Positions 1 through 64,000 of a stretch of DNA of 64,000 nt are shown in pieces. The notes below the pieces were generated by a model. The model ran no database searches. It was not told where the DNA came from and saw only the letters and a program-made list of their open reading frames with translations. Position 1 is the first letter of the stretch, and every line of letters starts with the position of its first letter. The DNA comes from Yoonia sp. R2331 (GTDB lineage: Bacteria > Pseudomonadota > Alphaproteobacteria > Rhodobacterales > Rhodobacteraceae): the NCBI RefSeq assembly GCF_041103235.1, contig NZ_JBGCUN010000002.1, forward strand, positions 124,001-188,000, read 5' to 3'. Position numbers and translations under genes: made by a program.

Positions 1-419
1 GCGTCAAAGGTCACTGCATGTGATTTCGCATGTGTGGCATTGGTCAGTTTCCATTGGCCAGTCGCGCTTGCGATCTTCCAACTGACAAAACTCTCCACCG
101 GGTTACGCGTCAAAATGATCTTGCCACAGCGCCGATCAGTGAGGATCGCGTCCAGCACCCTTGGGTCGTGATCGTTAAAGAACCGAAACCCGTTCAAGCC
201 GGGCGCGCCTTTGACTGCATCTATCAGGGCAAAAGGATCGTCTTCGCGCTGTGCCTGCGTGATCCCCAACACGTCATCTTTGTTCGGGTAGCCGATGAAA
301 TGCGGGTTGAACGCCTCACCCAAGCAGCTCAGATCGTCGAACGCATTGATGTTCGATTCCAAGAAGTTCGACCCGGTGCGCATTTCCGCAAACACCACAA
401 AGTAATCAAATCGTGCCAC
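1..419 (-). CDS. Stf0/NodH-type sulfotransferase, 3' part cut by the window edge
   Basis: About 139 N-terminal residues are present and the frame runs off the left edge without a stop. The family moves a sulfuryl group from PAPS to a sugar or lipid hydroxyl. Near the N-terminus is EMRTGSNFLESN, which fits the 5'-phosphosulfate loop (compare RTGSNFL in NodH), and further on LTRNPVESFVSWK fits the 3'-phosphate loop with its R...S pattern. The start is taken as GTG, three bases after the stop of the upstream glycosyltransferase gene, so the two are almost certainly co-transcribed. It is the last visible gene of a minus-strand chain with galU and three glycosyltransferases, so a glycan acceptor is likely. 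The family call is fairly firm; the acceptor is unknown. Confidence 0.8.
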   Translation of the reverse strand, partial: MARFDYFVVFAEMRTGSNFLESNINAFDDLSCLGEAFNPHFIGYPNKDDVLGITQAQREDDPFALIDAVKGAPGLNGFRFFNDHDPRVLDAILTDRRCGKIILTRNPVESFVSWKIASATGQWKLTNATHAKSHAVTFD

Positions 420-422
420 GTC

Positions 423-2123
423 TTATCGCACCAAATAGGGTTTTCGGGGTTGCGGCACATTGTTGTCCGCTGGCGGATCAACCGGGAAATCCCCCATCAG
501 ATAGGGATGCATGCCTTGGTTCTTGAGGTTTTGCAGGAACTGACCAAACCCAGTCAGGTCATGCATCCGCGGCGCCTCTGCCAGGCGGCCAAGTGTCTTG
601 CCAGTCATGTCTTCAACCACGGTTTGCAGTGCTTCCATCGGTGCCTCGATGAAATCTGCCATCGACCAGATCCGCACCCGCGCCTTTCCGTAAGGCGACC
701 GCAAACAACTTAGATGTTCGTTCTCAATCCGCTGCAGTTCAGCCGCCTCTTGCCGCAGATCGGCAAAGTTTCGATTGGATTGGAACAACGGTACCGCCCA
801 ACTGCCGGTGACAACCGCAATCTGTGCGTTCTTGTCGCGCGACAGGTTCCAGCTCATCGCTTGGTGGTCCGTTGGTCCGAACTGAAACGCCTGACGTTCA
901 CCGCGCGTGTTCCAGATCAGGTTGGTCAAGAACATCTGCGGATTGTAGTCGCGCAGTTTGGTGTTGTTTGTAAGCGCCCCATGGAAATGATCTTGACGCC
1001 CGTCAAACTCGACGCGTTTGTAGTGATAAAGATGCCCATGCACCCGCGCGCCGGTCATCTTGGCAAGCCAGGGTTCAAAATTCTCGAACAGCTCTGTGAA
1101 TCCATGCAGCACGGTAAACGGCTCGCAGGTAATTCCGTTTTCCCAGTCATTGTTGGGGAACCGGCTTTGCATATATAGCCCCGGACGCCCCCGCGTCCGC
1201 CGTTCAACGGCCTTGGAGAATATCCGGTCAATCTTGCCAGGGTTCGGTTCCGCCCCCTTCATCACCGCCATGTCGTCATTCAGGAAGGTGTCGTACAAGC
1301 GATTGGCATGCGTCCAGATTTTGCGCGCAACAAAGCAATCCGATCGCCGCAAAAGCTGCAAGTGATCATCATAAAAGATGTGCGGCTTGCCCTGAAAATC
1401 AAACTTGGAAAGCGTCAGCGACCGACTTTCGATATGCTGCGAATAGAGCCGTGCAAGGGTCTGAAAATAGCTCTCGTCGGGGATCCAGACACGACGGAAA
1501 TAGCGATCATAAATCGGGCGGTCCGGGTCTTGCAGAATGGCCGACAATGTTTGACGCGTCAGGCACCACCATTGTGACCCCATATGTGGAACAAGACCCT
1601 CGGGTATCTTGCGGCGAAACTTGATCCGTCGCTGAATTGCCACATAGCGATCAAACAGATATCGCTGCCGCTTCCACGAGAACGGGAACCGCAGGGTAAA
1701 GCGCTCGTGGTCCAGCCCGCCAACTGTCCACGGCACATCGGCGGTGGTTGCGCTCTCGATAAAGTCGGTGCGCGGTCGGCTTTCTAAATAGCGCCGCAGT
1801 TCCTTGACCGGGCGCAATGGCATGCATGACCCTGAGGCCAGATAAACATGGCTGACCTTGGGAAAGCGTTTCAACATCATCTCGGACGCTGACTGCGCGC
1901 CCGCCACAATGCCCCAGGTGCCCCATTCGCAACGATGTCGTTCGCTGAACAGGATATGGTCGCTCAGATCGGCCAGGGCATCGCAGAAGGTGGAAAAAGT
2001 GCCATCATCCACGTTCTTGTCCACGTGGATGACAACAGGGCAGCCGCCTTTGACCCAATGGCGCGCCACCTGTTCTGCGCGATCAAGTGCCGTGTGCACC
2101 AGCATGACGATCCCGACGGTCAT
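423..2123 (-). CDS. Family 14 glycosyltransferase (core-2/I-branching type) with long C-terminal extension
   Basis: The 566-residue product opens with MTVGIVMLVHTALDRAEQVA, a typical start of GT14 branching-enzyme-like proteins. It has the family landmarks LASGSCMPLRP (donor-site loop) near residue 100 and WIPDESYFQTL (the PDE motif) near residue 215. Such enzymes add N-acetylglucosamine or xylose to a glycan; the bacterial members are mostly uncharacterised. The C-terminal half, from about residue 290, is a separate region rich in aromatic residues, like the uncharacterised domain often fused to bacterial GT14 proteins (DUF5927-like; my recollection). No signal peptide is seen, so it should act in the cytoplasm. 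The start overlaps the upstream GT2 stop by four bases, a sign of translational coupling. Donor and acceptor cannot be read from the sequence. Confidence 0.8.
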   Translation of the reverse strand: MTVGIVMLVHTALDRAEQVARHWVKGGCPVVIHVDKNVDDGTFSTFCDALADLSDHILFSERHRCEWGTWGIVAGAQSASEMMLKRFPKVSHVYLASGSCMPLRPVKELRRYLESRPRTDFIESATTADVPWTVGGLDHERFTLRFPFSWKRQRYLFDRYVAIQRRIKFRRKIPEGLVPHMGSQWWCLTRQTLSAILQDPDRPIYDRYFRRVWIPDESYFQTLARLYSQHIESRSLTLSKFDFQGKPHIFYDDHLQLLRRSDCFVARKIWTHANRLYDTFLNDDMAVMKGAEPNPGKIDRIFSKAVERRTRGRPGLYMQSRFPNNDWENGITCEPFTVLHGFTELFENFEPWLAKMTGARVHGHLYHYKRVEFDGRQDHFHGALTNNTKLRDYNPQMFLTNLIWNTRGERQAFQFGPTDHQAMSWNLSRDKNAQIAVVTGSWAVPLFQSNRNFADLRQEAAELQRIENEHLSCLRSPYGKARVRIWSMADFIEAPMEALQTVVEDMTGKTLGRLAEAPRMHDLTGFGQFLQNLKNQGMHPYLMGDFPVDPPADNNVPQPRKPYLVR

Positions 2124-3130
2124 GCCCAGTTCCCTTTGGACATCAGGCCCAAAATCTCAAGCTGCCGCCAATTGATGTATTTCTCGCTCCACTTGCACCA
2201 CAAATCGGGGTTTTCTTCTGATCCTGCAGCGTAGGCGCGGTATTCATGGCTATTGGCATAATGTTCCTGCCGCACCAATTCTTCCCGCGCCTTGTCGGCG
2301 AAGGTGCTTAGAAACTTGGTGTGCAGCATCACGCCCGATGCCTTTTCCCCACCCCATTCGTCGTAGACAAGGTTTAAGCCACGCGGCAGCAGCATATGGG
2401 TCGAGCTGACGTAGGCATAACGCCGGTCCCATTTGACAAGCGGCACTTTGTTCAGCGCTGGTGCCCGTGCAGGTTCTTCTGCGAAAAAGGTGCGGGCACG
2501 CGGCCCGCCTTGAATCCACAGATTGCCAAACATTGGATTGCGTTCAATCGTGTAGTTGCCACTGTCAAACCATTCTGCCACCTGCAACGGGTTGGACCCG
2601 CGCTGATAGGGTGTGCTATTCACCGGACCCTTAGGGTACATGTCCAGCAGCATTGCACCAAAGGATTTGATCGACGACGCATCCAGCCAATCAGTCAACG
2701 CACGCAAGGGACGTGTGTCGCAAAACGGATAAACCAACAGCTCGTCAGGGTCGGCCACGAGGCACCAGTGGCCGTGTCCGTATCTGTATTGCAACCTGTT
2801 CAGCCAATCGACACCAAACCGCGCACGCTTATAGCTGCCGCGCGCCGACCACAGCGACACATCAGGTTGTTCCTTTAGAAAGTCCCCACCGCCATCGGTG
2901 CTTTCGTTGTCGACCATAAGGAAATGGCTCACACCCATTTCGCGGTAGTACTGCAGGAAATAGGGCAACCGCAGATCTTCATTGCGGAAGGTCGAAAAAA
3001 CCAGAATATCCTTGGGCTTGATCGCATCGGTGCGGTCTACAATCGACGTCAGTTCGCGCTGCTTTCGGCGCGCGCGCCCGATCCAGCGTTTCCGCTGAAG
3101 CCGCAATCGATATGTCTCCAAAACGCCCAA
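2120..3130 (-). CDS. GT2-like glycosyltransferase (Glyco_tranf_2_4 type)
   Basis: A 336-residue protein. Around residues 40-60 it has DILVFSTFRNEDLRLPYFLQ and then SHFLMVDNESTDGG, the N-terminal strand and nucleotide-binding region of the GT2-like family that carries a DNxSxDG motif. The metal-binding acidic motif appears as VADPDELLVYP near residue 125. It should transfer a sugar from a nucleotide donor in the cytoplasm. The start codon is TTG at 3130, with an AAGGA ribosome-binding site about eight bases upstream; no ATG fits as well. The gene lies between a GT4 gene (35-base gap) and the GT14 gene (four-base overlap) in the polysaccharide chain. Substrate unknown. Confidence 0.8.
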   Translation of the reverse strand: MGVLETYRLRLQRKRWIGRARRKQRELTSIVDRTDAIKPKDILVFSTFRNEDLRLPYFLQYYREMGVSHFLMVDNESTDGGGDFLKEQPDVSLWSARGSYKRARFGVDWLNRLQYRYGHGHWCLVADPDELLVYPFCDTRPLRALTDWLDASSIKSFGAMLLDMYPKGPVNSTPYQRGSNPLQVAEWFDSGNYTIERNPMFGNLWIQGGPRARTFFAEEPARAPALNKVPLVKWDRRYAYVSSTHMLLPRGLNLVYDEWGGEKASGVMLHTKFLSTFADKAREELVRQEHYANSHEYRAYAAGSEENPDLWCKWSEKYINWRQLEILGLMSKGNWA

Positions 3131-3165
3131 AGTAATCCTTGCTTCAACAGCCGCTCAATGCAGGT

Positions 3166-4332
3166 CTACCATCCATCCGTAAAGACTAACTTGAAATGTG
3201 TGTCCCAGTCAGGGGGAACTCGGGATCTTTTTGTGCCGCTTCTAGGGGCCAAGGCTATATTCTTTAACGCATTTTCCCATGCATATCGGTCATGCGGGTC
3301 CAGGTAAACGGCGTCGTCGCCCAGAACCTCGCGACATGCTGGCAGATCGGCGACAACCACTTGCGTCCCCCGTGCCAGTGCCTCAACCGGGGGAAGGCCG
3401 TAGCCCTCGGCAAATGACGGAAACAACAAAGCCTGCGCACCTGCCATCAAATGGGCGATCTGACCGTCCGACACATCCGAATGCTCTTGCACACCGGCAA
3501 TCCCCTCATCCAGCCGTTTGAAGACGTCCTCATTCTTCCATCCACGCCGCCCACAGATCAGCAAGGGTGGCGCATCTGGCCAATTTTCCCAGACGTTCAA
3601 CAACAACGCGTGGTTCTTGCGCGGTTCAATGGTGCCGACAGTTAGAAAGTACGGCGTTTCAGGCTTTGACATGGGCAAAACGGCCGAAACCTCCGGCATT
3701 TCTACACCCAATGGCGCAACAATCACGACCGGGGCGTTTGCAACATGGCGACCAACATCCTGCTTTACAGTTTGGGTGGAGGCGATCAACCGCTGCGCAT
3801 ATGCCCCTGCCGCAGCCAGTTTACGTCCAAAGGACTCCACCGTGCCGTCGCGTTGCATGTCGGGCCAATCCAGCGGAATGGTGTCGTGGATCAGGACCGA
3901 GGCTTTGCCTTCCCCCGCACCAACGGCCTGCAACGTTCCGGCTGTCAGATTACTGTGCCCAACGTTGTAATAGGCGAACCCAGGTTCCAGTTGTTTGGCC
4001 AAAATGCCCGCTAGGCCGCGGCGCCGGCACCGGGCAGCAGCATGACGTCGCACCAACGACTGCCCCCGTCGCGCCGCAGGTGTCAGACGGCGATTGAACC
4101 GTGACAAGGCATCGGGCGCACCCCATTCATCGCTTTCGATCGCGTCAAGCAATGCCTTCAATCCGCTCTGATCCAGCAGAACATAGCCCAGTGCCGTCCG
4201 GGCAAGACCAAATGCATTTTCGGTCTTTGCAATCTGCTTCAGATAGGCAAGTTCGACCCGGTCAACACCTGTCAGGACAAGACCTGCCCGACTAACCACC
4301 CTCGAAACGTCCAGCAGGCGGCACACCGTCAT
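3166..4332 (-). CDS. GT4-family glycosyltransferase (group 1)
   Basis: A 388-residue retaining glycosyltransferase of the GT-B fold. The C-terminal nucleotide-binding half begins at FLTVGTIEPRKNHALLL and has the E-x7-E signature in SFAEGYGLPPVEALARG. The start is set at ATG 4332 (MTVCRLLDVSRVV), although a GTG four codons upstream is also in frame. The first half has TGVDRVELAYL, typical of mannosyl/rhamnosyltransferase-like group 1 enzymes. It lies 30 bases after galU and 35 bases before the GT2 gene, in a polysaccharide-assembly transcription unit. The family is clear; the transferred sugar is not. Confidence 0.88.
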   Translation of the reverse strand: MTVCRLLDVSRVVSRAGLVLTGVDRVELAYLKQIAKTENAFGLARTALGYVLLDQSGLKALLDAIESDEWGAPDALSRFNRRLTPAARRGQSLVRRHAAARCRRRGLAGILAKQLEPGFAYYNVGHSNLTAGTLQAVGAGEGKASVLIHDTIPLDWPDMQRDGTVESFGRKLAAAGAYAQRLIASTQTVKQDVGRHVANAPVVIVAPLGVEMPEVSAVLPMSKPETPYFLTVGTIEPRKNHALLLNVWENWPDAPPLLICGRRGWKNEDVFKRLDEGIAGVQEHSDVSDGQIAHLMAGAQALLFPSFAEGYGLPPVEALARGTQVVVADLPACREVLGDDAVYLDPHDRYAWENALKNIALAPRSGTKRSRVPPDWDTHFKLVFTDGW

Positions 4333-4362
4333 GATGGCGCCCACAGGACACCGAAACAGTGT

Positions 4363-5256
4363 CTATTGCGCGGCATTCTTCAAGGAAATCATCTGGCTCA
4401 GGTAACGTGCAAAGTCATCTTTCAGCTGTGGATGGGCCAGTGCAAACGCCACCGTCGCCTCAAGATATCCGGCTTTGGAACCGCAATCATAACGTTGGCC
4501 TTCAAACCGGTAACCATAGACGTCGCGGCCCTGCGTGATCTCGGCGGCGATCGCATCGGTTAACTGAACCTCCCCGCCGGCTCCCTTTTTGACAGAACTG
4601 ATGTTGTTCAAAACATCAGGCGTCAAAATATAGCGACCGATTACCGCCAGATTGGAAGGTGCTGTGCCTTCCGCGGGCTTCTCTACCATGCCTTTCACAG
4701 ACACAACGCGCCCGCTTTCGGAATTCACGTCAAGAACACCATAGGCTTTGGTTTGCTCTGGCGACACTTCCATCGCCGCAACCATCGCGCCACCGGTCTC
4801 ATGGTAAGCCTCGACCATCTGCTGCAGGCACGGTGTGTCACCAGCAATCACGTCATCGGGCAACATCACTGCAAAGGGTTCGTCAGCAATCAACCGACGC
4901 CCACACCAAACGGCATGCCCAAGACCCATCGCCTTGTGCTGACGGATATAGGCGATGGCGCCACTTTCCATGTTGGTGTTGCGAAGAACCTCAAGCAGCT
5001 CATCCTTGCCCGCACTCTTTAACGAGGCTTCAAGGTCTGGCGCATGGTCAAAATAATCCTCAAGCGCGGACTTTCCGCGCGAGGTCACGAAGATGAATTC
5101 TTTGATCCCCGCCGCGCGCGCTTCATCGATTGCGTATTGGATCAACGGGCGATCCACCAAGGTCATGATTTCTTTTGGAACAGATTTCGTCGCGGGCAAA
5201 AAACGGGTGCCCATACCAGCAACGGGGAAAATGGCTTTGGTAACTTTGGTTTGCAT
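4363..5256 (-). CDS. galU: UTP--glucose-1-phosphate uridylyltransferase
   Basis: GalU makes UDP-glucose from UTP and glucose 1-phosphate, the donor and precursor for exopolysaccharide, glycolipids and UDP-glucuronate. The 297-residue length is usual. The nucleotide-binding signature AIFPVAGMGTRFLPATKS, with the catalytic-region residues VPKEIMTLVDRPLIQYA, is at residues 9-45. VMLPDDVIAG (metal-binding Asp) is near residue 130 and MVEKP near 190. It heads a minus-strand run of glycosyltransferases and a sulfotransferase, which indicates its UDP-glucose feeds that pathway. A candidate sigma-70 promoter lies about 30-60 bases upstream. Confidence 0.96.
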   Translation of the reverse strand: MQTKVTKAIFPVAGMGTRFLPATKSVPKEIMTLVDRPLIQYAIDEARAAGIKEFIFVTSRGKSALEDYFDHAPDLEASLKSAGKDELLEVLRNTNMESGAIAYIRQHKAMGLGHAVWCGRRLIADEPFAVMLPDDVIAGDTPCLQQMVEAYHETGGAMVAAMEVSPEQTKAYGVLDVNSESGRVVSVKGMVEKPAEGTAPSNLAVIGRYILTPDVLNNISSVKKGAGGEVQLTDAIAAEITQGRDVYGYRFEGQRYDCGSKAGYLEATVAFALAHPQLKDDFARYLSQMISLKNAAQ

Positions 5257-5286
5257 AGTGGACCTGTAATGAGTCTTGTTGATTTT

Positions 5287-5315
5287 GATCTAAATGACTC
5301 AGGCCAAGAAACCAA
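5287..5315 (-). promoter_or_regulatory. Candidate sigma-70 promoter for galU and the glycosyltransferase run
   Basis: On the minus strand TTGGTT (5315-5310) is followed after 17 bases by TAGATC (5292-5287), about 30 bases before the galU ATG. The match is moderate, but it sits in the only sizeable gap (91 bp) between the cysQ-kdsB-GT2 group and galU. An inverted repeat TGAGTC/GACTCA (5270-5275 and 5296-5301) flanks the -10 element. Confidence 0.35.
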
Positions 5316-5347
5316 GGGTCCGGCGCGAATCGACCGCTTGGTGGTGC

Positions 5348-6562
5348 TTATCCCGCATCAAATGGGCGAACTTGTGACAAACGGGCCATTTCTTGCTGTG
5401 TCCGTGTCTTTGCACGCCACCGCCGGAACCAGGGCTGGTCACGCTCTGACGGTCCAAATTGCCCGCCACGTTGCACCCAAAACCCACGCGGATCAAACCA
5501 GACCTTATGCTTGCGCGCCGTTGCTGAAAACAGAAACAGCGTCACCCGTGATCCACCCTCTACGGCCTTGATCGCATGGGCCGTTGCGCGGTTTGCCCGC
5601 CAGAACCGTGCCGTCATTGTTCGGTGGCCCCTGACTTGTACCGTAACCGGTTTGAATTCGGGCGGGGTAGACGGCTGTGCCCGCTGGTTTGCATCGCGCG
5701 TCTCGCCTGCAGACCAACCGCGATCAAACCCTCGCATCATCCGCAGCACATCGCCCGGCATCAGATCACCTGCAACCATGTGCCGCACCAAACGCAAACG
5801 CTGGGCTCGGCGGGCCGGGGCTTTGTCTGTCCGTCCTAAATGCTTGCGCTGAAAAACGGCAGTAGAGGCGGCGATTTCCGTCAAATCCCGTGGCACGCGG
5901 TGCGCGGTCCGGCGCGCGCTTGCGGCAAAGCCATGGTGCACCCGTGCCATCGGCACAACCGCTGTGACATGACCAGCATCCGCAATCCGCACATTCAAGT
6001 CGGTCTCATCAAGGTAAAACGCAAACGCCTCATCAAACCCGCCAACGGCTTCCAGCACCGTCCTACGCACCGCCATATTGGTGCCTTCGGTTTTGGCGAT
6101 GATCCTGCTTTTAGGGTCAAACCGGCGCGGCGTATCCCCCCAAGGTTCAATTGCCTCTGCTGTTCCGTCACGCTGCACCTGGCGCGCCGCCCATTGCAGG
6201 CTGATGCCGTTCCGGCCAATCACAAAACCTCCCGAAATCGCTGTGTAGGGGTCTGAAAATGGCGCAATCAGATGCAGCAACCACGAAGGCTCTGGCACGG
6301 CATCATCATCAATAAACGCCACAATCTCACCGCACGCCTGCGCGATCCCGGCATTGCGCGCGGCAGAAATGTTGACCGTTTCGAAATGCACCAGCTTGAT
6401 GCGACGCTGAAATGTGCCAAGCCCTTTGCAGCTTTCCGCATCTGCAACAACCACAACTTCAAACGGGGCGTAGTCGAGTTGAAAAAGTCCGACCAAACAC
6501 CGGTTAAGCTCTGCCGGGCGGCCAAGGCTGACAACAACGACGCTGACAGCCGGGTGTGTCAT
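5348..6562 (-). CDS. GT2-family glycosyltransferase
   Basis: A 404-residue inverting GT-A enzyme. The N-terminus AVSVVVVSLGRPAELNRCL is the first strand of the nucleotide fold. NISAARNAGIAQACGEIVAF followed by IDDDAVPEP gives the metal-binding DDD/DxD motif near residue 95, and FYLDETDLNVRIADAG near residue 180 resembles the ED acceptor-site region. The last 130 residues are basic and probably extra to the catalytic core. Its start overlaps the kdsB stop by four bases (6559-6562), so it is coupled to kdsB and cysQ. It probably adds a sugar to the same surface glycan; specificity unknown. Confidence 0.85.
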   Translation of the reverse strand: MTHPAVSVVVVSLGRPAELNRCLVGLFQLDYAPFEVVVVADAESCKGLGTFQRRIKLVHFETVNISAARNAGIAQACGEIVAFIDDDAVPEPSWLLHLIAPFSDPYTAISGGFVIGRNGISLQWAARQVQRDGTAEAIEPWGDTPRRFDPKSRIIAKTEGTNMAVRRTVLEAVGGFDEAFAFYLDETDLNVRIADAGHVTAVVPMARVHHGFAASARRTAHRVPRDLTEIAASTAVFQRKHLGRTDKAPARRAQRLRLVRHMVAGDLMPGDVLRMMRGFDRGWSAGETRDANQRAQPSTPPEFKPVTVQVRGHRTMTARFWRANRATAHAIKAVEGGSRVTLFLFSATARKHKVWFDPRGFWVQRGGQFGPSERDQPWFRRWRAKTRTQQEMARLSQVRPFDAG

Positions 6563-7359
6563 TTGAAGCCCATGTCTTTCAACATCGCCTCGATCCGGGG
6601 GACATCTTCGGGATTGTTCAACTCCCAGAACTGCCGCCCGCGCGCCGCGACTTCAACGCATAGAACATGCCGCCCCTGCTCAAGGAACCGCAACTGCTCC
6701 AGCCCCTCCAACTGCTCCAACGGACCGGTCGGCCAGCGCGGATACGCAGCAAGCGCTGATGGACGGTATGCATAGACACCAACATGATGGAAAACCGGTG
6801 TTTCGGCATCGTCCGCATAGGTCTGACCGGTATAGGGGATCACCTCTTTGCTGAAATATAGCGCGTTGTGATCCGCGCCAAACACCGCCGTCGTCCCGCC
6901 AACCCGGCCAGCAAGCCGGTCTTCCAGAAACCCGCGCAGTGCGCGGCCCTCGGTGCGTAGCACCGGTGTCGCAACTTCAGCCACCGGATGGGCCGCCAGA
7001 TCGCGCACCAGATCTTCGATAAACCACGCAGGGGTCAGCGGCGCGTCGCCTTGCAGATTGACCACAATGTCATAGCCACCGCCCAAGGCATCCAGCGCCT
7101 CGGCGCAGCGTTCAGTGCCGTTCTGACAGTCCTCGGATGTCATCACGACCTCTGCGCCAAAAGCCTCCGCAGCGTCCTTGATCCGCCCGTCATCGGTGGC
7201 CACCACCACCCTGTCCACGCCTTTGACCGATTGCGCCGCATCCCAGCTACGTTGGATCAGGCTCCGCGTAGCGCCACCGGCGCCCCGCAGCGCCACAAGC
7301 GGCTTGCCCGGATAGCGGGTGCTGGCAAAGCGCGCCGGTATGACGACCAGAACAGACAT
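6559..7359 (-). CDS. kdsB: 3-deoxy-manno-octulosonate cytidylyltransferase (CMP-Kdo synthetase)
   Basis: KdsB activates Kdo with CTP to give CMP-Kdo, used for the lipopolysaccharide inner core and for the Kdo linker of KpsM/T-exported capsules. The 266-residue product has VVIPARFASTRYPGKPL (CTP-binding loop) at the N-terminus, ATDDGRIKDAAEAFGAEVVM, TSEDCQNGTERCAEA and VVNLQGDAPL near residue 105, the usual KdsB order. The C-terminus (FWELNNPEDVPRIEAML) also fits. It overlaps cysQ by one base and the GT2 gene by four. Co-location with a KpsM-like permease favours a capsule role, but a general LPS role cannot be excluded. Confidence 0.9.
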   Translation of the reverse strand: MSVLVVIPARFASTRYPGKPLVALRGAGGATRSLIQRSWDAAQSVKGVDRVVVATDDGRIKDAAEAFGAEVVMTSEDCQNGTERCAEALDALGGGYDIVVNLQGDAPLTPAWFIEDLVRDLAAHPVAEVATPVLRTEGRALRGFLEDRLAGRVGGTTAVFGADHNALYFSKEVIPYTGQTYADDAETPVFHHVGVYAYRPSALAAYPRWPTGPLEQLEGLEQLRFLEQGRHVLCVEVAARGRQFWELNNPEDVPRIEAMLKDMGFK

Positions 7360-8162
7360 CAGCCCTGCACCAAATCGACGCCCGGCGCGTAAGCGATGAA
7401 GAACGGATTGGCAAAGGTGTCCTTCCCATAGCCCAGCGGCGAATGATCATCAAAACGCACCACGCGCCCGCCCGCCCCGTTCAACACCGCGTGCCCGGCT
7501 GCGGTATCCCACTCCATCGTGCGTCCCAGGCGCGGATAGATGTCCGCCTCTCCTGTTGCGATCAGACAAAACTTGAGTGATGACCCCGCACTTTTCATGT
7601 CTGCCGTTTGGTATTTGCCGATATAGGCGTCCGTTGCTTCATCCCGGTGGGACTTGGATGCCACCACCAAAAGCGCGGAATTGTCCGGGTTAGACACTGA
7701 AATCGGCTTGGTCTTACCGATTTTGGCTTTGTCAAACGGAGCCATCTCCTCGACCGTCCGCCCATCCGCATCGGTGTAGAACAACCGCCCCTTGGCGGGT
7801 GCATAAACGACCCCGGCTTTGGGCACGCCATCGACCACATAAGCGATATTCACGGTGAAATCGCCGCGCCGCTTGATGAACTCTTTGGTGCCATCCAGCG
7901 GGTCTACAATCAGGAACGTGTTAGCACTTTCGCCGTGGGTATCCGCTTGTTCCTCAGTCACCAGCGCCACGTCCGGGAACGCCGCGCGCAACCCCGCAGC
8001 GATCACCGCATCCGCCGCCTCGTCCGCTGCTGTCACCGGGCTGTCATCGCTTTTCGATCGGACATCGAAATCGGGGCTGTCGTAGATTTCCATGATGACG
8101 TCGCCTGCTTCCAGCGCCAACTTGCGCATCACATCTGTCAGTTTCCCGAAATCCATGGTCAC
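7359..8162 (-). CDS. cysQ: 3'(2'),5'-bisphosphate nucleotidase CysQ
   Basis: CysQ hydrolyses 3'-phosphoadenosine 5'-phosphate (PAP), the by-product of PAPS-dependent sulfotransferases and of PAPS reductase, to AMP. The 267 residues belong to the inositol-monophosphatase superfamily: the metal-binding motifs are VTEEQ (near 70), DPLDGTKEF (near 88) and EWDTAAGHAVL (near 215). DGTKEFI, rather than the DGTxNF of inositol monophosphatases, and the KRRGDFTVNIA stretch favour CysQ. It heads the cysQ-kdsB-GT2 transcription unit, diverging from the export permease. Its presence beside a locus that contains a sulfotransferase makes functional sense. Confidence 0.9.
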   Translation of the reverse strand: MTMDFGKLTDVMRKLALEAGDVIMEIYDSPDFDVRSKSDDSPVTAADEAADAVIAAGLRAAFPDVALVTEEQADTHGESANTFLIVDPLDGTKEFIKRRGDFTVNIAYVVDGVPKAGVVYAPAKGRLFYTDADGRTVEEMAPFDKAKIGKTKPISVSNPDNSALLVVASKSHRDEATDAYIGKYQTADMKSAGSSLKFCLIATGEADIYPRLGRTMEWDTAAGHAVLNGAGGRVVRFDDHSPLGYGKDTFANPFFIAYAPGVDLVQG

Positions 8163-8283
8163 ACCCTGCTTTTTCCTGATGGCGCAATGATTGAAATGCG
8201 CGAACGCGGTCCTTATGATCGGGCGTCAAGCGAACAGCAAGAAATTCGTGTCATCAGGGGCCTCGCCCCTAAAAGGAACCGGC

Positions 8284-9105
8284 ATGTTTCAGGCCCCTGT
8301 CACACATGAACGCCGACGCAGCGTTTTCGCCATGCTCGAGCTGATTTATCACTCGGTCGTGCGTGACGTCCGCAAAAGCCACAGGAATGCGTTTCTGGGG
8401 CTTGTTCTGAACATGATGCAAACCATCGTGTTCGTACTGACTTTCTATCTGATGTACTCGCTTCTTGGTCTGCGTGGTGCCGCCGTGCGCGGCGACTTTT
8501 TGCTGTATATTATGTCGGGTATCTTCCTTTACCTGACCCATACCAAAGCCATGCAAGCCGTTATCGGGTCAGAGGGACCCGCATCAGCGATGATGCAACA
8601 TGCGCCGATGACAACCGCCATTTCGATCACGGCGGCCGCACTTTCATCGCTTTACCTGCAATTGCTGTCCCTCTTGGTGGTGCTGTTCTTCTACCATGTG
8701 CTGTTCAATCCCGTTGTCATAGACGATCCCACTGGCGCGATGGCAATGCTGCTACTGTCCTGGTTCACCGGCGTAGGTGTCGGGCTGATCCTTCTCGCGA
8801 TAAAACCCTGGATGCCAGACGTGGTGACAGTAGTCAGCTCGATCTACTCGCGCGCCAATATGATCGCCTCGGGCAAGATGTTCCTTGCCAACTCATTGCC
8901 TGCCTCGATGCTGGTGCTGTTTGACTGGAATCCGCTTTTTCACACCATCGACCAGGCGCGGGGATTCACGTTTATCAACTATAATCCGCACTTCAGCTCT
9001 GCGATGTACCCGCTTTATGTGGGGCTGGTGCTGGTCGCGATTGGCCTGATGGGCGAATTCTACACCCGCAAGAACGCCTCAATCAGCTGGGGCGCATCGC
9101 GCTAA
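8284..9105 (+). CDS. ABC-2 type polysaccharide export permease (KpsM-like)
   Basis: A 273-residue inner-membrane protein with about six hydrophobic segments (for example FLGLVLNMMQTIVFVLTFYL and LYLQLLSLLVVLFFYHVLF). It ends in the short soluble tail GEFYTRKNASISWGASR. Layout and length fit the ABC-2 permeases that export capsular or O-antigen polysaccharide with a KpsT/Wzt-type ATPase. The start is set at ATG 8284, preceded by AAGGAA; an upstream in-frame ATG at 8191 would overlap the divergent cysQ leader. No partner ATPase gene lies in the window. The gene diverges from cysQ with a 121-base gap and is followed by a gene-free 112 bases. Confidence 0.8.
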   Translation: MFQAPVTHERRRSVFAMLELIYHSVVRDVRKSHRNAFLGLVLNMMQTIVFVLTFYLMYSLLGLRGAAVRGDFLLYIMSGIFLYLTHTKAMQAVIGSEGPASAMMQHAPMTTAISITAAALSSLYLQLLSLLVVLFFYHVLFNPVVIDDPTGAMAMLLLSWFTGVGVGLILLAIKPWMPDVVTVVSSIYSRANMIASGKMFLANSLPASMLVLFDWNPLFHTIDQARGFTFINYNPHFSSAMYPLYVGLVLVAIGLMGEFYTRKNASISWGASR

Positions 9106-9150
9106 CGATTGACCTGCGACCTGTCAGGGGCTAGCCAACCTCTGATTTCG

Positions 9151-9203
9151 TGTTTGGGCACCCGTCGACCCCTTTTGGGGGACATCTTCCTTTTGCCCAA
9201 ACA
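9151..9203 (+). promoter_or_regulatory. Structured leader (nested hairpins) upstream of a GNAT gene
   Basis: A perfect 10-bp inverted repeat, TGTTTGGGCA (9151-9160) and TGCCCAAACA (9194-9203), encloses a second hairpin with arms GTC/GAC (9164-9166, 9181-9183) and CCCC/GGGG (9169-9172, 9177-9180) around a TTTT loop. The outer arm ends three bases before the AAAGG ribosome-binding site of the gene starting at 9218. It could be the terminator of the upstream permease gene, but no T-run follows on the plus strand; a folded leader that affects translation is equally possible. Confidence 0.45.
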
Positions 9204-9217
9204 CCAAAGGCCACTTC

Positions 9218-9682
9218 ATGACCATCTCCTGCCGCGCCTTGCGCAAAAATGACCTATCCGAACTCACTGACATCCTGAACGCAACTGACCTGTTTCCTGC
9301 TGACATGCTGGACGACATGGTGCAGGGCTACCTGACACAGCAATCCGACGACCGCTGGTGTGTCTCGCTGGCCGGTCACATCGTTGTTGGCTTCGCCTTC
9401 CTCGAACCCGAACGGATGACATCCGGCACCTGGAACATGTTGGCGCTGGCGGTCTCACCCGATCACCAAGGGCAAGGCATCGGTGCCGCCCTCGTCGGCT
9501 ATGCTGAATCCACCCTGATTAAGGCAAAGGCGCGCCTTATGCTGGTCGACACGCTCGATACGGAAGACTTTGCGCCGCAACGTCGTTTCTACACAAGCTG
9601 CGGCTATCAAAAGGCGGCGCACATCCCTGATTTCTATGATCGCGGCGCTGGTAAGGTCACATTCACCAAGAATCTCTGCTGA
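9218..9682 (+). CDS. GNAT-family N-acetyltransferase
   Basis: A 154-residue acetyl-CoA-dependent N-acetyltransferase. The fold core is seen as WNMLALAVSPDHQGQGIGAALVGYAES at residues 72-98. The Q/R-x-x-G-x-G/A acetyl-CoA pyrophosphate loop within it is QGQGIGAAL, and the RRFYTSCGYQKAA motif near residue 130 is the usual C-terminal strand. It starts with MTISCRALRKNDLSEL behind an AAAGG site. The acceptor is unknown. It stands alone between the export permease and dnaK, behind a structured leader. Confidence 0.8.
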   Translation: MTISCRALRKNDLSELTDILNATDLFPADMLDDMVQGYLTQQSDDRWCVSLAGHIVVGFAFLEPERMTSGTWNMLALAVSPDHQGQGIGAALVGYAESTLIKAKARLMLVDTLDTEDFAPQRRFYTSCGYQKAAHIPDFYDRGAGKVTFTKNLC

Positions 9683-9728
9683 CACCGCAAAGATTCCGGT
9701 TTTGGGCGCAAATCAGGGCCCGCAGGCG

Positions 9729-9760
9729 GTTGCAGCCCCCAAAACCCAACCCTATATACG
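9729..9760 (+). promoter_or_regulatory. Heat-shock (sigma-32 type) promoter of dnaK
   Basis: GTTG (9729-9732), then 18 bases, then CCTATATACG (9751-9760). The -10 part matches the alphaproteobacterial heat-shock consensus CYTATNTNNG at every fixed position; the -35 part differs from CTTG by one base, and the spacing is one base longer than the usual 17. It lies about 110 bases before the dnaK start, where RpoH control is expected. Confidence 0.6.
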
Positions 9761-9869
9761 CGAAGTCGCGAGACGGGCCGAAAGCCCGATCGCAATTCAT
9801 GAAAATAGGCGCGGGTGCCGAAACGGGTTCGCGCCGCTCAAACCGCCTGAAGCAAAAGGGATTTGAAAC

Positions 9870-11786
9870 ATGGCCAAAGTCATCGGAATTGACCTCGGAA
9901 CCACTAACTCTTGTATCGCCATCATGGACGGCTCCAAGCCCCGCGTGATCGAAAACAGCGAAGGTGCCCGCACCACGCCGTCGATCGTCGCCTTCACAGA
10001 TGATGAGCGTCTCGTCGGCCAACCTGCAAAGCGTCAGGCCGTCACCAACCCCGAAAACACCATCTTTGCCGTCAAGCGCCTGATCGGCCGCCGTTTCGAC
10101 GACAAGGATCTTGCAAAGGACAAAAAGAACATGCCGTTCGCTGTCGTTGATGGCGGCAACGGCGACGCGTGGGTCGAAAGCAAGGGTGAGAAATACTCCC
10201 CTTCACAAATCTCTGCCTTCATCCTTGGCAAGATGAAAGAAACTGCTGAGTCCTACCTTGGCGAAGACGTGACCCAAGCGGTCATCACCGTGCCTGCTTA
10301 CTTCAACGACGCCCAGCGTCAGGCGACCAAAGACGCCGGCAAAATCGCGGGCCTCGAGGTGCTGCGCATCATCAACGAACCAACCGCCGCTGCACTGGCC
10401 TACGGCCTCGACAAGAAAGAAACCAAAACCATCGCGGTCTATGACCTTGGCGGTGGTACCTTCGACGTGACGATCCTCGAGATCGACGATGGCCTGTTCG
10501 AAGTGAAATCCACCAACGGTGATACCTTCCTGGGTGGTGAAGACTTTGACATGCGCATCGTCAATTACCTCGCGGATGAGTTCAAAAAGGAACACTCCGT
10601 CGACCTGACCAAAGACAAGATGGCTTTGCAGCGCCTGAAAGAAGCGGCTGAAAAAGCCAAGATCGAACTGTCTTCGTCCTCGACAACAGAAATCAACCAG
10701 CCGTTTATCTCGATGGGATCCAACGGCCAGCCGCTCCACATGGTCATGAAACTGACCCGTGCAAAGCTGGAGTCGCTGGTGTCTGACCTAATCAAATCCT
10801 CAATGAAGCCTTGTCAGGCTGCGATCAAAGACGCGGGCCTGTCCACATCTGACATCGACGAAGTCGTTCTTGTCGGCGGTATGACCCGTATGCCCCGCGT
10901 GAAAGAAGAAGTGACCAAATTCTTCGGCAAAGAGCCTCATCAGGGTGTGAACCCCGATGAAGTTGTTGCCATGGGTGCCGCCATTCAGGCCGGTGTTCTT
11001 CAGGGCGACGTCAAAGACGTGGTTCTGCTGGACGTCACGCCACTGTCCTTGGGCATCGAAACGCTGGGCGGAGTGTTTACCCGCCTGATCGACCGCAACA
11101 CCACGATCCCAACCAAGAAGTCGCAAACATTCTCGACCGCCGAGGATAACCAGAACGCCGTGACACTGCGCGTGTTCCAGGGTGAGCGTGAGATGGCCGC
11201 CGACAACAAAATGTTGGGCCAGTTCAACCTTGAAGACATCCCGCCCGCACCACGCGGCATGCCGCAGATCGAGGTGACATTCGACATCGACGCCAACGGC
11301 ATCGTATCGGTTGCCGCAAAGGACAAAGGCACCGGCAAAGAGCAGTCGATCACCATTCAGGCCTCTGGCGGTCTGTCCGATGACGACATCGAAGCGATGG
11401 TCAAGGACGCCGAAGAAAACGCAGAGGCCGATAAGGAACGCAAGGAAATGGTCGAAGCGCGCAACAGCGCTGAAAGCCTGATCCACTCCACCGAAAAGTC
11501 ACTGGAGGAGCATTCCGACAAGGTTGATCCAACCACGGTTGAAGCCATCGAACTTGCGATTGCCGCGCTGAAGGACGACCTCGAAAAGGACGACATCACC
11601 GCAGACAAGATCAAGTCGGGCATCCAGAATGTCACTGAATCGGCCATGAAACTGGGCGAAGCCATCTACAAGGCCAGCCAGGAAGAGGCCGGTGAGGTTG
11701 ACCCAGACGAAGAGCCAAAAGGCGCTGACGAAGAAGACATCGTTGATGCCGACTTCGAAGATTTGGGCGACGACAAGCGTGACTAA
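9870..11786 (+). CDS. dnaK: Molecular chaperone DnaK (Hsp70)
   Basis: DnaK binds exposed hydrophobic peptide segments in an ATP-driven cycle with DnaJ and GrpE. The 638-residue protein begins [17 protein letters not shown] (phosphate loop 1) and has [20 protein letters not shown] near 145, [17 protein letters not shown] near 190 and [11 protein letters not shown] near 330. The substrate-binding domain follows from about residue 385, and the helical lid ends in the acidic tail [18 protein letters not shown], with the EDVVDADFE-like GrpE/DnaJ-interaction motif typical of proteobacteria. It is followed by dnaJ after 76 bases that contain an intrinsic terminator, so dnaJ probably gets only part of the dnaK transcription. 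Confidence 0.98.
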
Positions 11787-11806
11787 GGCGACAGCCTAGC
11801 GAAATG

Positions 11807-11837
11807 GACCGGCCCGAGGAACCGGGTCGGTCTTTTT
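11807..11837 (+). terminator. Intrinsic terminator between dnaK and dnaJ
   Basis: GACCGGCCCG (11807-11816) pairs with CGGGTCGGTC (11823-11832; one G-T pair) around a six-base loop and is followed by five Ts (11833-11837). It lies 20 bases after the dnaK stop and 26 bases before the dnaJ start, so it is likely a partial terminator setting the DnaK:DnaJ ratio. Confidence 0.7.
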
Positions 11838-11862
11838 CCATTCCCAAAGGGGAAAACTGAAC

Positions 11863-13002
11863 ATGGCAAAACGCGATTATTATGAAACGCTCGGCGTCGC
11901 CAAAGGCGCTGATGCTGCTGAAATCAAGAAGGCCTATCGCCAAAAGGCCAAGGAATTGCACCCGGACCGCAACGCAGACAACCCAAAGGCGGAAGAGCAG
12001 TTCAAGGAAGCGGCCGAAGCGTATGACGTCCTGAAAGACGCCGAGAAAAAAGCGGCCTATGACCGCTTTGGCCACGCCGCTTTCGAGGGCGGCATGGGCG
12101 GCGGCGGTCGGCCCGGCGGCGGTCAGGGCGATTTTGCTTCTGCCTTCTCTGATGTGTTTGACGACCTTTTCGGCGACATGATGGGCGGTGGCCGCGGCGG
12201 CGGGCGCAACCGCGCCCAGCGCGGCAATGACCTGCGCTATAACCTGCGCATCAACCTCGAAGACGCCTTTGCGGGCATGCAGAAAACCATCACGGTGCCC
12301 ACTGCTGTCGGGTGTGATGCATGTAACGGCACGGGTGCCGAAGGCGGATCAGAGCCGCAGAACTGCCCCACCTGCAACGGCATGGGCAAGGTTCGCGCGC
12401 AACAGGGATTCTTCACCGTCGAACGCACCTGCCCGACGTGCAACGGTATGGGCCAAACGATTAAGGACCCTTGCCGCACCTGCCACGGCGCGGGCCGCGT
12501 CGAGAAAGAGAAATCGCTGTCGGTCAACATCCCCGCGGGCGTCGAAACCGGAACCCGCATCCGCCTCGCGGGCGAAGGTGAGGCCGGGATGCGCGGCGGC
12601 CCTGCGGGTGACCTCTACATCTTTATCGAGGTTACGCAGCACGCGCTTTTTGAGCGTGAGAACAACAACCTCTTTTGCCGCGTCCCGGTCAGCATCGCCT
12701 CTGCGGCCCTGGGAGGAGAGATCGAAGTGCCAACAATCGACGGCGGCCGCAGCCGTGTGAAGATTCCGGAAGGGTCGCAATCGGGTCGACAAATGCGCCT
12801 ACGCGGGAAAGGCATGCCTGCCCTACGCGGCGGCGGTGCGGGTGATATGTTCATCGAACTGGCGGTTGAAACACCGGTAAACCTGACCAGTCGCCAGCGG
12901 GAAATCCTCAAGGAATTCGACAAGTTGAGCGAAGAGAACAACCCGCATGGGTCAAAGTTCTTCAAATCGGTCAAAGGGTTTTGGGATTCGATGAAGGGCT
13001 AA
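11863..13002 (+). CDS. dnaJ: Co-chaperone DnaJ (Hsp40)
   Basis: DnaJ stimulates DnaK ATP hydrolysis and delivers substrates. The 379 residues show the J domain at 1-70 with the HPD motif ([11 protein letters not shown]) and a Gly-rich linker at about 75-115. The zinc-binding region at about 140-210 has four CxxCxGxG repeats ([16 protein letters not shown] twice, CRTCHGAG), and two C-terminal beta domains follow. It is a complete type I DnaJ of normal length. The AAAGGGGAAAA leader gives a clear ribosome-binding site. It pairs with the upstream dnaK. Confidence 0.97.
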
Positions 13003-13051
13003 GCCGCCCATCGTTAACCAATCTTTCACCTGAATCGCGCGAAATGGGCAT

Positions 13052-13801
13052 ATGTCCCATTTCGCCGAAACCCCTGGCCTGTTCCGCGACCTGGACGAGG
13101 CGACACCTGCGCCCGTCCCCGCGAAACTACCGTCCTACATCAAAGATCATCGCAAGCGTCTGCGTGAACGGTTCCTCACTGGCGGTGCGACGGCGATGCC
13201 GGACTATGAACTTCTTGAACTTGTCCTGTTTCGCGCCATTCCTCGGCAGGACGTCAAACCGTTGGCTCGCGCGCTGCTGGACCAATTCAGCGATTTCAAC
13301 AGCGTCCTTGCCGCGCCGATCAGCCAGTTGCGTGCTGTCAGCGGCATTGGTGATGCCGTCGTGACCGAACTCAAAATAGTCGAGGCTGCCGCCCACCGCC
13401 TCGCCCGGTCCCGCGTGATGCAAAGGCACGTGATCTCAAGCTGGCAAGCAATCATCGACTATTGTCACACAGTCATGGCGCATCGCGACACCGAACAGTT
13501 TCGCATTCTCTACCTTGATACCAAAAACACGCTGATTGCCGACGAAGAACAGGCCAAAGGCACCATCGACCATGTCCCCGTCTACCCGCGCGAGGTTGTC
13601 AAACGCGCGCTTGAACTCAATGCCGCGGCGCTGATTCTCGTCCACAATCACCCCTCTGGTGACCCGACGCCCAGCAGCGCCGATATCGAAATGACCGCCA
13701 AGATTACCAATGCCGCCTATGCCGTAGATGTACAGGTACATGACCATCTGATCATCGGCAAAAACCGCGAACTCAGCTTTCGGGCCGAAGGGTTACTCTG
13801 A
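13052..13801 (+). CDS. radC: RadC-family JAB/MPN domain protein
   Basis: A 249-residue RadC homologue. An N-terminal helix-hairpin-helix-like region (residues 60-105, with LRAVSGIGDAVVTELKIVEA) precedes the JAB metalloprotease-like domain. The zinc-ligand motif of that domain is seen as LVHNHPSGDPTPSSADIEMT near residue 205 (H-x-H...D). The family was once linked to DNA repair, but its molecular role is unsettled. The start ATG at 13052 is in a short gap after dnaJ. Its 3' end overlaps the end of the convergent OmpA-type gene by nine bases. Confidence 0.93.
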   Translation: MSHFAETPGLFRDLDEATPAPVPAKLPSYIKDHRKRLRERFLTGGATAMPDYELLELVLFRAIPRQDVKPLARALLDQFSDFNSVLAAPISQLRAVSGIGDAVVTELKIVEAAAHRLARSRVMQRHVISSWQAIIDYCHTVMAHRDTEQFRILYLDTKNTLIADEEQAKGTIDHVPVYPREVVKRALELNAAALILVHNHPSGDPTPSSADIEMTAKITNAAYAVDVQVHDHLIIGKNRELSFRAEGLL

Positions 13802-15349
13802 CACCCAAAGCTCGACCCGCCGGTTCATCTGACGTCCCCATTCGGTGTCATCACATCCCATTGGCAGCGCTTCGCCAAAGGCTTCCGTCTCGAGCGTCAC
13901 ACCCTCAGGCAAGGCACCCAACAGGTCCAGCAGATCGCTTTTCACCGCCTCTGCACGCGCGCTTGACAGATCGCTGTTCGCCAGCGCGTCCCCGCGCCCG
14001 TCACTGAACCCAACCAACCACAGCGCGCGTCCGGCATAGGCCCCGTCTTTGATCCGCTGCGCCAACAGGGTCAAGTTCGAACGTGATCCCGCGTCCAGCC
14101 GCGTTGATCCGACCTCAAACCGAAAGCTGACAGACTGTCGCGTCAGGGCGGTCAGGATTCGCACCATCCGCTGTAGTTCCGGCAGCTGGATCTCTGGCCC
14201 GGCAGCGGCAATCGCGCTGACAAACCGCTGCCCCTGCGCATCCAATGGCACCGGCACTGCGCCCTGATCCACAAACCCCGCCCGCCGCACGATCAACTGT
14301 GCTGCAGGGGTGCGCAGGAAACTAAGAAACCCCCGCGCAACGGGGTGTAACCGCCACTCTGGCAGGTAAATGAACAGTGGTGCTGTCAGCGGATAATCCT
14401 GGGCCTTCAGGGCTGCAACCCGTGGCGCGGAAATGAATCCGCAGGCATCAGACAACGCCACCGGCGCCGCCACACCCGTTTCACCCAAGCTTCCAATGCC
14501 CAACCCATCCGGGTCGCGTGCAACGGCGGCAGCCATGTCTGCCGTGGTATCGTGATGGATCGCCCCCGCGGTTGGCTCTGCGCCCAAGACCGTGGCCAGG
14601 AATTGCACTTGCCCGTTGCGCTGCGAGCCAAGGTGCAATGTGATCGGCGCGTCATTCCCGCCTAGCGCACCCCAATCCGTGATGGCACCTGCCATGATCC
14701 CCGCCAGTTCAGACAGTGACACGTCCCCCACATTGTTCTGCGCAGAGATCACCGGCACCAAAGCATCCAACCCAACAATCCGGCTTTGCAAAGCACTGTC
14801 TAACGCGCCCAGCCCCACCTCGTGCCCCAAGGCAAGCTCAGTTGGTGACACTTCGCGCGTGGACAGGGCCATGTCGGATTGAAACGCGATCAGATCAGCA
14901 AACCCCTCGTCTGATGTCGTGCCATGCACGGAAAAGACCCCCACGACACCATTGTCATCAGATAGCTCGATCCGCAGGCGTGTCGGGCCCAGTTGCCGCA
15001 GCGCACTGCGCCATCCCTGTGCGCGGGCATAGCCATCGATCAGCGCCGGTATCAGCACGTCAGCCATCTGCGCTGCGCCCGACATGCGAACGACCGGAAT
15101 ATGGCTCTGAGGATTTGGACAGGCGGTACCGGAACAGGTCACCTGAGCATAGTTCAGCGTCAGCGGCCCGTAGGGTGATTCAATTTGCAAGTAAGTGCCG
15201 TCAAACCCGATGACGCGGCCAGTTACGGATAGCGCACCACCGCGACTGATAATCGTCACATCCTGCGCCGCGGCTCGCCCACAAAGCAAAAGTGCGGCGA
15301 AGACCGCCGCACATTTTACAAGCTCTTTGAACCTTTGTTTGCACGTCAT
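13793..15349 (-). CDS. PstS-like binding domain fused to an OmpA-like peptidoglycan-binding domain
   Basis: The 518-residue protein starts at ATG 15349; this ATG overlaps the stop of the upstream gene (ATGA), which argues against the longer in-frame alternative. A signal peptide (LVKCAAVFAALLLCGRAAA) is followed by a short beta-rich region. A phosphate-binding-protein-like domain comes next (LSELAGIMAGAITDWGALGG; ITLHLGSQRNGQVQFLATVL) over about residues 100-360. An OmpA C-terminal domain ends it at about 400-518 (LWLVGFSDGRGDALANSDLS and RQMNRRVELWV). OmpA domains bind peptidoglycan, so this should be an envelope-anchored protein with a solute-binding-like module. No transporter genes adjoin it. 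Ligand unknown. Confidence 0.75.
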   Translation of the reverse strand: MTCKQRFKELVKCAAVFAALLLCGRAAAQDVTIISRGGALSVTGRVIGFDGTYLQIESPYGPLTLNYAQVTCSGTACPNPQSHIPVVRMSGAAQMADVLIPALIDGYARAQGWRSALRQLGPTRLRIELSDDNGVVGVFSVHGTTSDEGFADLIAFQSDMALSTREVSPTELALGHEVGLGALDSALQSRIVGLDALVPVISAQNNVGDVSLSELAGIMAGAITDWGALGGNDAPITLHLGSQRNGQVQFLATVLGAEPTAGAIHHDTTADMAAAVARDPDGLGIGSLGETGVAAPVALSDACGFISAPRVAALKAQDYPLTAPLFIYLPEWRLHPVARGFLSFLRTPAAQLIVRRAGFVDQGAVPVPLDAQGQRFVSAIAAAGPEIQLPELQRMVRILTALTRQSVSFRFEVGSTRLDAGSRSNLTLLAQRIKDGAYAGRALWLVGFSDGRGDALANSDLSSARAEAVKSDLLDLLGALPEGVTLETEAFGEALPMGCDDTEWGRQMNRRVELWVSE

Positions 15350-16422
15350 TTCGACGCGAGTGTCAGGTCCTGAAACATGTTTTTCAATACAAGATATTCG
15401 CCCACAGCGTCGCACCCCGGCATGGTCATCGTCAGATCAGTGGCAGCTGCCGCTTCCCCGGGGACCAATTGTATGCTTTGCGCCTCGACCAGACGGCCGC
15501 AGTTCCGCTCTGTCACCTCTGCCTCGACGCTGATCTCAATCGCGCCGTCACGCAGGGCAATGCCGCTGGGGAAGGTGTAGACTTCTGCCATCAACGCATC
15601 CGGCACTGACACATCGCCAAGGCTTGTCAAGAAGCCGCCCAATCCGGCCACGGCCTGTGTCGGATCAGCAGCAGACGCCGCCCAGATGTGGCCGTTTTCA
15701 CCATAGCTTGCGCCAAACTCAAAGGCGTGCAACTGAACGTCATCTTCACCTTGCCACTGCAGTACGGCGCGATCGTACATCGCAAGGCTTGGCACGCCAG
15801 TGATGGCCACGGCCCCTTCGCCGTCGTCATAAGCAGCAATAAAGAACGCTTCGGTAGCCAACGCCGGGACAGTCACGGTCAAGTTGCCATTTCCGTCTGT
15901 CAAAGCATGGAACATCATGCCCTGATGGTGGATCGAGACCACGGCATCCGGGCGGCAATCATCCGCCAATGTCAGCTCGACCATTGCTAAATCCGTGGGG
16001 GTCGCCGTCAATGTGGTGTCACATGCTGGTGCTTCTGCGACCTCGGCGATCGGAGTGATCAGCGGCTCGGGCGTTTCAACGGCATCCGTCGCAATGATAT
16101 CGGTGGCTGCCAAATCAGTGGCTGAAGGGACAGACATCAACGGTGCGTCAATCTCGCTCAGGCCTTCGGTGTATCCGACTTTCTCAAAACGCGGCAGGCT
16201 TGCGCTAGGCATCGCCAGCGTTGTGGGGACAGCAACACTCGCCGCCACAGGGACCACCACAGTTTCTGGGTCCAATCGGGTCTCGGGGCCCGCCACAGGC
16301 GCATCCGCGCCCCAGCGCCCTGCAACTGCGTCGCCGTATTGCATCACAAATCCGATGCTCAGCGCGATTGCAAAAGTCGCACCGGCAGTCGCCAACTGAC
16401 GTCTTGTTCGTGTCTGTGCCAT
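15346..16422 (-). CDS. Envelope protein of unknown function downstream of secA
   Basis: A 358-residue protein, starting at ATG 16422 (MAQTRTRRQLATAGATFAIA). It has one N-terminal hydrophobic segment after a basic stretch, so it is a type II anchored or secreted protein. A Thr/Ala/Val-rich linker covers about residues 35-130, and a domain with regularly spaced beta-strand-like segments follows. Homologues in this position are often labelled translocase in Rhodobacteraceae annotations, apparently only because of the neighbouring secA; nothing in the sequence supports that activity. It is translationally coupled (ATGA) to the PstS-like/OmpA gene, so the two may form one envelope system. Confidence 0.65.
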   Translation of the reverse strand: MAQTRTRRQLATAGATFAIALSIGFVMQYGDAVAGRWGADAPVAGPETRLDPETVVVPVAASVAVPTTLAMPSASLPRFEKVGYTEGLSEIDAPLMSVPSATDLAATDIIATDAVETPEPLITPIAEVAEAPACDTTLTATPTDLAMVELTLADDCRPDAVVSIHHQGMMFHALTDGNGNLTVTVPALATEAFFIAAYDDGEGAVAITGVPSLAMYDRAVLQWQGEDDVQLHAFEFGASYGENGHIWAASAADPTQAVAGLGGFLTSLGDVSVPDALMAEVYTFPSGIALRDGAIEISVEAEVTERNCGRLVEAQSIQLVPGEAAAATDLTMTMPGCDAVGEYLVLKNMFQDLTLASK

Positions 16423-16464
16423 GTCCGTTCCGTTCCCCAGCAAGAGATTGGGGCCGAAACTGTC

Positions 16465-16499
16465 ACCTTCCCGTGACCGCAGATGGACCGCGGGAAGGT
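16465..16499 (-). terminator. Hairpin between secA and the downstream envelope gene
   Basis: A perfect 9-bp inverted repeat, ACCTTCCCG (16465-16473) and CGGGAAGGT (16491-16499), lies about 28 bases after the secA stop on the minus strand. No T-run follows on that strand, so it may be a weak or Rho-assisted terminator or a 3'-end stabiliser. Confidence 0.45.
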
Positions 16500-16526
16500 A
16501 TTAACATGTCGTAAATGGGGCGAGGA

Positions 16527-19241
16527 TCAGGCGAGCCGGCCGTGGCAGTGCTTGAACTTCTTGCCCGATCCGCAGGGGCAAGGATCGTTCCGGCCGGGAC
16601 TGCCCCATGTGGTCGGATCATCCTCGACAAAGCCTTCGCGCGGGGTCGATCCCTGCCCAGTGGCATCTGTCGTGGCTCGTGCAACGCTGTCGTCAGCGGC
16701 GGCAGCGGCCTGCTGTTGAGCGGCCTGCATCTGCGCAATTAGCTGCTGCTGCTCTTCGGCCGACATGGGCCGGATCTGCCCCAGTTTCTGCGTCACATCT
16801 TCACGCAGGCTGTCCAGCAAGCGTTCGAACAATTGGAATCCTTCGGTCTTGTATTCGTTCAGCGGGTCACGCTGCGCATAGCCGCGAAACCCAACCACTG
16901 ACCGCAGGTGTTCAAGCGTCAACAAATGCTCGCGCCACTTGCCATCAATGGTCTGCAACAACAGCTGTTTTTCCACATTGCGCATGGTTTCCGCGCCAAA
17001 GGCCGCTTCCTTCTCGGCCATATGCTTGTCTGTGGCCTCTTCCAGCCGCTCTTGCATGACCGCGTCGTCGACGCCTTCTTCCTCGGCCCATTTCATCACC
17101 GGCGCATCTATGCCCAGCTTTTCAATCGTGGCCGCATAAAGACCCTCAGTATCCCACTGGTCTGCATAGGACTTGGGCGGCATGTAGTCCTGCACCAGAT
17201 CTTCGATCACCTGATACCGCATGTCCTGCGTAATCTCGGACAGGTCCTGGCTTTCCATGATGTCGCGACGCTGGCTAAAGATCACCTTGCGCTGCTCGTT
17301 CATCACATCATCAAACTTCAACAGCTGCTTACGGATGTCAAAATTGCGCCCCTCGACCTTGGCCTGCGCGCGTTCCAGCGACTTATTCACCCAAGGGTGC
17401 ACAATCGCCTCGCCTTCCTTCATGCCCAACGTGCCCAGTACCTTGTCCAAGCGCTCTGACCCGAAAATCCGCATAAGGTCGTCATCAAGGCTCAGAAAGA
17501 ACGACGACCGCCCTGGATCACCCTGACGGCCAGACCGTCCGCGCAACTGGTTGTCGATCCGGCGGCTTTCGTGGCGTTCCGTGGCCAGTACGAACAGTCC
17601 ACCAGCGGCCAAGACCTTTTCCTTATCTCCTGCATGTTCCGCTTCGATCTTGGCGCGGACCTCATCCGGGTTCGCATCGGGATCCGCCGCCAAGGCCTCA
17701 AGCACCTTCATTTCGACGTTACCGCCCAGCTGAATGTCGGTGCCGCGTCCAGCCATGTTGGTCGCAATTGTCACAGCGCCCAACTTGCCGGCATCAGCGA
17801 TGATCTGGCTTTCCTTTTCATGCTCACGCGCGTTCAGCACATTGTGCGGGATGTTTTCAGCCTTCAAGAGGTTCGACAGGAATTCCGACTTGTCGATGGA
17901 CGTTGTACCCACCAAGATCGGCTGACCCTTTTCATGAGCGGCTTTGATCTCTTTCACGACACCGTCGAACTTTTCCTTCGCGGTGCGATAGACCTGATCA
18001 TTCTCGTCCACACGGGCAATCGGCTTGTTGGTGGGCATCTCGACCACACCCAACCCATAGATCTCTAGAAACTCATCCGCCTCGGTCAACGCCGTGCCAG
18101 TCATGCCTGCGAGCTTGTTATAGAGACGGAAGTAGTTCTGGAACGTCACGCTCGCCAGTGTCACGTTTTCCGGCTTGATCGCAGCGCCTTCTTTGGCTTC
18201 AATCGCTTGATGCAAACCGTCCGACAAGCGGCGACCAATCATCATCCGCCCGGTGAATTCATCAATCAGCACGACCTCGCCGTCGCGCACGATATAGTCC
18301 TTGTCCTTTGTGAACAGTTTGTGCGCCTTCAGACCCTGGCTGACGTGATGCACAATGGTAGCACTCTCCGGGTCGTATAGCGTCTGCCCCTCAGGCAGCA
18401 GCCCGATGCGCGACAACTGCTCTTCCAGCCAGTCGTTACCCTCATCGGTAAATGTCGCCTGGCGGGTCTTTTCGTCCAAAGTGTAGTGCTGTTCTTCCAC
18501 ACCGGGGATGATCTTGTCGATCTCGCGATACATCTCGGACCTATCCTGCGCGGGGCCAGAGATGATCAGCGGCGTCCGCGCCTCGTCGATCAGAATGCTG
18601 TCCACCTCGTCCACGATCGCAAAGTTGTGGGGGCGCTGGTACATCTGATCCAACTCGGACTTCATGTTGTCGCGCAGATAGTCAAACCCAAGCTCATTGT
18701 TGGTGGCATAGGTCACGTCACAGGCATACGCCGCTTTTTTTTCGTCCTCGGGCTGCTGCGGAACCACCACACCGGTGGTCAAACCAAGGGCCGCATACAC
18801 CTTGCCCATCCACTCCGCATCACGATTTGCCAGATAATCGTTGACCGTGACGATATGAACGCCCTTTCCGGTCAGCGCATTCAGATAGGCTGGAAAGGTT
18901 GCCACAAGCGTCTTGCCCTCGCCCGTCTTCATCTCGGCGATATTGCCTTGGTGCAGGAAAATCCCACCCAAAAGCTGTGTGTCAAAGGCCCGCAGCCCCA
19001 GCGCACGGCGCGCGGCCTCGCGGCAGTTGGCAAACGCCTCTGGCAGCAGGTCATCCAGACTCTCGCCACCCATCGCCCGTTCGGCCAGCGCTTGCGTCTT
19101 TTCCTTCAGCCCATCGTCGGACAGTGCTTTGAACTCTTCCTCAAGTGCATTGATCTTGGCGACCAAGGGCCGCGCCTTTTTCACCTTCCGATCACTCGGC
19201 GTGCCAAAGACTTTCTTACTGATCGTTTCAAACCCGAGCAT
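16527..19241 (-). CDS. secA: Preprotein translocase ATPase SecA
   Basis: SecA drives secretory proteins through SecYEG by ATP hydrolysis. The start is set at ATG 19241 ([21 protein letters not shown]), which has GGAGAAGAT directly upstream; an in-frame start 69 bases earlier gives an atypical extension. The 904 residues carry Walker A in [20 protein letters not shown] (about 105), the [13 protein letters not shown] box (about 208), the preprotein-binding and scaffold domains and a C-terminal zinc motif ([17 protein letters not shown]) that binds SecB and lipids. Length and motif order are normal. A Gln/Ala-rich linker (about 830-850) precedes the zinc tail. It diverges from the periplasmic isomerase gene at 19428. 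Confidence 0.98.
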
Positions 19242-19427
19242 ATCTTCTCCGAAATGGTGCGTTGCACCCGTCTGACGTCTAATTGAGAGGAGGTCGCTTG
19301 TGGGCGTCACGCGCCCGGCCTAAACAGGGATCAAGACCAGCCCCCTCGAGGCTTCTACGGGATGTAAGGGGCCGGATATGCACTGTCAACGTCGCGCCCC
19401 CGGCACGGCTCATCAAGGGAACGTTTA

Positions 19428-20270
19428 ATGCTGAAACATGTGACTTTTGCGGGTGTTTTTGCCCTCTCGACCGCTTTTGCCGGGGCCACATCCGCGCAGG
19501 ACGCCAACACCGTTGTCGCAACTGTGGGCGATACCGAAATCACACTGGGTGAAATGATCATCGCTCGCGCGCAATTGCCCCCGCGTTATCGCGACTTCCC
19601 CGTTTCGGCGCTGTTTGACGGCATTCTCGATCAACTGATCCAACAGCAGCTTCTGGCCGATAGCGCGGGCGAAGTGCCTGCGCGCGTCATGCTGTCACTA
19701 CGCACCGAAGAACGCAGCCTTATGGCGGGCGAGGCCATCAACAAGATCGCTGAAGACGCCGTCACAGAAGAGGCGATCATCGCCGAATTTGAGAAGATCA
19801 CCGACGGCAGCACCCCAACGGTTGAATGGAATGCCTCGCACCTGTTGGTCGAAACCGAAGAAGCGGCCGTAGCCGCCCGTGACCGCGTCACAGCAGGCGA
19901 AGAATTCGCCAACGTCGCCCGCGACGTCTCGACCGGGCCGTCTGGTCCTTCTGGCGGTGAACTTGGCTGGTTCTCAACCGGCATGATGGTGCCTGCGTTC
20001 GAAGAAGCGGTGCAAAACCTAGAACCCGGCGGGTTGTCTGAACCGGTCGAAACGCAATTCGGCTGGCACATCGTCACCCTGAACGACCGACGCAACCAAC
20101 CGCTGCCGGAACTTGACCAGATGCGCCAAGAAATCGTAGGCCAATTGCAAGAGGCTGCAATCCTCGCACGACTGGCCGAACTTGAGGCGGCAACAGACGT
20201 CACACGCCCCGAAGATGGCGCATTTGACCCAGAGCTGCTGAACGCGATGGACCTGCTGGAACCAAAGTAA
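19428..20270 (+). CDS. Periplasmic peptidyl-prolyl cis-trans isomerase (parvulin/PpiC type)
   Basis: A 280-residue exported folding factor. A signal peptide (HVTFAGVFALSTAFAGATSA) is followed by a SurA-like N-terminal helical region and one parvulin domain at about residues 130-225 (WNASHLLVETEEAA; GPSGPSGGELGWFSTGMMVP; PVETQFGWHIVTLNDRR). The HLLV, GGxLGWF and GWHIV motifs are those of active parvulins. It diverges from secA, fitting a role after secretion. Its stop overlaps the argJ start (TAATG), so the two are co-translated although functionally unrelated. Confidence 0.9.
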   Translation: MLKHVTFAGVFALSTAFAGATSAQDANTVVATVGDTEITLGEMIIARAQLPPRYRDFPVSALFDGILDQLIQQQLLADSAGEVPARVMLSLRTEERSLMAGEAINKIAEDAVTEEAIIAEFEKITDGSTPTVEWNASHLLVETEEAAVAARDRVTAGEEFANVARDVSTGPSGPSGGELGWFSTGMMVPAFEEAVQNLEPGGLSEPVETQFGWHIVTLNDRRNQPLPELDQMRQEIVGQLQEAAILARLAELEAATDVTRPEDGAFDPELLNAMDLLEPK

Positions 20271-21484
20271 TGACCATCTCACCCCTTGCCCCAGCAGCGT
20301 TTCCTGACCTGCCCGTCATTGACGGTGTGACCTTTGCCAGTGCGTCCGCAGGCGTGAAATACGCGGGCCGCACGGATGTGATGCTGGCTCTTCTGGCGTC
20401 CGGCAGTACCGTTGCCGGGGTCTACACCCGTTCCGCGACACGGTCCGCCAACGTGCTGGATTGTCAGGCCAAGACTGGTCTTGCAACGGACGGCGGTGCG
20501 GCGATCATCGTCAATTCCGGCAACTCCAACGCCTTCACCGGCAAGGCCGGTGATGGCTCTGTTGCGCGCATCTGTGCCGCCGTGGCGGCCAAAGCCGGCC
20601 TTAATGAAAACCGCGTCTTCACTGCATCAACAGGCGTCATTGGTGAACCCCTGCCTGACGACCGGATCACCGCCAAGATCGATGACCTTATCGCCGGACA
20701 AACCCCGTCTGGCATCGCTCAAGCCGCCCGCGCGATTATGACTACCGACACCTTTGCCAAAGGGGCAACCGCACAGTGCAACATTGGCGGCAAGACCGTG
20801 CAGATTGCCGGTATCGCCAAGGGGTCCGGCATGATCGCGCCTGACATGGCAACGATGTTGGTTTACATCTTCACAGATGCCCAGATCGCTCAACCCGACT
20901 TGCAGGCCATGCTGACGCGCCTGACCGACAAGACCTTCAACAACATCACCGTCGACAGCGATACCTCCACCTCTGACACGTTAATGATCGCCGCCACCGG
21001 TGCAACTGGCGCGGATGTGCAGGGCGATCCAGGGTTCGAGGCGGCCTTGCATGACGTGATGCTGGATTTGTCCCATCAGGTCGTCAAAGACGGCGAAGGT
21101 GCGACAAAGTTCGTGACGATCAACGTGACCGGTGCGGCATCTGACGCGGATGCCCGGTTGGTCGCGAAGGCAACCGCCAATTCCCCACTGGTCAAAACCG
21201 CCATCGCGGGCGAGGATCCAAACTGGGGCCGCATCGTCATGGCCGTTGGCAAATCCGGTGCTTACGCTGACCGCGACCGCCTGCAAATCACCTTTGGCGA
21301 TGTTCTTGTGGCCGAAAACGGCTGGGTTGCGGCCAGCTACACCGAAGAGGCCGGTGCCGCACATATGAAGGGTCAGAACATTACCATCGGCATCGACCTT
21401 GGAATTGGCACCGGCACCAGCACTGTTTGGACCTGCGATCTGACCCATGGCTACATCACGATCAACGCGGACTACCGGTCTTGA
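20270..21484 (+). CDS. argJ: Bifunctional ornithine/glutamate N-acetyltransferase
   Basis: ArgJ moves the acetyl group from N-acetylornithine to glutamate (and, in bifunctional forms, uses acetyl-CoA) in the cyclic arginine pathway. The 404-residue precursor self-cleaves between Ala and the nucleophile Thr of the motif GMIAPDMATML; this Thr is residue 195. The N-terminal GVKYAGRTDVMLALLASGST and the C-terminal PNWGRIVMAVGKSG are typical. It is followed by mutT, whose TTG start overlaps the argJ stop (TTGA). Confidence 0.96.
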   Translation: MTISPLAPAAFPDLPVIDGVTFASASAGVKYAGRTDVMLALLASGSTVAGVYTRSATRSANVLDCQAKTGLATDGGAAIIVNSGNSNAFTGKAGDGSVARICAAVAAKAGLNENRVFTASTGVIGEPLPDDRITAKIDDLIAGQTPSGIAQAARAIMTTDTFAKGATAQCNIGGKTVQIAGIAKGSGMIAPDMATMLVYIFTDAQIAQPDLQAMLTRLTDKTFNNITVDSDTSTSDTLMIAATGATGADVQGDPGFEAALHDVMLDLSHQVVKDGEGATKFVTINVTGAASDADARLVAKATANSPLVKTAIAGEDPNWGRIVMAVGKSGAYADRDRLQITFGDVLVAENGWVAASYTEEAGAAHMKGQNITIGIDLGIGTGTSTVWTCDLTHGYITINADYRS

Positions 21485-21879
21485 AAACACTTCTGGTCTC
21501 TGCGGTTGCGCTGATCGACGTCGACGGGCGTGTGCTGCTTGCCCAACGACCCGAAGGCAAGTCAATGGCGGGTCTGTGGGAGTTTCCGGGCGGAAAGGTT
21601 GAACCCGGCGAAACACCAGAGGTCGCCCTGATCCGCGAGTTAGAGGAAGAACTCGGCATCAACACTTGGGCCAGCTGCCTCGCGCCGCTGACCTTCGCCA
21701 GTCACACTTACGACGATTTTCACCTTCTGATGCCACTTTTTGCCTGCCGCAAATGGGAGGGCACCCCACAATCTCGCGAAGGCCAAGACCTCAAATGGGT
21801 CCGCGCCAACCAATTGCGCGACTACCCGATGCCCGCGGCAGACGTACCCCTGATCCCAATCCTGCGCGAATGGCTTTGA
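21481..21879 (+). CDS. mutT: (Deoxy)nucleoside triphosphate pyrophosphohydrolase (MutT)
   Basis: MutT removes 8-oxo-dGTP from the nucleotide pool. The start is taken as TTG 21481 (KTLLVSAVALID), which overlaps the argJ stop and gives 132 residues, the usual MutT length; an in-frame ATG at 21427 would add 18 residues encoded inside argJ. The Nudix box GGKVEPGETPEVALIRELEEELGI (Gx5Ex7REUxEExGU) is at about 37-60, preceded by LWEFP. The operon partner argJ is functionally unrelated; the same order is seen in other Rhodobacterales as far as I recall. Confidence 0.92.
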   Translation: MKTLLVSAVALIDVDGRVLLAQRPEGKSMAGLWEFPGGKVEPGETPEVALIRELEEELGINTWASCLAPLTFASHTYDDFHLLMPLFACRKWEGTPQSREGQDLKWVRANQLRDYPMPAADVPLIPILREWL

Positions 21880-21885
21880 GGTCGC

Positions 21886-21975
21886 AGAGTTTTCGAAAAC
21901 TCTACCCAAAACCCTTCAAAGGGTTTTGCCCACCAAAAGACAAAGGGCGGCCCAATTGTACCGCCCTTCGTTTTT
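21886..21975. terminator. Three consecutive hairpins between convergent mutT and infB
   Basis: First, an 18-bp perfect palindrome AGAGTTTTCGAAAACTCT (21886-21903). Second, AAAACCC/GGGTTTT with a six-base loop (21908-21927). Third, AAGGGCGG/CCGCCCTT (21943-21950 and 21961-21968), followed by CGTTTTT on the plus strand, which is a good intrinsic terminator for mutT. The first two give A/T-flanked hairpins in both directions and can stop infB transcription on the minus strand. Confidence 0.75.
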
Positions 21976-21988
21976 CCTGATGCCGTGC

Positions 21989-24472
21989 TTACAGCGTCCG
22001 TTCGACCTCTTCACGCTCGAAGATCTCGATTACGTCCTCTGGTCGGATGTCATCGTAGTTTTCAAACGCCATGCCGCATTCCTGACCGGACTGCACCTCT
22101 GGCACTTCGTCTTTGAAACGCTTGAGCGTCTTCAGCGTGCCTTCATGGATCACCACGTTGTCGCGCAGCAGGCGCACGCCTGCGGAGCGACGGGCGACAC
22201 CTTCGGTGACCAGACAGCCAGCAACCTTGCCGACGCCCGTGACCTTGAACACCTCTTTGATGTTGGCGTACCCGATGAACTTTTCCTTGATCTCGGCGCT
22301 CAGCAGGCCAGAGGCCGCTGCTTTCACATCGTCCACAAGGTCATAGATCACCGAATAATACCGGATCTCGACGCCCTTCTGGTTCGCGGTATTTCGCGCA
22401 GAGGCATTGGCCCGCACGTTGAACCCGAATACCGGCGCGCCAGATGCTTCGGCAAGGCCGATATCCGTTTCGGTGATCGCGCCAACGCCTGAATGCAGAA
22501 CGCGCACGCGGACCTCATCGTTGCCGATCTTTTCCATCGCTTGCACGATTGCTTCGGCAGACCCCTGCACGTCGGCTTTCACCAAAATCGGCAGCTCGCT
22601 GACGTTCTCGTCCGCCTTGGCGTTCGCCATCAGCTGTTCCAGCGTGGTGGCCGCGCCGGCAGCGGCGCGCTTGTCCTTGGCGGACTTCTCGCGATATTCC
22701 GCAATCTCGCGCGCTTGTGCTTCGGAAGAGACAACATTCAGAACGTCACCCGCCTCGGGCGTGCCATTCAGGCCCAACACCTCAACTGGCACCGATGGCC
22801 CCGCTTCTTTGACGCGGTCGCCCTTGTCATCGATCAACGCGCGGACCTTACCCCACTGCTCGCCCACAACAAAAATGTCGCCCTGCCGCAGGGTCCCGTT
22901 TTGCACCAAAACCGTGGCAACAGGGCCGCGACCCACGTCCAGCTGCGCCTCGATCACCGCGCCAGAAGCGGCACGATCGGGGTTCGCCTTCAGTTCTAGA
23001 ATCTCGGCTTGCAGCGCGATGGATTCCAGTAGTTCTGGCAGGCCCTGACCCGTAATGGCAGAGACTTCGACGTCCTGCACTTCACCAGACATCTTCTCAA
23101 CAATGACTTCATGTTGCAGCAGGTCGGTGCGCACCTTGTCGGGGTTCGCCGCCTCGCGGTCGATCTTGTTGATCGCCACGATCATCGGTACTTCAGCGGC
23201 CTTGGCATGATTGATCGCTTCCACCGTCTGCGGCATGACCGCATCGTCGGCAGCCACCACAAGCACCACGATATCGGTGACCTGTGCACCGCGTGACCGC
23301 ATCGACGTAAACGCCGCGTGGCCGGGAGTATCCAGGAAGCTCAGCACCTGACCGCTTTCGGTGGTCACCTGATAAGCACCAATATGCTGCGTGATGCCGC
23401 CTGCTTCGCCCGCGACAACACGCGCGTTGCGAATGGCATCCAAGAGCGAGGTTTTACCGTGGTCAACGTGGCCCATGATCGTGATGATCGGCGCACGTGG
23501 CTTGAGGTCATCGTCCTTGTCGTCAACCTGATCAATCACATCTTCCACGTCAGAATCAGACACACGTACAACATTGTGACCGAATTCCTCGATGATCAGT
23601 TCTGCAGTATCCGCATCAATCGTCTGAGTTTGTGTCGCCATAATTCCATTGGTCATCAGCGATTTAACGACGTCAGCCACCTTCTCGGACATCCGGTTGG
23701 CCAATTCGCCGACTGTGATCGCCTCGGGCAATTGCACGTCGCGTACAACCTTTTCACGCTCTACATTGCCGCCCATCGCCTTTTGGCGCGCGCGTTCTTG
23801 TTTGCGCTTCATGGCGGCCATTGATTTCTGGCGACCCCCGCCGCCACGCAGGGCGTCATTCAGCGTCAGCTTGCCAGACCGTCGACCATCGTCATCCGAA
23901 CGGCCCTTGCCGGGCTTGTTATTGCGGTCCTGATTGGCGCGCTCGCGCTCGTTCTTGCTGGGTGCGCGGGTTGGGCGATCAATCGCAGCCTCACCGGGAA
24001 CAGCAGCAGCCGCAGGAGCGGCAGCCGCAGCCTTGGCTGTTGCAGCGGCGCGCTTCTTGGCCTCTTCTTCCTCGGCCTTCGCCTTGGCACGCTCTTCGCG
24101 CTTGCGGTCTTCGGCTTCCTTGGCCTCGGCCTCGGCACGGCGACGGTCACGCTCGGCGGCGCGTTCCTTTTCCTCGGCCTCGCGCTTGGCGGTCTCTTCC
24201 GCCTCGCGCGCCTTAGCCAATGCCAGCGCCTTCATCCGGCGCTCCAGCTCGGCCTCGGAAATGCCTGCAGGCCGCTTGGACGGATCACCGCCAACCGGGG
24301 TCGATGCACCACCAGCGGCAGGCTTTGCCGCGCCCGGCTTGGGCACCACAACGCGCTTGCGCTTGGTTTCCACCACGACGTTCTTGGTCCGCCCGTGGCT
24401 AAAGCTTTGCTTTACATTGCTGGGCCGCGATCCACCAAGACCGAGTGTCTTTTTGCCGTCGTTGTCGCTCAT
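21989..24472 (-). CDS. infB: Translation initiation factor IF-2
   Basis: IF-2 brings initiator tRNA to the 30S subunit and promotes subunit joining with GTP hydrolysis. The 827-residue protein has a charged Ala/Glu/Arg-rich N-terminal third (about 85-170) that is low-complexity and probably coiled. The IF2_N domain follows ([20 protein letters not shown], about 250). The G domain holds [13 protein letters not shown] (G1), [10 protein letters not shown] (G2), DTPGHAAF (G3) and NKID (G4), and the beta-barrel domains end in EREEVERTL. It is the last gene of rimP-nusA-ylxR-infB, four bases after ylxR. Confidence 0.97.
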
Positions 24473-24476
24473 CTAG

Positions 24477-25103
24477 CTACTTGTCCTTCCCGGTGGCTGA
24501 TTTACCACCGTCATTCTCGCGCAAGCCTCTCAGCTTTGCGGCTTCCTCTACAACACGGTTGCTGAGTCCGCCAGTGGCGAGCGCGCCATGTATCACACTT
24601 TGCCGCCCAAATGCCAAACCCAATTCGGCGGATGTCAAACACCCGTAATATCGGGCCCCTTCGGGCGTCCACAGTTTTGTTTTGCCCCGCTCAGAGCCGT
24701 CACTGGCCTGTAACAGAACCCGGACCCGCTCACCCCCGGCAAGCCAGCCCTTAACCTTCTCGAACCCGCACACGGCAAGCCCTGCCTTGCGAGCCAGCGC
24801 GAGCAGATCAACGACCCGGCGCGCTAACTGTCGTTCAACTTCCTCTGCCAAACCTTCCGGCACCGTGACGGACTGTTTTGCAGACCGGCTGAACTGGCCT
24901 TTGCTGGCCACTTCAAGCGCGGCGCGGTCGGCACTGACGTACATGCCGCGACCCGGCAGCTTGCCCAGTACATCCGGCACCACGCTGTTGTCGGGACCGA
25001 CAACAAAGCGGATCAGCCCGGACGTGGGCTGGCTTTCACCCGTGACAATGCACCGGCGTTCCGGCCCATCGTCTCGGCTCTTTTTGGCTCCGCCCCGCGT
25101 CAT
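24477..25103 (-). CDS. ylxR: YlxR-type RNA-binding protein (DUF448 plus L7Ae-like domain)
   Basis: A 208-residue protein. The YlxR/DUF448 domain at about residues 13-90 has RRCIVTGESQPTSGLIRFVV and LPGRGMYVSADRAALEVA. A second part from about 95 (LLALARKAGLAVCGFEKVKG) resembles the L7Ae/ribosomal-protein fold. Fusion of the two is usual in alphaproteobacteria. The position between nusA and infB is conserved across bacteria and suggests a role in RNA binding or transcription-translation; the exact function is not settled. Confidence 0.9.
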   Translation of the reverse strand: MTRGGAKKSRDDGPERRCIVTGESQPTSGLIRFVVGPDNSVVPDVLGKLPGRGMYVSADRAALEVASKGQFSRSAKQSVTVPEGLAEEVERQLARRVVDLLALARKAGLAVCGFEKVKGWLAGGERVRVLLQASDGSERGKTKLWTPEGARYYGCLTSAELGLAFGRQSVIHGALATGGLSNRVVEEAAKLRGLRENDGGKSATGKDK

Positions 25104-25123
25104 CGCGTCCGGTCAGAGGCCCA

Positions 25124-26746
25124 TCAGGCCTCCGCCTCCGCGTTTTCTGCTTCTTCTTCACCTTCTTCCGCCGCAGCGGCTTCAAGCTCTGCCGGATCGA
25201 CCCAACCCAGCATCACGCGGGCTGTCATGACCATATCCTGCGCCTCTTCAAGGCTAACGTCAAACGGCTCTAGCACACCATCGTCCTTGCTCCGCTCACC
25301 GTCGATTGTGGTCCAGCCACCGGCCAGTTCCCAGTCGGCGCAGGTCGCAAAGTCTTCCAGCGTCTTCACACCGTCATTTGCCAGCGCTTCGATCATCAGC
25401 GGCGTCAGCCCCTCAAAGTTCACAAGGCTGTCTTCAACGCCCAGCGCACGAGCGTTTTCCATCGCCTTGTTGTTGATCGCTTCCAGATAGTCGCGGGCCC
25501 GGGCCTGCAATTCACTTGCAGTGCCTTCGTCAACACCTTCAATGACTAACAGTTCTTCAACTTCGACGTAGGCCACTTCTTCTAGGTTGGTAAAGCCTTC
25601 GGACACCAGAAGTTGGGCAAAGAACTCGTCCAGATCAAGGGCATCAACGAACAATTTCGTCCGCACCTCGAATTCGGCCTGACGGCGCTTGGATTCTTCT
25701 TCCTCAGTCAGGATGTCGATATCCAACCCCGTCAGCTGCGATGCCAGACGCACATTCTGACCCCGGCGACCAATCGCAAGACTCAACTGCTCTTCCGGCA
25801 CAACAACTTCGATCTTGCCGGCTTCCTCATCCAGAACCACCTTGCTGACCTCAGCTGGCTGAAGCGCGTTCACCAAGAACGTCGGCATGTCTTCATTCCA
25901 CGGGATGATGTCGATCTTCTCGCCTTGCAGCTCGTTCACAACGGCCTGCACGCGCGAACCCCGCATACCGACACAAGCGCCCACAGGATCAATCGACCCG
26001 TCATAGGAAATAACAGCAATCTTGGCGCGTGAACCGGGGTCACGGGCCACGGCTTTGATCTCGATGATGCCTTCATAGATTTCGGGCACTTCCATCTTGA
26101 ACAACTCAGCCATGAACTCTGGCGCGGTGCGGCTTAGGAAGATTTGCGGCCCGCGCTGTTCGCGGCGCACGTCCTTGATGAAACACCGGATGCGGTCGTT
26201 GGGGCGATATGCCTCGCGCCCGATCTTCTCATTGCGGCGCAGAATCGCCTCACCGGCACCCACATCCACGATGACATTGCCGTATTCTTCGCGCTTGACC
26301 ATCGCGTTGATGATCGTACCAGCGCGGTCCTTGAATTCCTCAAACTGCTTGTCCCGCTCAGCTTCGCGCACCTTTTGCAGGATCACCTGCTTAGCGCTCT
26401 GCGCGGCAATCCGGCCCAGCTCGACCGGTGGCACCTCTTCGATCAGCTGCTGACCGATCTCAGGGTTTTCCATGTACTGCTTGGCCTGCTCAACGGTGAA
26501 TTCCGCCTGATAGTTCTCAAGCTCTTCGTCCTCGACCACGGTCCGCACACGGGTAAACGTCGCACGACCTGTCTTGCGGTCAATCGACACACGAATGTCC
26601 ATTTCCGCGCCATAGCGGGACTTGGCAGCCCGGGCGAGCGATTCTTCCATCGCTTCGACCACCAGATTGGGGTCGATCATCTTTTCGCGGGCCACGGCCT
26701 CGGCTGTCTGCAACAGCTCCAACTGGTTGGCAGAGGTAATTGCCAT
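25124..26746 (-). CDS. nusA: Transcription termination/antitermination factor NusA
   Basis: NusA binds RNA polymerase and nascent RNA and modulates pausing, intrinsic termination and antitermination. The 540-residue product has the N-terminal polymerase-binding domain (1-125) and an S1 domain (about 135-200). Two KH domains follow (PVGACVGMRGSRVQAVVNEL and LSLAIGRRGQNVRLASQLTG, about 235-345), then two C-terminal acidic repeats with helix-hairpin-helix features and a short Glu/Ala tail. It overlaps the rimP stop by one base. As a termination factor encoded behind an intrinsic terminator, it may control its own operon. Confidence 0.97.
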   Translation of the reverse strand: MAITSANQLELLQTAEAVAREKMIDPNLVVEAMEESLARAAKSRYGAEMDIRVSIDRKTGRATFTRVRTVVEDEELENYQAEFTVEQAKQYMENPEIGQQLIEEVPPVELGRIAAQSAKQVILQKVREAERDKQFEEFKDRAGTIINAMVKREEYGNVIVDVGAGEAILRRNEKIGREAYRPNDRIRCFIKDVRREQRGPQIFLSRTAPEFMAELFKMEVPEIYEGIIEIKAVARDPGSRAKIAVISYDGSIDPVGACVGMRGSRVQAVVNELQGEKIDIIPWNEDMPTFLVNALQPAEVSKVVLDEEAGKIEVVVPEEQLSLAIGRRGQNVRLASQLTGLDIDILTEEEESKRRQAEFEVRTKLFVDALDLDEFFAQLLVSEGFTNLEEVAYVEVEELLVIEGVDEGTASELQARARDYLEAINNKAMENARALGVEDSLVNFEGLTPLMIEALANDGVKTLEDFATCADWELAGGWTTIDGERSKDDGVLEPFDVSLEEAQDMVMTARVMLGWVDPAELEAAAAEEGEEEAENAEAEA

Positions 26747-27378
26747 CAGGTTTTCTCCTTGTTCGCGCTTGGGCGTTTCTTGGATTTGCCCGTCTTGGAC
26801 GGGGCAACATTTTCATCACTGTCGATAATCGTCTCGATCTCGTCGAACTGGCTTTCGTCGATCTGGCCCGCATCTTTGCGGCCCTTGAGCACATCGCGGA
26901 TCAACTCATCGGTTAGCACCAGCTTCGCGTCGGTCAGCCATGCAAACTTCAGACCAATTGTGCCCTCTTCAATGTCGATCAGCACCTCGTCGCCTTCGAC
27001 ACCGGCAAGCGGGCCCTTGAACCTGCGACGGCCGTCGATCAGCTCTTCGGTTTCGATCTTGGCCTCAAAGCCTTGCCATTGGTCAAAGTCCTTCAACCGG
27101 GTCAGCGGGCGGTCAATTCCGGGGCTGCTGACTTCAAGGTTATAGGCATCCAATATCGGGTCTTCAACGTCCAGAACGGCAGAGATCGCCGTGCTGATCT
27201 GGCCGCATTCATCAACCTCAATCGTCCCATCGGGTTTCTGCGCCATAACCTGCAGCGTGCTTTCCTTGCCGCTCATCAACCGCACGCGCACGATCTCAAA
27301 CCCCATGTCCTCGACAACGGGTGTGATGATCTCTGTGATCCGGCGGTCAATGGCCGCTTTGGCGATCATGTCGGTCAT
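26746..27378 (-). CDS. rimP: Ribosome maturation factor RimP
   Basis: RimP assists 30S subunit maturation. The start is set at ATG 27378 ([20 protein letters not shown]), with GGAG seven bases upstream, giving 210 residues. The longer in-frame version would run through the terminator hairpin and the promoter and has an atypical Pro-rich start. Conserved landmarks are [40 protein letters not shown] and the C-terminal SH3-like barrel. An extra basic tail ([17 protein letters not shown]) is present. It is the first gene of the rimP-nusA-ylxR-infB operon. Confidence 0.93.
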
Positions 27379-27393
27379 GCGCTCTCCAAGCAC

Positions 27394-27417
27394 AAAAAAA
27401 CGGGCGCGCGGCCCGTT
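27394..27417 (-). terminator. Intrinsic terminator/attenuator in the rimP-nusA leader
   Basis: On the minus strand AACGGGC (27417-27411) pairs with GCCCGTT (27405-27399) around a five-base loop and runs into a stretch of seven Ts ending at 27394. It ends 15 bases before the rimP ATG and lies downstream of a promoter-like sequence, so any operon transcript from there must read through it. Confidence 0.75.
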
Positions 27418-27469
27418 GTGATTTCCGGTGGGCGCTGGGGGTGGAGGCCAGCACGCCGCTGTTGCAAGG

Positions 27470-27498
27470 GATATAGGCCAAGCGTCCGCCTTCCGCAA
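27470..27498 (-). promoter_or_regulatory. Candidate sigma-70 promoter for rimP-nusA-ylxR-infB
   Basis: TTGCGG (27498-27493), 17 bases, then TATATC (27475-27470) on the minus strand. Spacing is ideal and the -10 part is close to consensus. The predicted start is near 27463, giving a leader of about 85 bases that contains the terminator hairpin at 27394-27417. Confidence 0.5.
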
Positions 27499-27509
27499 GG
27501 CCCCTGCGT

Positions 27510-28127
27510 TTATTGCCCCAAAAGGGCGTTCAATTCTTCAACCACACCGCCGCTAAGCGCCTGACCACCAGTCAATGCGGCCTTGGCAACATCCTGCTGT
27601 GCCACCGCCATATAATACACCTCGACCGAGGTATTATAACGAATCGCGGCAGCCTGCAGATGGCCAAAGTGATCACCTTCGGGGAAGGCTTGCAGCTTTT
27701 CGGCCTCTGACATGTTTGCCAGCGTCTGATAGTCCGCGTGCAACCGTTCCAGACGAATGCGCGACGACTGCACCAACCGTGTCATCTTGTGCATCAGCTG
27801 AATCTTCGCCTGATGGTTGACCCGGTGCCCAGAACTCCGCTCGCGCGAATTGGCCGCCCGACCCGCCTGGTTCGACGCAGCGGCCTGCAAAACCGATGAC
27901 GTTTGAACGGTCGGTGCAGGGGCGCTGGCCATCACGCCGCCATCCCGCGACCCTTGTCCCGATGCTCCGACGGACGAAATGCTCTGCACAGTGCGGGCAG
28001 AAGCCTTGCCCGAGTTATCCGCAACAACAGGCCCACCAACGACCAGCAACGCAATCGTAACTGCGCCCGTGATAAACGATTTACCCGCACGCAGGTGAAA
28101 TCCCCAATTTCGCTGAAAATGAGCCAA
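27510..28127 (-). CDS. Secreted or anchored protein of unknown function
   Basis: A 205-residue protein that I do not recognise. The N-terminus is basic and then hydrophobic ([20 protein letters not shown]), consistent with a signal peptide or anchor. Residues 35-105 are Ser/Ala/Gln-rich and low in complexity. Residues 110-205 look helical ([40 protein letters not shown]), with few charged clusters. It lies directly upstream of the rimP promoter in the same direction, and the terminator at 27394 could also end its transcript. Codon use looks like that of its neighbours. Confidence 0.6.
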
Positions 28128-28231
28128 AATGGCCTCCGAAACACGTAAAACTAGTTAATCAATTAGCAACGAATTGCGGCGGCATTCGGACGATCAGCAA
28201 GAAATCGGGGGGTTTTTGGCCTGAAAATGCA

Positions 28232-28257
28232 AACGCCCCGCACAATGGCGGGGCGTT
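28232..28257 (-). terminator. Intrinsic terminator after the peptide-transporter operon
   Basis: A perfect 10-bp stem, AACGCCCCGC (28232-28241) and GCGGGGCGTT (28248-28257), with a six-base loop. On the minus strand it is followed by TGCATTTT, and it lies 23 bases after the stop of the binding-protein gene. Confidence 0.8.
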
Positions 28258-28280
28258 CACCTTGATTGTTTCCGTTTAGC

Positions 28281-29831
28281 TTACGCCACAGACCAACGCT
28301 CGGCCATGCGGGCGTTATCCATCTGCCACAGGTTACCAACCGTGTCTGGCGACACGATGCGGTTGTTCACCGCCTGCACATAGTTGGCAAACATCGGCAC
28401 CAGAACACCACCATCGTCACGCAGGATCTGCTGCATTTCATGGTACTGCTCACGGCGCTTGTCGCTGTCCAGCTCTGCACGTGCGCTCAACAGCAGCTCT
28501 TGGAAGCGGGCGCTGTCTTTCTCGTCCCACTGGCTGTCATTCCACGGCACGCCAGCCTCATAGGCGGTCGCGAACATCCAGTCTTCGGTCGCACGACCTG
28601 ACCAGTAGCAGGCACAGAACGACTTTTTCAGCCAGACGTTGGACCAGTAGCCATCAGCAGGTTCCTGTACCACGTTGATGTTGATACCGGCCCCGGCCGC
28701 AGACGCCTGATAAAGCTGTGCTGCATCAACGGCACCTTCAAAGGCCGCATTCGACGCACTCAGATCAACATCAAGCGAGTCCAAACCAGCTTCTTTAAGG
28801 TAGAACTTTGCCTTGTCGGCATCGAACTCCAGCTGTTCCATTCCGGCGTGATAGTACTGGTTTGCAGGCCCGATGGGCGTATCGTTACCAACGGCACCGT
28901 GGCCTAGCAGAATCTTGTCGACCAACTCCTGACGGTTGATGCCGTACTTCAGCGCGCGTCGCACATTCACATCGTTGAACGGTGATGTGTCTGTCAGCAT
29001 TGGGAAGCTATAGTGCTGGTTGCCTGTCACTTCCTGAATACGCAGGTTCGGGTTCGCCTTCAGAAGCGCCTCGGTCTTAAAGTCGATCCGGTTGATCGCA
29101 TCAACCTGACCGGTCATCAGTGCGTTCATCCGCGCAGTGTTGTCGTTGATCGCGATGTATTCGACCTCGTCAAAGAAGCCCGCGCTGTCACCCTTATAGT
29201 GACCTTCGACGCGCTTACCAACAAAGCGGACGCCCGGATCAAAGGCCACAACGCTATAAAGGCCCGTGCCGATGCCCTGTGCGATGGCGTTCTCGATGTT
29301 GCCCGCTGGGAACATCAGGATGTGATAGTCGCTCATCAGATAGGGGAAGTCAGCGTTGCCAGAGGCAAGCGTGAACTGCACCTGATGCTCGCCCATCTTC
29401 TTCATCTCGGTGATGGCTTCGACAATCGGCTTGGCGGCCGACTTCGATCCCTCGCCCACGTGCATCTGCAACGACGCAATCACATCGTCCGCGCCAAACG
29501 CCTTGCCGTCATGGAACGTCACACCCTGACGCAGGTTGAATGTCCAGGTCTTGGCGTCGGCAGATGCTTCCCAGCTTTCGGCCAGTTCGCCCTGCAGGCT
29601 GCCATCGGCGGCAACTTCGGTCAGGCAATCAAACACACAGCCGTGTGCGGAGGCGATCATGAAGATGTCCGAATGTGTCCGGCCATCCCAGCTATCGGAT
29701 GTGTTGGCGCCACCCAGACCGGCGGTCAGTTTACCGCCTCTGGTTTGCGCGCGCAGTGGCAGGCCAGTTAGGCCAAGCACACCTGCAGCAACACCGGTCT
29801 TAAGTAGACCGCGTCTGCTAAATTGAGTCAT
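28281..29831 (-). CDS. Peptide ABC transporter substrate-binding protein (family 5), Tat-exported
   Basis: A 516-residue periplasmic solute-binding protein of the DppA/OppA family (SBP_bac_5). It starts with a twin-arginine signal, SRRGLLKTGVAAGVLGLTGL, so it is exported folded. Family marks include LAESWEASADAKTWTFNLRQGVTFHDGKAFGADDV at about 80-115 and DVNVRRALKYGINRQELVD near 280. It is the last gene of a unit with the fused ATPase and two permeases, separated from the ATPase gene by 76 bases with a small hairpin. Preferred ligand is likely a di- or oligopeptide, but this family also binds opines and nickel. Confidence 0.9.
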   Translation of the reverse strand: MTQFSRRGLLKTGVAAGVLGLTGLPLRAQTRGGKLTAGLGGANTSDSWDGRTHSDIFMIASAHGCVFDCLTEVAADGSLQGELAESWEASADAKTWTFNLRQGVTFHDGKAFGADDVIASLQMHVGEGSKSAAKPIVEAITEMKKMGEHQVQFTLASGNADFPYLMSDYHILMFPAGNIENAIAQGIGTGLYSVVAFDPGVRFVGKRVEGHYKGDSAGFFDEVEYIAINDNTARMNALMTGQVDAINRIDFKTEALLKANPNLRIQEVTGNQHYSFPMLTDTSPFNDVNVRRALKYGINRQELVDKILLGHGAVGNDTPIGPANQYYHAGMEQLEFDADKAKFYLKEAGLDSLDVDLSASNAAFEGAVDAAQLYQASAAGAGININVVQEPADGYWSNVWLKKSFCACYWSGRATEDWMFATAYEAGVPWNDSQWDEKDSARFQELLLSARAELDSDKRREQYHEMQQILRDDGGVLVPMFANYVQAVNNRIVSPDTVGNLWQMDNARMAERWSVA

Positions 29832-29880
29832 TGTTTTCTCCCTAGTTTTAACGTCGGAACCTTTTGGCCCCTTTGATCAA

Positions 29881-29896
29881 CCTGTCTTTGGACAGG
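29881..29896 (-). other. Small intercistronic hairpin before the binding-protein gene
   Basis: CCTGTC (29881-29886) and GACAGG (29891-29896) form a 6-bp stem with a four-base loop in the 76-base gap between the ATPase and binding-protein genes. It could be a processing or stabilising element that separates expression of the abundant binding protein from the rest. Confidence 0.35.
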
Positions 29897-29907
29897 CATG
29901 ATTCGGC

Positions 29908-31551
29908 TTACATTTTATCAACGGCTGCATCACCGATGTTATCAACTCCGCGTTCATTCAGCAGATTTGTCAGCCAATCAGGGTCCATTTCCGGCACTGA
30001 TGACAACAATAGATCGGTGTAGGCGTGGTGCGGTGGGGTAAACATCGCCTTCTTCTCCCCCTGCTCAACAACGCGCCCATCTTTCATCACGACAACTTCG
30101 TCGGCAATTGCGCGTACTGTCGCAAGGTCATGGGTGATGAACATGTATGACAGCTTCAGCTCGTCCTGCAGTTTTGCCAATAACCGCAAGATGCCTTCAG
30201 CCACCAATTGGTCTAGCGCGCTAGTCACCTCGTCACAGATGATGAATTTTGGCTCCGCCGCCAGCGCCCGCGCAATCCCGATCCGTTGCTTTTGCCCACC
30301 CGAAAGCTCGGACGGAAGGCGGTTGTAGTATTGCGTCGGCTCAAGCTCGATTTGGTCAAGCAAGCTGTCCACACGGGCGCGCAGATCCTTGCCCGTCAAC
30401 CCAGTGTAAAACTCCACCGGGCGCGAAATGATGCGCCCGATCGACATGCGCGGGTTCAGCGCGGTATCCGCCATCTGATAAATCATCTGCGCCTGCCGCA
30501 GCTGACCCTTGTCGCGCTTGCGATAATCGGCGGGCAGCACATTGCCATCAAACGCGATCTCACCCGCTTTGGGCGGCAAAAGCCCTGTGATGCACCGCGC
30601 CGTCGTCGATTTTCCGGACCCGGATTCACCCACCACAGCCACGGTGCGGCCTTCGTGGATGTCAAAGCTGACGTCATGAAGCACCGGCACCGTTCCATAG
30701 GCTGCGTCCACATTCCTGACGCTCACAACCGGCACCGCGCCACCGATCACTGCGGGCTTGGTCGGACGCTCAAAACTGCGCACGGCCCACAGGCTCTTGG
30801 TGTAATCCTCTTGCGGGGCCGACAACATGGTGCGGGTATCCGCCGTCTCGACCTCGTCACCCTTCAGCAGCACCTTGATCTGGTCCGCCATCTGCGCGAC
30901 CACTGCCAGGTCATGCGTGATATAGATCGCGGCGGTGTTGTACTCGTCCACGATCTCACGAATGCTCGCTAGCACCTCAATCTGCGTGGTCACATCCAGC
31001 GCGGTTGTCGGTTCGTCAAAAATGATCAGATCGGGACGACAGGACATCGCCATCGCTGTCATCGCCCGCTGCAATTGCCCGCCAGAGACTTGGTGCGGAT
31101 AGCGAAACCCGATGTTGTCGGGGTCCGGAAGGCGCAGCTTGGCATAAAGCTCCATGCCGGTTTCTTCCGCCTCGGCGCGCTTCATTGTGCCGTGCTGCAC
31201 CGGGCCCTCGACCTGTTGGTCAATGATCCGATGGGCCGGGTTAAATGACGCCGCCGCCGACTGCGCGACATAGGCGATGCGCTTGCCCAACAGGCCGCGC
31301 TTGACCGCCGCCGAGGCTTTGACCAGATCAATCCCGTCAAATTCTACCGTGCCGCTGCTGATCCGCACGCCGTCGCGCGTGAACCCCATCGCCGCCAGTC
31401 CCAGCGTCGACTTACCCGCACCGGATTCACCAATCAGCCCCAGCACCTCACCCTTTTTCAGGGTCAGATCAACGCCATTGATGATTGGGTTCCACTGCTC
31501 GTCCGAGCGTCCTTCAAGCCGGATGTCGCGGATCTTCAGCAGTGTGCTCAT
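29908..31551 (-). CDS. Peptide ABC transporter ATPase, two fused nucleotide-binding domains (DppD-DppF type)
   Basis: A 547-residue cytoplasmic ATPase with two complete ABC domains. Domain 1 has Walker [17 protein letters not shown] (about 37), signature [17 protein letters not shown] (about 160) and Walker [13 protein letters not shown]. Domain 2 has [16 protein letters not shown] (about 310), [16 protein letters not shown] (about 430) and [12 protein letters not shown]. The oligopeptide-type C-terminal extension ([10 protein letters not shown]) follows each core. Fusion of the D and F subunits is common in this group. Its start overlaps the permease stop by four bases. Confidence 0.93.
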
Positions 31552-32750
31552 TCCTTCAACCCCGACGATTTATGCAGCATCCAGTCGACCACGAAATTCA
31601 CCGCCACGGTCAGTAACGCAATCGCGCCTGCGGCCAGCAGCGGTGGCAGCGCAGCGGTTGGCGCGAACTGGGCAAAGCTGATGAACGACGCGCTGTCTTT
31701 TACCATCGTGCCCCAGTCGGCCAAGGGCGGTTGAATGCCCACACCCAGGAACGACAGCGCCGCAATGGTCAGGAACACAAAGCAGAACCGCAACCCGAAC
31801 TCGGCCAGCAAGGGGGCCGTGGCGTTGGGCAGAATCTCCTTGAAGATCAGATAGCTCAGGCCTTCGCCGCGCAGCTTTGCCGCTTCGATATAATCCATCA
31901 CCACGATATTCAGCCCCACCGCACGCGCCAGTCGGAACACCCGTGTGCTGTCAATGACCGCAATGATGACCACCATAAAGATGGTCAGCGGGATGCCCCA
32001 TTCGGTCGCCCAGACCGTGGCGATTGTCATCAAAAGCAGCGCAAAGATCAGCGACGGGATCGCCATCAGCACATCCACCGCCCGGCTTAGCAATTGGTCC
32101 AGCCAACCGCCCAGCGTCGCGGCGAGAAACCCCAACGTCGCGCCCAGCAAGAACGCCAGCAGCGTCGTAGCAAAGGCGATGCCAACCGTGTTCCGCGCGC
32201 CATAGATTAGCCGGCTCAGCACGTCGCGGCCAATCTGATCGGTCCCCAACGGATAGGCTGGATCACCGCCCAGCGCAGGGTTGCCGCCAGGGATCACATT
32301 GGCGTTCGCCAGAACCTCTTCCTGCCCATAAGGTGCGATCACCGGCGCAAAAACTGCAAGCACCACGTAGATCAGGATCACCAGTAATCCAAAGCTAGCC
32401 GTCAGCGGCATTGACCGGAACAGCTTGCGGCTTTCGGCAGTGCCGACAAACTTGCCCAACTGCTTGAACGCAAAAGCGGCAATCATGCTTATGATCAGCC
32501 CTTGCACCGCCCAGCGGAAAAACACGACACCGGCCACCGCCGTGCCTGCGTCATTTATGCGAGGCTGGAAGTAGTAGTAGATGCCCCCAACCAGCAGCGC
32601 CGCACCCAGCACGTAGCCAAAGGCCACGCCATAGGGCATGTCACGAAACACCGGCGCGTTACTTGTAGCCGTTTGCCCGGCGAACCGCATGACCCAGCCA
32701 CCCGCCGCTACGGCCAAAAGGGCCACCACAATCCAAAGCGCAAAACTCAT
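31548..32750 (-). CDS. Peptide ABC transporter permease (DppC/OppC type)
   Basis: A 400-residue inner-membrane subunit, longer than the usual 300. The first 100 residues add three predicted membrane segments (LWIVVALLAVAAGGWVM; VAFGYVLGAALLVGGIYYYF) before the standard OppC_N segment and the BPD_transp_1 domain (about 185-390). The coupling-helix EAA motif is near YIEAAKLRGEGLSYLIFKEI. The YPLGTDQIGRDVLSRLIYGA stretch before the domain is diagnostic of OppC-type permeases. It overlaps the genes on both sides by four bases. Confidence 0.9.
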   Translation of the reverse strand: MSFALWIVVALLAVAAGGWVMRFAGQTATSNAPVFRDMPYGVAFGYVLGAALLVGGIYYYFQPRINDAGTAVAGVVFFRWAVQGLIISMIAAFAFKQLGKFVGTAESRKLFRSMPLTASFGLLVILIYVVLAVFAPVIAPYGQEEVLANANVIPGGNPALGGDPAYPLGTDQIGRDVLSRLIYGARNTVGIAFATTLLAFLLGATLGFLAATLGGWLDQLLSRAVDVLMAIPSLIFALLLMTIATVWATEWGIPLTIFMVVIIAVIDSTRVFRLARAVGLNIVVMDYIEAAKLRGEGLSYLIFKEILPNATAPLLAEFGLRFCFVFLTIAALSFLGVGIQPPLADWGTMVKDSASFISFAQFAPTAALPPLLAAGAIALLTVAVNFVVDWMLHKSSGLKE

Positions 32751-33736
32751 TTCGGATGCCTCAGACGCGGGTTCGACAGGATCGACAGAATATCCGCCAA
32801 CAGGTTCAGCAGGATGTAAGCTGCCGCAAAGATCAAACAGCAGGCCTGCACAATCGGGATATCCCGGTTCTTTACCGCATCCACGAACAGGTTCCCGATG
32901 CCGGGGTAGACAAAGACCACCTCAACCACGACCACGCCAGTGATCAGATAGGCAAGGTTCAGGGCGATAACGTTGATGATCGGCGCCAGCGCATTGGGCA
33001 GGGCGTGTTTCACGATCACCCGCATTGGCGACATGCCCTTCAGACGTGCCATCTCGATGTAGGGACTGGCCAACAGGTTGATGATCGCCGCACGCGTCAT
33101 CCGCATCATGTGGGCCGTGACCACCAGCGTCAGCGTGATCGCAGGCAGCATCGTCTTTTCCAACCGCTCAGCAAAACTCAGATCGGCAGAGATATTGGAC
33201 AGCGACGGGAATATCGGAAAGATAAACGCAAGAAACAGCGTCATAAGATAGGCCATGAAAAATTCGGGACTGCTGATCGAGCTCAGCGTTGCCACGTTGG
33301 CCGCACGGTCAAAGACCGTGTTGCGGTAAAGGGCGGCCAGAACACCCAGAGTCACCGCCAACGGCACCGCGATCAGCGCCGTTGTGGTGGCCAGAAACAT
33401 CGTGTTCGCCAGCCGCGGCGCGATCTGTTCGGCGACACCAACGTCCCCCGCGCCGCCTAGATTGGTGCGAAAGTTCAGCTGCGCGAAACTGGTCCCCAGA
33501 TCGCCGCGCAGCATATTGCCCAGCCAACTGAAATATCGCACCACAAGCGGCTGATCCAAACCCAAATCGCGGCGGATGGTGGCAACGGATTCTGGTGTAG
33601 CCCCTTGGCCCAGGATTGCCTCGGCAAAGTCACCCGGAAGGGCATTCACCGCCAGAAAGATCACGATAGACACAACCAAGAGCGTCAGCAGTCCCAGCAA
33701 CAGGCGCTGCACAATAATCGTCGCGACGTTTCCCAA
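32747..33736 (-). CDS. Peptide ABC transporter permease (DppB/OppB type)
   Basis: A 329-residue permease starting at TTG 33736, with GGGGA about six bases upstream; no ATG is available near the N-terminal membrane segment. It shows the OppB-type opening QRLLLGLLTLLVVSIVIFLA, the conserved LGLDQPLVVRYFSWLGNMLRG, and the EAA region YIEMARLKGMSPMRVIVKHA near 230. It is the first transporter gene and follows the proline iminopeptidase gene after 56 bases in the same direction. Confidence 0.9.
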   Translation of the reverse strand: MGNVATIIVQRLLLGLLTLLVVSIVIFLAVNALPGDFAEAILGQGATPESVATIRRDLGLDQPLVVRYFSWLGNMLRGDLGTSFAQLNFRTNLGGAGDVGVAEQIAPRLANTMFLATTTALIAVPLAVTLGVLAALYRNTVFDRAANVATLSSISSPEFFMAYLMTLFLAFIFPIFPSLSNISADLSFAERLEKTMLPAITLTLVVTAHMMRMTRAAIINLLASPYIEMARLKGMSPMRVIVKHALPNALAPIINVIALNLAYLITGVVVVEVVFVYPGIGNLFVDAVKNRDIPIVQACCLIFAAAYILLNLLADILSILSNPRLRHPK

Positions 33737-33792
33737 ATTCTGTCCCCAATGGCCCGGAAACTACCCTAACGGCCAATTGACATCTGTAAAGG

Positions 33793-34782
33793 CTAAAGGC
33801 CCAGCACCTTGGGATTGCTGGCAAAACGGTCCATCGTGCGGACAAGTTCTGCACTAATCCCCGGCTCTGAAAGGGCGTGACCCGCACGCCCAATCATATG
33901 CAACCGCGCACCTGGCCAAGCCTCTGCCAGACGATACGCTGAAATCGGTGGGCAAATCATGTCGTAACGCCCCTGCACGATCACTGCAGGCAAATGTGCG
34001 ATCCGATCCAGACAATCCATGATCTGCCGGTCCGGCCCCAAGAAGCCACCATTCTGGAAATAGTGGTTCTCAAGTCGCGCAAAGGCGCGCGCGTAATCCG
34101 ATGGGCTTTCGCCGGTGACACCATCACTGCCCATCGCCGCCAGCGCATTTTCCCACGTGGCCCAAGCACGGGCATAGCGGGTTTCCTGCGTCCGGTCGCC
34201 GCTGAAGAGCCGCCGGTGATAGGCGGCAATCATGTCGTCACGCTCATCTTCCGGGATCAGCTTGACGAACCGTTCCCACAAATCCGGCCAGAACCGCCTA
34301 GCCCCTCCGCCATAGAACCAGTCCAGCTCTGACTGGGTCATCAGGAACACCCCACGCAGCACAAAGGCGCTGGTGCGCTCCGGATGGCTTTGCCCATAGA
34401 TCAGCGCCAGCGTCGCACCCCAACTGCCGCCAAAAACGATCCAGCGTTCAATACCAAGCGATGTGCGGATCAGCTCAATATCGTTCACCAAATGCCAGGT
34501 GGTGTTGTTTTCCACGCTGGCATGGGGCCGCGACCGGCCACAGCCACGCTGATCAAACAGGATGACGCGATAGACGGAAGGATCAAAATAGCGCCGCATC
34601 GCGGGGCTGCATCCGCCACCAGGGCCGCCATGCAGCACAACCACCGGAATGCCGGTCGGATTGCCGCATTGTTCCACGTACACCCGATGACCATCGCCCA
34701 CGTCCAGCATCCGCTGATCGAACGGATCAATCGGCGGATATAAATACGCGGTTGCGCTCTTTTGGCTCAGGACCTTATCCAT
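33793..34782 (-). CDS. pip: Proline iminopeptidase
   Basis: This alpha/beta hydrolase (peptidase S33) removes N-terminal proline from peptides. The start at ATG 34782 (MDKVLSQKSATAYLYPPIDP) gives 330 residues, close to the family norm; a longer in-frame start would run over the divergent ubiG. Motifs are VVLHGGPGGGCSP (oxyanion region, about 45), VVFGGSWGATLALIYG (nucleophile Ser, GGSWG) and DMICPP near 280 (Asp), with the His in GRAGHAL. It lies just upstream of a peptide ABC transporter, suggesting import followed by trimming of proline-rich peptides. Confidence 0.93.
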   Translation of the reverse strand: MDKVLSQKSATAYLYPPIDPFDQRMLDVGDGHRVYVEQCGNPTGIPVVVLHGGPGGGCSPAMRRYFDPSVYRVILFDQRGCGRSRPHASVENNTTWHLVNDIELIRTSLGIERWIVFGGSWGATLALIYGQSHPERTSAFVLRGVFLMTQSELDWFYGGGARRFWPDLWERFVKLIPEDERDDMIAAYHRRLFSGDRTQETRYARAWATWENALAAMGSDGVTGESPSDYARAFARLENHYFQNGGFLGPDRQIMDCLDRIAHLPAVIVQGRYDMICPPISAYRLAEAWPGARLHMIGRAGHALSEPGISAELVRTMDRFASNPKVLGL

Positions 34783-34836
34783 ATCAGACCTATATAGGGC
34801 GTGAGTGACGCAAATCATGACAAGCAGACGAACGCA

Positions 34837-35577
34837 ATGACCACCAATACAATCGACCCATCCGAGATCGCCAAGTTCGAGGCGATGGCCGCCGAATGGT
34901 GGGACCCAGCAGGCAAGTTCAAGCCGCTGCACATGATGAACCCGGTGCGACTGGACTATAGCACAAGCCAGATCGCCGCCGAATTTGATCGCAATCTGGC
35001 GACCGAAAAGCCTTTCTCCGGGCTGCGCATTCTCGATATCGGCTGCGGCGGTGGGCTTTTATGCGAACCGATGGCGCGCCTTGGGGCAACGGTGGTGGGT
35101 GTTGACGCCGCCCCGCGAAACATCCCCGTGGCGCAAATCCACGCCGAACAATCCGGGCTCGACATTGAATACCGCGTTGGCACAGCCGAGGCGATGGCAG
35201 AGGCAGGCGAGCAGTTTGACGTCGTGCTGAACATGGAGGTCATCGAACATGTGGCCGACCCACTGGGCTATCTGACCGCCTGCCACCAGCTCTTGAAACC
35301 CGGCGGCCTGCACCTGTGTTCCACCATCAACCGCAACCCCAAAAGCTTTGCAATGGCGATTGTGGGCGCCGAATGGGTCATGCGCTGGCTGCCCAAGGGC
35401 ACCCATGAATGGGACAAGTTCATCACCCCGGACGAATTGTTCGCACTGCTGGAAAAGGCGGGCCTGACCCCGGTGGACCGCAAGGGCTACGTTTTCAACT
35501 TCCTGCACTTTTCGTGGTCGATGTCTGACCGCGATCTTTCGGTGAACTACGTGACCGCCGCCTTGAAACCTCAGTAA
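34837..35577 (+). CDS. ubiG: Ubiquinone biosynthesis O-methyltransferase
   Basis: UbiG performs both O-methylations of the ubiquinone ring using S-adenosylmethionine. The start is taken as ATG 34837 ([20 protein letters not shown]), giving 246 residues; a GTG 36 bases upstream is also in frame. Landmarks are [40 protein letters not shown] (motif I), [13 protein letters not shown] and [20 protein letters not shown]. Its end overlaps the convergent GNAT gene by seven bases. Confidence 0.95.
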
Positions 35578-36353
35578 CCTTTGCGCAGAACACCTACGAT
35601 GGTTTCTGCATGGGCGAACCCCATGCGACGGTAAAGCCGTCCTGCGTCACTTTCGACATCTGCAACAATCAATGGCACCGCATCCGGCGCGCGGCACTGC
35701 GCCCATTTGCAACAATGCAGCAACAACGCGGCACAAATCCCACGTCTTCGTTGGCCCTTGCGCGTCTCAACTTGCTGGTAGCGGGCCACCTGATCGTCGT
35801 GAAAAATTCCCATCTGCGCGACCAGTAAATCGCCCTCAAACGCGCCAAACCACTGCCCCCGATCCCGCGCGATCTGCGCCCTGCGCGCACCCGTGCGCCG
35901 TTGCAAATATCCGATGTGGCTCTCCGCCGGATGACCCTCTTCCACACCAATCTCAAGCGACAAGGCCAATGCCTGCCCCCAGTCAGATTCCGTGTCTAAC
36001 GTGCGTAAATTGATGCCTTCTGGCGTGTCAACATCCGCAATTGCGCCAGTCAAAAACAACGCGTCCACCACATCCCGTTCATAGCCCTCAGCCACAAACG
36101 GCGGGGCGACAGTGCCCACATCCAACCCCGGAATATCCCAGACCATCGCTCGGTGTTTGGCATTGGGAAATGCCCGCACAAAAGCAGCCTCTGCTTCCGT
36201 GACCGGGACGTCAGCGGACTTTAGGATCAACTGATTGCCCATCCAGAAATCCGGTTCTTTCGGTGTCTCTTGTACCCAGAAATCGCCGTGGTCTGTCAGA
36301 TGGGTTTGCCCATCCATCACCAATTGCTCACTGCGTAGCGTTAGCGATCTCAT
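35571..36353 (-). CDS. GNAT-type acetyltransferase
   Basis: A 260-residue protein starting at ATG 36353. The C-terminal half carries a GNAT-like core: [40 protein letters not shown] (acetyl-CoA loop region) and [20 protein letters not shown]. The first 120 residues probably form a degenerate second GNAT fold. The start overlaps the stop of a 33-codon frame (ATGA), which suggests translational coupling. Acceptor unknown. Confidence 0.75.
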
Positions 36354-36451
36354 TCCGACAACTTTGATCCTGGCACCCGCAACATGGGCAAGTCCCGTGC
36401 GGCGCACATCTGCACCAGCTGTTTCGCGGCCTCTCTGACGCCAATCTCCAT
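36350..36451 (-). CDS. Small frame (33 codons) coupled to the GNAT gene
   Basis: An ATG at 36451 lies four bases after GGGGAG, a stronger ribosome-binding site than the GNAT gene itself has. It opens a frame of 33 codons starting MEIGVREAAKQLVQM whose TGA overlaps the GNAT ATG. The first residues recall the VREAK..L opening of Phd/YefM antitoxins, but the frame is far shorter than those (about 80 residues), so it could be a truncated gene. It may equally be a leader frame that feeds ribosomes to the acetyltransferase. Confidence 0.4.
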   Translation of the reverse strand: MEIGVREAAKQLVQMCAARDLPMLRVPGSKLSE

Positions 36452-36767
36452 GTTACTCCCCAAGATCGTCTTTTTCCTAACGATTCTCAAATCACTGTTC
36501 ATCAAGAGCATTCTAGCAGAAGACACCAGTGGCGAAACACCGCAGGCCATTTGGTTAGTGGTCCATCAATCCTTGAGGAAGCAATAGCGGCGACTGAATG
36601 TGATGTCTGCATTGGGAAGTGTGTTCGCAGCAAAAGGCAACTCAGCGGGCTTCGACCGCAGAATCTTGGTCCGTTGGTAATTGCATGTTCCTGCCGGAGT
36701 TGGCGGGTGGCCAGGTTTGCCGCCCCAGCTATCCAGCTCACTGTGAGGGGAGTGTCAGTCCGGCCCC
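36452..36767. other. Gene-poor stretch, possible relic of a mobile element
   Basis: No frame here has both a plausible start signal and a protein-like composition. The stretch lies between the small frame and the AlpA-like gene. I see no inverted terminal repeats, integrase fragment or tRNA-derived duplication. Confidence 0.3.
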
Positions 36768-36992
36768 TCAAGTTGCGCAAGCCGTTTTTTCAAGCCACTC
36801 TAGCCATAGACCTTCTTCCCACCCCTCGCAGTTCGGGCCCTGCTGTATCCGCTTCGGGAGTGGGCCTGTCTTCTCCAGCTTTGCAATGTACTGCCGCGAG
36901 AACAGGATCAGCTCCTTGACCTGGCGTTTTGAAAGTAACTCATCAGGAAATCTCCTAAACAGAAGAGCATCGCGACGCTCGAGTTTCGACAA
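36768..36992 (-). CDS. AlpA-like small DNA-binding regulator
   Basis: A 74-residue protein starting at TTG 36992 behind GAGGAG. The pattern LLSKRQVKELILFSRQYIAK, then a G-P-L-P-K turn and GWEEGLWLEWLEK, fits the AlpA/MerR-type excisionase-like winged helix (compare tG.Srs.iyr.i..G.FP..v..g....W...ev..Wi). Such proteins control integrase or excision genes of prophages and integrative elements. No integrase or other element gene is nearby, so it is probably a leftover. Downstream and upstream sequence is gene-free for about 320 and 110 bases. Confidence 0.6.
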   Translation of the reverse strand: MSKLERRDALLFRRFPDELLSKRQVKELILFSRQYIAKLEKTGPLPKRIQQGPNCEGWEEGLWLEWLEKTACAT

Positions 36993-37104
36993 GTCCGCTC
37001 CTCACATGGGCGCCACTTTCCCCCAAGACATGCATAAAACTCGGCTTTGACCGTAACAGCGCGTTGCGCCATGATCTGCCCAGTTCCTGCGAAAGGCGAA
37101 GGCG

Positions 37105-38328
37105 GTGTTCAGAAAGTTAGGGTCACAGATCGCAGGACTGCTGGGTGACCAGGCGCAGGCGGTGGAACCGGTTGATCTGACGAGCGATGCCTTCCTTGCC
37201 GATCCGGTCCCGATCTACGACGCTTTCCGCAAGACACGTCCATTGGCACAGGTGCAGGGCGGTGGGTATCTGCTAACCCGCGCTGTCGATATCGTAGCCT
37301 CACTATCCGACTCGCACCTTGGCAATGCACCTTCACGGTTCTCTGCGCTGTCAGAAGGGAAGCGCGCCACACATGTCAGTGCCGACGTCGCGGCAAATAT
37401 CCCCCCGTTTCTGGACAAGCCTCGGCATGTGGAAATCCGGCGCCCGGTTTCGGCCGCGTTCTATCAGTCCTTTGCGGCGTGCAAAACGTGGCTGCCACAA
37501 CTGGCCGACCACCAGATCAGCGCGATGGCGCGTGGGGTCAGCTTTGACGCCAATATTGAATTTGCCCGACCTTTCGCCATTGCCGCGATGGCCCGTTTTG
37601 TTGGTCTGCCGCACGATCCCACAGCAATCAGTCAAGCCACGGATGCCTTGTTCAGCTTGTTCGCTCCGATCCAGAGCCGCGAAGCACTGGATAGGACAAA
37701 TACCCGGCTGGCCGAAGCCCGCCATTTCATCGAACAGGTGATGGCCCAACCCACGCTGGATCCACAGTGCTTTCTGGCGCAGTTATCGCCGCATCTTTCC
37801 CCACAGGCGGTCTGCGACAACGCCCTTTTGATCCTTGCGGACGGGGTCGAGAATATCGCGGCGGGTGTCGCGACCTTCTTTGTGGTGATGCAGCAGCAAC
37901 CGGATGTCTGGCAGTCCTTGCAGACCGATCCGGGACAGCTTGCCAATGCGGTTCACGAGGCGTTGCGACTCGAAAGCCCCGCCCAGATCATCCCGCGCAT
38001 AATCCAAGAGGAAACCGTGTTGCACGGAATCACGCTCAAGCCCGGCACGCCATTGTTTCTGGCGTTGGGCAGTGCCAACCGCGATCCAGATGCGCATGAC
38101 GAACCCGCCGCGTTTGACCTTGCCCGCGATGCGCGCGCGGCGCTGATCTTTGGGCGGGGTCGCCATGCCTGCATCGGCACGCAGCTGGCTCTATTGCTGA
38201 TAGAAGCGGCAGTTTCAGCCTTGCTGGCGGCGGGTGTCACGATGCAGTTTACACCTGCAGACTTGCACTATCAGCACAGGTTTGGGCACCGCTGGCCGTT
38301 GGGCGTGATGATCGATTTGCCTGACTAG
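37105..38328 (+). CDS. Cytochrome P450
   Basis: A 407-residue soluble bacterial-type P450, starting at GTG 37105. The heme-ligand loop IFGRGRHACIGTQLA places the axial Cys at 356, ExxR is EALR (285-288), and the C-helix HVEIRRPVSAAF is at about 108. The I-helix reads LILADGVENIAAG: the usual acid-alcohol pair (E/D-T) is Glu249-Asn250 here, so oxygen activation or substrate contacts may differ. It converges on the NRPS-like gene with overlapping stops (4 bp), pointing to a shared pathway, perhaps oxidation of a carrier-bound or released product. No ferredoxin gene is adjacent. Substrate unknown. Confidence 0.9.
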   Translation: MFRKLGSQIAGLLGDQAQAVEPVDLTSDAFLADPVPIYDAFRKTRPLAQVQGGGYLLTRAVDIVASLSDSHLGNAPSRFSALSEGKRATHVSADVAANIPPFLDKPRHVEIRRPVSAAFYQSFAACKTWLPQLADHQISAMARGVSFDANIEFARPFAIAAMARFVGLPHDPTAISQATDALFSLFAPIQSREALDRTNTRLAEARHFIEQVMAQPTLDPQCFLAQLSPHLSPQAVCDNALLILADGVENIAAGVATFFVVMQQQPDVWQSLQTDPGQLANAVHEALRLESPAQIIPRIIQEETVLHGITLKPGTPLFLALGSANRDPDAHDEPAAFDLARDARAALIFGRGRHACIGTQLALLLIEAAVSALLAAGVTMQFTPADLHYQHRFGHRWPLGVMIDLPD

Positions 38329-41081
38329 GGTATGCGGAACACGAGCCGTCCGTTGCCCGAACCGGTGTCATTACCAAACCGGGCCAATCCATCGTCCACA
38401 ATTCGGGCAGTCAATCGGTAGGGCCGGCGCCGCGCGCTCGGCCATGTCAGGTCAAACCCAAAGCGCTGCGTTTCCCCCGGCGCGACGGCCGTTGCAAAAT
38501 CGGCGATCGCATGGCGCAGGATGGCCATGTCCAATCCGTTCACATCGAAATCGATGGATAAGAACAAGCCACTGTCCACGGTTGGCGGCCAAGGTACCTT
38601 GCTGGTGTTTGTGACGGTGACAGTCACCTTTTTTGCCTTGGAACGCGACAAGAACCGTGGCGCATGTAGTGCAATCCGGGCGTCGTGCCGCACTTTGCGT
38701 TCTGGCAGAGAAGTCTGATCTGTAGGTGTCTGACGCGGCAGAGGCTTGCCCTCAAGGTAAGGCGTCACAGCCTTGCGCAACTTCGGCAAGGTCTCTCGAT
38801 CCAGCAAATGTACGTGGGCCCGGTCAAAGGCCTGAAAGACAGCTCCCTTCGGATGGAGCACAGCAAAGCCCAAACTGGGGTCGCGATAGCGGACAGCGCC
38901 CGAATAGTTCGGGCTATTCGACCAGACATAGTAGACCGGGTAGGGCGTCGATACGTCGAAAATGTTGTCGATTGCGAGGAACATTGAGATGGGATGGCCT
39001 AGCCTTGTCAGGTCCTGTCCCACCATTTCCATCACGCGGACACCTTCACAAAAGCCACCCAGAATTACCGGTTCGGCAGGGGTCAGGAGGCTAGCGATGT
39101 CGCGGGCGTATAGCTTTGCCAGCTCCGCGTTCAGCGCGGTATCCTTTCCGCCAAAGCCAAACAGCGACCGCATGATGTGGAATGGGTGATCCTTGAAAAT
39201 GTGGTTCGACAAGGGGCGCGGCATCGCCATGCCGTTGGCGCAAAAGAATGCAGGTGTCCCCTGTGCCAGCGAGTTGCGTAGAATAATCAGACCATGCGGC
39301 CCAACCCGTTGTCCTTGCCAACCCGCGATACGTTTGCGCAGATATTGTAGGTGTGCCGGTTCTGATTGCGTCTTGGGTTGATCAGCTCTCAGGGCAGCGA
39401 CAAGCGCATCAAGTCGCGGTGCTTCAAATAGGATATTTGGGTCAACAGATCTGCCCAGCGCTTCTTCCAGCAGGGTGATGAATTCGGTCGCGGCCAGACT
39501 GTCGCCGCCATCGTCAAAGAAATCGGACTGGGCATGTGGAGTGCGACATTGCAGGTGTGTCGCCCAAATCGTGGCCACCTTGGTCGTCAAAGGGTCGGTT
39601 GGTCTGTGTGCAGTTTCGGACTGGTCCGGCATTGACGCCAAGGACCGCCGGTCGGTTTTGCCGCTGGGCAACCGCGGCAAAGCGTCGAGGAATAGCACTC
39701 TGCGCGGCACTTCAAACGCCGAAAGTTGGCTTTGTAACACTTTCAGCAAGGTCGTTTCTTCAAGGGGTTGGTCAGTGACAACGGCCAAAGCCACCTGCTC
39801 TCCCAGCGTTGGATGTGGCACGCCATAGGCCACAGTATCCAACACCCCCGGCACCGATTTGGCAGCGCGTTCAACCACCAAAGGTGAAATCTTTTCACCG
39901 CCGCGATTGATCTGCTCTTTCAGGCGTCCGGTCAGCGTCAAAACGCCATCTTCGTCCAACACCCCAAGGTCGCCGGTGCGGAACCAGTCACCATAGCGCG
40001 GGGTGATGTCGGTCCCTTCGTAGCCAGTCATGATGGTGGGTCCGCTTACACACACCTCGCCCTCATGTCCGGCAGGCAAGCGGTTTCGAAAACTGTCTAT
40101 GATGGCGACCTCTGGCCCGGCAGCGCGACCGACAGAGCGCAGTTTGTCCGCATGTTCATCAAGCGACATTGAGGTGATCTGCCCCGCGGTTTCAGTCATG
40201 CCATACATCTGAATGATCGGCACGGGACCAAGGCGAGACGTGGCCTGCGCCCGCAATTCAAGCGTCAAATCAGCGGACACCATACGTAGAAATCGCAGCC
40301 TTTGGCCGATTTCCTGCGCTGTTGCGTCGTCCAGATCGGCCACCAGCCGATGCAACGCAGTGGGCACCAGTTGCAGCCAAGTCGCCGCATGTGTCCTGAC
40401 GGCGCTGACCAGTGAGGTGGATTCGAGGTTTGCGGCAATAATGACGGTCCCGCCGGCTGACAATGGCGCGAGCAACAGATCAACCAGCGCGCCAACATGG
40501 AACATCGGCAGCGCATGTACGGCGCGGTCTGCGGGTCCAAGGCGCAGGTGGTTGCAGATGTTGGTGGCGGACAGCGCCAATTGATCGGGCGTCAATGGCA
40601 CCCGTTTTGGTGTGCCTGTGCTGCCAGAGGTAAACAGGGTCAGCCCCGCCTGATTGCGCCCACCTTTTGGCAGTTCGCCCAGCAGACGGGCGTTTTGTAG
40701 ATCCACGGGCACAAGTTTACCGGGATGTTCCTTTTGCAGATGGGCAAGGGTCGTGACGGAGAGCGCCGAAGTATACAGCACCACGTCAATTTGCGCCTCG
40801 GTGATGCTGTCAGACAGGCGCGCTGATTGCGCCTCAAGGTTCAGCGGACAAAGCCGCACCTGATCGAGCAACGACAAGAGGGCAACAGCCGTGTCAGGGC
40901 CGTTCTCGAACAGCGTCGCCACACGCAATGGCCCTGCCACATGAATCGCCCGATGCCATGTCGCGCGACGCTCGCACAATCCGCGATAGGTCAGCACATG
41001 TCCGTCCGCACCAATCAGTGCAGGGCGGTCGCCAGATCCTTCGATTGTTTGCCAGAGCGATGACCAGGGTTGGTGGGACAT
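38325..41081 (-). CDS. Single-module NRPS-like protein: adenylation, carrier, thioesterase and Ig-like domains
   Basis: About 918 residues from ATG 41081. Adenylation domain 1-480: LFTSGSTGTPKRVPLT (149-164), MFHVGAL, QMYGMTETAG, RTGDLG and the A10 Lys in LPSGKTDRRSL. The A4 region reads LPMFHVGALVD, not FDxS, so the Asp that holds an alpha-amino group is missing, and an acyl or aryl acid is likelier than an amino acid. Carrier domain 490-565, with the phosphopantetheine Ser528 in DDGGDSLAA. Thioesterase about 590-780, with GGFCEG placing Cys678 where Ser is usual; a candidate Asp (LAIDNIFD) and His (RAHVHLL) follow. An Ig-like tail about 790-918 (VTNTSKVPWPP). Partner genes are the P450 and a divergent kynureninase. 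A release activity is inferred; the product is unknown. Confidence 0.85.
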   Translation of the reverse strand: MSHQPWSSLWQTIEGSGDRPALIGADGHVLTYRGLCERRATWHRAIHVAGPLRVATLFENGPDTAVALLSLLDQVRLCPLNLEAQSARLSDSITEAQIDVVLYTSALSVTTLAHLQKEHPGKLVPVDLQNARLLGELPKGGRNQAGLTLFTSGSTGTPKRVPLTPDQLALSATNICNHLRLGPADRAVHALPMFHVGALVDLLLAPLSAGGTVIIAANLESTSLVSAVRTHAATWLQLVPTALHRLVADLDDATAQEIGQRLRFLRMVSADLTLELRAQATSRLGPVPIIQMYGMTETAGQITSMSLDEHADKLRSVGRAAGPEVAIIDSFRNRLPAGHEGEVCVSGPTIMTGYEGTDITPRYGDWFRTGDLGVLDEDGVLTLTGRLKEQINRGGEKISPLVVERAAKSVPGVLDTVAYGVPHPTLGEQVALAVVTDQPLEETTLLKVLQSQLSAFEVPRRVLFLDALPRLPSGKTDRRSLASMPDQSETAHRPTDPLTTKVATIWATHLQCRTPHAQSDFFDDGGDSLAATEFITLLEEALGRSVDPNILFEAPRLDALVAALRADQPKTQSEPAHLQYLRKRIAGWQGQRVGPHGLIILRNSLAQGTPAFFCANGMAMPRPLSNHIFKDHPFHIMRSLFGFGGKDTALNAELAKLYARDIASLLTPAEPVILGGFCEGVRVMEMVGQDLTRLGHPISMFLAIDNIFDVSTPYPVYYVWSNSPNYSGAVRYRDPSLGFAVLHPKGAVFQAFDRAHVHLLDRETLPKLRKAVTPYLEGKPLPRQTPTDQTSLPERKVRHDARIALHAPRFLSRSKAKKVTVTVTNTSKVPWPPTVDSGLFLSIDFDVNGLDMAILRHAIADFATAVAPGETQRFGFDLTWPSARRRPYRLTARIVDDGLARFGNDTGSGNGRLVFRIP

Positions 41082-41156
41082 AACGCCGAGAATGCACACT
41101 GCCCGACAGAATTCCAACCCGGATACGGCGCGCCCGAATTGGCCTTGCAGCGGCCC

Positions 41157-41201
41157 GATCCTGATCCCAAGATGACCTGATTTTCGCAAGTTCACAGGAT
41201 C
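41157..41201 (+). promoter_or_regulatory. Inverted repeat overlapping the kynU ribosome-binding site
   Basis: GATCCTG (41157-41163) and CAGGATC (41195-41201) are perfect inverted repeats 31 bases apart. The right arm contains the AGGA ribosome-binding site of the kynureninase gene, whose ATG is at 41206. It may be an operator in the divergent kynU/NRPS-like promoter region or an mRNA hairpin that limits translation. Confidence 0.35.
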
Positions 41202-41205
41202 ACAG

Positions 41206-42399
41206 ATGCCCCCTTCCCTGCCGATGAAAGACAAGTTCGTTCTGCCTGATGGCATGGTCTATCTGGATGGTAACTCTTTGGGGCCTCTGCCGCGCGCGGT
41301 GCCAGAGCATCTGGCGCGCGTCGTCGCGGATGAATGGGGGCAGCATCTGATCAAAGGTTGGAACCAAGACGACTGGATGAGGCAGCCGGTGCGGTTGGGT
41401 GATAGCATTGGGCGGCTGATCGGTGCGCCTGCCGGGTCCGTTGTTCTGGGCGACACGCTGTCGATCAAGGTCTATCAGGCTCTGTCGGCCGCGCTCAGCA
41501 TGCGGCCGGATCGCAAGGTGGTCTTGTCCGACACCGGGAATTTTCCGACAGACCTTTACATGGCAGAGGGGCTGATCGCCCATCTTAATGCGGGCCACAC
41601 ATTGCGCACGGTGGCCCCCGAAGATGTGACCGCAGCCATCACCGAAGAAGTCGCAGTGGTCATGATCACGCAGGTTGATTATCGCTCTGGCCGTATGCAC
41701 GACATGCAGGCAATCACCAAACGCGCGCATGACTTTGGTGCAGTGATGGTCTGGGATCTGGCCCATAGTGCGGGGGCTGTCCCTGTTGATGTGGCAGCGC
41801 TGGGATGTGAGTTTGCCGTGGGCTGTACCTACAAGTACCTCAACGGTGGTCCAGGTGCGCCTGCCTTCATCTACGTTAGATCCGACCTGTCCGGCACCAT
41901 TGCGCCTGCGCTGTCAGGTTGGCTGGGCCACGATGCGCCCTTTGCATTTGAACCGTCCTACAGGCCCGGAAAGGACATCGAACGCATGCGCGTGGGCACG
42001 CCACCGGTGTTGCAGATGTCAGCACTAGAGGCCGCGATGGCGGTTTGGGACGGCGTCGATATGGGCGATTTGCGTGCCGCAAGTATCACGCTGAGCGAAC
42101 TTTTCATCACAGAGGTCGAGACGCGCTGCCCGCAATTGACCCTTGCCAGCCCGCGCAACCCGGCCGAGCGCGGCTCGCAGGTCTCGTTCGCGTTTGAGCA
42201 TGGCTATGCGGCGATGCAAGCCTTGATCGCGCGGGATGTGATTGGGGACTTTCGCGCGCCCAACATCATGAGGTTCGGCTTTACACCGCTTTATCTGGAT
42301 GACAGCGACGTGCACCGCGCCGTGGATGTGCTGGCCGAGGTGCTCGACCAGCGACTGTGGGACGACCCCGTCTACCTGCGCAAGGCCCGTGTGACCTAG
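41206..42399 (+). CDS. kynU: Kynureninase
   Basis: Kynureninase is a PLP enzyme that splits kynurenine (or 3-hydroxykynurenine) into alanine and (3-hydroxy)anthranilate. The 397 residues show YLDGNSLGPLPRAV (substrate/PLP region, about 19), MVWDLAHSAGAVPVDV with the PLP-binding Asp184, and GCTYKYLNGGPGAPAF with the Schiff-base Lys210. The rest also follows the family. No tryptophan dioxygenase or formamidase gene is nearby, although these usually accompany kynU in a catabolic setting. The gene diverges from the NRPS-like gene, suggesting that anthranilate supplies its adenylation domain. It ends by overlapping the convergent membrane-protein gene. Confidence 0.93.
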   Translation: MPPSLPMKDKFVLPDGMVYLDGNSLGPLPRAVPEHLARVVADEWGQHLIKGWNQDDWMRQPVRLGDSIGRLIGAPAGSVVLGDTLSIKVYQALSAALSMRPDRKVVLSDTGNFPTDLYMAEGLIAHLNAGHTLRTVAPEDVTAAITEEVAVVMITQVDYRSGRMHDMQAITKRAHDFGAVMVWDLAHSAGAVPVDVAALGCEFAVGCTYKYLNGGPGAPAFIYVRSDLSGTIAPALSGWLGHDAPFAFEPSYRPGKDIERMRVGTPPVLQMSALEAAMAVWDGVDMGDLRAASITLSELFITEVETRCPQLTLASPRNPAERGSQVSFAFEHGYAAMQALIARDVIGDFRAPNIMRFGFTPLYLDDSDVHRAVDVLAEVLDQRLWDDPVYLRKARVT

Positions 42400-42758
42400 A
42401 CCGTTTCCGGCGCGCGCCAGAGCGTCGCAAAAAGCGTCAGGAACGCCAGGCAGTTGACCACAGCGATGGAGGCAAAAAGCCATCCAGGCACTGGACCCGC
42501 CGCCCAGATAGCGCCCAATGCCGAAATGCCGCCAACGGCCATCACAAAGAACATGACATACCCCAACCACCGCATTCCGCGTGACAGGCCAGAGGCGCAG
42601 GCCAAGTAGATCAAGCCAATGACGAAAAGCATCAGCGACGGGACAGCAAAGCCGCTAATCACCGGCGCAATCAGATGCAAGAGCGCGCTGATCAACACAA
42701 AAGGAATTGCCCAGCGAAACGGGCCTTGGATCAGTGTCATGGTCGTTGCCTCATTCAT
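42396..42758 (-). CDS. Small membrane protein, about four transmembrane segments
   Basis: A 120-residue protein with four hydrophobic stretches (RWAIPFVLISALLHLIAPVI; VPSLMLFVIGLIYLACASGL; LGYVMFFVMAVGGISALGAI; LFASIAVVNCLAFLTLFATL). The start is set at ATG 42758, which overlaps the end of the cytochrome gene by eight bases; another ATG precedes it at 42761. It is the last gene of the molybdenum-hydroxylase operon, so it may anchor or serve that complex. I do not recognise a family. Confidence 0.65.
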   Translation of the reverse strand: MNEATTMTLIQGPFRWAIPFVLISALLHLIAPVISGFAVPSLMLFVIGLIYLACASGLSRGMRWLGYVMFFVMAVGGISALGAIWAAGPVPGWLFASIAVVNCLAFLTLFATLWRAPETV

Positions 42759-43365
42759 CATTCGCGCAGGGCATGCCGCCGACTCCCCAGGCCAGCACGT
42801 CATTGACGTGGGACTGCAGATCGTAAGGGGCCGGTTCGCGGCCGCCACCGGGGTTCCATGCCCAATGCAGGATCAGGTCGTGGTCAAGGTGGCTGGCGAT
42901 TTCCAGATAGTCGCGTCCACCGTTGCGGTTAGGGTCGCGCAGTTGGTTGCAAACATCTGTTGAGGATGTGCCAAACCATTCCGCCTCGACCGGGGCAAGT
43001 TGCCAATTCATGGCGACCTGCGGCGCGGCATGAGGTATGTCGTTCAACCCCTCGCGGTAGGCGTGGCACGTGCTGCACTGGATCGTCTCAACCCCGATGC
43101 GGCTGTCGCCCGCATTGATGTTCATCCCGTGCGGGCGGGTCTTGCCGTAGCTTGGGCCTGACCACATCGGGCGGTTCTCTGGGCCGACATGGCAATTCGA
43201 ACACCGCGGATGCGACGCAACCTCGTAAATGCGGTCCCATGCGGCAAGCGCCTGTTCCCGGCTGATCGTGCCATCTGCAGGCGGCGTGATTTCGACGTTT
43301 TCGCCCGCGGCCAAGACGGACGAAGCGGTCAATGCGATGATGGCTGATGCCGACCAAAGTTTCAT
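42751..43365 (-). CDS. Periplasmic diheme cytochrome c
   Basis: A 204-residue exported protein. The signal peptide is MKLWSASAIIALTASSVLAA. Two CxxCH heme motifs are seen: CSNCH at 55-59 and CSTCH at 97-101. The DGTISREQALAAWDRIYEVA stretch before the first motif and the C-terminal HDLILHWAWNPGGGREPAPY are distinctive. It follows iorB by 12 bases, so it is likely the electron acceptor of the periplasmic hydroxylase, passing electrons on to the respiratory chain. Confidence 0.88.
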   Translation of the reverse strand: MKLWSASAIIALTASSVLAAGENVEITPPADGTISREQALAAWDRIYEVASHPRCSNCHVGPENRPMWSGPSYGKTRPHGMNINAGDSRIGVETIQCSTCHAYREGLNDIPHAAPQVAMNWQLAPVEAEWFGTSSTDVCNQLRDPNRNGGRDYLEIASHLDHDLILHWAWNPGGGREPAPYDLQSHVNDVLAWGVGGMPCANDE

Positions 43366-43377
43366 AACGGTGGCCCC

Positions 43378-45621
43378 TTAGACAAAGTCGACAAATTTGT
43401 TGAACGGCATTTCGCGCAGGCGTTGGCCGGTTGCTGCAAAGATTGCATTGCCCAGCGCAGGTGCCGCGGGCGGCACCGGTGGTTCGCCAAAGCCTTTGAT
43501 CTTGGGTGTGTTTTCGAGCGCAGTGAAATGCATGCGCGGCGTCTGATACAGGCGCATCGCTTCGTGCGCGTGATAGTTTGACTGCTGCGCCATGCCGTCG
43601 GCATATGTGATCTCGCAGTTCATCGCATGGCCTAGGCCAAAGATCGTGCCGCCGAACGCCAGGTTTTCAAGATTGACCGGGTCAATCACTTGCCCCACGT
43701 CCGCGGCGATCCAGACCTCATCAAGGCGGATGCCGCCATCGGTCTGTGTCACCTCGACCACGGTCGCGACCGGTACCCCAAAGGAAAAGGCATAGGCAAT
43801 CCCGCGCCCGCGCCCATTGCCCAGATCATGGCCGTTCCAGCTGCACATGTCGGCAACCGTTTCGAGCACTTTTACAGAGACGTCATGCCCCATCAAACGG
43901 ATACGTTCTGCGAGCGGGTCCGCACCGGCGGCATGGATCGTTTCATCCAGCAGCGTATCATAGATGAACGTATTGGGCGCCGCGCCGACAGAACGCCAAG
44001 ACGATACTGGTGCAAGGCTGGTTTCCTTGTACGACCGGACCCGTAGGTTGGGTAGGTTAAGGTTTGGGACGTCCCAGGCCCCTTCGTGAAGCTGGGTGTC
44101 CGGACCAGGCAAGCTAAGCCCCATACGCGACATCTGAGAGGTCAGCACGGATTGCCCCGCGATCTGCACATCCAACGACACGACCTTGCCATCAGCGTGT
44201 TTGCCAACGCCGCGCCCCATGGTGATGTGACGGGGGAAGTCATGTGCAAAATCCTCTTCCCTGGAATAGGTCATTTTGACAGGCGTCCCGCGCATCTTCA
44301 TTGCAATCTCAGCTGCCTGCCGCACGAAGTCCATTTCGAGCCGGTGACCAAAACTGCCACCGATGAACATGTTGTGCAGGTGCACGTTGCTGGCGTCGAG
44401 CCCGGTGAGGTTGGCGACGTCCGATTCCACCATCATCTGAAGCTGGTGGCCGGTCCAGATATCAACCCGGTCATCGGTTACAAGAATCGTGGCATTCAGT
44501 GGCTCCAACGGAGCATGTGCCACGTAAGGTGAGCGGTATTCGCCGGTGACTTCATCGCCCGAGGCAGCATCAACATCACCAACTGTGCGCGCCTCAGCAT
44601 TCAGTTTTTCGGGCACAAACGCAGCCGACAAGGCCGCCCAGTGGGCATCCTGTTCTGCTGGATAGGATGCAGGGCCCCAGGTGCAGTCCACGGCATTGGC
44701 AGCTTGAATGGCGCGCCATGTGTTGTCGGCAACCACCGCGATCCCGCCGGTGATTTCAAAGATATCAACAACACCGCGCATGTCGCGTGCTGCAGTATCA
44801 TCATAGGATTCCAGTGCGCCGCCTTGCCGGGGATTGACCTTGATCGTCGCGTGCAACAGGTCGTCAGCCTGATGATCGATTCCATAGGTCTGCGTGCCGG
44901 TGGACTTTGCCTTGATGTCCACCCGCTCCATCGGCTTGCCCAGAATGCGCCATTGTGACGGGTCCCGCAGTTTCACATCTTTGACCGGCGCGATTTGTCC
45001 GGCGGCTGCAGCCAATTCGGTATAGAGCAGCGTTTTGCCATCGGGCAGTTCAACTGCGCCGTTTGCGGTTTTCAGAGTGCTAACATCGACACTGGCTTGC
45101 TGCGCGGCGGCGGCTTTCAACGTTTCACGCGCCAATGCTCCGGCCTGACGCAACTTGTCGTAGCTGTCCGGCATGGCCGAGGATCCACCCGTTCCCATGA
45201 TCGGAAGAAATGCACGCAGAACACCGCCCGCGATCCCGCGCATCGTCTCTGCAGTGTCGCCGAAGTCGTATTGCGGGAACGGCACAGCCGCGTCAGCGAA
45301 GGCTGTATTGAAGTAGGCCTGATCTGGCGTACCAAAGCTGATTTCAACCTGATCAAGGGTGACGTCCAATTCTTCAGCGATCAAGGCGGCCTGCGCGGAC
45401 ATGACGCCTTGGCCCTTGTCAGCATGAGGTGCGATCAGCGTGATCTTTTCGGCATCAATGATGACCCACGGATTGAAGCTGACGGCGTCCTGCGACAATT
45501 CCGCCAAATTCGGGTTCTCAAACGGGCGATTTGCGCGATAGACGCCAAAGGCGACCCCGCCCAACACGGCAGCGGACCCGACCAGAAAGCTACGACGACT
45601 AATTGTGCGAAGGCGACCCAT
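43378..45621 (-). CDS. iorB: Molybdopterin-binding large subunit, isoquinoline 1-oxidoreductase/aldehyde dehydrogenase type
   Basis: A xanthine-oxidase-superfamily subunit of 747 residues from ATG 45621; the ATG overlaps the iorA stop (TAATG). It starts with a twin-arginine signal (TISRRSFLVGSAAVLGGVAF), so the complex is exported folded. Typical parts are PHADKGQGVMSAQAALIAEE, GEYRSPYVAHAPLEPLNATI, MFIGGSFGHRLEMDFVRQAA and the near-C-terminal IKGFGEPPVPPAAPALGNAI with the active-site Glu motif GEP. The single large subunit with a [2Fe-2S] partner and a cytochrome, without an FAD subunit, is the IorAB/membrane-bound aldehyde oxidase arrangement. Substrate may be a heteroaromatic compound or an aldehyde. 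Confidence 0.9.
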   Translation of the reverse strand: MGRLRTISRRSFLVGSAAVLGGVAFGVYRANRPFENPNLAELSQDAVSFNPWVIIDAEKITLIAPHADKGQGVMSAQAALIAEELDVTLDQVEISFGTPDQAYFNTAFADAAVPFPQYDFGDTAETMRGIAGGVLRAFLPIMGTGGSSAMPDSYDKLRQAGALARETLKAAAAQQASVDVSTLKTANGAVELPDGKTLLYTELAAAAGQIAPVKDVKLRDPSQWRILGKPMERVDIKAKSTGTQTYGIDHQADDLLHATIKVNPRQGGALESYDDTAARDMRGVVDIFEITGGIAVVADNTWRAIQAANAVDCTWGPASYPAEQDAHWAALSAAFVPEKLNAEARTVGDVDAASGDEVTGEYRSPYVAHAPLEPLNATILVTDDRVDIWTGHQLQMMVESDVANLTGLDASNVHLHNMFIGGSFGHRLEMDFVRQAAEIAMKMRGTPVKMTYSREEDFAHDFPRHITMGRGVGKHADGKVVSLDVQIAGQSVLTSQMSRMGLSLPGPDTQLHEGAWDVPNLNLPNLRVRSYKETSLAPVSSWRSVGAAPNTFIYDTLLDETIHAAGADPLAERIRLMGHDVSVKVLETVADMCSWNGHDLGNGRGRGIAYAFSFGVPVATVVEVTQTDGGIRLDEVWIAADVGQVIDPVNLENLAFGGTIFGLGHAMNCEITYADGMAQQSNYHAHEAMRLYQTPRMHFTALENTPKIKGFGEPPVPPAAPALGNAIFAATGQRLREMPFNKFVDFV

Positions 45622-46085
45622 TATCCTGCCCCCTGCAATTTGACAGCGGCCGTTTTGACCGCATCGCGGATACGCGGATAAGTCCCGCAGCGGCACAAAT
45701 TACCGCTCATCACGATGTCTATGTCCTGATCAGAGGGGTTCGGATTCAGGTCAAGAAGTGACGCCGCCTGCATGATCTGACCAGATTGGCAGTAGCCGCA
45801 TTGCGCGACCTGATGTTCAACCCAAGCCTCCTGCACCGCATGCAGTGCGTCGGGTGTTCCCAACCCTTCGATGGTGAGTATATCGGCACCATCAGCGGTT
45901 GCGGCGGCAACCTGACAGCTGCGCACGGCCAAGCCATCCATATGCACTGTGCAGGCCCCGCATTGTGCGATGCCGCAGCCGTATTTTGTGCCGGTAAGGC
46001 CCAATTCGTCGCGCAAGACCCAAAGCAGAGGCATGTCATCTTCGACATCAACCTCGCGCGGTTGGCCGTTCACTGTCAGTTTCAT
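45621..46085 (-). CDS. iorA: [2Fe-2S] small subunit of the molybdenum hydroxylase
   Basis: A 154-residue electron-transfer subunit. The plant-type cluster is bound by Cys37, 42, 45 and 57 ([20 protein letters not shown] ... SCQVA). The second cluster is bound by [12 protein letters not shown] and [12 protein letters not shown]. It lacks a signal peptide and would be exported with IorB by the Tat path. It is the first gene of iorA-iorB-cytochrome-membrane protein, divergent from the TetR gene with operators between. Confidence 0.93.
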
Positions 46086-46105
46086 TGGGATCCTCCAACG
46101 TTTTG

Positions 46106-46128
46106 GACAAATGTATCACCTTTGTCCA
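46106..46128. promoter_or_regulatory. Operator candidate 1 for the TetR regulator
   Basis: Perfect inverted repeat GGACAAA (46106-46112) and TTTGTCC (46122-46128), nine bases apart, in the 80-bp divergent gap between iorA and the tetR-type gene, on the iorA side. Confidence 0.65.
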
Positions 46129-46158
46129 TTTGACATCTTGAGATGAGTTTGTCAAATC
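46129..46158. promoter_or_regulatory. Operator candidate 2 for the TetR regulator
   Basis: Perfect inverted repeat ATTTGACA (46129-46136) and TGTCAAAT (46151-46158). Nested within is the palindrome CATCTTGAGATG (46135-46146). It directly abuts operator 1 and lies only eight bases before the regulator's ATG, so it suits autoregulation. Confidence 0.65.
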
Positions 46159-46165
46159 GTTTGCG

Positions 46166-46738
46166 ATGAATGAGAAGACGATCAACATAATCAAAGCGGC
46201 GCACGCACAGTTTTCGCGCTATGGCTTTGGCAAGACGACGATGAATGACATTGCGTCTGCGGCAAATGTCGCCCGTCAGACTGTTTACAACACTTTTTCA
46301 AGCAAAGAAGAAATCTTGCGGGCCGTTGTCCGGCTTTACGGTGAAGAGTCGCTGAACCAGATCAAAGCGGCTTGGGCCAGTGATGCGACACTGGACGCCA
46401 AACTAAGCACCTTTCAAAAATTGGGACCACAGACATGGTATGAAGCGATACATGCGGCCCCCGATTGGGCAGAGCTGCTGGAAGGCATGCACACCGCCGC
46501 GGCCGAGGAAATGGCCGAGCTTGAAGTCCTTTGGAAAGCAGAATTGACCAGCGCTTTTGCAGATGCGCTGGGACCTGCGCCCAAGATCGCAACACCATTG
46601 GATGACATTGTCGAATTCTTCTATTCCAGCAGCTTCAACGCCAAATATGGTGCCGCAGATGCGGCCCATCTTGATCAGCGGTTGCGAACCATTAAATCCG
46701 CAACCCTTGCGCTAATCAAAGCACCTGCAGGCACTTAG
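46166..46738 (+). CDS. TetR-family transcriptional regulator
   Basis: A 190-residue repressor-type protein. The helix-turn-helix is at about residues 10-55 ([40 protein letters not shown]). The C-terminal ligand domain has the sequence [20 protein letters not shown] and is variable, as usual. It diverges from the iorAB operon across two palindromic operators, so it most likely controls that operon and itself, with the hydroxylase substrate as a possible inducer. Its stop overlaps the convergent smoK stop. Confidence 0.9.
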
Positions 46739-47769
46739 GCCCGCAACCCGCTTTCCCGGTCGAAGTAGTGAGCCAGCTCAGGCTTGATCGAGAAGTGGAT
46801 CGTGCTGCCCTTTGCACCTGCTGGCGGCTTTTCGGTTTTGGCGATGAATTCCGTGCCCGCGGGTGAGATGAGATGAACAAGTGCGTATTCACCCAGGTTT
46901 TCAATCAGTTCCATGCGACCTTCGATAACTGCGTTGCTTTCACTACCAACGGTCAGATGTTCAGGGCGGAACCCGACTTGCTCAGTGGCGGCAACCTCTC
47001 GACCCAGTACGGTGCTGGCGCTTGCGGACAGCTCGTCCGCGCCAAAGAAATTCATCTTGGGGCTGCCAATAAACTGCGCCACAAATGCGTTTGCCGGAGT
47101 GTCATAGAGCGTGATCGGAGAACCGACCTGTTCGATCCGGCCATCGCGCAACACCACGATCTTGTCGGCCAGGGTCATCGCCTCGACCTGGTCGTGGGTC
47201 ACGTAGATCATTGTTGTCTTCAGGCGCTCGTGCAGGCGTGCAATTTCAAGGCGTGTCGCAACCCGCAGGGCCGCATCAAGGTTAGACAATGGTTCATCGA
47301 ACAAGAACACCTCTGGGTCACGCACAATGGCGCGGCCAATGGCGACCCGCTGGCGTTGCCCGCCTGACAAGTTGCGCGGGGCGCGGTCCAGATAGTCGGT
47401 GATCTGCAAAATCTCGGCCGCAGCTTTGACACGGCGATCAATCTCTGCGGGGTCGGTCTTGGCCTGCTTCAGGCCAAAAGCCATGTTCTTGTAGACGGTC
47501 ATATGCGGATAAAGAGCATAGGTTTGGAACACCATCGCGACGCCACGCTTGGAGGCCGCGACTTCGTTCACGACGGTATCACCAATCGCCACAGAGCCGT
47601 CAGAAATTTCTTCGAGCCCCGCAATCATGCGCAGCAAGGTGGACTTACCGCAGCCCGATGGGCCTACGAACACAACAAATTCGCCGTCTTCGATATCAAG
47701 ATCGACACCGTGCATGACTTGAGTTTCGCCATAGCTTTTGCGGACATCGCGTAGCGTCAAACCGGCCAT
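46735..47769 (-). CDS. smoK: Sugar/polyol ABC transporter ATPase (SmoK/UgpC/MalK type)
   Basis: A 344-residue ABC ATPase from ATG 47769, 13 bases inside the mtlK 3' end. Walker [19 protein letters not shown] (about 35), signature [16 protein letters not shown] (about 134), Walker [16 protein letters not shown], the His loop in [12 protein letters not shown], and the C-terminal MalK-like regulatory domain (about 240-344) are all present. It is the last gene of the polyol operon and serves the SmoF/SmoG permease. Confidence 0.92.
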
Positions 47770-49178
47770 TTCGTCTCCAATTCTTTGATTTCGTGCCGCA
47801 GTGTGGCGGCAAATTCGGGATAGGTTTCGGGGATGTCTCCCCACAGCTTTCGACTAGTGACAAAGCCATCGGTGCCAAGCATTGCCTTAAGCTCTGCCCA
47901 GCTAGGCTCCACATATTTGAAAGGAATCTTTCCAGCGGCGACGTGACGGGCAAAGACGTACCAACTGGCAATGCTGCGCGCGGTATAGACCGGCACAATT
48001 CCTTGTTCGAGACAGCCTTGCAGGGTCGGACGGATGAAGATCGGGAATTTGGCCATGCCATCCGCACAGATGCGAGCAACCGTGTCACCAATGGCCTGAT
48101 TGCCAAAACGGCGCGCTATGGCGTCGCGGTAGTCAGTCTTAGAAAACGGCAGCGCGATACGGATCGCGGGCAGAACCTCATCCGTTTGGAACCGGTGGAA
48201 ATGGTCATTCAAAGCAGGCACGCGCATCGCCGCATCGAAAGTGTCAACACCTTCCAGAGCCGCCAGATAGCACAAAGCAGTGTGGCCGCCATTCAGCACG
48301 CGGATCTTCGTTTCCTCGTAGGGATCGACGTCGGCAGTGACCGTGACGCCGGCCTGTGCAAGGTCCGGCATGTCCGCCGCGGCGTTATCCTGCAACACCC
48401 ACTGCATGAAATCCTCTGCCATGATTGGCGAGGTCACGTCTTTGCCCACAAGTGCCGCAAGCTCTGCGCCCAGGCTGTCAGGACTGCGTGGCGTGATACG
48501 GTCAACCATCGAGCATGGGAACGCCACATTGGATGCGACCCAGCTATGCAGTTCGCTTTCGCCGCTTGCCTCAAGATAGGCCAGCAAGTTCCGCTGCAGC
48601 ATCTTGCCATTTTGGCGAATGTTGTCGCAACAAGCGATGGTCAGCGGCGCGTCGGTCCGCTGCATACGGCTGGCAAGTGCGCCCCGCAGGTAGCCATAAA
48701 CGCTTTGCGCGTCACTGCCCTTGGCCTCTGCCGCAATGACGGGATCGGCAGTGTTCAGGTCACCCCTAGGATCGGTGTAGTAACCGCTTTCAGTGACTGT
48801 GATAGTGACCAGATGAACCGATGGCAGGGACAGCAATGCCTCGGAACCGGCCGTATCAACGCTCCAATCCGCGAAGGCGACATGCGAGCGAACCCGGCGC
48901 AGTGCTACATCGCCGTCAGGGGATGTCGCCTTGAGAAGGTAACCGTCGTGCCGCGCGATATCCTCGACGACCGCCTCAAACTGCGCGGCTTCGGACCCGC
49001 GTAGATTTACTGCGGCGATGCCCCAACGCAGATCGCCAGAGGCTTGCATGTAGTCGTCCAGATAGACTGCTTGATGGGCGCGATGAAAGGCGCCGAACCC
49101 CAGGTGGACCACGCCAACCGCGCAATCGGTGCGGACAAAACTTGTCGCATGAACATGAGAGGTCGTAGCAGTGTTCAT
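47757..49178 (-). CDS. mtlK: Mannitol 2-dehydrogenase (polyol-specific long-chain dehydrogenase)
   Basis: Oxidises D-mannitol (and related polyols) to the ketose with NAD. The 473-residue length and the motifs [20 protein letters not shown] (nucleotide-binding start, about 22) and [20 protein letters not shown] (about 285) are typical. In the latter, the Lys, Asn and His at the family spacing (Kx4NxxH) form the catalytic set. It sits within the smo operon, four bases into the AraC gene's end. Fructuronate/tagaturonate reductases share the fold, but the transporter context favours mannitol or arabinitol. Confidence 0.9.
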
Positions 49179-50068
49179 GAGGTCGATTCCAGTTTGGGCG
49201 CCAGATCCTTGCGGGCCGTTTCCCGATATTCCGACGGGGTCATGCCCTTGAGTTTCAGGAAGTGGCGGTTGAAATTAGCCAGGTTGTTAAAGCCCGCATC
49301 GTGGCAGATGTTGGTGATCTGTTCGTCGGTGGCATAGAGCATGCTGCATGCTTGTCCGATACGAATCCGGTTGAGGAAATCGACAAAGCCGTGACCGGTG
49401 ACGGCCTGAAAGTTGCGGCTGAAAGTGGCTTGGGTCATTCCGGCCATATCGGCGGCTTGTGCCACGGCGATCTCATCCTTGAAGTTCTTGGTAATGTGAT
49501 CGATCACCTGCCCGATCCGGGCGTGTTTGCTGCCACCTTGTGGCTGCACCAGTTTGGCAGCTGACAAGACCTCTTTCTCGGCGTGTTCATTCAGGCGCAC
49601 CAAAAAGCGGACAAAGGCCAGAATACGTTCGGCGCCCTTGTTGTCGCGGATCGATTCCATGTGACCGCGCGCAAATGTCGGGTTGAAGCCAACAAAGCGG
49701 ATGCCCGATTGGGCCAAATGTAACAGTTGCAGAACTTGCGAGAATTCGGGGAAGCCTTCGGCCAGCTTTTCAACGCTTTCATGGCTGAACTGCACAAGCA
49801 TATCGCGGGTGGCGACAGGCGTTGACCAGACTTTGTCGGTGATCCAGTTGTGTGGCAGATTGGGACCGGTCATGAACAGATCGCCCGCCGAAAAGTCACC
49901 GATGTAATCGCCGACAAAGACCTTGCCTCGGGTGGCCACGATCAGATGCAGTTCGTATTCCTCATGCGCATGCCACCGACACAGATCGCTGGGCCAGCCA
50001 TGTTCAAGATACCGGATGGACCGGCTGGACCGGTCGACCATTTCGATTTCTGGCGCGATGATTGACAT
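49175..50068 (-). CDS. AraC-family transcriptional regulator of the polyol operon
   Basis: A 297-residue regulator. A cupin-type sensing domain covers residues 1-150 (WHAHEEYELHLIVATRGKVF near 33) and two AraC helix-turn-helix motifs cover about 185-290 (IAVAQAADMAGMTQATFSRN; ITNICHDAGFNNLANFNRHF). It is encoded inside the operon, between the short-chain dehydrogenase and mtlK, and overlaps mtlK by four bases. It therefore probably senses the polyol and activates the smo promoter. Confidence 0.9.
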   Translation of the reverse strand: MSIIAPEIEMVDRSSRSIRYLEHGWPSDLCRWHAHEEYELHLIVATRGKVFVGDYIGDFSAGDLFMTGPNLPHNWITDKVWSTPVATRDMLVQFSHESVEKLAEGFPEFSQVLQLLHLAQSGIRFVGFNPTFARGHMESIRDNKGAERILAFVRFLVRLNEHAEKEVLSAAKLVQPQGGSKHARIGQVIDHITKNFKDEIAVAQAADMAGMTQATFSRNFQAVTGHGFVDFLNRIRIGQACSMLYATDEQITNICHDAGFNNLANFNRHFLKLKGMTPSEYRETARKDLAPKLESTS

Positions 50069-50072
50069 GTTG

Positions 50073-50831
50073 CTACCTCAAGACGTTGCCGCCATCGACA
50101 CCGATGGTCTGGGCCGTCATATAGGCCGACTGATCGCTAGCAAGGAATACCGCAGCACGGGCCACATCATCTGGTGATCCCATGTAGCCAAGGGGCACGG
50201 CCTCGCCGACTTCACGCTTTTTCTGACCCGGTTCCTTGTTTTCAAACTTTGCAAACAGGGCATCCACTGTGCCCCACATTGGTGTGTCGATCACACCCGG
50301 GCTGATCGCGTTAACTCGCACTTTATGCGGCGCAAGCGCCAGCGCGGCAGATTGGGTATAGCTGATGACGGCCGCCTTGGTGGCGCAGTAATGGGCCACC
50401 AGCGCCTCGCCCCGGTGGCCCGCCTGTGAAGCGAGGTTGATGATCGACCCGCCCTGCCCGACGGCAACCATTGACTTGGCCGCGGCCTGCATCACTGCAT
50501 AGAACGCCCGCACGTTGACGCCGAACAACCGGTCGTATTGCGCAAGATCCGCGTCCAAAACTGACCCCATGTCAAAGATCGCGGCGTTGTTGAACAGGAT
50601 GTCGGGCTTGATCGTGGCAATCCAGTCGGTGCAATCCGCGAGGCCCCCATCTTCGAGCAAATCGAAAGATTCATAGGTGGCTGGCCCCTCAAATTCGTCG
50701 GCAATGTCGGTCGCATAGACCGTAGCCCCCAGCGCCGCGAAATGTGCGACCGCACTGGCACCAATGCCGCCGGACGCACCCGTCACAAGGGCTGTCTTAC
50801 CGGTCATATCTGTGGGGGCAGGATTCAACAT
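50073..50831 (-). CDS. Short-chain dehydrogenase, probably a polyol (sorbitol-type) dehydrogenase
   Basis: A 252-residue classical SDR. TALVTGASGGIGASAVAHFA is the NAD-binding TGxxxGxG motif at about 14, NNAAIFD (NNAG-like) is near 87, and the catalytic Ser and YxxxK are in NLASQAGHRGEALVAHYCAT. It lies between smoG (TAATG overlap) and the regulator. In Rhodobacter the equivalent gene is smoS, encoding sorbitol dehydrogenase; substrate identity here is inferred from context only. Confidence 0.88.
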   Translation of the reverse strand: MLNPAPTDMTGKTALVTGASGGIGASAVAHFAALGATVYATDIADEFEGPATYESFDLLEDGGLADCTDWIATIKPDILFNNAAIFDMGSVLDADLAQYDRLFGVNVRAFYAVMQAAAKSMVAVGQGGSIINLASQAGHRGEALVAHYCATKAAVISYTQSAALALAPHKVRVNAISPGVIDTPMWGTVDALFAKFENKEPGQKKREVGEAVPLGYMGSPDDVARAAVFLASDQSAYMTAQTIGVDGGNVLR

Positions 50832-51667
50832 TACTTTACCGCACCAAAGGTCAGGCCTTGGACCAGCTGCTTCTGACAGAACCAGCCCAGCACGATGATC
50901 GGGCCGACGGCGGCCGTCGACACCGCCGACAAGCGGCCAAAGAAAAGACCCTCGGGCGCGCGGTTGCCTTCGATCAGTTTTGACAGCGTGGCTGCGTCAA
51001 CGGTTGTCAGGCGAACTGTCCAATAAGCCTCGTTCCAGCAAAAGATAAAGGTCAGAAGCGCGGTCGAGGCGACACCGCCCCACGCCAGCGGGATCAGGAT
51101 ATCCTTGATCTCGCCCCATGTGGTGACGCCGTCCATCTTGCTGGCTTCGATGATCTCTTTCGGGATCTCCTTAAAGTAGGTGAAAAGCATCCAGATCGCG
51201 ATCGGCAAGTTGATCAGGCACAGCACCAGGATCACCAGAAAATGGGTGTCGAAGATGCCAAGGAAATTCTTGGTCAGAAAGGTCATCGGGTAAAGCACCG
51301 CAGCCGCTGGCAGCATCTTGGTCGACAGCATCCACATCAGGATGTCCTTGGTATGCCGGCTGGGGTTAAACGCCATCGCATAGGCACAAGGCACACCGAC
51401 GGCCAATGCGAACAGGGTCGCAAATGTCGATGTAATGACCGAGTTAATGGCAAAGCGCCAGTAATCGTAGTTTTGGGTCATATTGGCGTAGTTTTCGAGC
51501 GTCGGCGTGAAGAAGAACAGATGTTCAGGCTTCACCGCATCTGCGTCTGTTTTGAAGCTGGTGAAGACCAGCCAGAAGATCGGAAAGAAGAAGATCAGCG
51601 CGACGATCCAGGCCACGGTGGGCCAGATGATACCGCCAAATCTTGAGCGTTCAGTAACTGCAGCCAT
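50831..51667 (-). CDS. smoG: Polyol ABC transporter permease (SmoG type)
   Basis: A 278-residue MalG-type inner-membrane permease with six membrane segments, for example WPTVAWIVALIFFFPIFWLV at the N-terminus. The EAA coupling motif (IIEASKMDGVTTWGEIKDIL) is near 180. It ends with LVQGLTFGAVK, as MalG-type permeases do. It follows smoF by 12 bases and overlaps the dehydrogenase gene. Confidence 0.92.
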   Translation of the reverse strand: MAAVTERSRFGGIIWPTVAWIVALIFFFPIFWLVFTSFKTDADAVKPEHLFFFTPTLENYANMTQNYDYWRFAINSVITSTFATLFALAVGVPCAYAMAFNPSRHTKDILMWMLSTKMLPAAAVLYPMTFLTKNFLGIFDTHFLVILVLCLINLPIAIWMLFTYFKEIPKEIIEASKMDGVTTWGEIKDILIPLAWGGVASTALLTFIFCWNEAYWTVRLTTVDAATLSKLIEGNRAPEGLFFGRLSAVSTAAVGPIIVLGWFCQKQLVQGLTFGAVK

Positions 51668-51679
51668 CGTCTTGCCCCC

Positions 51680-52618
51680 TTAGTCCATCAAGCTCTTGCC
51701 AACCATGCGCAACAAGAAGATCGCGATGATGTTGGCGAGAATGACGGCGAAAATGCCCGTGGCGCTCGCGGCACCGATGTTGTTGGAAGAGAATTCGCCG
51801 ATCAGATACGGCAGGTTCTTGTTGCCGTTGCCCCGGCTGACAATCTCAATCTCGGCATAAAGCGAGAGGTGAAAGATCGACTGGATCATTACCACGATGG
51901 CAATGGGTCGGGCCAGATGGGGCACGGTCAGGTTGATGAATTGCGACCAGGGTCCTGCACCGTCCAGCGTCGCTGCTTCTTTCTGGCTTTCGTCTTCGGA
52001 TTGAAGCGAGGTCATAAAGATCAGCACTGCAAACGGCGTCCATTGCCACGCGACCATCATGATGACCGCATAGGCCGACGTATCTGTGCCGCGGAACGAA
52101 ATGGGCCGCAGTTCCGGCCAAAGGGCAAAGAACCAACCGACAAGCGGCGCATCCTTGAGACCAGCCACCATGTTGTTGATGCCTTCGACGGCGACACCGT
52201 TCAGCCCAAGCACCGGATCAAGGATCATGTTGATCCACAGAACTGCATTCACAGCGGGCATCACGAAGAAGGGTGAGATCAGCAAGACCCGGACAATCCC
52301 ACGGCCCGGAAAGGACCGATTTACCAACACTGCGATGGCCAATCCAAGGATGACGGTGATGATCAGGATGCTGGCCACGATCAGGACTGAGTTCTGGATG
52401 GCGAACCAAAAGTCCTTGTTGTTCAGCACGTAATTGTAGTTGCCGAAACCACGCCAGTTGGCGATGTCGGGCGTTGTCCATTCAGGTCGCCGCAGGTTGT
52501 TCAGTGCATAGCGGATGAACGAGAAGAAGAGCGTCATGCTCAGCGGGACCAGCATCCACACCAGCAAAAGAAGCACGGCGGGGGTTTGCAGCAGTCTTGG
52601 GATGGTTCTGTCAGACAT
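51680..52618 (-). CDS. smoF: Polyol ABC transporter permease (SmoF type)
   Basis: A 312-residue MalF-type permease from ATG 52618 (MSDRTIPRLLQTPAVLLLLV). It has six predicted membrane segments and the EAA motif KEAATLDGAGPWSQFINLTV near 210. A longer in-frame start exists 60 bases upstream but would extend into a region with no membrane or family features. It follows the intercistronic hairpin after smoE. Confidence 0.92.
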   Translation of the reverse strand: MSDRTIPRLLQTPAVLLLLVWMLVPLSMTLFFSFIRYALNNLRRPEWTTPDIANWRGFGNYNYVLNNKDFWFAIQNSVLIVASILIITVILGLAIAVLVNRSFPGRGIVRVLLISPFFVMPAVNAVLWINMILDPVLGLNGVAVEGINNMVAGLKDAPLVGWFFALWPELRPISFRGTDTSAYAVIMMVAWQWTPFAVLIFMTSLQSEDESQKEAATLDGAGPWSQFINLTVPHLARPIAIVVMIQSIFHLSLYAEIEIVSRGNGNKNLPYLIGEFSSNNIGAASATGIFAVILANIIAIFLLRMVGKSLMD

Positions 52619-52740
52619 GGCTTGAGTACCCTTGCAAAGCTGAGGAGTAGTGTGGTCGGTCAAGTGGCGGGTCGCCACCGCCCTGCCAGCAGCATCAATA
52701 TTGCGCGGTTCGGGGCGGCGATCAAATTATGCGGTGGGGT

Positions 52741-52768
52741 GGGGTCCGGCCAGCGATGGCCGGACCCC
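52741..52768 (-). repeat. Strong intercistronic hairpin between smoE and smoF
   Basis: GGGGTCCGGCC (52741-52751) and GGCCGGACCCC (52758-52768) form a perfect 11-bp G+C stem with a six-base loop. It lies 17 bases after the smoE stop, with no T-run following on the minus strand. By analogy with malE-malF it likely protects the binding-protein mRNA and lowers downstream expression. Confidence 0.75.
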
Positions 52769-52785
52769 GCATTTTGTAAGGCGGC

Positions 52786-54078
52786 TTAATAGCCAGCTTC
52801 GTCCATGATGGCGACAGCAGCAGCTTGTGCAGCAGCCAGTGCATCCTCGACGGACTTGGAACCGGACAGTGCGGCTGCCATTTCCTGAGCAACAGCGGAA
52901 CCAACCTCTGGGAACTCAGGGATGGCAGCGAACTGAACGCCTACGTATGGCTTGATGTCAGTTGCTTCTGGAGCGGCAGAGTCAATCGCTGCTTTCTCGG
53001 CGGCGGCGAATGCAGCAGCAGCCTGGAACTCAGGGATTTCATACGTGGACGCACGTGTACCAGTTGGGACAGAGCCCCAGCCGAACTCAGGGTGGTTACC
53101 CACGGCCTGGATGTACTCTTTGGAAGTGGCCCACTCGATGAAGTCTGCAGCAGCTTCGGCGTTTGGCGAACCGGCAGGAATTGCCATCGCCCAAGCCCAC
53201 AGCCAGTTCGCACCAACTGGGTTACCAGCGTTTGGCGACTGAGCATATGCAACACCGTCTACTTCAAGGAAAGAAGCAGCGATTGTTGCGTCGATCCACA
53301 TGCCGCACTTGCCTTCGTTGTAAAGCGCGAGGATCTCGTTGAAGGAGTTACCTTCAGAGCCTGGAGGGCCGTATGTGCCGAGCAGATCAACATAGAAGTT
53401 GATTGCAGCGTTCCACTCGTCAGAGTCGAGTGTTGGCGTGAAGTCAGCATCAAACCATGCGCCACCAAAGGAGTTCACAACAGTTGTGATGAACGCCATG
53501 TTGTCGCCCCAGCCTGGCTTACCGCGCAGACATACGCCGTAGACACCATTGTCGGGATCGTGGATTGCAGCAGCAGCTGCCTTGATGTTGTCCCAGCTGT
53601 CGTTGTCAGCGATAGACACGCCGGCAGCATCCATCAGGTCCTTGCGGTACATGACCATCGAAGACTCACCGTAGAATGGTGCAGCATAGAGTGTGCCTTC
53701 GTGCGACAGACCGTTGCGCATTGCTGGCAGCATGTCGTCGACGTCGTACTCAGCGCCAAAGTTCAGCGGCTCAATCCAGCCTGCGGCACCCCAGATCGGT
53801 GCTTCCTGCATGCCGATGTTGATGATGTCGTACTGGCCACCACCGGTTGCGGTGTCAGAGGTCACCTGCTCGCGCAGAACGCCTTCTTCCAGCGAGACCC
53901 AGTTCAGGACGACGCCGGTTTCTTCGGTGTAAGCTTCCGCAACGGTCTGCATGTTGATCATGTGGCCGTTGTTGACGATTGCGATTGTCAGTTCAGTTGC
54001 GTGGCTGTCAGCCGTTGCTGTTGTTGCGCCTGCAACAACCAGCGAAAGGCCCAGAGCCGAGTTCATCAGTGATTTCAT
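52786..54078 (-). CDS. smoE: Polyol ABC transporter substrate-binding protein (SmoE type)
   Basis: A 430-residue periplasmic binding protein of the sugar family 1. The signal peptide is NSALGLSLVVAGATTATADS. The body shows AEAYTEETGVVLNWVSLEEG, GQYDIINIGMQEAPIWGAAG and AKIL-free helical ends, typical of SmoE/MtlE polyol binders. It is the first gene of the operon, next to a 570-base upstream region that holds the promoter. It is expected to be the most highly expressed product of the operon and binds sorbitol, mannitol or a related polyol. Confidence 0.9.
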   Translation of the reverse strand: MKSLMNSALGLSLVVAGATTATADSHATELTIAIVNNGHMINMQTVAEAYTEETGVVLNWVSLEEGVLREQVTSDTATGGGQYDIINIGMQEAPIWGAAGWIEPLNFGAEYDVDDMLPAMRNGLSHEGTLYAAPFYGESSMVMYRKDLMDAAGVSIADNDSWDNIKAAAAAIHDPDNGVYGVCLRGKPGWGDNMAFITTVVNSFGGAWFDADFTPTLDSDEWNAAINFYVDLLGTYGPPGSEGNSFNEILALYNEGKCGMWIDATIAASFLEVDGVAYAQSPNAGNPVGANWLWAWAMAIPAGSPNAEAAADFIEWATSKEYIQAVGNHPEFGWGSVPTGTRASTYEIPEFQAAAAFAAAEKAAIDSAAPEATDIKPYVGVQFAAIPEFPEVGSAVAQEMAAALSGSKSVEDALAAAQAAAVAIMDEAGY

Positions 54079-54649
54079 GATTTTCCTCCCAGAAATCTCG
54101 GGTTCCTAAATTCAAACCGTGTCTTATGGTGTCGACTGAACTGCATCTAAACCAATATGATTTGCCTAAACGACTATACATTTTTCGCATTTCCAAGGTC
54201 GAATTCATCGAAAGTGCGGTTTTCTTGGATCGCTCGACCGCCGGAAGATCGCACAGTTGCACGATTCCTATCGGTCAGATCGCGCCCAAGACGCACAGGC
54301 GCGTAGGGATTCGGAGGGCATTCAAGAGGAGTCTTCGCGCCTTCATCATCAGTCTCCGCCAACCGTTGGTCTTGAATCGGCCGGGCAATAAATTCTGCCG
54401 CGATGAAACCTAGACAGACCCGTACCAGATCTTGCGGCTTCACGACACGGGGCACTGCGGGCAACCCACTGTCACCCCGAGCAGGCGCACGGCCCCTTCA
54501 CGCATCTGGACGTCTGACTTTCTGGTGACACATCCCATGTTTTGGACAGGTCTGGAATACCTGACTGTCGAGGTATCAGCCCGCTGGATAGGTTGCAGGG
54601 AATAGATGGGGGGTCCTTCCCCTAAATCCTTATTGCTGGATCGCGTTTC
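54079..54649. other. 571-bp intergenic region upstream of smoE and a divergent membrane-protein gene
   Basis: This region must contain the smo promoter and probably that of the gene at 54650. I see a GGAGG ribosome-binding site just upstream of the smoE ATG and short direct repeats at 54147-54171. No frame in it looks like a real gene: the longest (54174-54464, minus) has no start signal and an unconvincing composition. Confidence 0.5.
54147..54171 (-). promoter_or_regulatory. Direct repeats, candidate AraC-type binding site for the smo operon
   Basis: CTAAAC occurs at 54147-54152 and again at 54166-54171 (19 bases apart), about 70-90 bases upstream of the smoE start. A partial third copy, CTAAAT, is at 54106-54111. 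AraC-family activators bind such direct repeats on one face of the helix; the regulator gene lies in the same operon. Confidence 0.35.
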
Positions 54650-55372
54650 ATGATTGATGCGTTTGTGACCCGCTTGTTCGCGGACCCATTGTTGCTGCTT
54701 GGTCTAATGTCGGGACTGCTCAGCACTTTTGCCTTTGTCCCCTACATTATTGATACCGCCAAAGGCCGAACACAGCCGGACCGGGCGGGTTGGTTGATTT
54801 GGTCGGTGCTTGGGTCGATTGCGCTCGCGACGCAACTGGCCGCCGGGCCGGGGCCTGCCATCTGGTTTGCAGTGGTGCAGGTCAGCGGTACGGTGATTGT
54901 CTTTTTGCAATCCATCACGCGCGGCTTTGGTGCGTATCTTAGTCGGCGGAACAAGGTGATCCTGTCGCTGGCGGCATTTGGCCTGGGGTTGTGGTACATG
55001 ACCGACTCGCCGGGACTTGCGCTGGCGATTTCGATCAGTATCAGCCTGCTGGCGGGGGGCCTGACAATTTGGAAAGCTTTCCGCGATCCACGCAGCGAGA
55101 CGATGACCACATGGGTTGTGTCACTTGTCGCTGCCGGACTTGCCACGCTGGCCGTTGGAAAGCTCGACGCGCTGATGCTGGCCTATCCACTCTACCTTCT
55201 GACGCTTTACACCGGGATCGTGGGCGCAATGATTTTGGGCCGTGCGACGGGTCAGGCGCCATATGTGGAAACCTTTGTCTGGACCTCGCGTCGCGCAAAG
55301 GGAGCATATAAAATGCCGCCAATGCTGGCCGTACCTTTTCAGACCGGGCCAGCGTTTAGACGAGCAGCCTAA
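54650..55372 (+). CDS. Integral membrane protein, PQ-loop-like N-terminal part
   Basis: A 240-residue protein with about seven hydrophobic segments. The opening LLLGLMSGLLSTFAFVPYII followed by RAGWLIWSVLGSIALATQLA resembles PQ-loop/SemiSWEET-type small transporters, and a similar unit recurs in the second half (YPLYLLTLYTGIVGAMILGR). No ligand or family assignment can be made with confidence. It stands alone, and its end is one base before the convergent ASKHA gene. Confidence 0.6.
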   Translation: MIDAFVTRLFADPLLLLGLMSGLLSTFAFVPYIIDTAKGRTQPDRAGWLIWSVLGSIALATQLAAGPGPAIWFAVVQVSGTVIVFLQSITRGFGAYLSRRNKVILSLAAFGLGLWYMTDSPGLALAISISISLLAGGLTIWKAFRDPRSETMTTWVVSLVAAGLATLAVGKLDALMLAYPLYLLTLYTGIVGAMILGRATGQAPYVETFVWTSRRAKGAYKMPPMLAVPFQTGPAFRRAA

Positions 55373-55373
55373 G

Positions 55374-57413
55374 TCAGCCGCGTCGTCTGCGTCTGCGCCC
55401 ACCACTTCCATCGTCTCCACCTTGGTTATGGTTGACAGCGGGTAGATCGACGATGGTGTTCAGGATCGGGAAGGGTTCAACCGCGTTGGGGATATTGGAC
55501 GCATTGACAAAGTGCTCTTGAAAGCGCGGCTCGATCGCGGTTTCGATCTTATGGATTTTGTGGACGACTTCTTCGATGTCCGCCCGCGCCTTGGTATTCA
55601 AAAGCGCGATGCGCGCGCCTGTGCCAGCGGCGTTCCCGGCAGAGGTCACCTTGTCCAGCGGCGCATCGGGGATCATGCCAAGCACCATGGCGTGCTTGGG
55701 CGAGATATGCGCACCAAAAGCCCCGGCCAGCACCACGCGATCAACCTTGTCCACACCGAACTTGTCCATCAGCAGGCGCGCACCGGAATAAAGCGCGGCT
55801 TTGGCCATCTGGATTTGCCGGATGTCCACGTTTGTCACGGTGATCTTGGGTCCGCCCTCAGACGAACCGTCATACACAAGGTAGCTGTTGGTGCGACCTT
55901 CGGGAAAACAATTGGGGGACCCGGTTTGTTCGGCTGACCCGATCAGGCCGGGGCCGTCCACAATGCCGGCCATCCGCATTTCCGCGACAATTTCGATGAT
56001 GCCTGATCCACAGATGCCTGTCACACCGGTGGTCGCAGTCTCTGCCCCGAATTTGGGGTCGTCGGACCAAAGATCACAGCCGATGACCTTGAAGCGCGGT
56101 AACTTGGTCGCCGGATCAATTTCAACCCGTTCAATTGCTCCGGGGGCCGCGCGCTGGCCGCTGCTGATCTGCGCGCCTTCAAACGCAGGCCCGGTGGGGG
56201 ACGAACAGGCCAGCACCTTGTCCTTGTTGCCCAACAGGATTTCGGCGTTCGTGCCCACGTCCACCACCAGAACAAGGTCGTCGGACTTGTCGGGCGCTTC
56301 GGAAAGCGCGACCGCAGCGGCGTCCGCACCCACATGCCCCGCGATGCAAGGTAACATATAGACCCGTGCGGCGGGGTGCAGGTTCAAATCGAGTTCCAAC
56401 GCGCGCAGCGATAGAGATTCCGAAGTTGCCAGGGCAAAGGGTGCCTGGCCCAACTCGAACGGGTCGATGCCTAGGAACAAGTGATGCATCACCGGGTTGC
56501 ACACGAAAACAGCGTCCACGATCAGATTGCGGTCAATGCCCGCCTCGGCCGCGATGTTCACGAAGAGGCTGTTCATCCCCTCGCGCACGGCGCGGGTCAT
56601 TTCTTCGGCGCCCGAAGGGTTCATCATGCCATAGCTGACACGGCTCATCAGATCCTCACCAAATCGAATCTGCGGGTTCATCACGCCCGATGATGCAACT
56701 ACGTCGCCGGTATGCAGGTCACACAAGTGGGCCGCGATCGTGGTGGACCCAAGGTCAACCGCCAAGCCATAGATCGATCCGTCATAGAAACCGGGCCAGA
56801 CTTGCATGATCCGGGGGCTGAAGGTCGCGTCGCCCAGATGCACAGCACAGGTTACCTTCCATTGCCCCTTGCGCAGGGCCGGTTGCAGACTGGTCAGCAC
56901 ACCTAGGTCGGCCTCGAGCGCCGGGAGATCCCAGTCGCGGCGCAGCGCTGTGATCAAGCGCTCCAGATCGCCAGAGGGGTCGTGCATGTCGGGTTCGGCA
57001 ACCTCGACGTAGTACAACCGGGTTGAAGGGTTCAGGACGATGTCGCGCGCCTCGGCACGCTTGCGAACGACTTGTTTGTGCACTTGGCTTTCGGCGGGCA
57101 CATCGATGACAACGTCCTTTTGCACCGTCGCCTGACATCCCAGACGCCGGCCCTTCTTCAGACCGCGAATGTCGTCGTAGCGTTGTTCGGTACTGTTCCA
57201 TTCCGAAAGGGAATCCACTTCCACGGTCAGCCCATGTTTCGGGAATTCGCCAACACCGGGTGTGATCTGACACTTTGAACAAATCCCGCGTCCGCCGCAG
57301 ACACTATCAAGGTCGACACCCAATTGCCGCGCAGCGGTCAGGATCGGCGTGCCAACGGGAAAGTGCCCGCGCTTGCCCGACGGGGTGAAGATGACAAGAG
57401 GATCGTTACGCAT
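55374..57413 (-). CDS. [2Fe-2S]/ASKHA-domain activator of corrinoid proteins (RACo/RamA-like)
   Basis: A 679-residue protein. An N-terminal [2Fe-2S] ferredoxin domain has Cys39, 45, 48 and 93 (DSVCGGRGICSKCQ and RLGCQATV). A linker follows, then an ASKHA ATPase domain from about 205 (YGLAVDLGSTTIAAHLCDLH; LVLVVDVGTNAEILLGNKDK; ICGSGIIEIVAEMRMAGIVD; VVLAGAFGAHISPKHAMVLG). Relatives reduce the cobalt of corrinoid proteins of methyltransferase systems using ATP. Such genes usually sit with the corrinoid protein and methyltransferase, but none is nearby. The last 15 residues are GGDDGSGG plus six Arg and Gly, an odd tail that may be disordered. Target unknown. Confidence 0.85.
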   Translation of the reverse strand: MRNDPLVIFTPSGKRGHFPVGTPILTAARQLGVDLDSVCGGRGICSKCQITPGVGEFPKHGLTVEVDSLSEWNSTEQRYDDIRGLKKGRRLGCQATVQKDVVIDVPAESQVHKQVVRKRAEARDIVLNPSTRLYYVEVAEPDMHDPSGDLERLITALRRDWDLPALEADLGVLTSLQPALRKGQWKVTCAVHLGDATFSPRIMQVWPGFYDGSIYGLAVDLGSTTIAAHLCDLHTGDVVASSGVMNPQIRFGEDLMSRVSYGMMNPSGAEEMTRAVREGMNSLFVNIAAEAGIDRNLIVDAVFVCNPVMHHLFLGIDPFELGQAPFALATSESLSLRALELDLNLHPAARVYMLPCIAGHVGADAAAVALSEAPDKSDDLVLVVDVGTNAEILLGNKDKVLACSSPTGPAFEGAQISSGQRAAPGAIERVEIDPATKLPRFKVIGCDLWSDDPKFGAETATTGVTGICGSGIIEIVAEMRMAGIVDGPGLIGSAEQTGSPNCFPEGRTNSYLVYDGSSEGGPKITVTNVDIRQIQMAKAALYSGARLLMDKFGVDKVDRVVLAGAFGAHISPKHAMVLGMIPDAPLDKVTSAGNAAGTGARIALLNTKARADIEEVVHKIHKIETAIEPRFQEHFVNASNIPNAVEPFPILNTIVDLPAVNHNQGGDDGSGGRRRRRRG

Positions 57414-57480
57414 GATCAGCCTTTTTGACGCATTGTCCGAAACTTAGCGGAATGTCAGCGATGAAAAAGGCCAATTCACG

Positions 57481-57495
57481 GCATAATCATTATGC
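57481..57495. promoter_or_regulatory. Perfect palindrome upstream of the ASKHA gene
   Basis: GCATAATCATTATGC (57481-57495) is a 7-bp inverted repeat around a central base, 68 bases upstream of the ASKHA gene's start and 19 bases before the stop of the next gene. Its position fits a repressor operator. Confidence 0.4.
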
Positions 57496-57513
57496 GCAGC
57501 GTCATGCGACCGG

Positions 57514-58203
57514 TCACCGCAAAAGGTCTGTGCCCCATATCCAGACGCCCAGTGGCACCGGCGCAACCGCCAGCACGATGGTCAACAGCATCCAGGCGGG
57601 GTGAAACAGGCGGCTGATCCCGGCCAGCATCAGAATGCCGCCACCGCCGCCAATCACCACCGATCCCGGTAGGTTGATCAAAGCGGCGATGGTCAAATAG
57701 CGCCAGCCAATCAGCACCTGCGCCAGCGGTTTGGGAAGTGCGTCAGAAAGCCCGTTCAGACGGTCCCGTGGTTCTTGCGTTCGAATCCGGTCAATCATCG
57801 CACAGGCGCGCAACATGTGGAGGTCGCGAAAGACATGATGCAGCCATTTGAGCGAGACATTTCGACCGACAACAAAGGCAAGCACCAGTCCGATCACTGT
57901 CGCCAGATAAACGAATGGTGCAATCCTCGCCCCTTCCATCAGCAGCAGGGCCGCGCCAATCTCAACCCCCGGCATAAAGGGAACCGCCAGCAGGATTGCG
58001 TAACCGATCAAGACCAATGTCAGCACGCCCAGCATCATCTGGCTGCCACCGATGCCTGTCATCGACATCGCCTGCACAGAAACCCATTCGTAGAACTGCA
58101 ACCCTAACCACGCCAGCAACACTGCAACGGCCAGCCGCAGTATCAATCGCGGCAGGCTCTTACGCCACGGCGGTGGCGTTTGCGTTGATGTCGGAGGTCC
58201 CAT
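57514..58203 (-). CDS. Small polytopic membrane protein (DedA/TVP38-like features)
   Basis: About 229 residues from ATG 58203, with five to six hydrophobic segments. PFMPGVEIGAALLLMEGARI recalls the re-entrant P-x-P-x-E region of DedA/VTT proteins, but the rest is not clear enough for a firm call. The open frame runs on to 58596, but that part is antisense to guaB and is ignored; ATGs at 58242 and 58281 are also possible starts. It diverges from guaB. Confidence 0.55.
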   Translation of the reverse strand: MGPPTSTQTPPPWRKSLPRLILRLAVAVLLAWLGLQFYEWVSVQAMSMTGIGGSQMMLGVLTLVLIGYAILLAVPFMPGVEIGAALLLMEGARIAPFVYLATVIGLVLAFVVGRNVSLKWLHHVFRDLHMLRACAMIDRIRTQEPRDRLNGLSDALPKPLAQVLIGWRYLTIAALINLPGSVVIGGGGGILMLAGISRLFHPAWMLLTIVLAVAPVPLGVWIWGTDLLR

Positions 58204-58288
58204 TGCGCGAGGATGCGCCCAAGACGTGGTGGGGACAAGCATGTTCGCGACAATTTGGCCTTTCACAGGTGGGGTAACCATGCAATAG

Positions 58289-59773
<1,485 letters not shown>

Positions 59774-59812
59774 GGCCACTCGCATCATTTCAATATCAAG
59801 TGCGGTAACCGC

Positions 59813-60970
59813 ATGACACCTGCTGCCCGCTATGCCGCTGCGATCGAAATTCTTGACTTGATTGGCGCCGCGCAACCGGCAGAACAGGTGCTGACGACCT
59901 GGGCGCGCCAAAACCGCTTTGCCGGGTCAAAGGACCGCGCGGCGATCCGCGATCACGTCTATGACGTCCTGCGACAAAAGCGCAGCGTCGCCGCTTGGGG
60001 CGGCGGAACCGGTGGGCGCGCATTGATCCTTGGCTTACTGCGCAAAGGTGGAGTTGATCCCACCACCGTCTTTGGCGCAGGCGGTTATGGTCCAACCGAA
60101 CTGACAACAACAGAGGCTGCACCGAAATCACCTGAAATGACCGATGCCGAGGCATTCGACATGCCCGATTGGCTTTGGCCCACCTGGCAGGCCGATCTGG
60201 GGGACCAAGCGAGGGAAACAGCTACATGCCAACAGAACCGCGCGCCGGTGTCGTTGCGCGTGAACCTGCGGAGCGGTAGTCGGGACACCGCACAATTGGC
60301 GCTGGCGGACGACGGCGTCAAAACCGAACCAATCGCTGATATCAAAACAGCCTTGCAGGTTGTGGAAAACCCGCGGCGCGTCGCGGTGAGCGCTGCGTTT
60401 CAGAATGGCCTGGTCGAGCTGCAAGATGCGGCTTCTCAATGGGCGATGCAGACGGTTGCGCCCTTTGTCGGTGGCAGTGTGCTGGACTATTGCGCGGGCG
60501 GTGGCGGCAAGGCGCTGGCACTGGCCGATATGACTGATGCCCAGATTACGGCACATGACATCGCTGCGCGGCGGATGGCGGATATCCCCGCGCGTGCCGC
60601 ACGCGCCGATGTGTCGATCACCATTGCAGTAGATGCACCGAAAAACATGTACGATCTGGTGCTCTGCGACGCCCCCTGTTCAGGCAGCGGCACGTGGCGC
60701 CGCACGCCCGAGGCAAAGTGGACACTGAACACGGCCCGCCTTGCAGAACTGTCCGAAATGCAGCGAGACGTAATCCGACAAGGGGCAAAACGGGTAAAAG
60801 ACGATGGTCATCTAGCCTATGCGACATGTTCTGTCCTGCATCAGGAGAACGATGAAATTGTTGACGATTTCTTGAAAGAGCATCCCGATTTCCGGCTTAC
60901 GGTCCGTGAGCAGCTCTTGCCAACACACACGCATGACGGGTTTTTTCTTGCGATCCTGCAACTTGTCTGA
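59813..60970 (+). CDS. rsmB: RsmB-type 16S rRNA cytosine-C5-methyltransferase
   Basis: A 385-residue SAM-dependent RNA methyltransferase of the RsmB/NOP family. An N-terminal NusB-like helical part (residues 1-110, AAIEILDLIGAAQPAEQVLT) is followed by the catalytic fold. VLDYCAGGGGKALALADM (motif I) is near 226, VLCDAPCSGSGTWRRTPEAK (motif IV, catalytic-release Cys in PCSGSG) near 285, and YATCSVLHQENDEIV (TCS motif nucleophile Cys) near 345. The paralogue assignment (RsmB vs other Rsm) is less certain than the family. It follows guaB by 39 bases. Confidence 0.85.
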   Translation: MTPAARYAAAIEILDLIGAAQPAEQVLTTWARQNRFAGSKDRAAIRDHVYDVLRQKRSVAAWGGGTGGRALILGLLRKGGVDPTTVFGAGGYGPTELTTTEAAPKSPEMTDAEAFDMPDWLWPTWQADLGDQARETATCQQNRAPVSLRVNLRSGSRDTAQLALADDGVKTEPIADIKTALQVVENPRRVAVSAAFQNGLVELQDAASQWAMQTVAPFVGGSVLDYCAGGGGKALALADMTDAQITAHDIAARRMADIPARAARADVSITIAVDAPKNMYDLVLCDAPCSGSGTWRRTPEAKWTLNTARLAELSEMQRDVIRQGAKRVKDDGHLAYATCSVLHQENDEIVDDFLKEHPDFRLTVREQLLPTHTHDGFFLAILQLV

Positions 60971-60998
60971 TTGCCTGTCCCAAGAATGCTCAGCGCGC

Positions 60999-61013
60999 TT
61001 AATGTTTAGTTAA
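60999..61013 (+). promoter_or_regulatory. CtrA-type binding site upstream of cckA
   Basis: TTAA (60999-61002), seven bases, TTAA (61010-61013): an exact match to the CtrA consensus TTAA-N7-TTAA, 42 bases before the cckA start, in the 84-bp gap after rsmB. It suggests that the master regulator downstream of CckA controls cckA expression. Confidence 0.65.
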
Positions 61014-61054
61014 GCAGTCTGCGCTAGCAAAGCCCAACACAAAGGGGCTCGGAT

Positions 61055-63400
61055 TTGGACGCGGATCAACGGCAGCTGCGCACATTGGTGACGGATGATG
61101 GACGGCTCGGTCCGCCGGCTTGGGTATTCCTTTTGTGCGCCGCAATTGCCTCTGCCGCATCGGTGTTTCTTAACCATCCGCTTTTGCGGATTGGGCTTGG
61201 TATTTTCGCGTTATCCCTGACAGTGATTGCCATCTACGCTGGGCGCTGGCCGGCCGCGCTAAGCCCCGCGCAAAAGAAGGAGCAGCGCGAAAAGGCTGCG
61301 TTGGAAGACGCTGTACGTGCGTTGATCAGCCACGACACAGACCCTGCCTTTCTGACAGATGCTGAAGGTGAGATTCGATTCGCCAATGCCGCGGCCGAAG
61401 AACGTTTTGGCGACGCCAGCGAGGACCATCTGACGACCGCATTTGGCAAAATTCTCGCCAATCCTGAGGTAGCTCTATACCGACTTCAGAACCGGGCCTT
61501 TACTGTAGGGTCTGCCAAAGAGGACCTTTCGACTCGTAATGGTCAATTCCGGCTGTCGGTGGTCCAGGTGGCCGACGACGCGCAGCTTTGGCGTCTGGAC
61601 GACACCGGCAAAAACACCCGATCATCCGGGCGCGCTGCGGATAACCTGACGCTGCCGATGATGACTGTGGGGCCGTCGAACGCGATCCTCTATCTGAATG
61701 AAGCATTTCGCAAATTGCTTGGGCGTCGGCCAAAATCGCTGGTTGATGTCTTTGGAACGACCGAGTTGAGCAACGGTCAGGTACTGCGCGTCCAATGCGA
61801 AGATGGCGCACAAGATGTCCTGGTTGCCATTGTGAACGGACCCGCCGGGCGAAGAGAGCTTTATGCATTGCCAACCCACGAAGGGTCCGGATCAATTGCG
61901 CGACCCATGGCAGGCGGCTGGGATGCCATCGAGGACCTGCCAGTACCGCTGATGAAGATCGCAGAGGAAGGGGATATTCTCGCCTCGAACCGCGAGGCAC
62001 GGCAGCTGCTCGGGATCGACGAATCGCGGTCACAAAAGGTGCAGGATGTCCTTGATGGTCTTGGCCGCCCCATCGGCGATTGGCTGCGCGAGGCTGTTAA
62101 CGGTCAAGGCGGACATGTTTCTCAATTTCTACGCGGACGCGGGGATCATCATGAAACATTCGTGCAGGTCACGCTGAACCACGCCCAAGGCAGCGAGGGG
62201 CCGCAACTGATTGCGGTGCTGAACGATGTGACCGAACTCAAAACGCTCGAAGCGCAATTCGTGCAAAGCCAAAAAATGCAGGCCATCGGGCAATTGGCAG
62301 GCGGGGTTGCGCATGATTTCAACAACCTGCTTACCGCCATCTCAGGGCATTGCGACTTGCTTTTGTTGCGCCATGACCAGGGCGATCAGGACTACGGCGA
62401 TCTCATTCAGATTCACCAAAACGCAAACCGGGCGGCAAGCCTTGTTGGCCAGCTTTTGGCGTTTTCCCGCAAACAAAACCTGCAGCCCGAACGGATCGAT
62501 TTGCGTGACACGCTTGCCGATCTGACCCATCTGCTGAACCGGCTTGTAGGTGAAAAGGTGCGTCTGACGCTAGATCACGATCAGAACCTTGCCTCGATCA
62601 AAGCCGACAAGCGGCAGTTGGAACAGGTTATGATGAACCTTGTGGTCAACGCCCGCGATGCCATGCCCAAAGGCGGCGAGATCAAAGTCAAGACAGAGAA
62701 TATGGTCGTGGAACGGGTACTCGAACGCGATCGCGCCACGATTCCGCCTGGCGAATACGTCGTGGTCAAAGTCATTGATGAAGGGCACGGTATCCCACCT
62801 GAACGCCTGCCCAAGATTTTCGAACCCTTCTACACCACCAAACGCACTGGCGAAGGCACAGGTCTTGGCTTGTCGACCGTCTATGGCATCGTCAAACAAA
62901 CCGGCGGCTTCATCTTTGCGACCAGTGACATGACATCGGGGACCGAATTTCAGCTGTTGTTCCCCGCCTACACATTGCCGGTCGCCGAAAGTTTACCGCT
63001 GGTGGTTGAACAACCACGCATCCGCAGCGAGGCCGGCGAAGGGGTGGTATTGCTGGTCGAAGATGAAGCACCCGTACGGGCCTTTGCCAGCCGCGCGCTT
63101 CAATTACGCGGCTACACGGTGCTCGAAGCAGACAGCGCCGAGGCGGCGCTGGAGCTTTTGTCCGACAAGGATTTGAGCGTCGATATCTTCGTCACCGACG
63201 TCATTATGCCCGGCATGGATGGACCAACCTGGGTCAGAGAGGCGCTGGTGGATCGACCAGATACCAAAGTTGTGTTTGTGTCCGGATACGCCGAAGACGC
63301 GTTTTCCGACACCGACGACCGCATTCCAAATTCGGTCTTCTTGCCCAAGCCATTCTCTTTGACGGAATTGACGTCAACCGTGCAAGGACAGTTGCACTGA
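61055..63400 (+). CDS. cckA: Cell-cycle hybrid histidine kinase CckA
   Basis: CckA starts the CckA-ChpT-CtrA phosphorelay, acting as kinase or phosphatase. The 781-residue protein begins at TTG 61055 behind AGGGGCTCGGA. Two N-terminal membrane segments (about 20-65: [36 protein letters not shown]) anchor it in the inner membrane, then PAS-like sensor regions follow (about 85-360). The H-box [15 protein letters not shown] has the phosphorylated His420, and the ATPase parts are [35 protein letters not shown] and [16 protein letters not shown]. The C-terminal receiver domain (about 665-781) has the phospho-acceptor Asp715 in [11 protein letters not shown]. In Rhodobacterales this path often governs motility and gene transfer agents rather than viability (family knowledge). 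Confidence 0.93.
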
Positions 63401-63424
63401 CATTTTTCAAGATTCACGCAAGCT

Positions 63425-63457
63425 ACGCCATGATGCCGATCATCGGCAATATGGCGT
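63425..63457. terminator. Composite hairpin between cckA and tRNA-Thr
   Basis: ACGCCAT (63425-63431) pairs with ATGGCGT (63451-63457), enclosing GCCGAT/ATCGGC (63435-63440 and 63442-63447). It lies 25 bases past the cckA stop and 89 bases past the tRNA 3' end. There is no T-run in either direction, so it may stop transcription with help or protect mRNA ends. Confidence 0.4.
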
Positions 63458-63545
63458 CGCCATTCAGTGGAGCTGATTGATAAGTTTCAAGAACTACAGA
63501 TTTTGGCAATTGCCTGCGCAATCGCCGGAAATTTCTGAATGTCGG

Positions 63546-63621
63546 TGGTGCCGCTGATAGGACTCGAACCTACGACCCCATCATTACGAATGACGTGCTC
63601 TACCAGCTGAGCTACAGCGGC
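63546..63621 (-). tRNA. tRNA-Thr (anticodon CGT)
   Basis: A 76-base tRNA on the minus strand with encoded CCA (complement of 63546-63548). The acceptor stem is GCCGCTG/CAGCGGC, the D arm contains AGCTGGTAGA, the anticodon stem CGTCA/TGATG holds the loop TTCGTAA with anticodon CGT, and the T loop is TTCGAGT. It reads ACG threonine codons. It lies 44 bases downstream of hemY in the same direction. Confidence 0.96.
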
Positions 63622-63665
63622 GTTCCGGGGTGTGTGTTAGCACCCTGCCCGGGCGTGGAAAAGAC

Positions 63666-64000
63666 CTATTTCGCCTCTTCCACGACTTCCGCCTCGGGCA
63701 CATCGGTGACGTCTTCAACCATGACAACATCGTTGGCGGGCTCTTGTCCCACGATCAGCGGCAGCATCTCTGTCCCGGTTGGCATTGCTACCTCTCCCGC
63801 TGGTGGGCGCTTCCAGGCCAGCGTGTCGAATGACGCGCAGTTGCTGCAGACAGGTACCCATTCGGTGTGGATGTGTTGACAATTATTACAGATCCACTGC
63901 GCCCCTCGCGGCGCTGTCAACGCGCGCGCAAGCCAACCACGGACAACGGCATCTTCGGCGCCGCTGCCGCGCTCAATCGCCGCCATCAAGGTCAAGCTTC
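63666..64000 (-). CDS. hemY: HemY (heme biosynthesis-associated TPR membrane protein), 3' end only
   Basis: The C-terminal about 111 residues; the frame continues past the right edge. The end has SLTLMAAIERGSGAEDAVVR, then WICNNCQHIHTEWVPVCSNCASFDTLAWKRPP, a tail with two CxxC pairs typical of alphaproteobacterial HemY. The protein is an inner-membrane TPR protein encoded with hemD and linked to heme synthesis, exact role unclear. The C-terminal 40 residues after the Cys motif are acidic. tRNA-Thr follows 44 bases downstream. Confidence 0.85.
   Translation of the reverse strand, partial: SLTLMAAIERGSGAEDAVVRGWLARALTAPRGAQWICNNCQHIHTEWVPVCSNCASFDTLAWKRPPAGEVAMPTGTEMLPLIVGQEPANDVVMVEDVTDVPEAEVVEEAK

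Follow-up and report, generated by a model that had tools for sequence, protein, structure and literature searches.

A cytochrome P450 and the adenylation-carrier-thioesterase-Ig protein (‘A-PCP-TE-Ig’) encoded tail to tail with it in the window (the whole 64,000-nucleotide stretch of Yoonia sp. R2331 DNA that was analysed) probably form one module, which would load an acid other than an amino acid, oxidise it on the carrier domain and release it through a thioesterase with a cysteine nucleophile. What the analysis shows directly is its domain content, the conservation of its catalytic residues, the recurrence of the gene pair and the independence of the kynureninase gene (kynU) that lies beside it.

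The P450 gene occupies positions 37105..38328 of the forward strand, opens with GTG and encodes 407 amino acids (ORF list; Pfam p450, 56.4 bits). The gene for the A-PCP-TE-Ig protein lies on the reverse strand at 38325..41081, followed on the forward strand by kynU (41206..42399), a neighbour that was judged to stand outside the unit. A first-pass annotation of this DNA had described a P450, an NRPS-like enzyme and a kynureninase, and all three reading frames are present in the ORF list at these positions; the overlapping stops that it noted for the first two both fall within a CTAG palindrome (38325..38328), where the P450 and A-PCP-TE genes overlap tail to tail. The longest reading frame for the NRPS-like protein extends to 41255. 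Aligned relatives of the protein start at about window residue 59, which corresponds to the ATG at 41081 and points to that codon as the probable true start, the first 58 codons of the longest frame being probably untranslated; with this start, the NRPS-like gene and kynU do not overlap.

The pair and its usual third gene

When genome contigs were searched with the NRPS-like protein, 37 loci were returned, seven of which (L035, L036, L037, L038, L039, L040 and L041) cover most of the query, the other 30 matching it only inside residues 59-570. Locus L035 comes from the same species as the window (97% identity for the NRPS-like protein, 98% for the P450). The neighbouring gene that converges on that of the NRPS-like protein encodes a relative of the P450 in L035 (98%), L036-L039 (43-47%) and L010/L083 of genome G370 (37%). 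The tail-to-tail pair is accordingly found in the window, L035, L036, L037, L038, L039 and L083. The overlap of the facing ends measures 4 bases in both the window and L035, 14 in each of L037 and L038, and 22 in L036; gaps of 10 and 18 bases separate them in L039 and L083, respectively. Another arrangement occurs in genome G266 (L080), where a single strand carries the P450 gene, then that of the A-PCP protein, which it overlaps at ATGA, and then the amidohydrolase gene; at the end of this A-PCP protein, a region bearing a GTSGG motif replaces the Cys-type thioesterase, so that the releasing part of the system varies. In Maritimibacter HTCC2654 (G229, L040) no P450 gene lies next to the A-PCP-TE gene within 18.7 kb; the P450 (47%) and the amidohydrolase adjoin each other about 2.85 Mb away on the same contig, and all of these genes are kept. 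An allantoate-amidohydrolase-like gene precedes the A-PCP-TE gene in L040.

Among 394 genomes of the family, the P450 profile (at 1e-80) matches six and the amidohydrolase profile (at 1e-40) matches five, and every one of these belongs to the seven genomes with the best-scoring A-PCP matches (G000, G333, G229, G153, G327, G370 and G266); within the seven, G000 and G333 are without the amidohydrolase and G327 is without the P450. The corresponding hypergeometric values of about 1e-12 (P450) and 3e-10 (amidohydrolase), or, counted by genus, 8e-11 for each, serve as no more than a guide: the profiles were built from members of the set, the genomes are related and the seven were picked post hoc. 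In the A-PCP search, which scored no more than the few top candidates of each genome, the seventh genome (2.8e-74) stands near the eighth (4.4e-72), whose match ends at residue 541; 84 other genomes gave weaker matches, most of them stopping near the end of the adenylation domain, with G304 reaching the carrier. The identities of the P450 and A-PCP proteins correlate (r = 0.96 over 21 pairs of seven taxa), some of which is explained by shared ancestry alone. Of the three genes that the first-pass annotation had grouped together, the P450 and NRPS-like genes do co-occur outside this strain, the pair recurring in several Rhodobacteraceae; their pairing exceeds chance, and that of kynU does not.

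The gene that most often completes the set encodes a cytosine-deaminase-like amidohydrolase (P0004; relatives 51-88% identical to it) and lies beside the P450 gene in L036, L037, L038, L039, L082 (HTCC2654) and L083 (G370). All seven of its PDB matches are named cytosine deaminase; the Pfam search returned no family match for it, and the best NCBIfam model, that of a hypothetical protein, scores below its cut-off. It was not found in L041, nor at 1e-10 in either genome of the window species, and the stretch upstream of the window P450 (36300-37150) holds no recognisable remnant (best profile E 0.76, tblastn E 0.24). G327 (L081) encodes an A-PCP protein that Pfam matches to Esterase, with the amidohydrolase some 4 kb away; no relative of the P450 was found in the 20 kb covered there or, at 1e-80, in the genome. 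On a plasmid of Gemmobacter aquarius the neighbour of an amidohydrolase (48%) is an AMP-binding protein in which a GGNCKG motif occurs, and the annotated P450 about 7 kb off gives no match to the window P450 at 1e-5. A class-level scan of 385 genomes matched the amidohydrolase once at 1e-40, in a copy with an internal stop. As to the surroundings (read by eye), the amidohydrolase and the A-PCP-esterase-like protein of G327 flank sialic-acid-type synthesis-like genes (L081:6648-14645), and the P450 and amidohydrolase genes of the Maritimibacter loci adjoin phenylacetate-degradation-like genes (L036:13276-18094 and L082:10693-15604).

Constraint, decay and carrier priming

A comparison of the two conspecific genomes gives the A-PCP-TE gene a dN/dS of 0.44 (64 differences), as against 0.17 for the P450, 0.17 for kynU, 0.22 for ubiG and 0.11 for iorB, which shows that the A-PCP-TE gene is under weaker constraint in this species than the four other genes. 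Copies that look decayed are found in L041 and in G370. In the former (Planktotalea arctica; 7842-14301) the A-PCP-TE gene lies in two frames and the P450 gene is interrupted by transposase-like genes (read by eye); in the latter, close to the end of a contig, the adenylation domain is split between two frames, and the P450 has Phe for the Arg of ExxR (read by eye from the sequence, in a column that is not invariant in the alignment); the ExxR that a motif search gave for this P450 is another one, further upstream. The flank of L041 has a RACo-type gene, guaB and an rsmB-like gene in common with the window (55374-60970).

These decayed copies, the weaker constraint on A-PCP-TE and the absence of the amidohydrolase from both genomes, with no recognisable remnant at 36300-37150, are what one would expect if the pair were a relic in early decay, its pathway no longer working in this species without the amidohydrolase. 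Against this, both reading frames are open in both genomes, the window copy keeps its catalytic residues and the dN/dS of the P450 is low (0.17), and we consider such a relic unlikely.

A single PPTase-family gene was found in the window genome, an AcpS by its length and neighbours; G333, G229, G370 and G266 give one match each, and G153 and G327 two each. The carrier domain may be primed by AcpS or by an Sfp-type gene that was missed, or it may be unprimed.

Enzyme domains and the chemistry they suggest

The P450 carries a haem motif, FGRGRHACIG (Cys356), ExxR from residue 285, and an I-helix with ADGVEN; the pattern ADGxxN, with Asn for the usual I-helix Thr, is found in all eight P450s compared. 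Both phmmer and a profile search place BioI, in a crystal with acyl-ACP, first among its solved relatives, and a comparison of its model with the PDB by fold (mean pLDDT 79.0, falling below 50 in the stretch 351-356 that includes the haem Cys) places CalO2 at rank 1 and BioI-ACP chains at ranks 2-12. CalO2 is a P450 of calicheamicin assembly whose substrate is probably an acid held on a carrier. With BioI (CYP107H1) the fold alignments show only 22-24% identity, and a substrate bound to the carrier is not proved by this match; the nearest solved P450 is one seen with acyl-ACP, whereas the partner of the window P450 is a fused A-PCP-TE protein. No phage records matched the P450, and six plasmid records did so at 24-28% identity.

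The description of the second protein as a single-module NRPS-like enzyme is upheld by Pfam, which recognises AMP-binding, AMP-binding_C and PP-binding and finds no condensation domain. Amino-acid-activating adenylation domains carry an Asp in motif A4 as their hallmark; that this Asp is absent here had been noted before, and the adenylation domain (residues 69-533; 39657..41051, reverse strand) indeed reads FHVGAL, with His in its place, the FH being kept in the relatives that cover this region. Its top three PDB matches are oxalate-CoA ligases, the nearest among solved proteins, with EntE and salicylate-AMP ligase below them. Compared with the oxalate-CoA ligases (AAE3, Pcs60), the window domain keeps His and Ser at positions 214 and 289 of 5ie0, has Gly for His319 (counted by hand) and is fused to its carrier; residues 214, 289 and 319 we assume to form the oxalate-binding pocket, and by the Gly at 319 the domain falls outside that group. 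From its motifs it looks made for a non-amino acid, and the Gly suggests one that differs from oxalate and is perhaps larger. The carrier domain follows at residues 559-622 (39390..39581, reverse strand), with the phosphopantetheine Ser586 in GGDSL.

The thioesterase named in the first-pass annotation is recovered only in part: Pfam finds none in the window protein itself, and finds one in six of the eight aligned relatives (the window protein counted among the eight), but the final 343 residues, modelled with AF2 (mean pLDDT 87.7, pTM 0.86), have a thioesterase-like fold. The PDB matches of this model include the NRPS thioesterases NocB (6ojd) and AB3403 (4zxh, which also matches by profile at 2.4e-10) and, for the tail, the CARDB domains 2kl6 and 3idu. 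The thioesterase occupies residues of about 634-845 (38721..39356, reverse strand), and a C-terminal Ig/CARDB-like beta domain residues of about 858-976 (38328..38684, reverse strand; boundary set by eye from the strands of the model); both the Cys nucleophile and the Ig-like domain had been absent from the earlier description. All eight aligned sequences keep the Cys (in GxCxG), Asp and His of the thioesterase and the Ser of the carrier without change, and Cys736, Asp763 and His814 are proposed as the candidate catalytic triad. Asp763 (Asp130 of segment A3) follows strand 123-129, the next after the nucleophile strand, and thus stands at position I; the thioesterase segment A3 holds no second invariant Asp.

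A TE-Ig profile matched 36 of 385 genomes of the class at 1e-4, with near-full coverage only in the window genome and in G575. The latter, from another alphaproteobacterial family, has a 1244-residue frame (L102:3-3737) that matches residues 76-966 of the A-PCP-TE query, with a GGNCQG motif and a match to the Ig-like tail, and the TE-Ig release unit is therefore not confined to the P450 system. TE-Ig relatives on plasmids were set aside (four records, with weak matches).

The relatives of the adenylation domain, thioesterase and P450, taken with the precedent of Qui18, Qui15 and Qui14, suggest a sequence of loading, oxidation and release. The adenylation domain would adenylate a carboxylic acid that lacks an alpha-amine, loading it onto its own carrier domain; the P450 would oxidise the carrier-bound acyl group; and the Cys-type thioesterase would then accept the acyl chain, to be freed by hydrolysis or nucleophilic attack. 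The amidohydrolase, absent here, would act earlier or later in most of the relatives. We infer that oxidation takes place on the carrier, that the steps follow in this order and that a specialised metabolite results. Several observations count against this reading: the weaker constraint on the A-PCP-TE gene, the missing amidohydrolase, the single PPTase-family gene, the Asn in the I-helix, the two relatives that look decayed, the low identity to BioI, and the want of a P450 beside the A-PCP-TE gene in L040 and of any P450 of this kind in G327.

In echinomycin biosynthesis, the A-PCP protein Qui18 loads an amino acid with the help of an MbtH protein, the P450 Qui15 oxidises only the loaded substrate, and release by the thioesterase Qui14 is proposed and was not studied there (PMC3578932). 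The window pair resembles this system in joining adenylation and carrier domains in one protein without a condensation domain, in having a thioesterase available and in its accompanying P450. NovH/NovI and NikP1/NikQ are systems of the same kind. The differences from Qui18 lie in motif A4, where His stands here in place of the Asp of an amino-acid domain (FHVGAL), in the thioesterase, which here is Cys-type, fused and then followed by an Ig-like domain, and in the amidohydrolase that relatives add. Judged from these features, the pair may work like the Qui18/Qui15 modules and is not filed among them.

Release might take the form of beta-lactone closure, with the P450 adding a beta-hydroxyl and the Cys-type thioesterase closing the four-membered ring, as in obafluorin. 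The invariant Cys would suit this, as would a P450 that could supply the hydroxyl, and a Cys nucleophile has been described as less common and as shared by ObiF and SulM (PMC11298585). However, in the same source the triad Asp of ObiF and SulM is at position II, after beta7, whereas the invariant Asp of the window enzyme is at position I, as in AB3403 of Acinetobacter baumannii (4zxh), a Cys thioesterase of uncharacterised function that is among its PDB matches (PMC11298585); the placing of the Asp lowers beta-lactone release to an improbable outcome. AB3403 itself is, by its PDB title, a four-domain NRPS, whereas the window protein gives no condensation match and carries an Ig-like tail.

We give similarly little credence to a scheme in which the adenylation domain activates an aromatic alpha-keto acid, the thioesterase condenses two such units and the P450 works on the product once it is free. 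The characterised non-reducing NRPS-like enzymes, which use aromatic alpha-keto acids (PMC9047271), have the same A-T-TE order without a condensation domain, but the adenylation domain here is nearest to oxalate-CoA ligases and the P450 to types that act on carrier-held acyl groups.

If loading, on-carrier oxidation and Cys-thioesterase release are indeed combined in this module, P450 oxidation on a carrier extends from a loaded amino acid (the case in PMC3578932) to a simple acid. The two-gene unit is compact and short enough for in vitro rebuilding. A broader proposal, which we advance only tentatively, is that a sparse and new Rhodobacteraceae pathway employs the amidohydrolase, the P450 and the A-PCP-TE-Ig protein to oxidise a tethered carboxylic acid other than an amino acid and release it through the Cys-type thioesterase, that the released form may be a small lactone or ester with a role as a signal or antibiotic, and that in this species the pathway is cut down to its two-enzyme core. 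The recurring gene set points the search for the product to organisms such as Maritimibacter alkaliphilus HTCC2654 and Thalassovita litoralis. No description of the gene set was found in a literature search of titles and abstract openings, subscription papers being mostly outside its scope.

The kynureninase gene and its neighbours

That kynU encodes a kynureninase is confirmed by Pfam (KYNU_C and Aminotran_5) and by NCBIfam (kynureninase, 283.5 bits against a cut-off of 246.4). Its place in a trio with the pair is not: among the loci compared it adjoins them only in this species, giving no co-occurrence outside it. No relative of kynU lies beside the pair in L036-L041, L080 or L083 (a 24% match in L058, an unrelated locus, was left aside), and kynureninases (49-67%) occur away from the pair in five of the five other-genus genomes tested. 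In the window genome the gene discussed here is the single close kynureninase, the other match being at 27%. The kynureninase of HTCC2654 starts at the end of a tryptophan dioxygenase gene; this linkage is seen in one genome only, the other four having no dioxygenase relative within roughly 3-4 kb around the kynureninase.

The first-pass annotation had argued against plain tryptophan breakdown on the ground that no tryptophan dioxygenase adjoins kynU. None is indeed present in the ORF lists of the window, but one lies elsewhere in the genome, on another contig (C1:1955353). Because the genome has its own dioxygenase, and with the equivalog cut-off passed, kynU is best read as a plain tryptophan catabolism gene and a bystander to the pair. 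The pathway first proposed, in which anthranilate or 3-hydroxyanthranilate derived through kynU would be loaded by the adenylation domain, oxidised by the P450 and released by the thioesterase, could draw on the adjacency of kynU in both genomes of this species and on a non-amino-acid adenylation domain with EntE and salicylate-AMP ligase among its matches, but it loses its only specific support once kynU, which is not conserved with the A-PCP and P450 genes, is no longer a member, and it appears very improbable, though anthranilate may be chemically admissible as a substrate. The gene set built around kynU was thus misleading, and its place is taken by the recurring set with the amidohydrolase.

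In G266 (L128:2860-5446), a kynU gene follows a sugar-type ABC ATPase gene that is 57% identical to the one at window positions 46735-47844, a hint that kynU had these surroundings earlier and independently of the pair. A class-V aminotransferase gene upstream of A-PCP-TE in L037 was considered as a kynureninase and rejected, its nearest family being cysteine-desulfurase-like (176.6 bits, below the cut-off of that family). IorAB-type molybdenum hydroxylase genes were likewise rejected as members of the unit, only L035 and L082 having them among the 12 loci compared. In the window, such a hydroxylase (MoCoBD and 2Fe-2S subunits) lies next to kynU (42751-46085) with a gene that by eye looks cytochrome-c-like, and a related IorAB-type pair lies near the P450 gene in L082 (HTCC2654).
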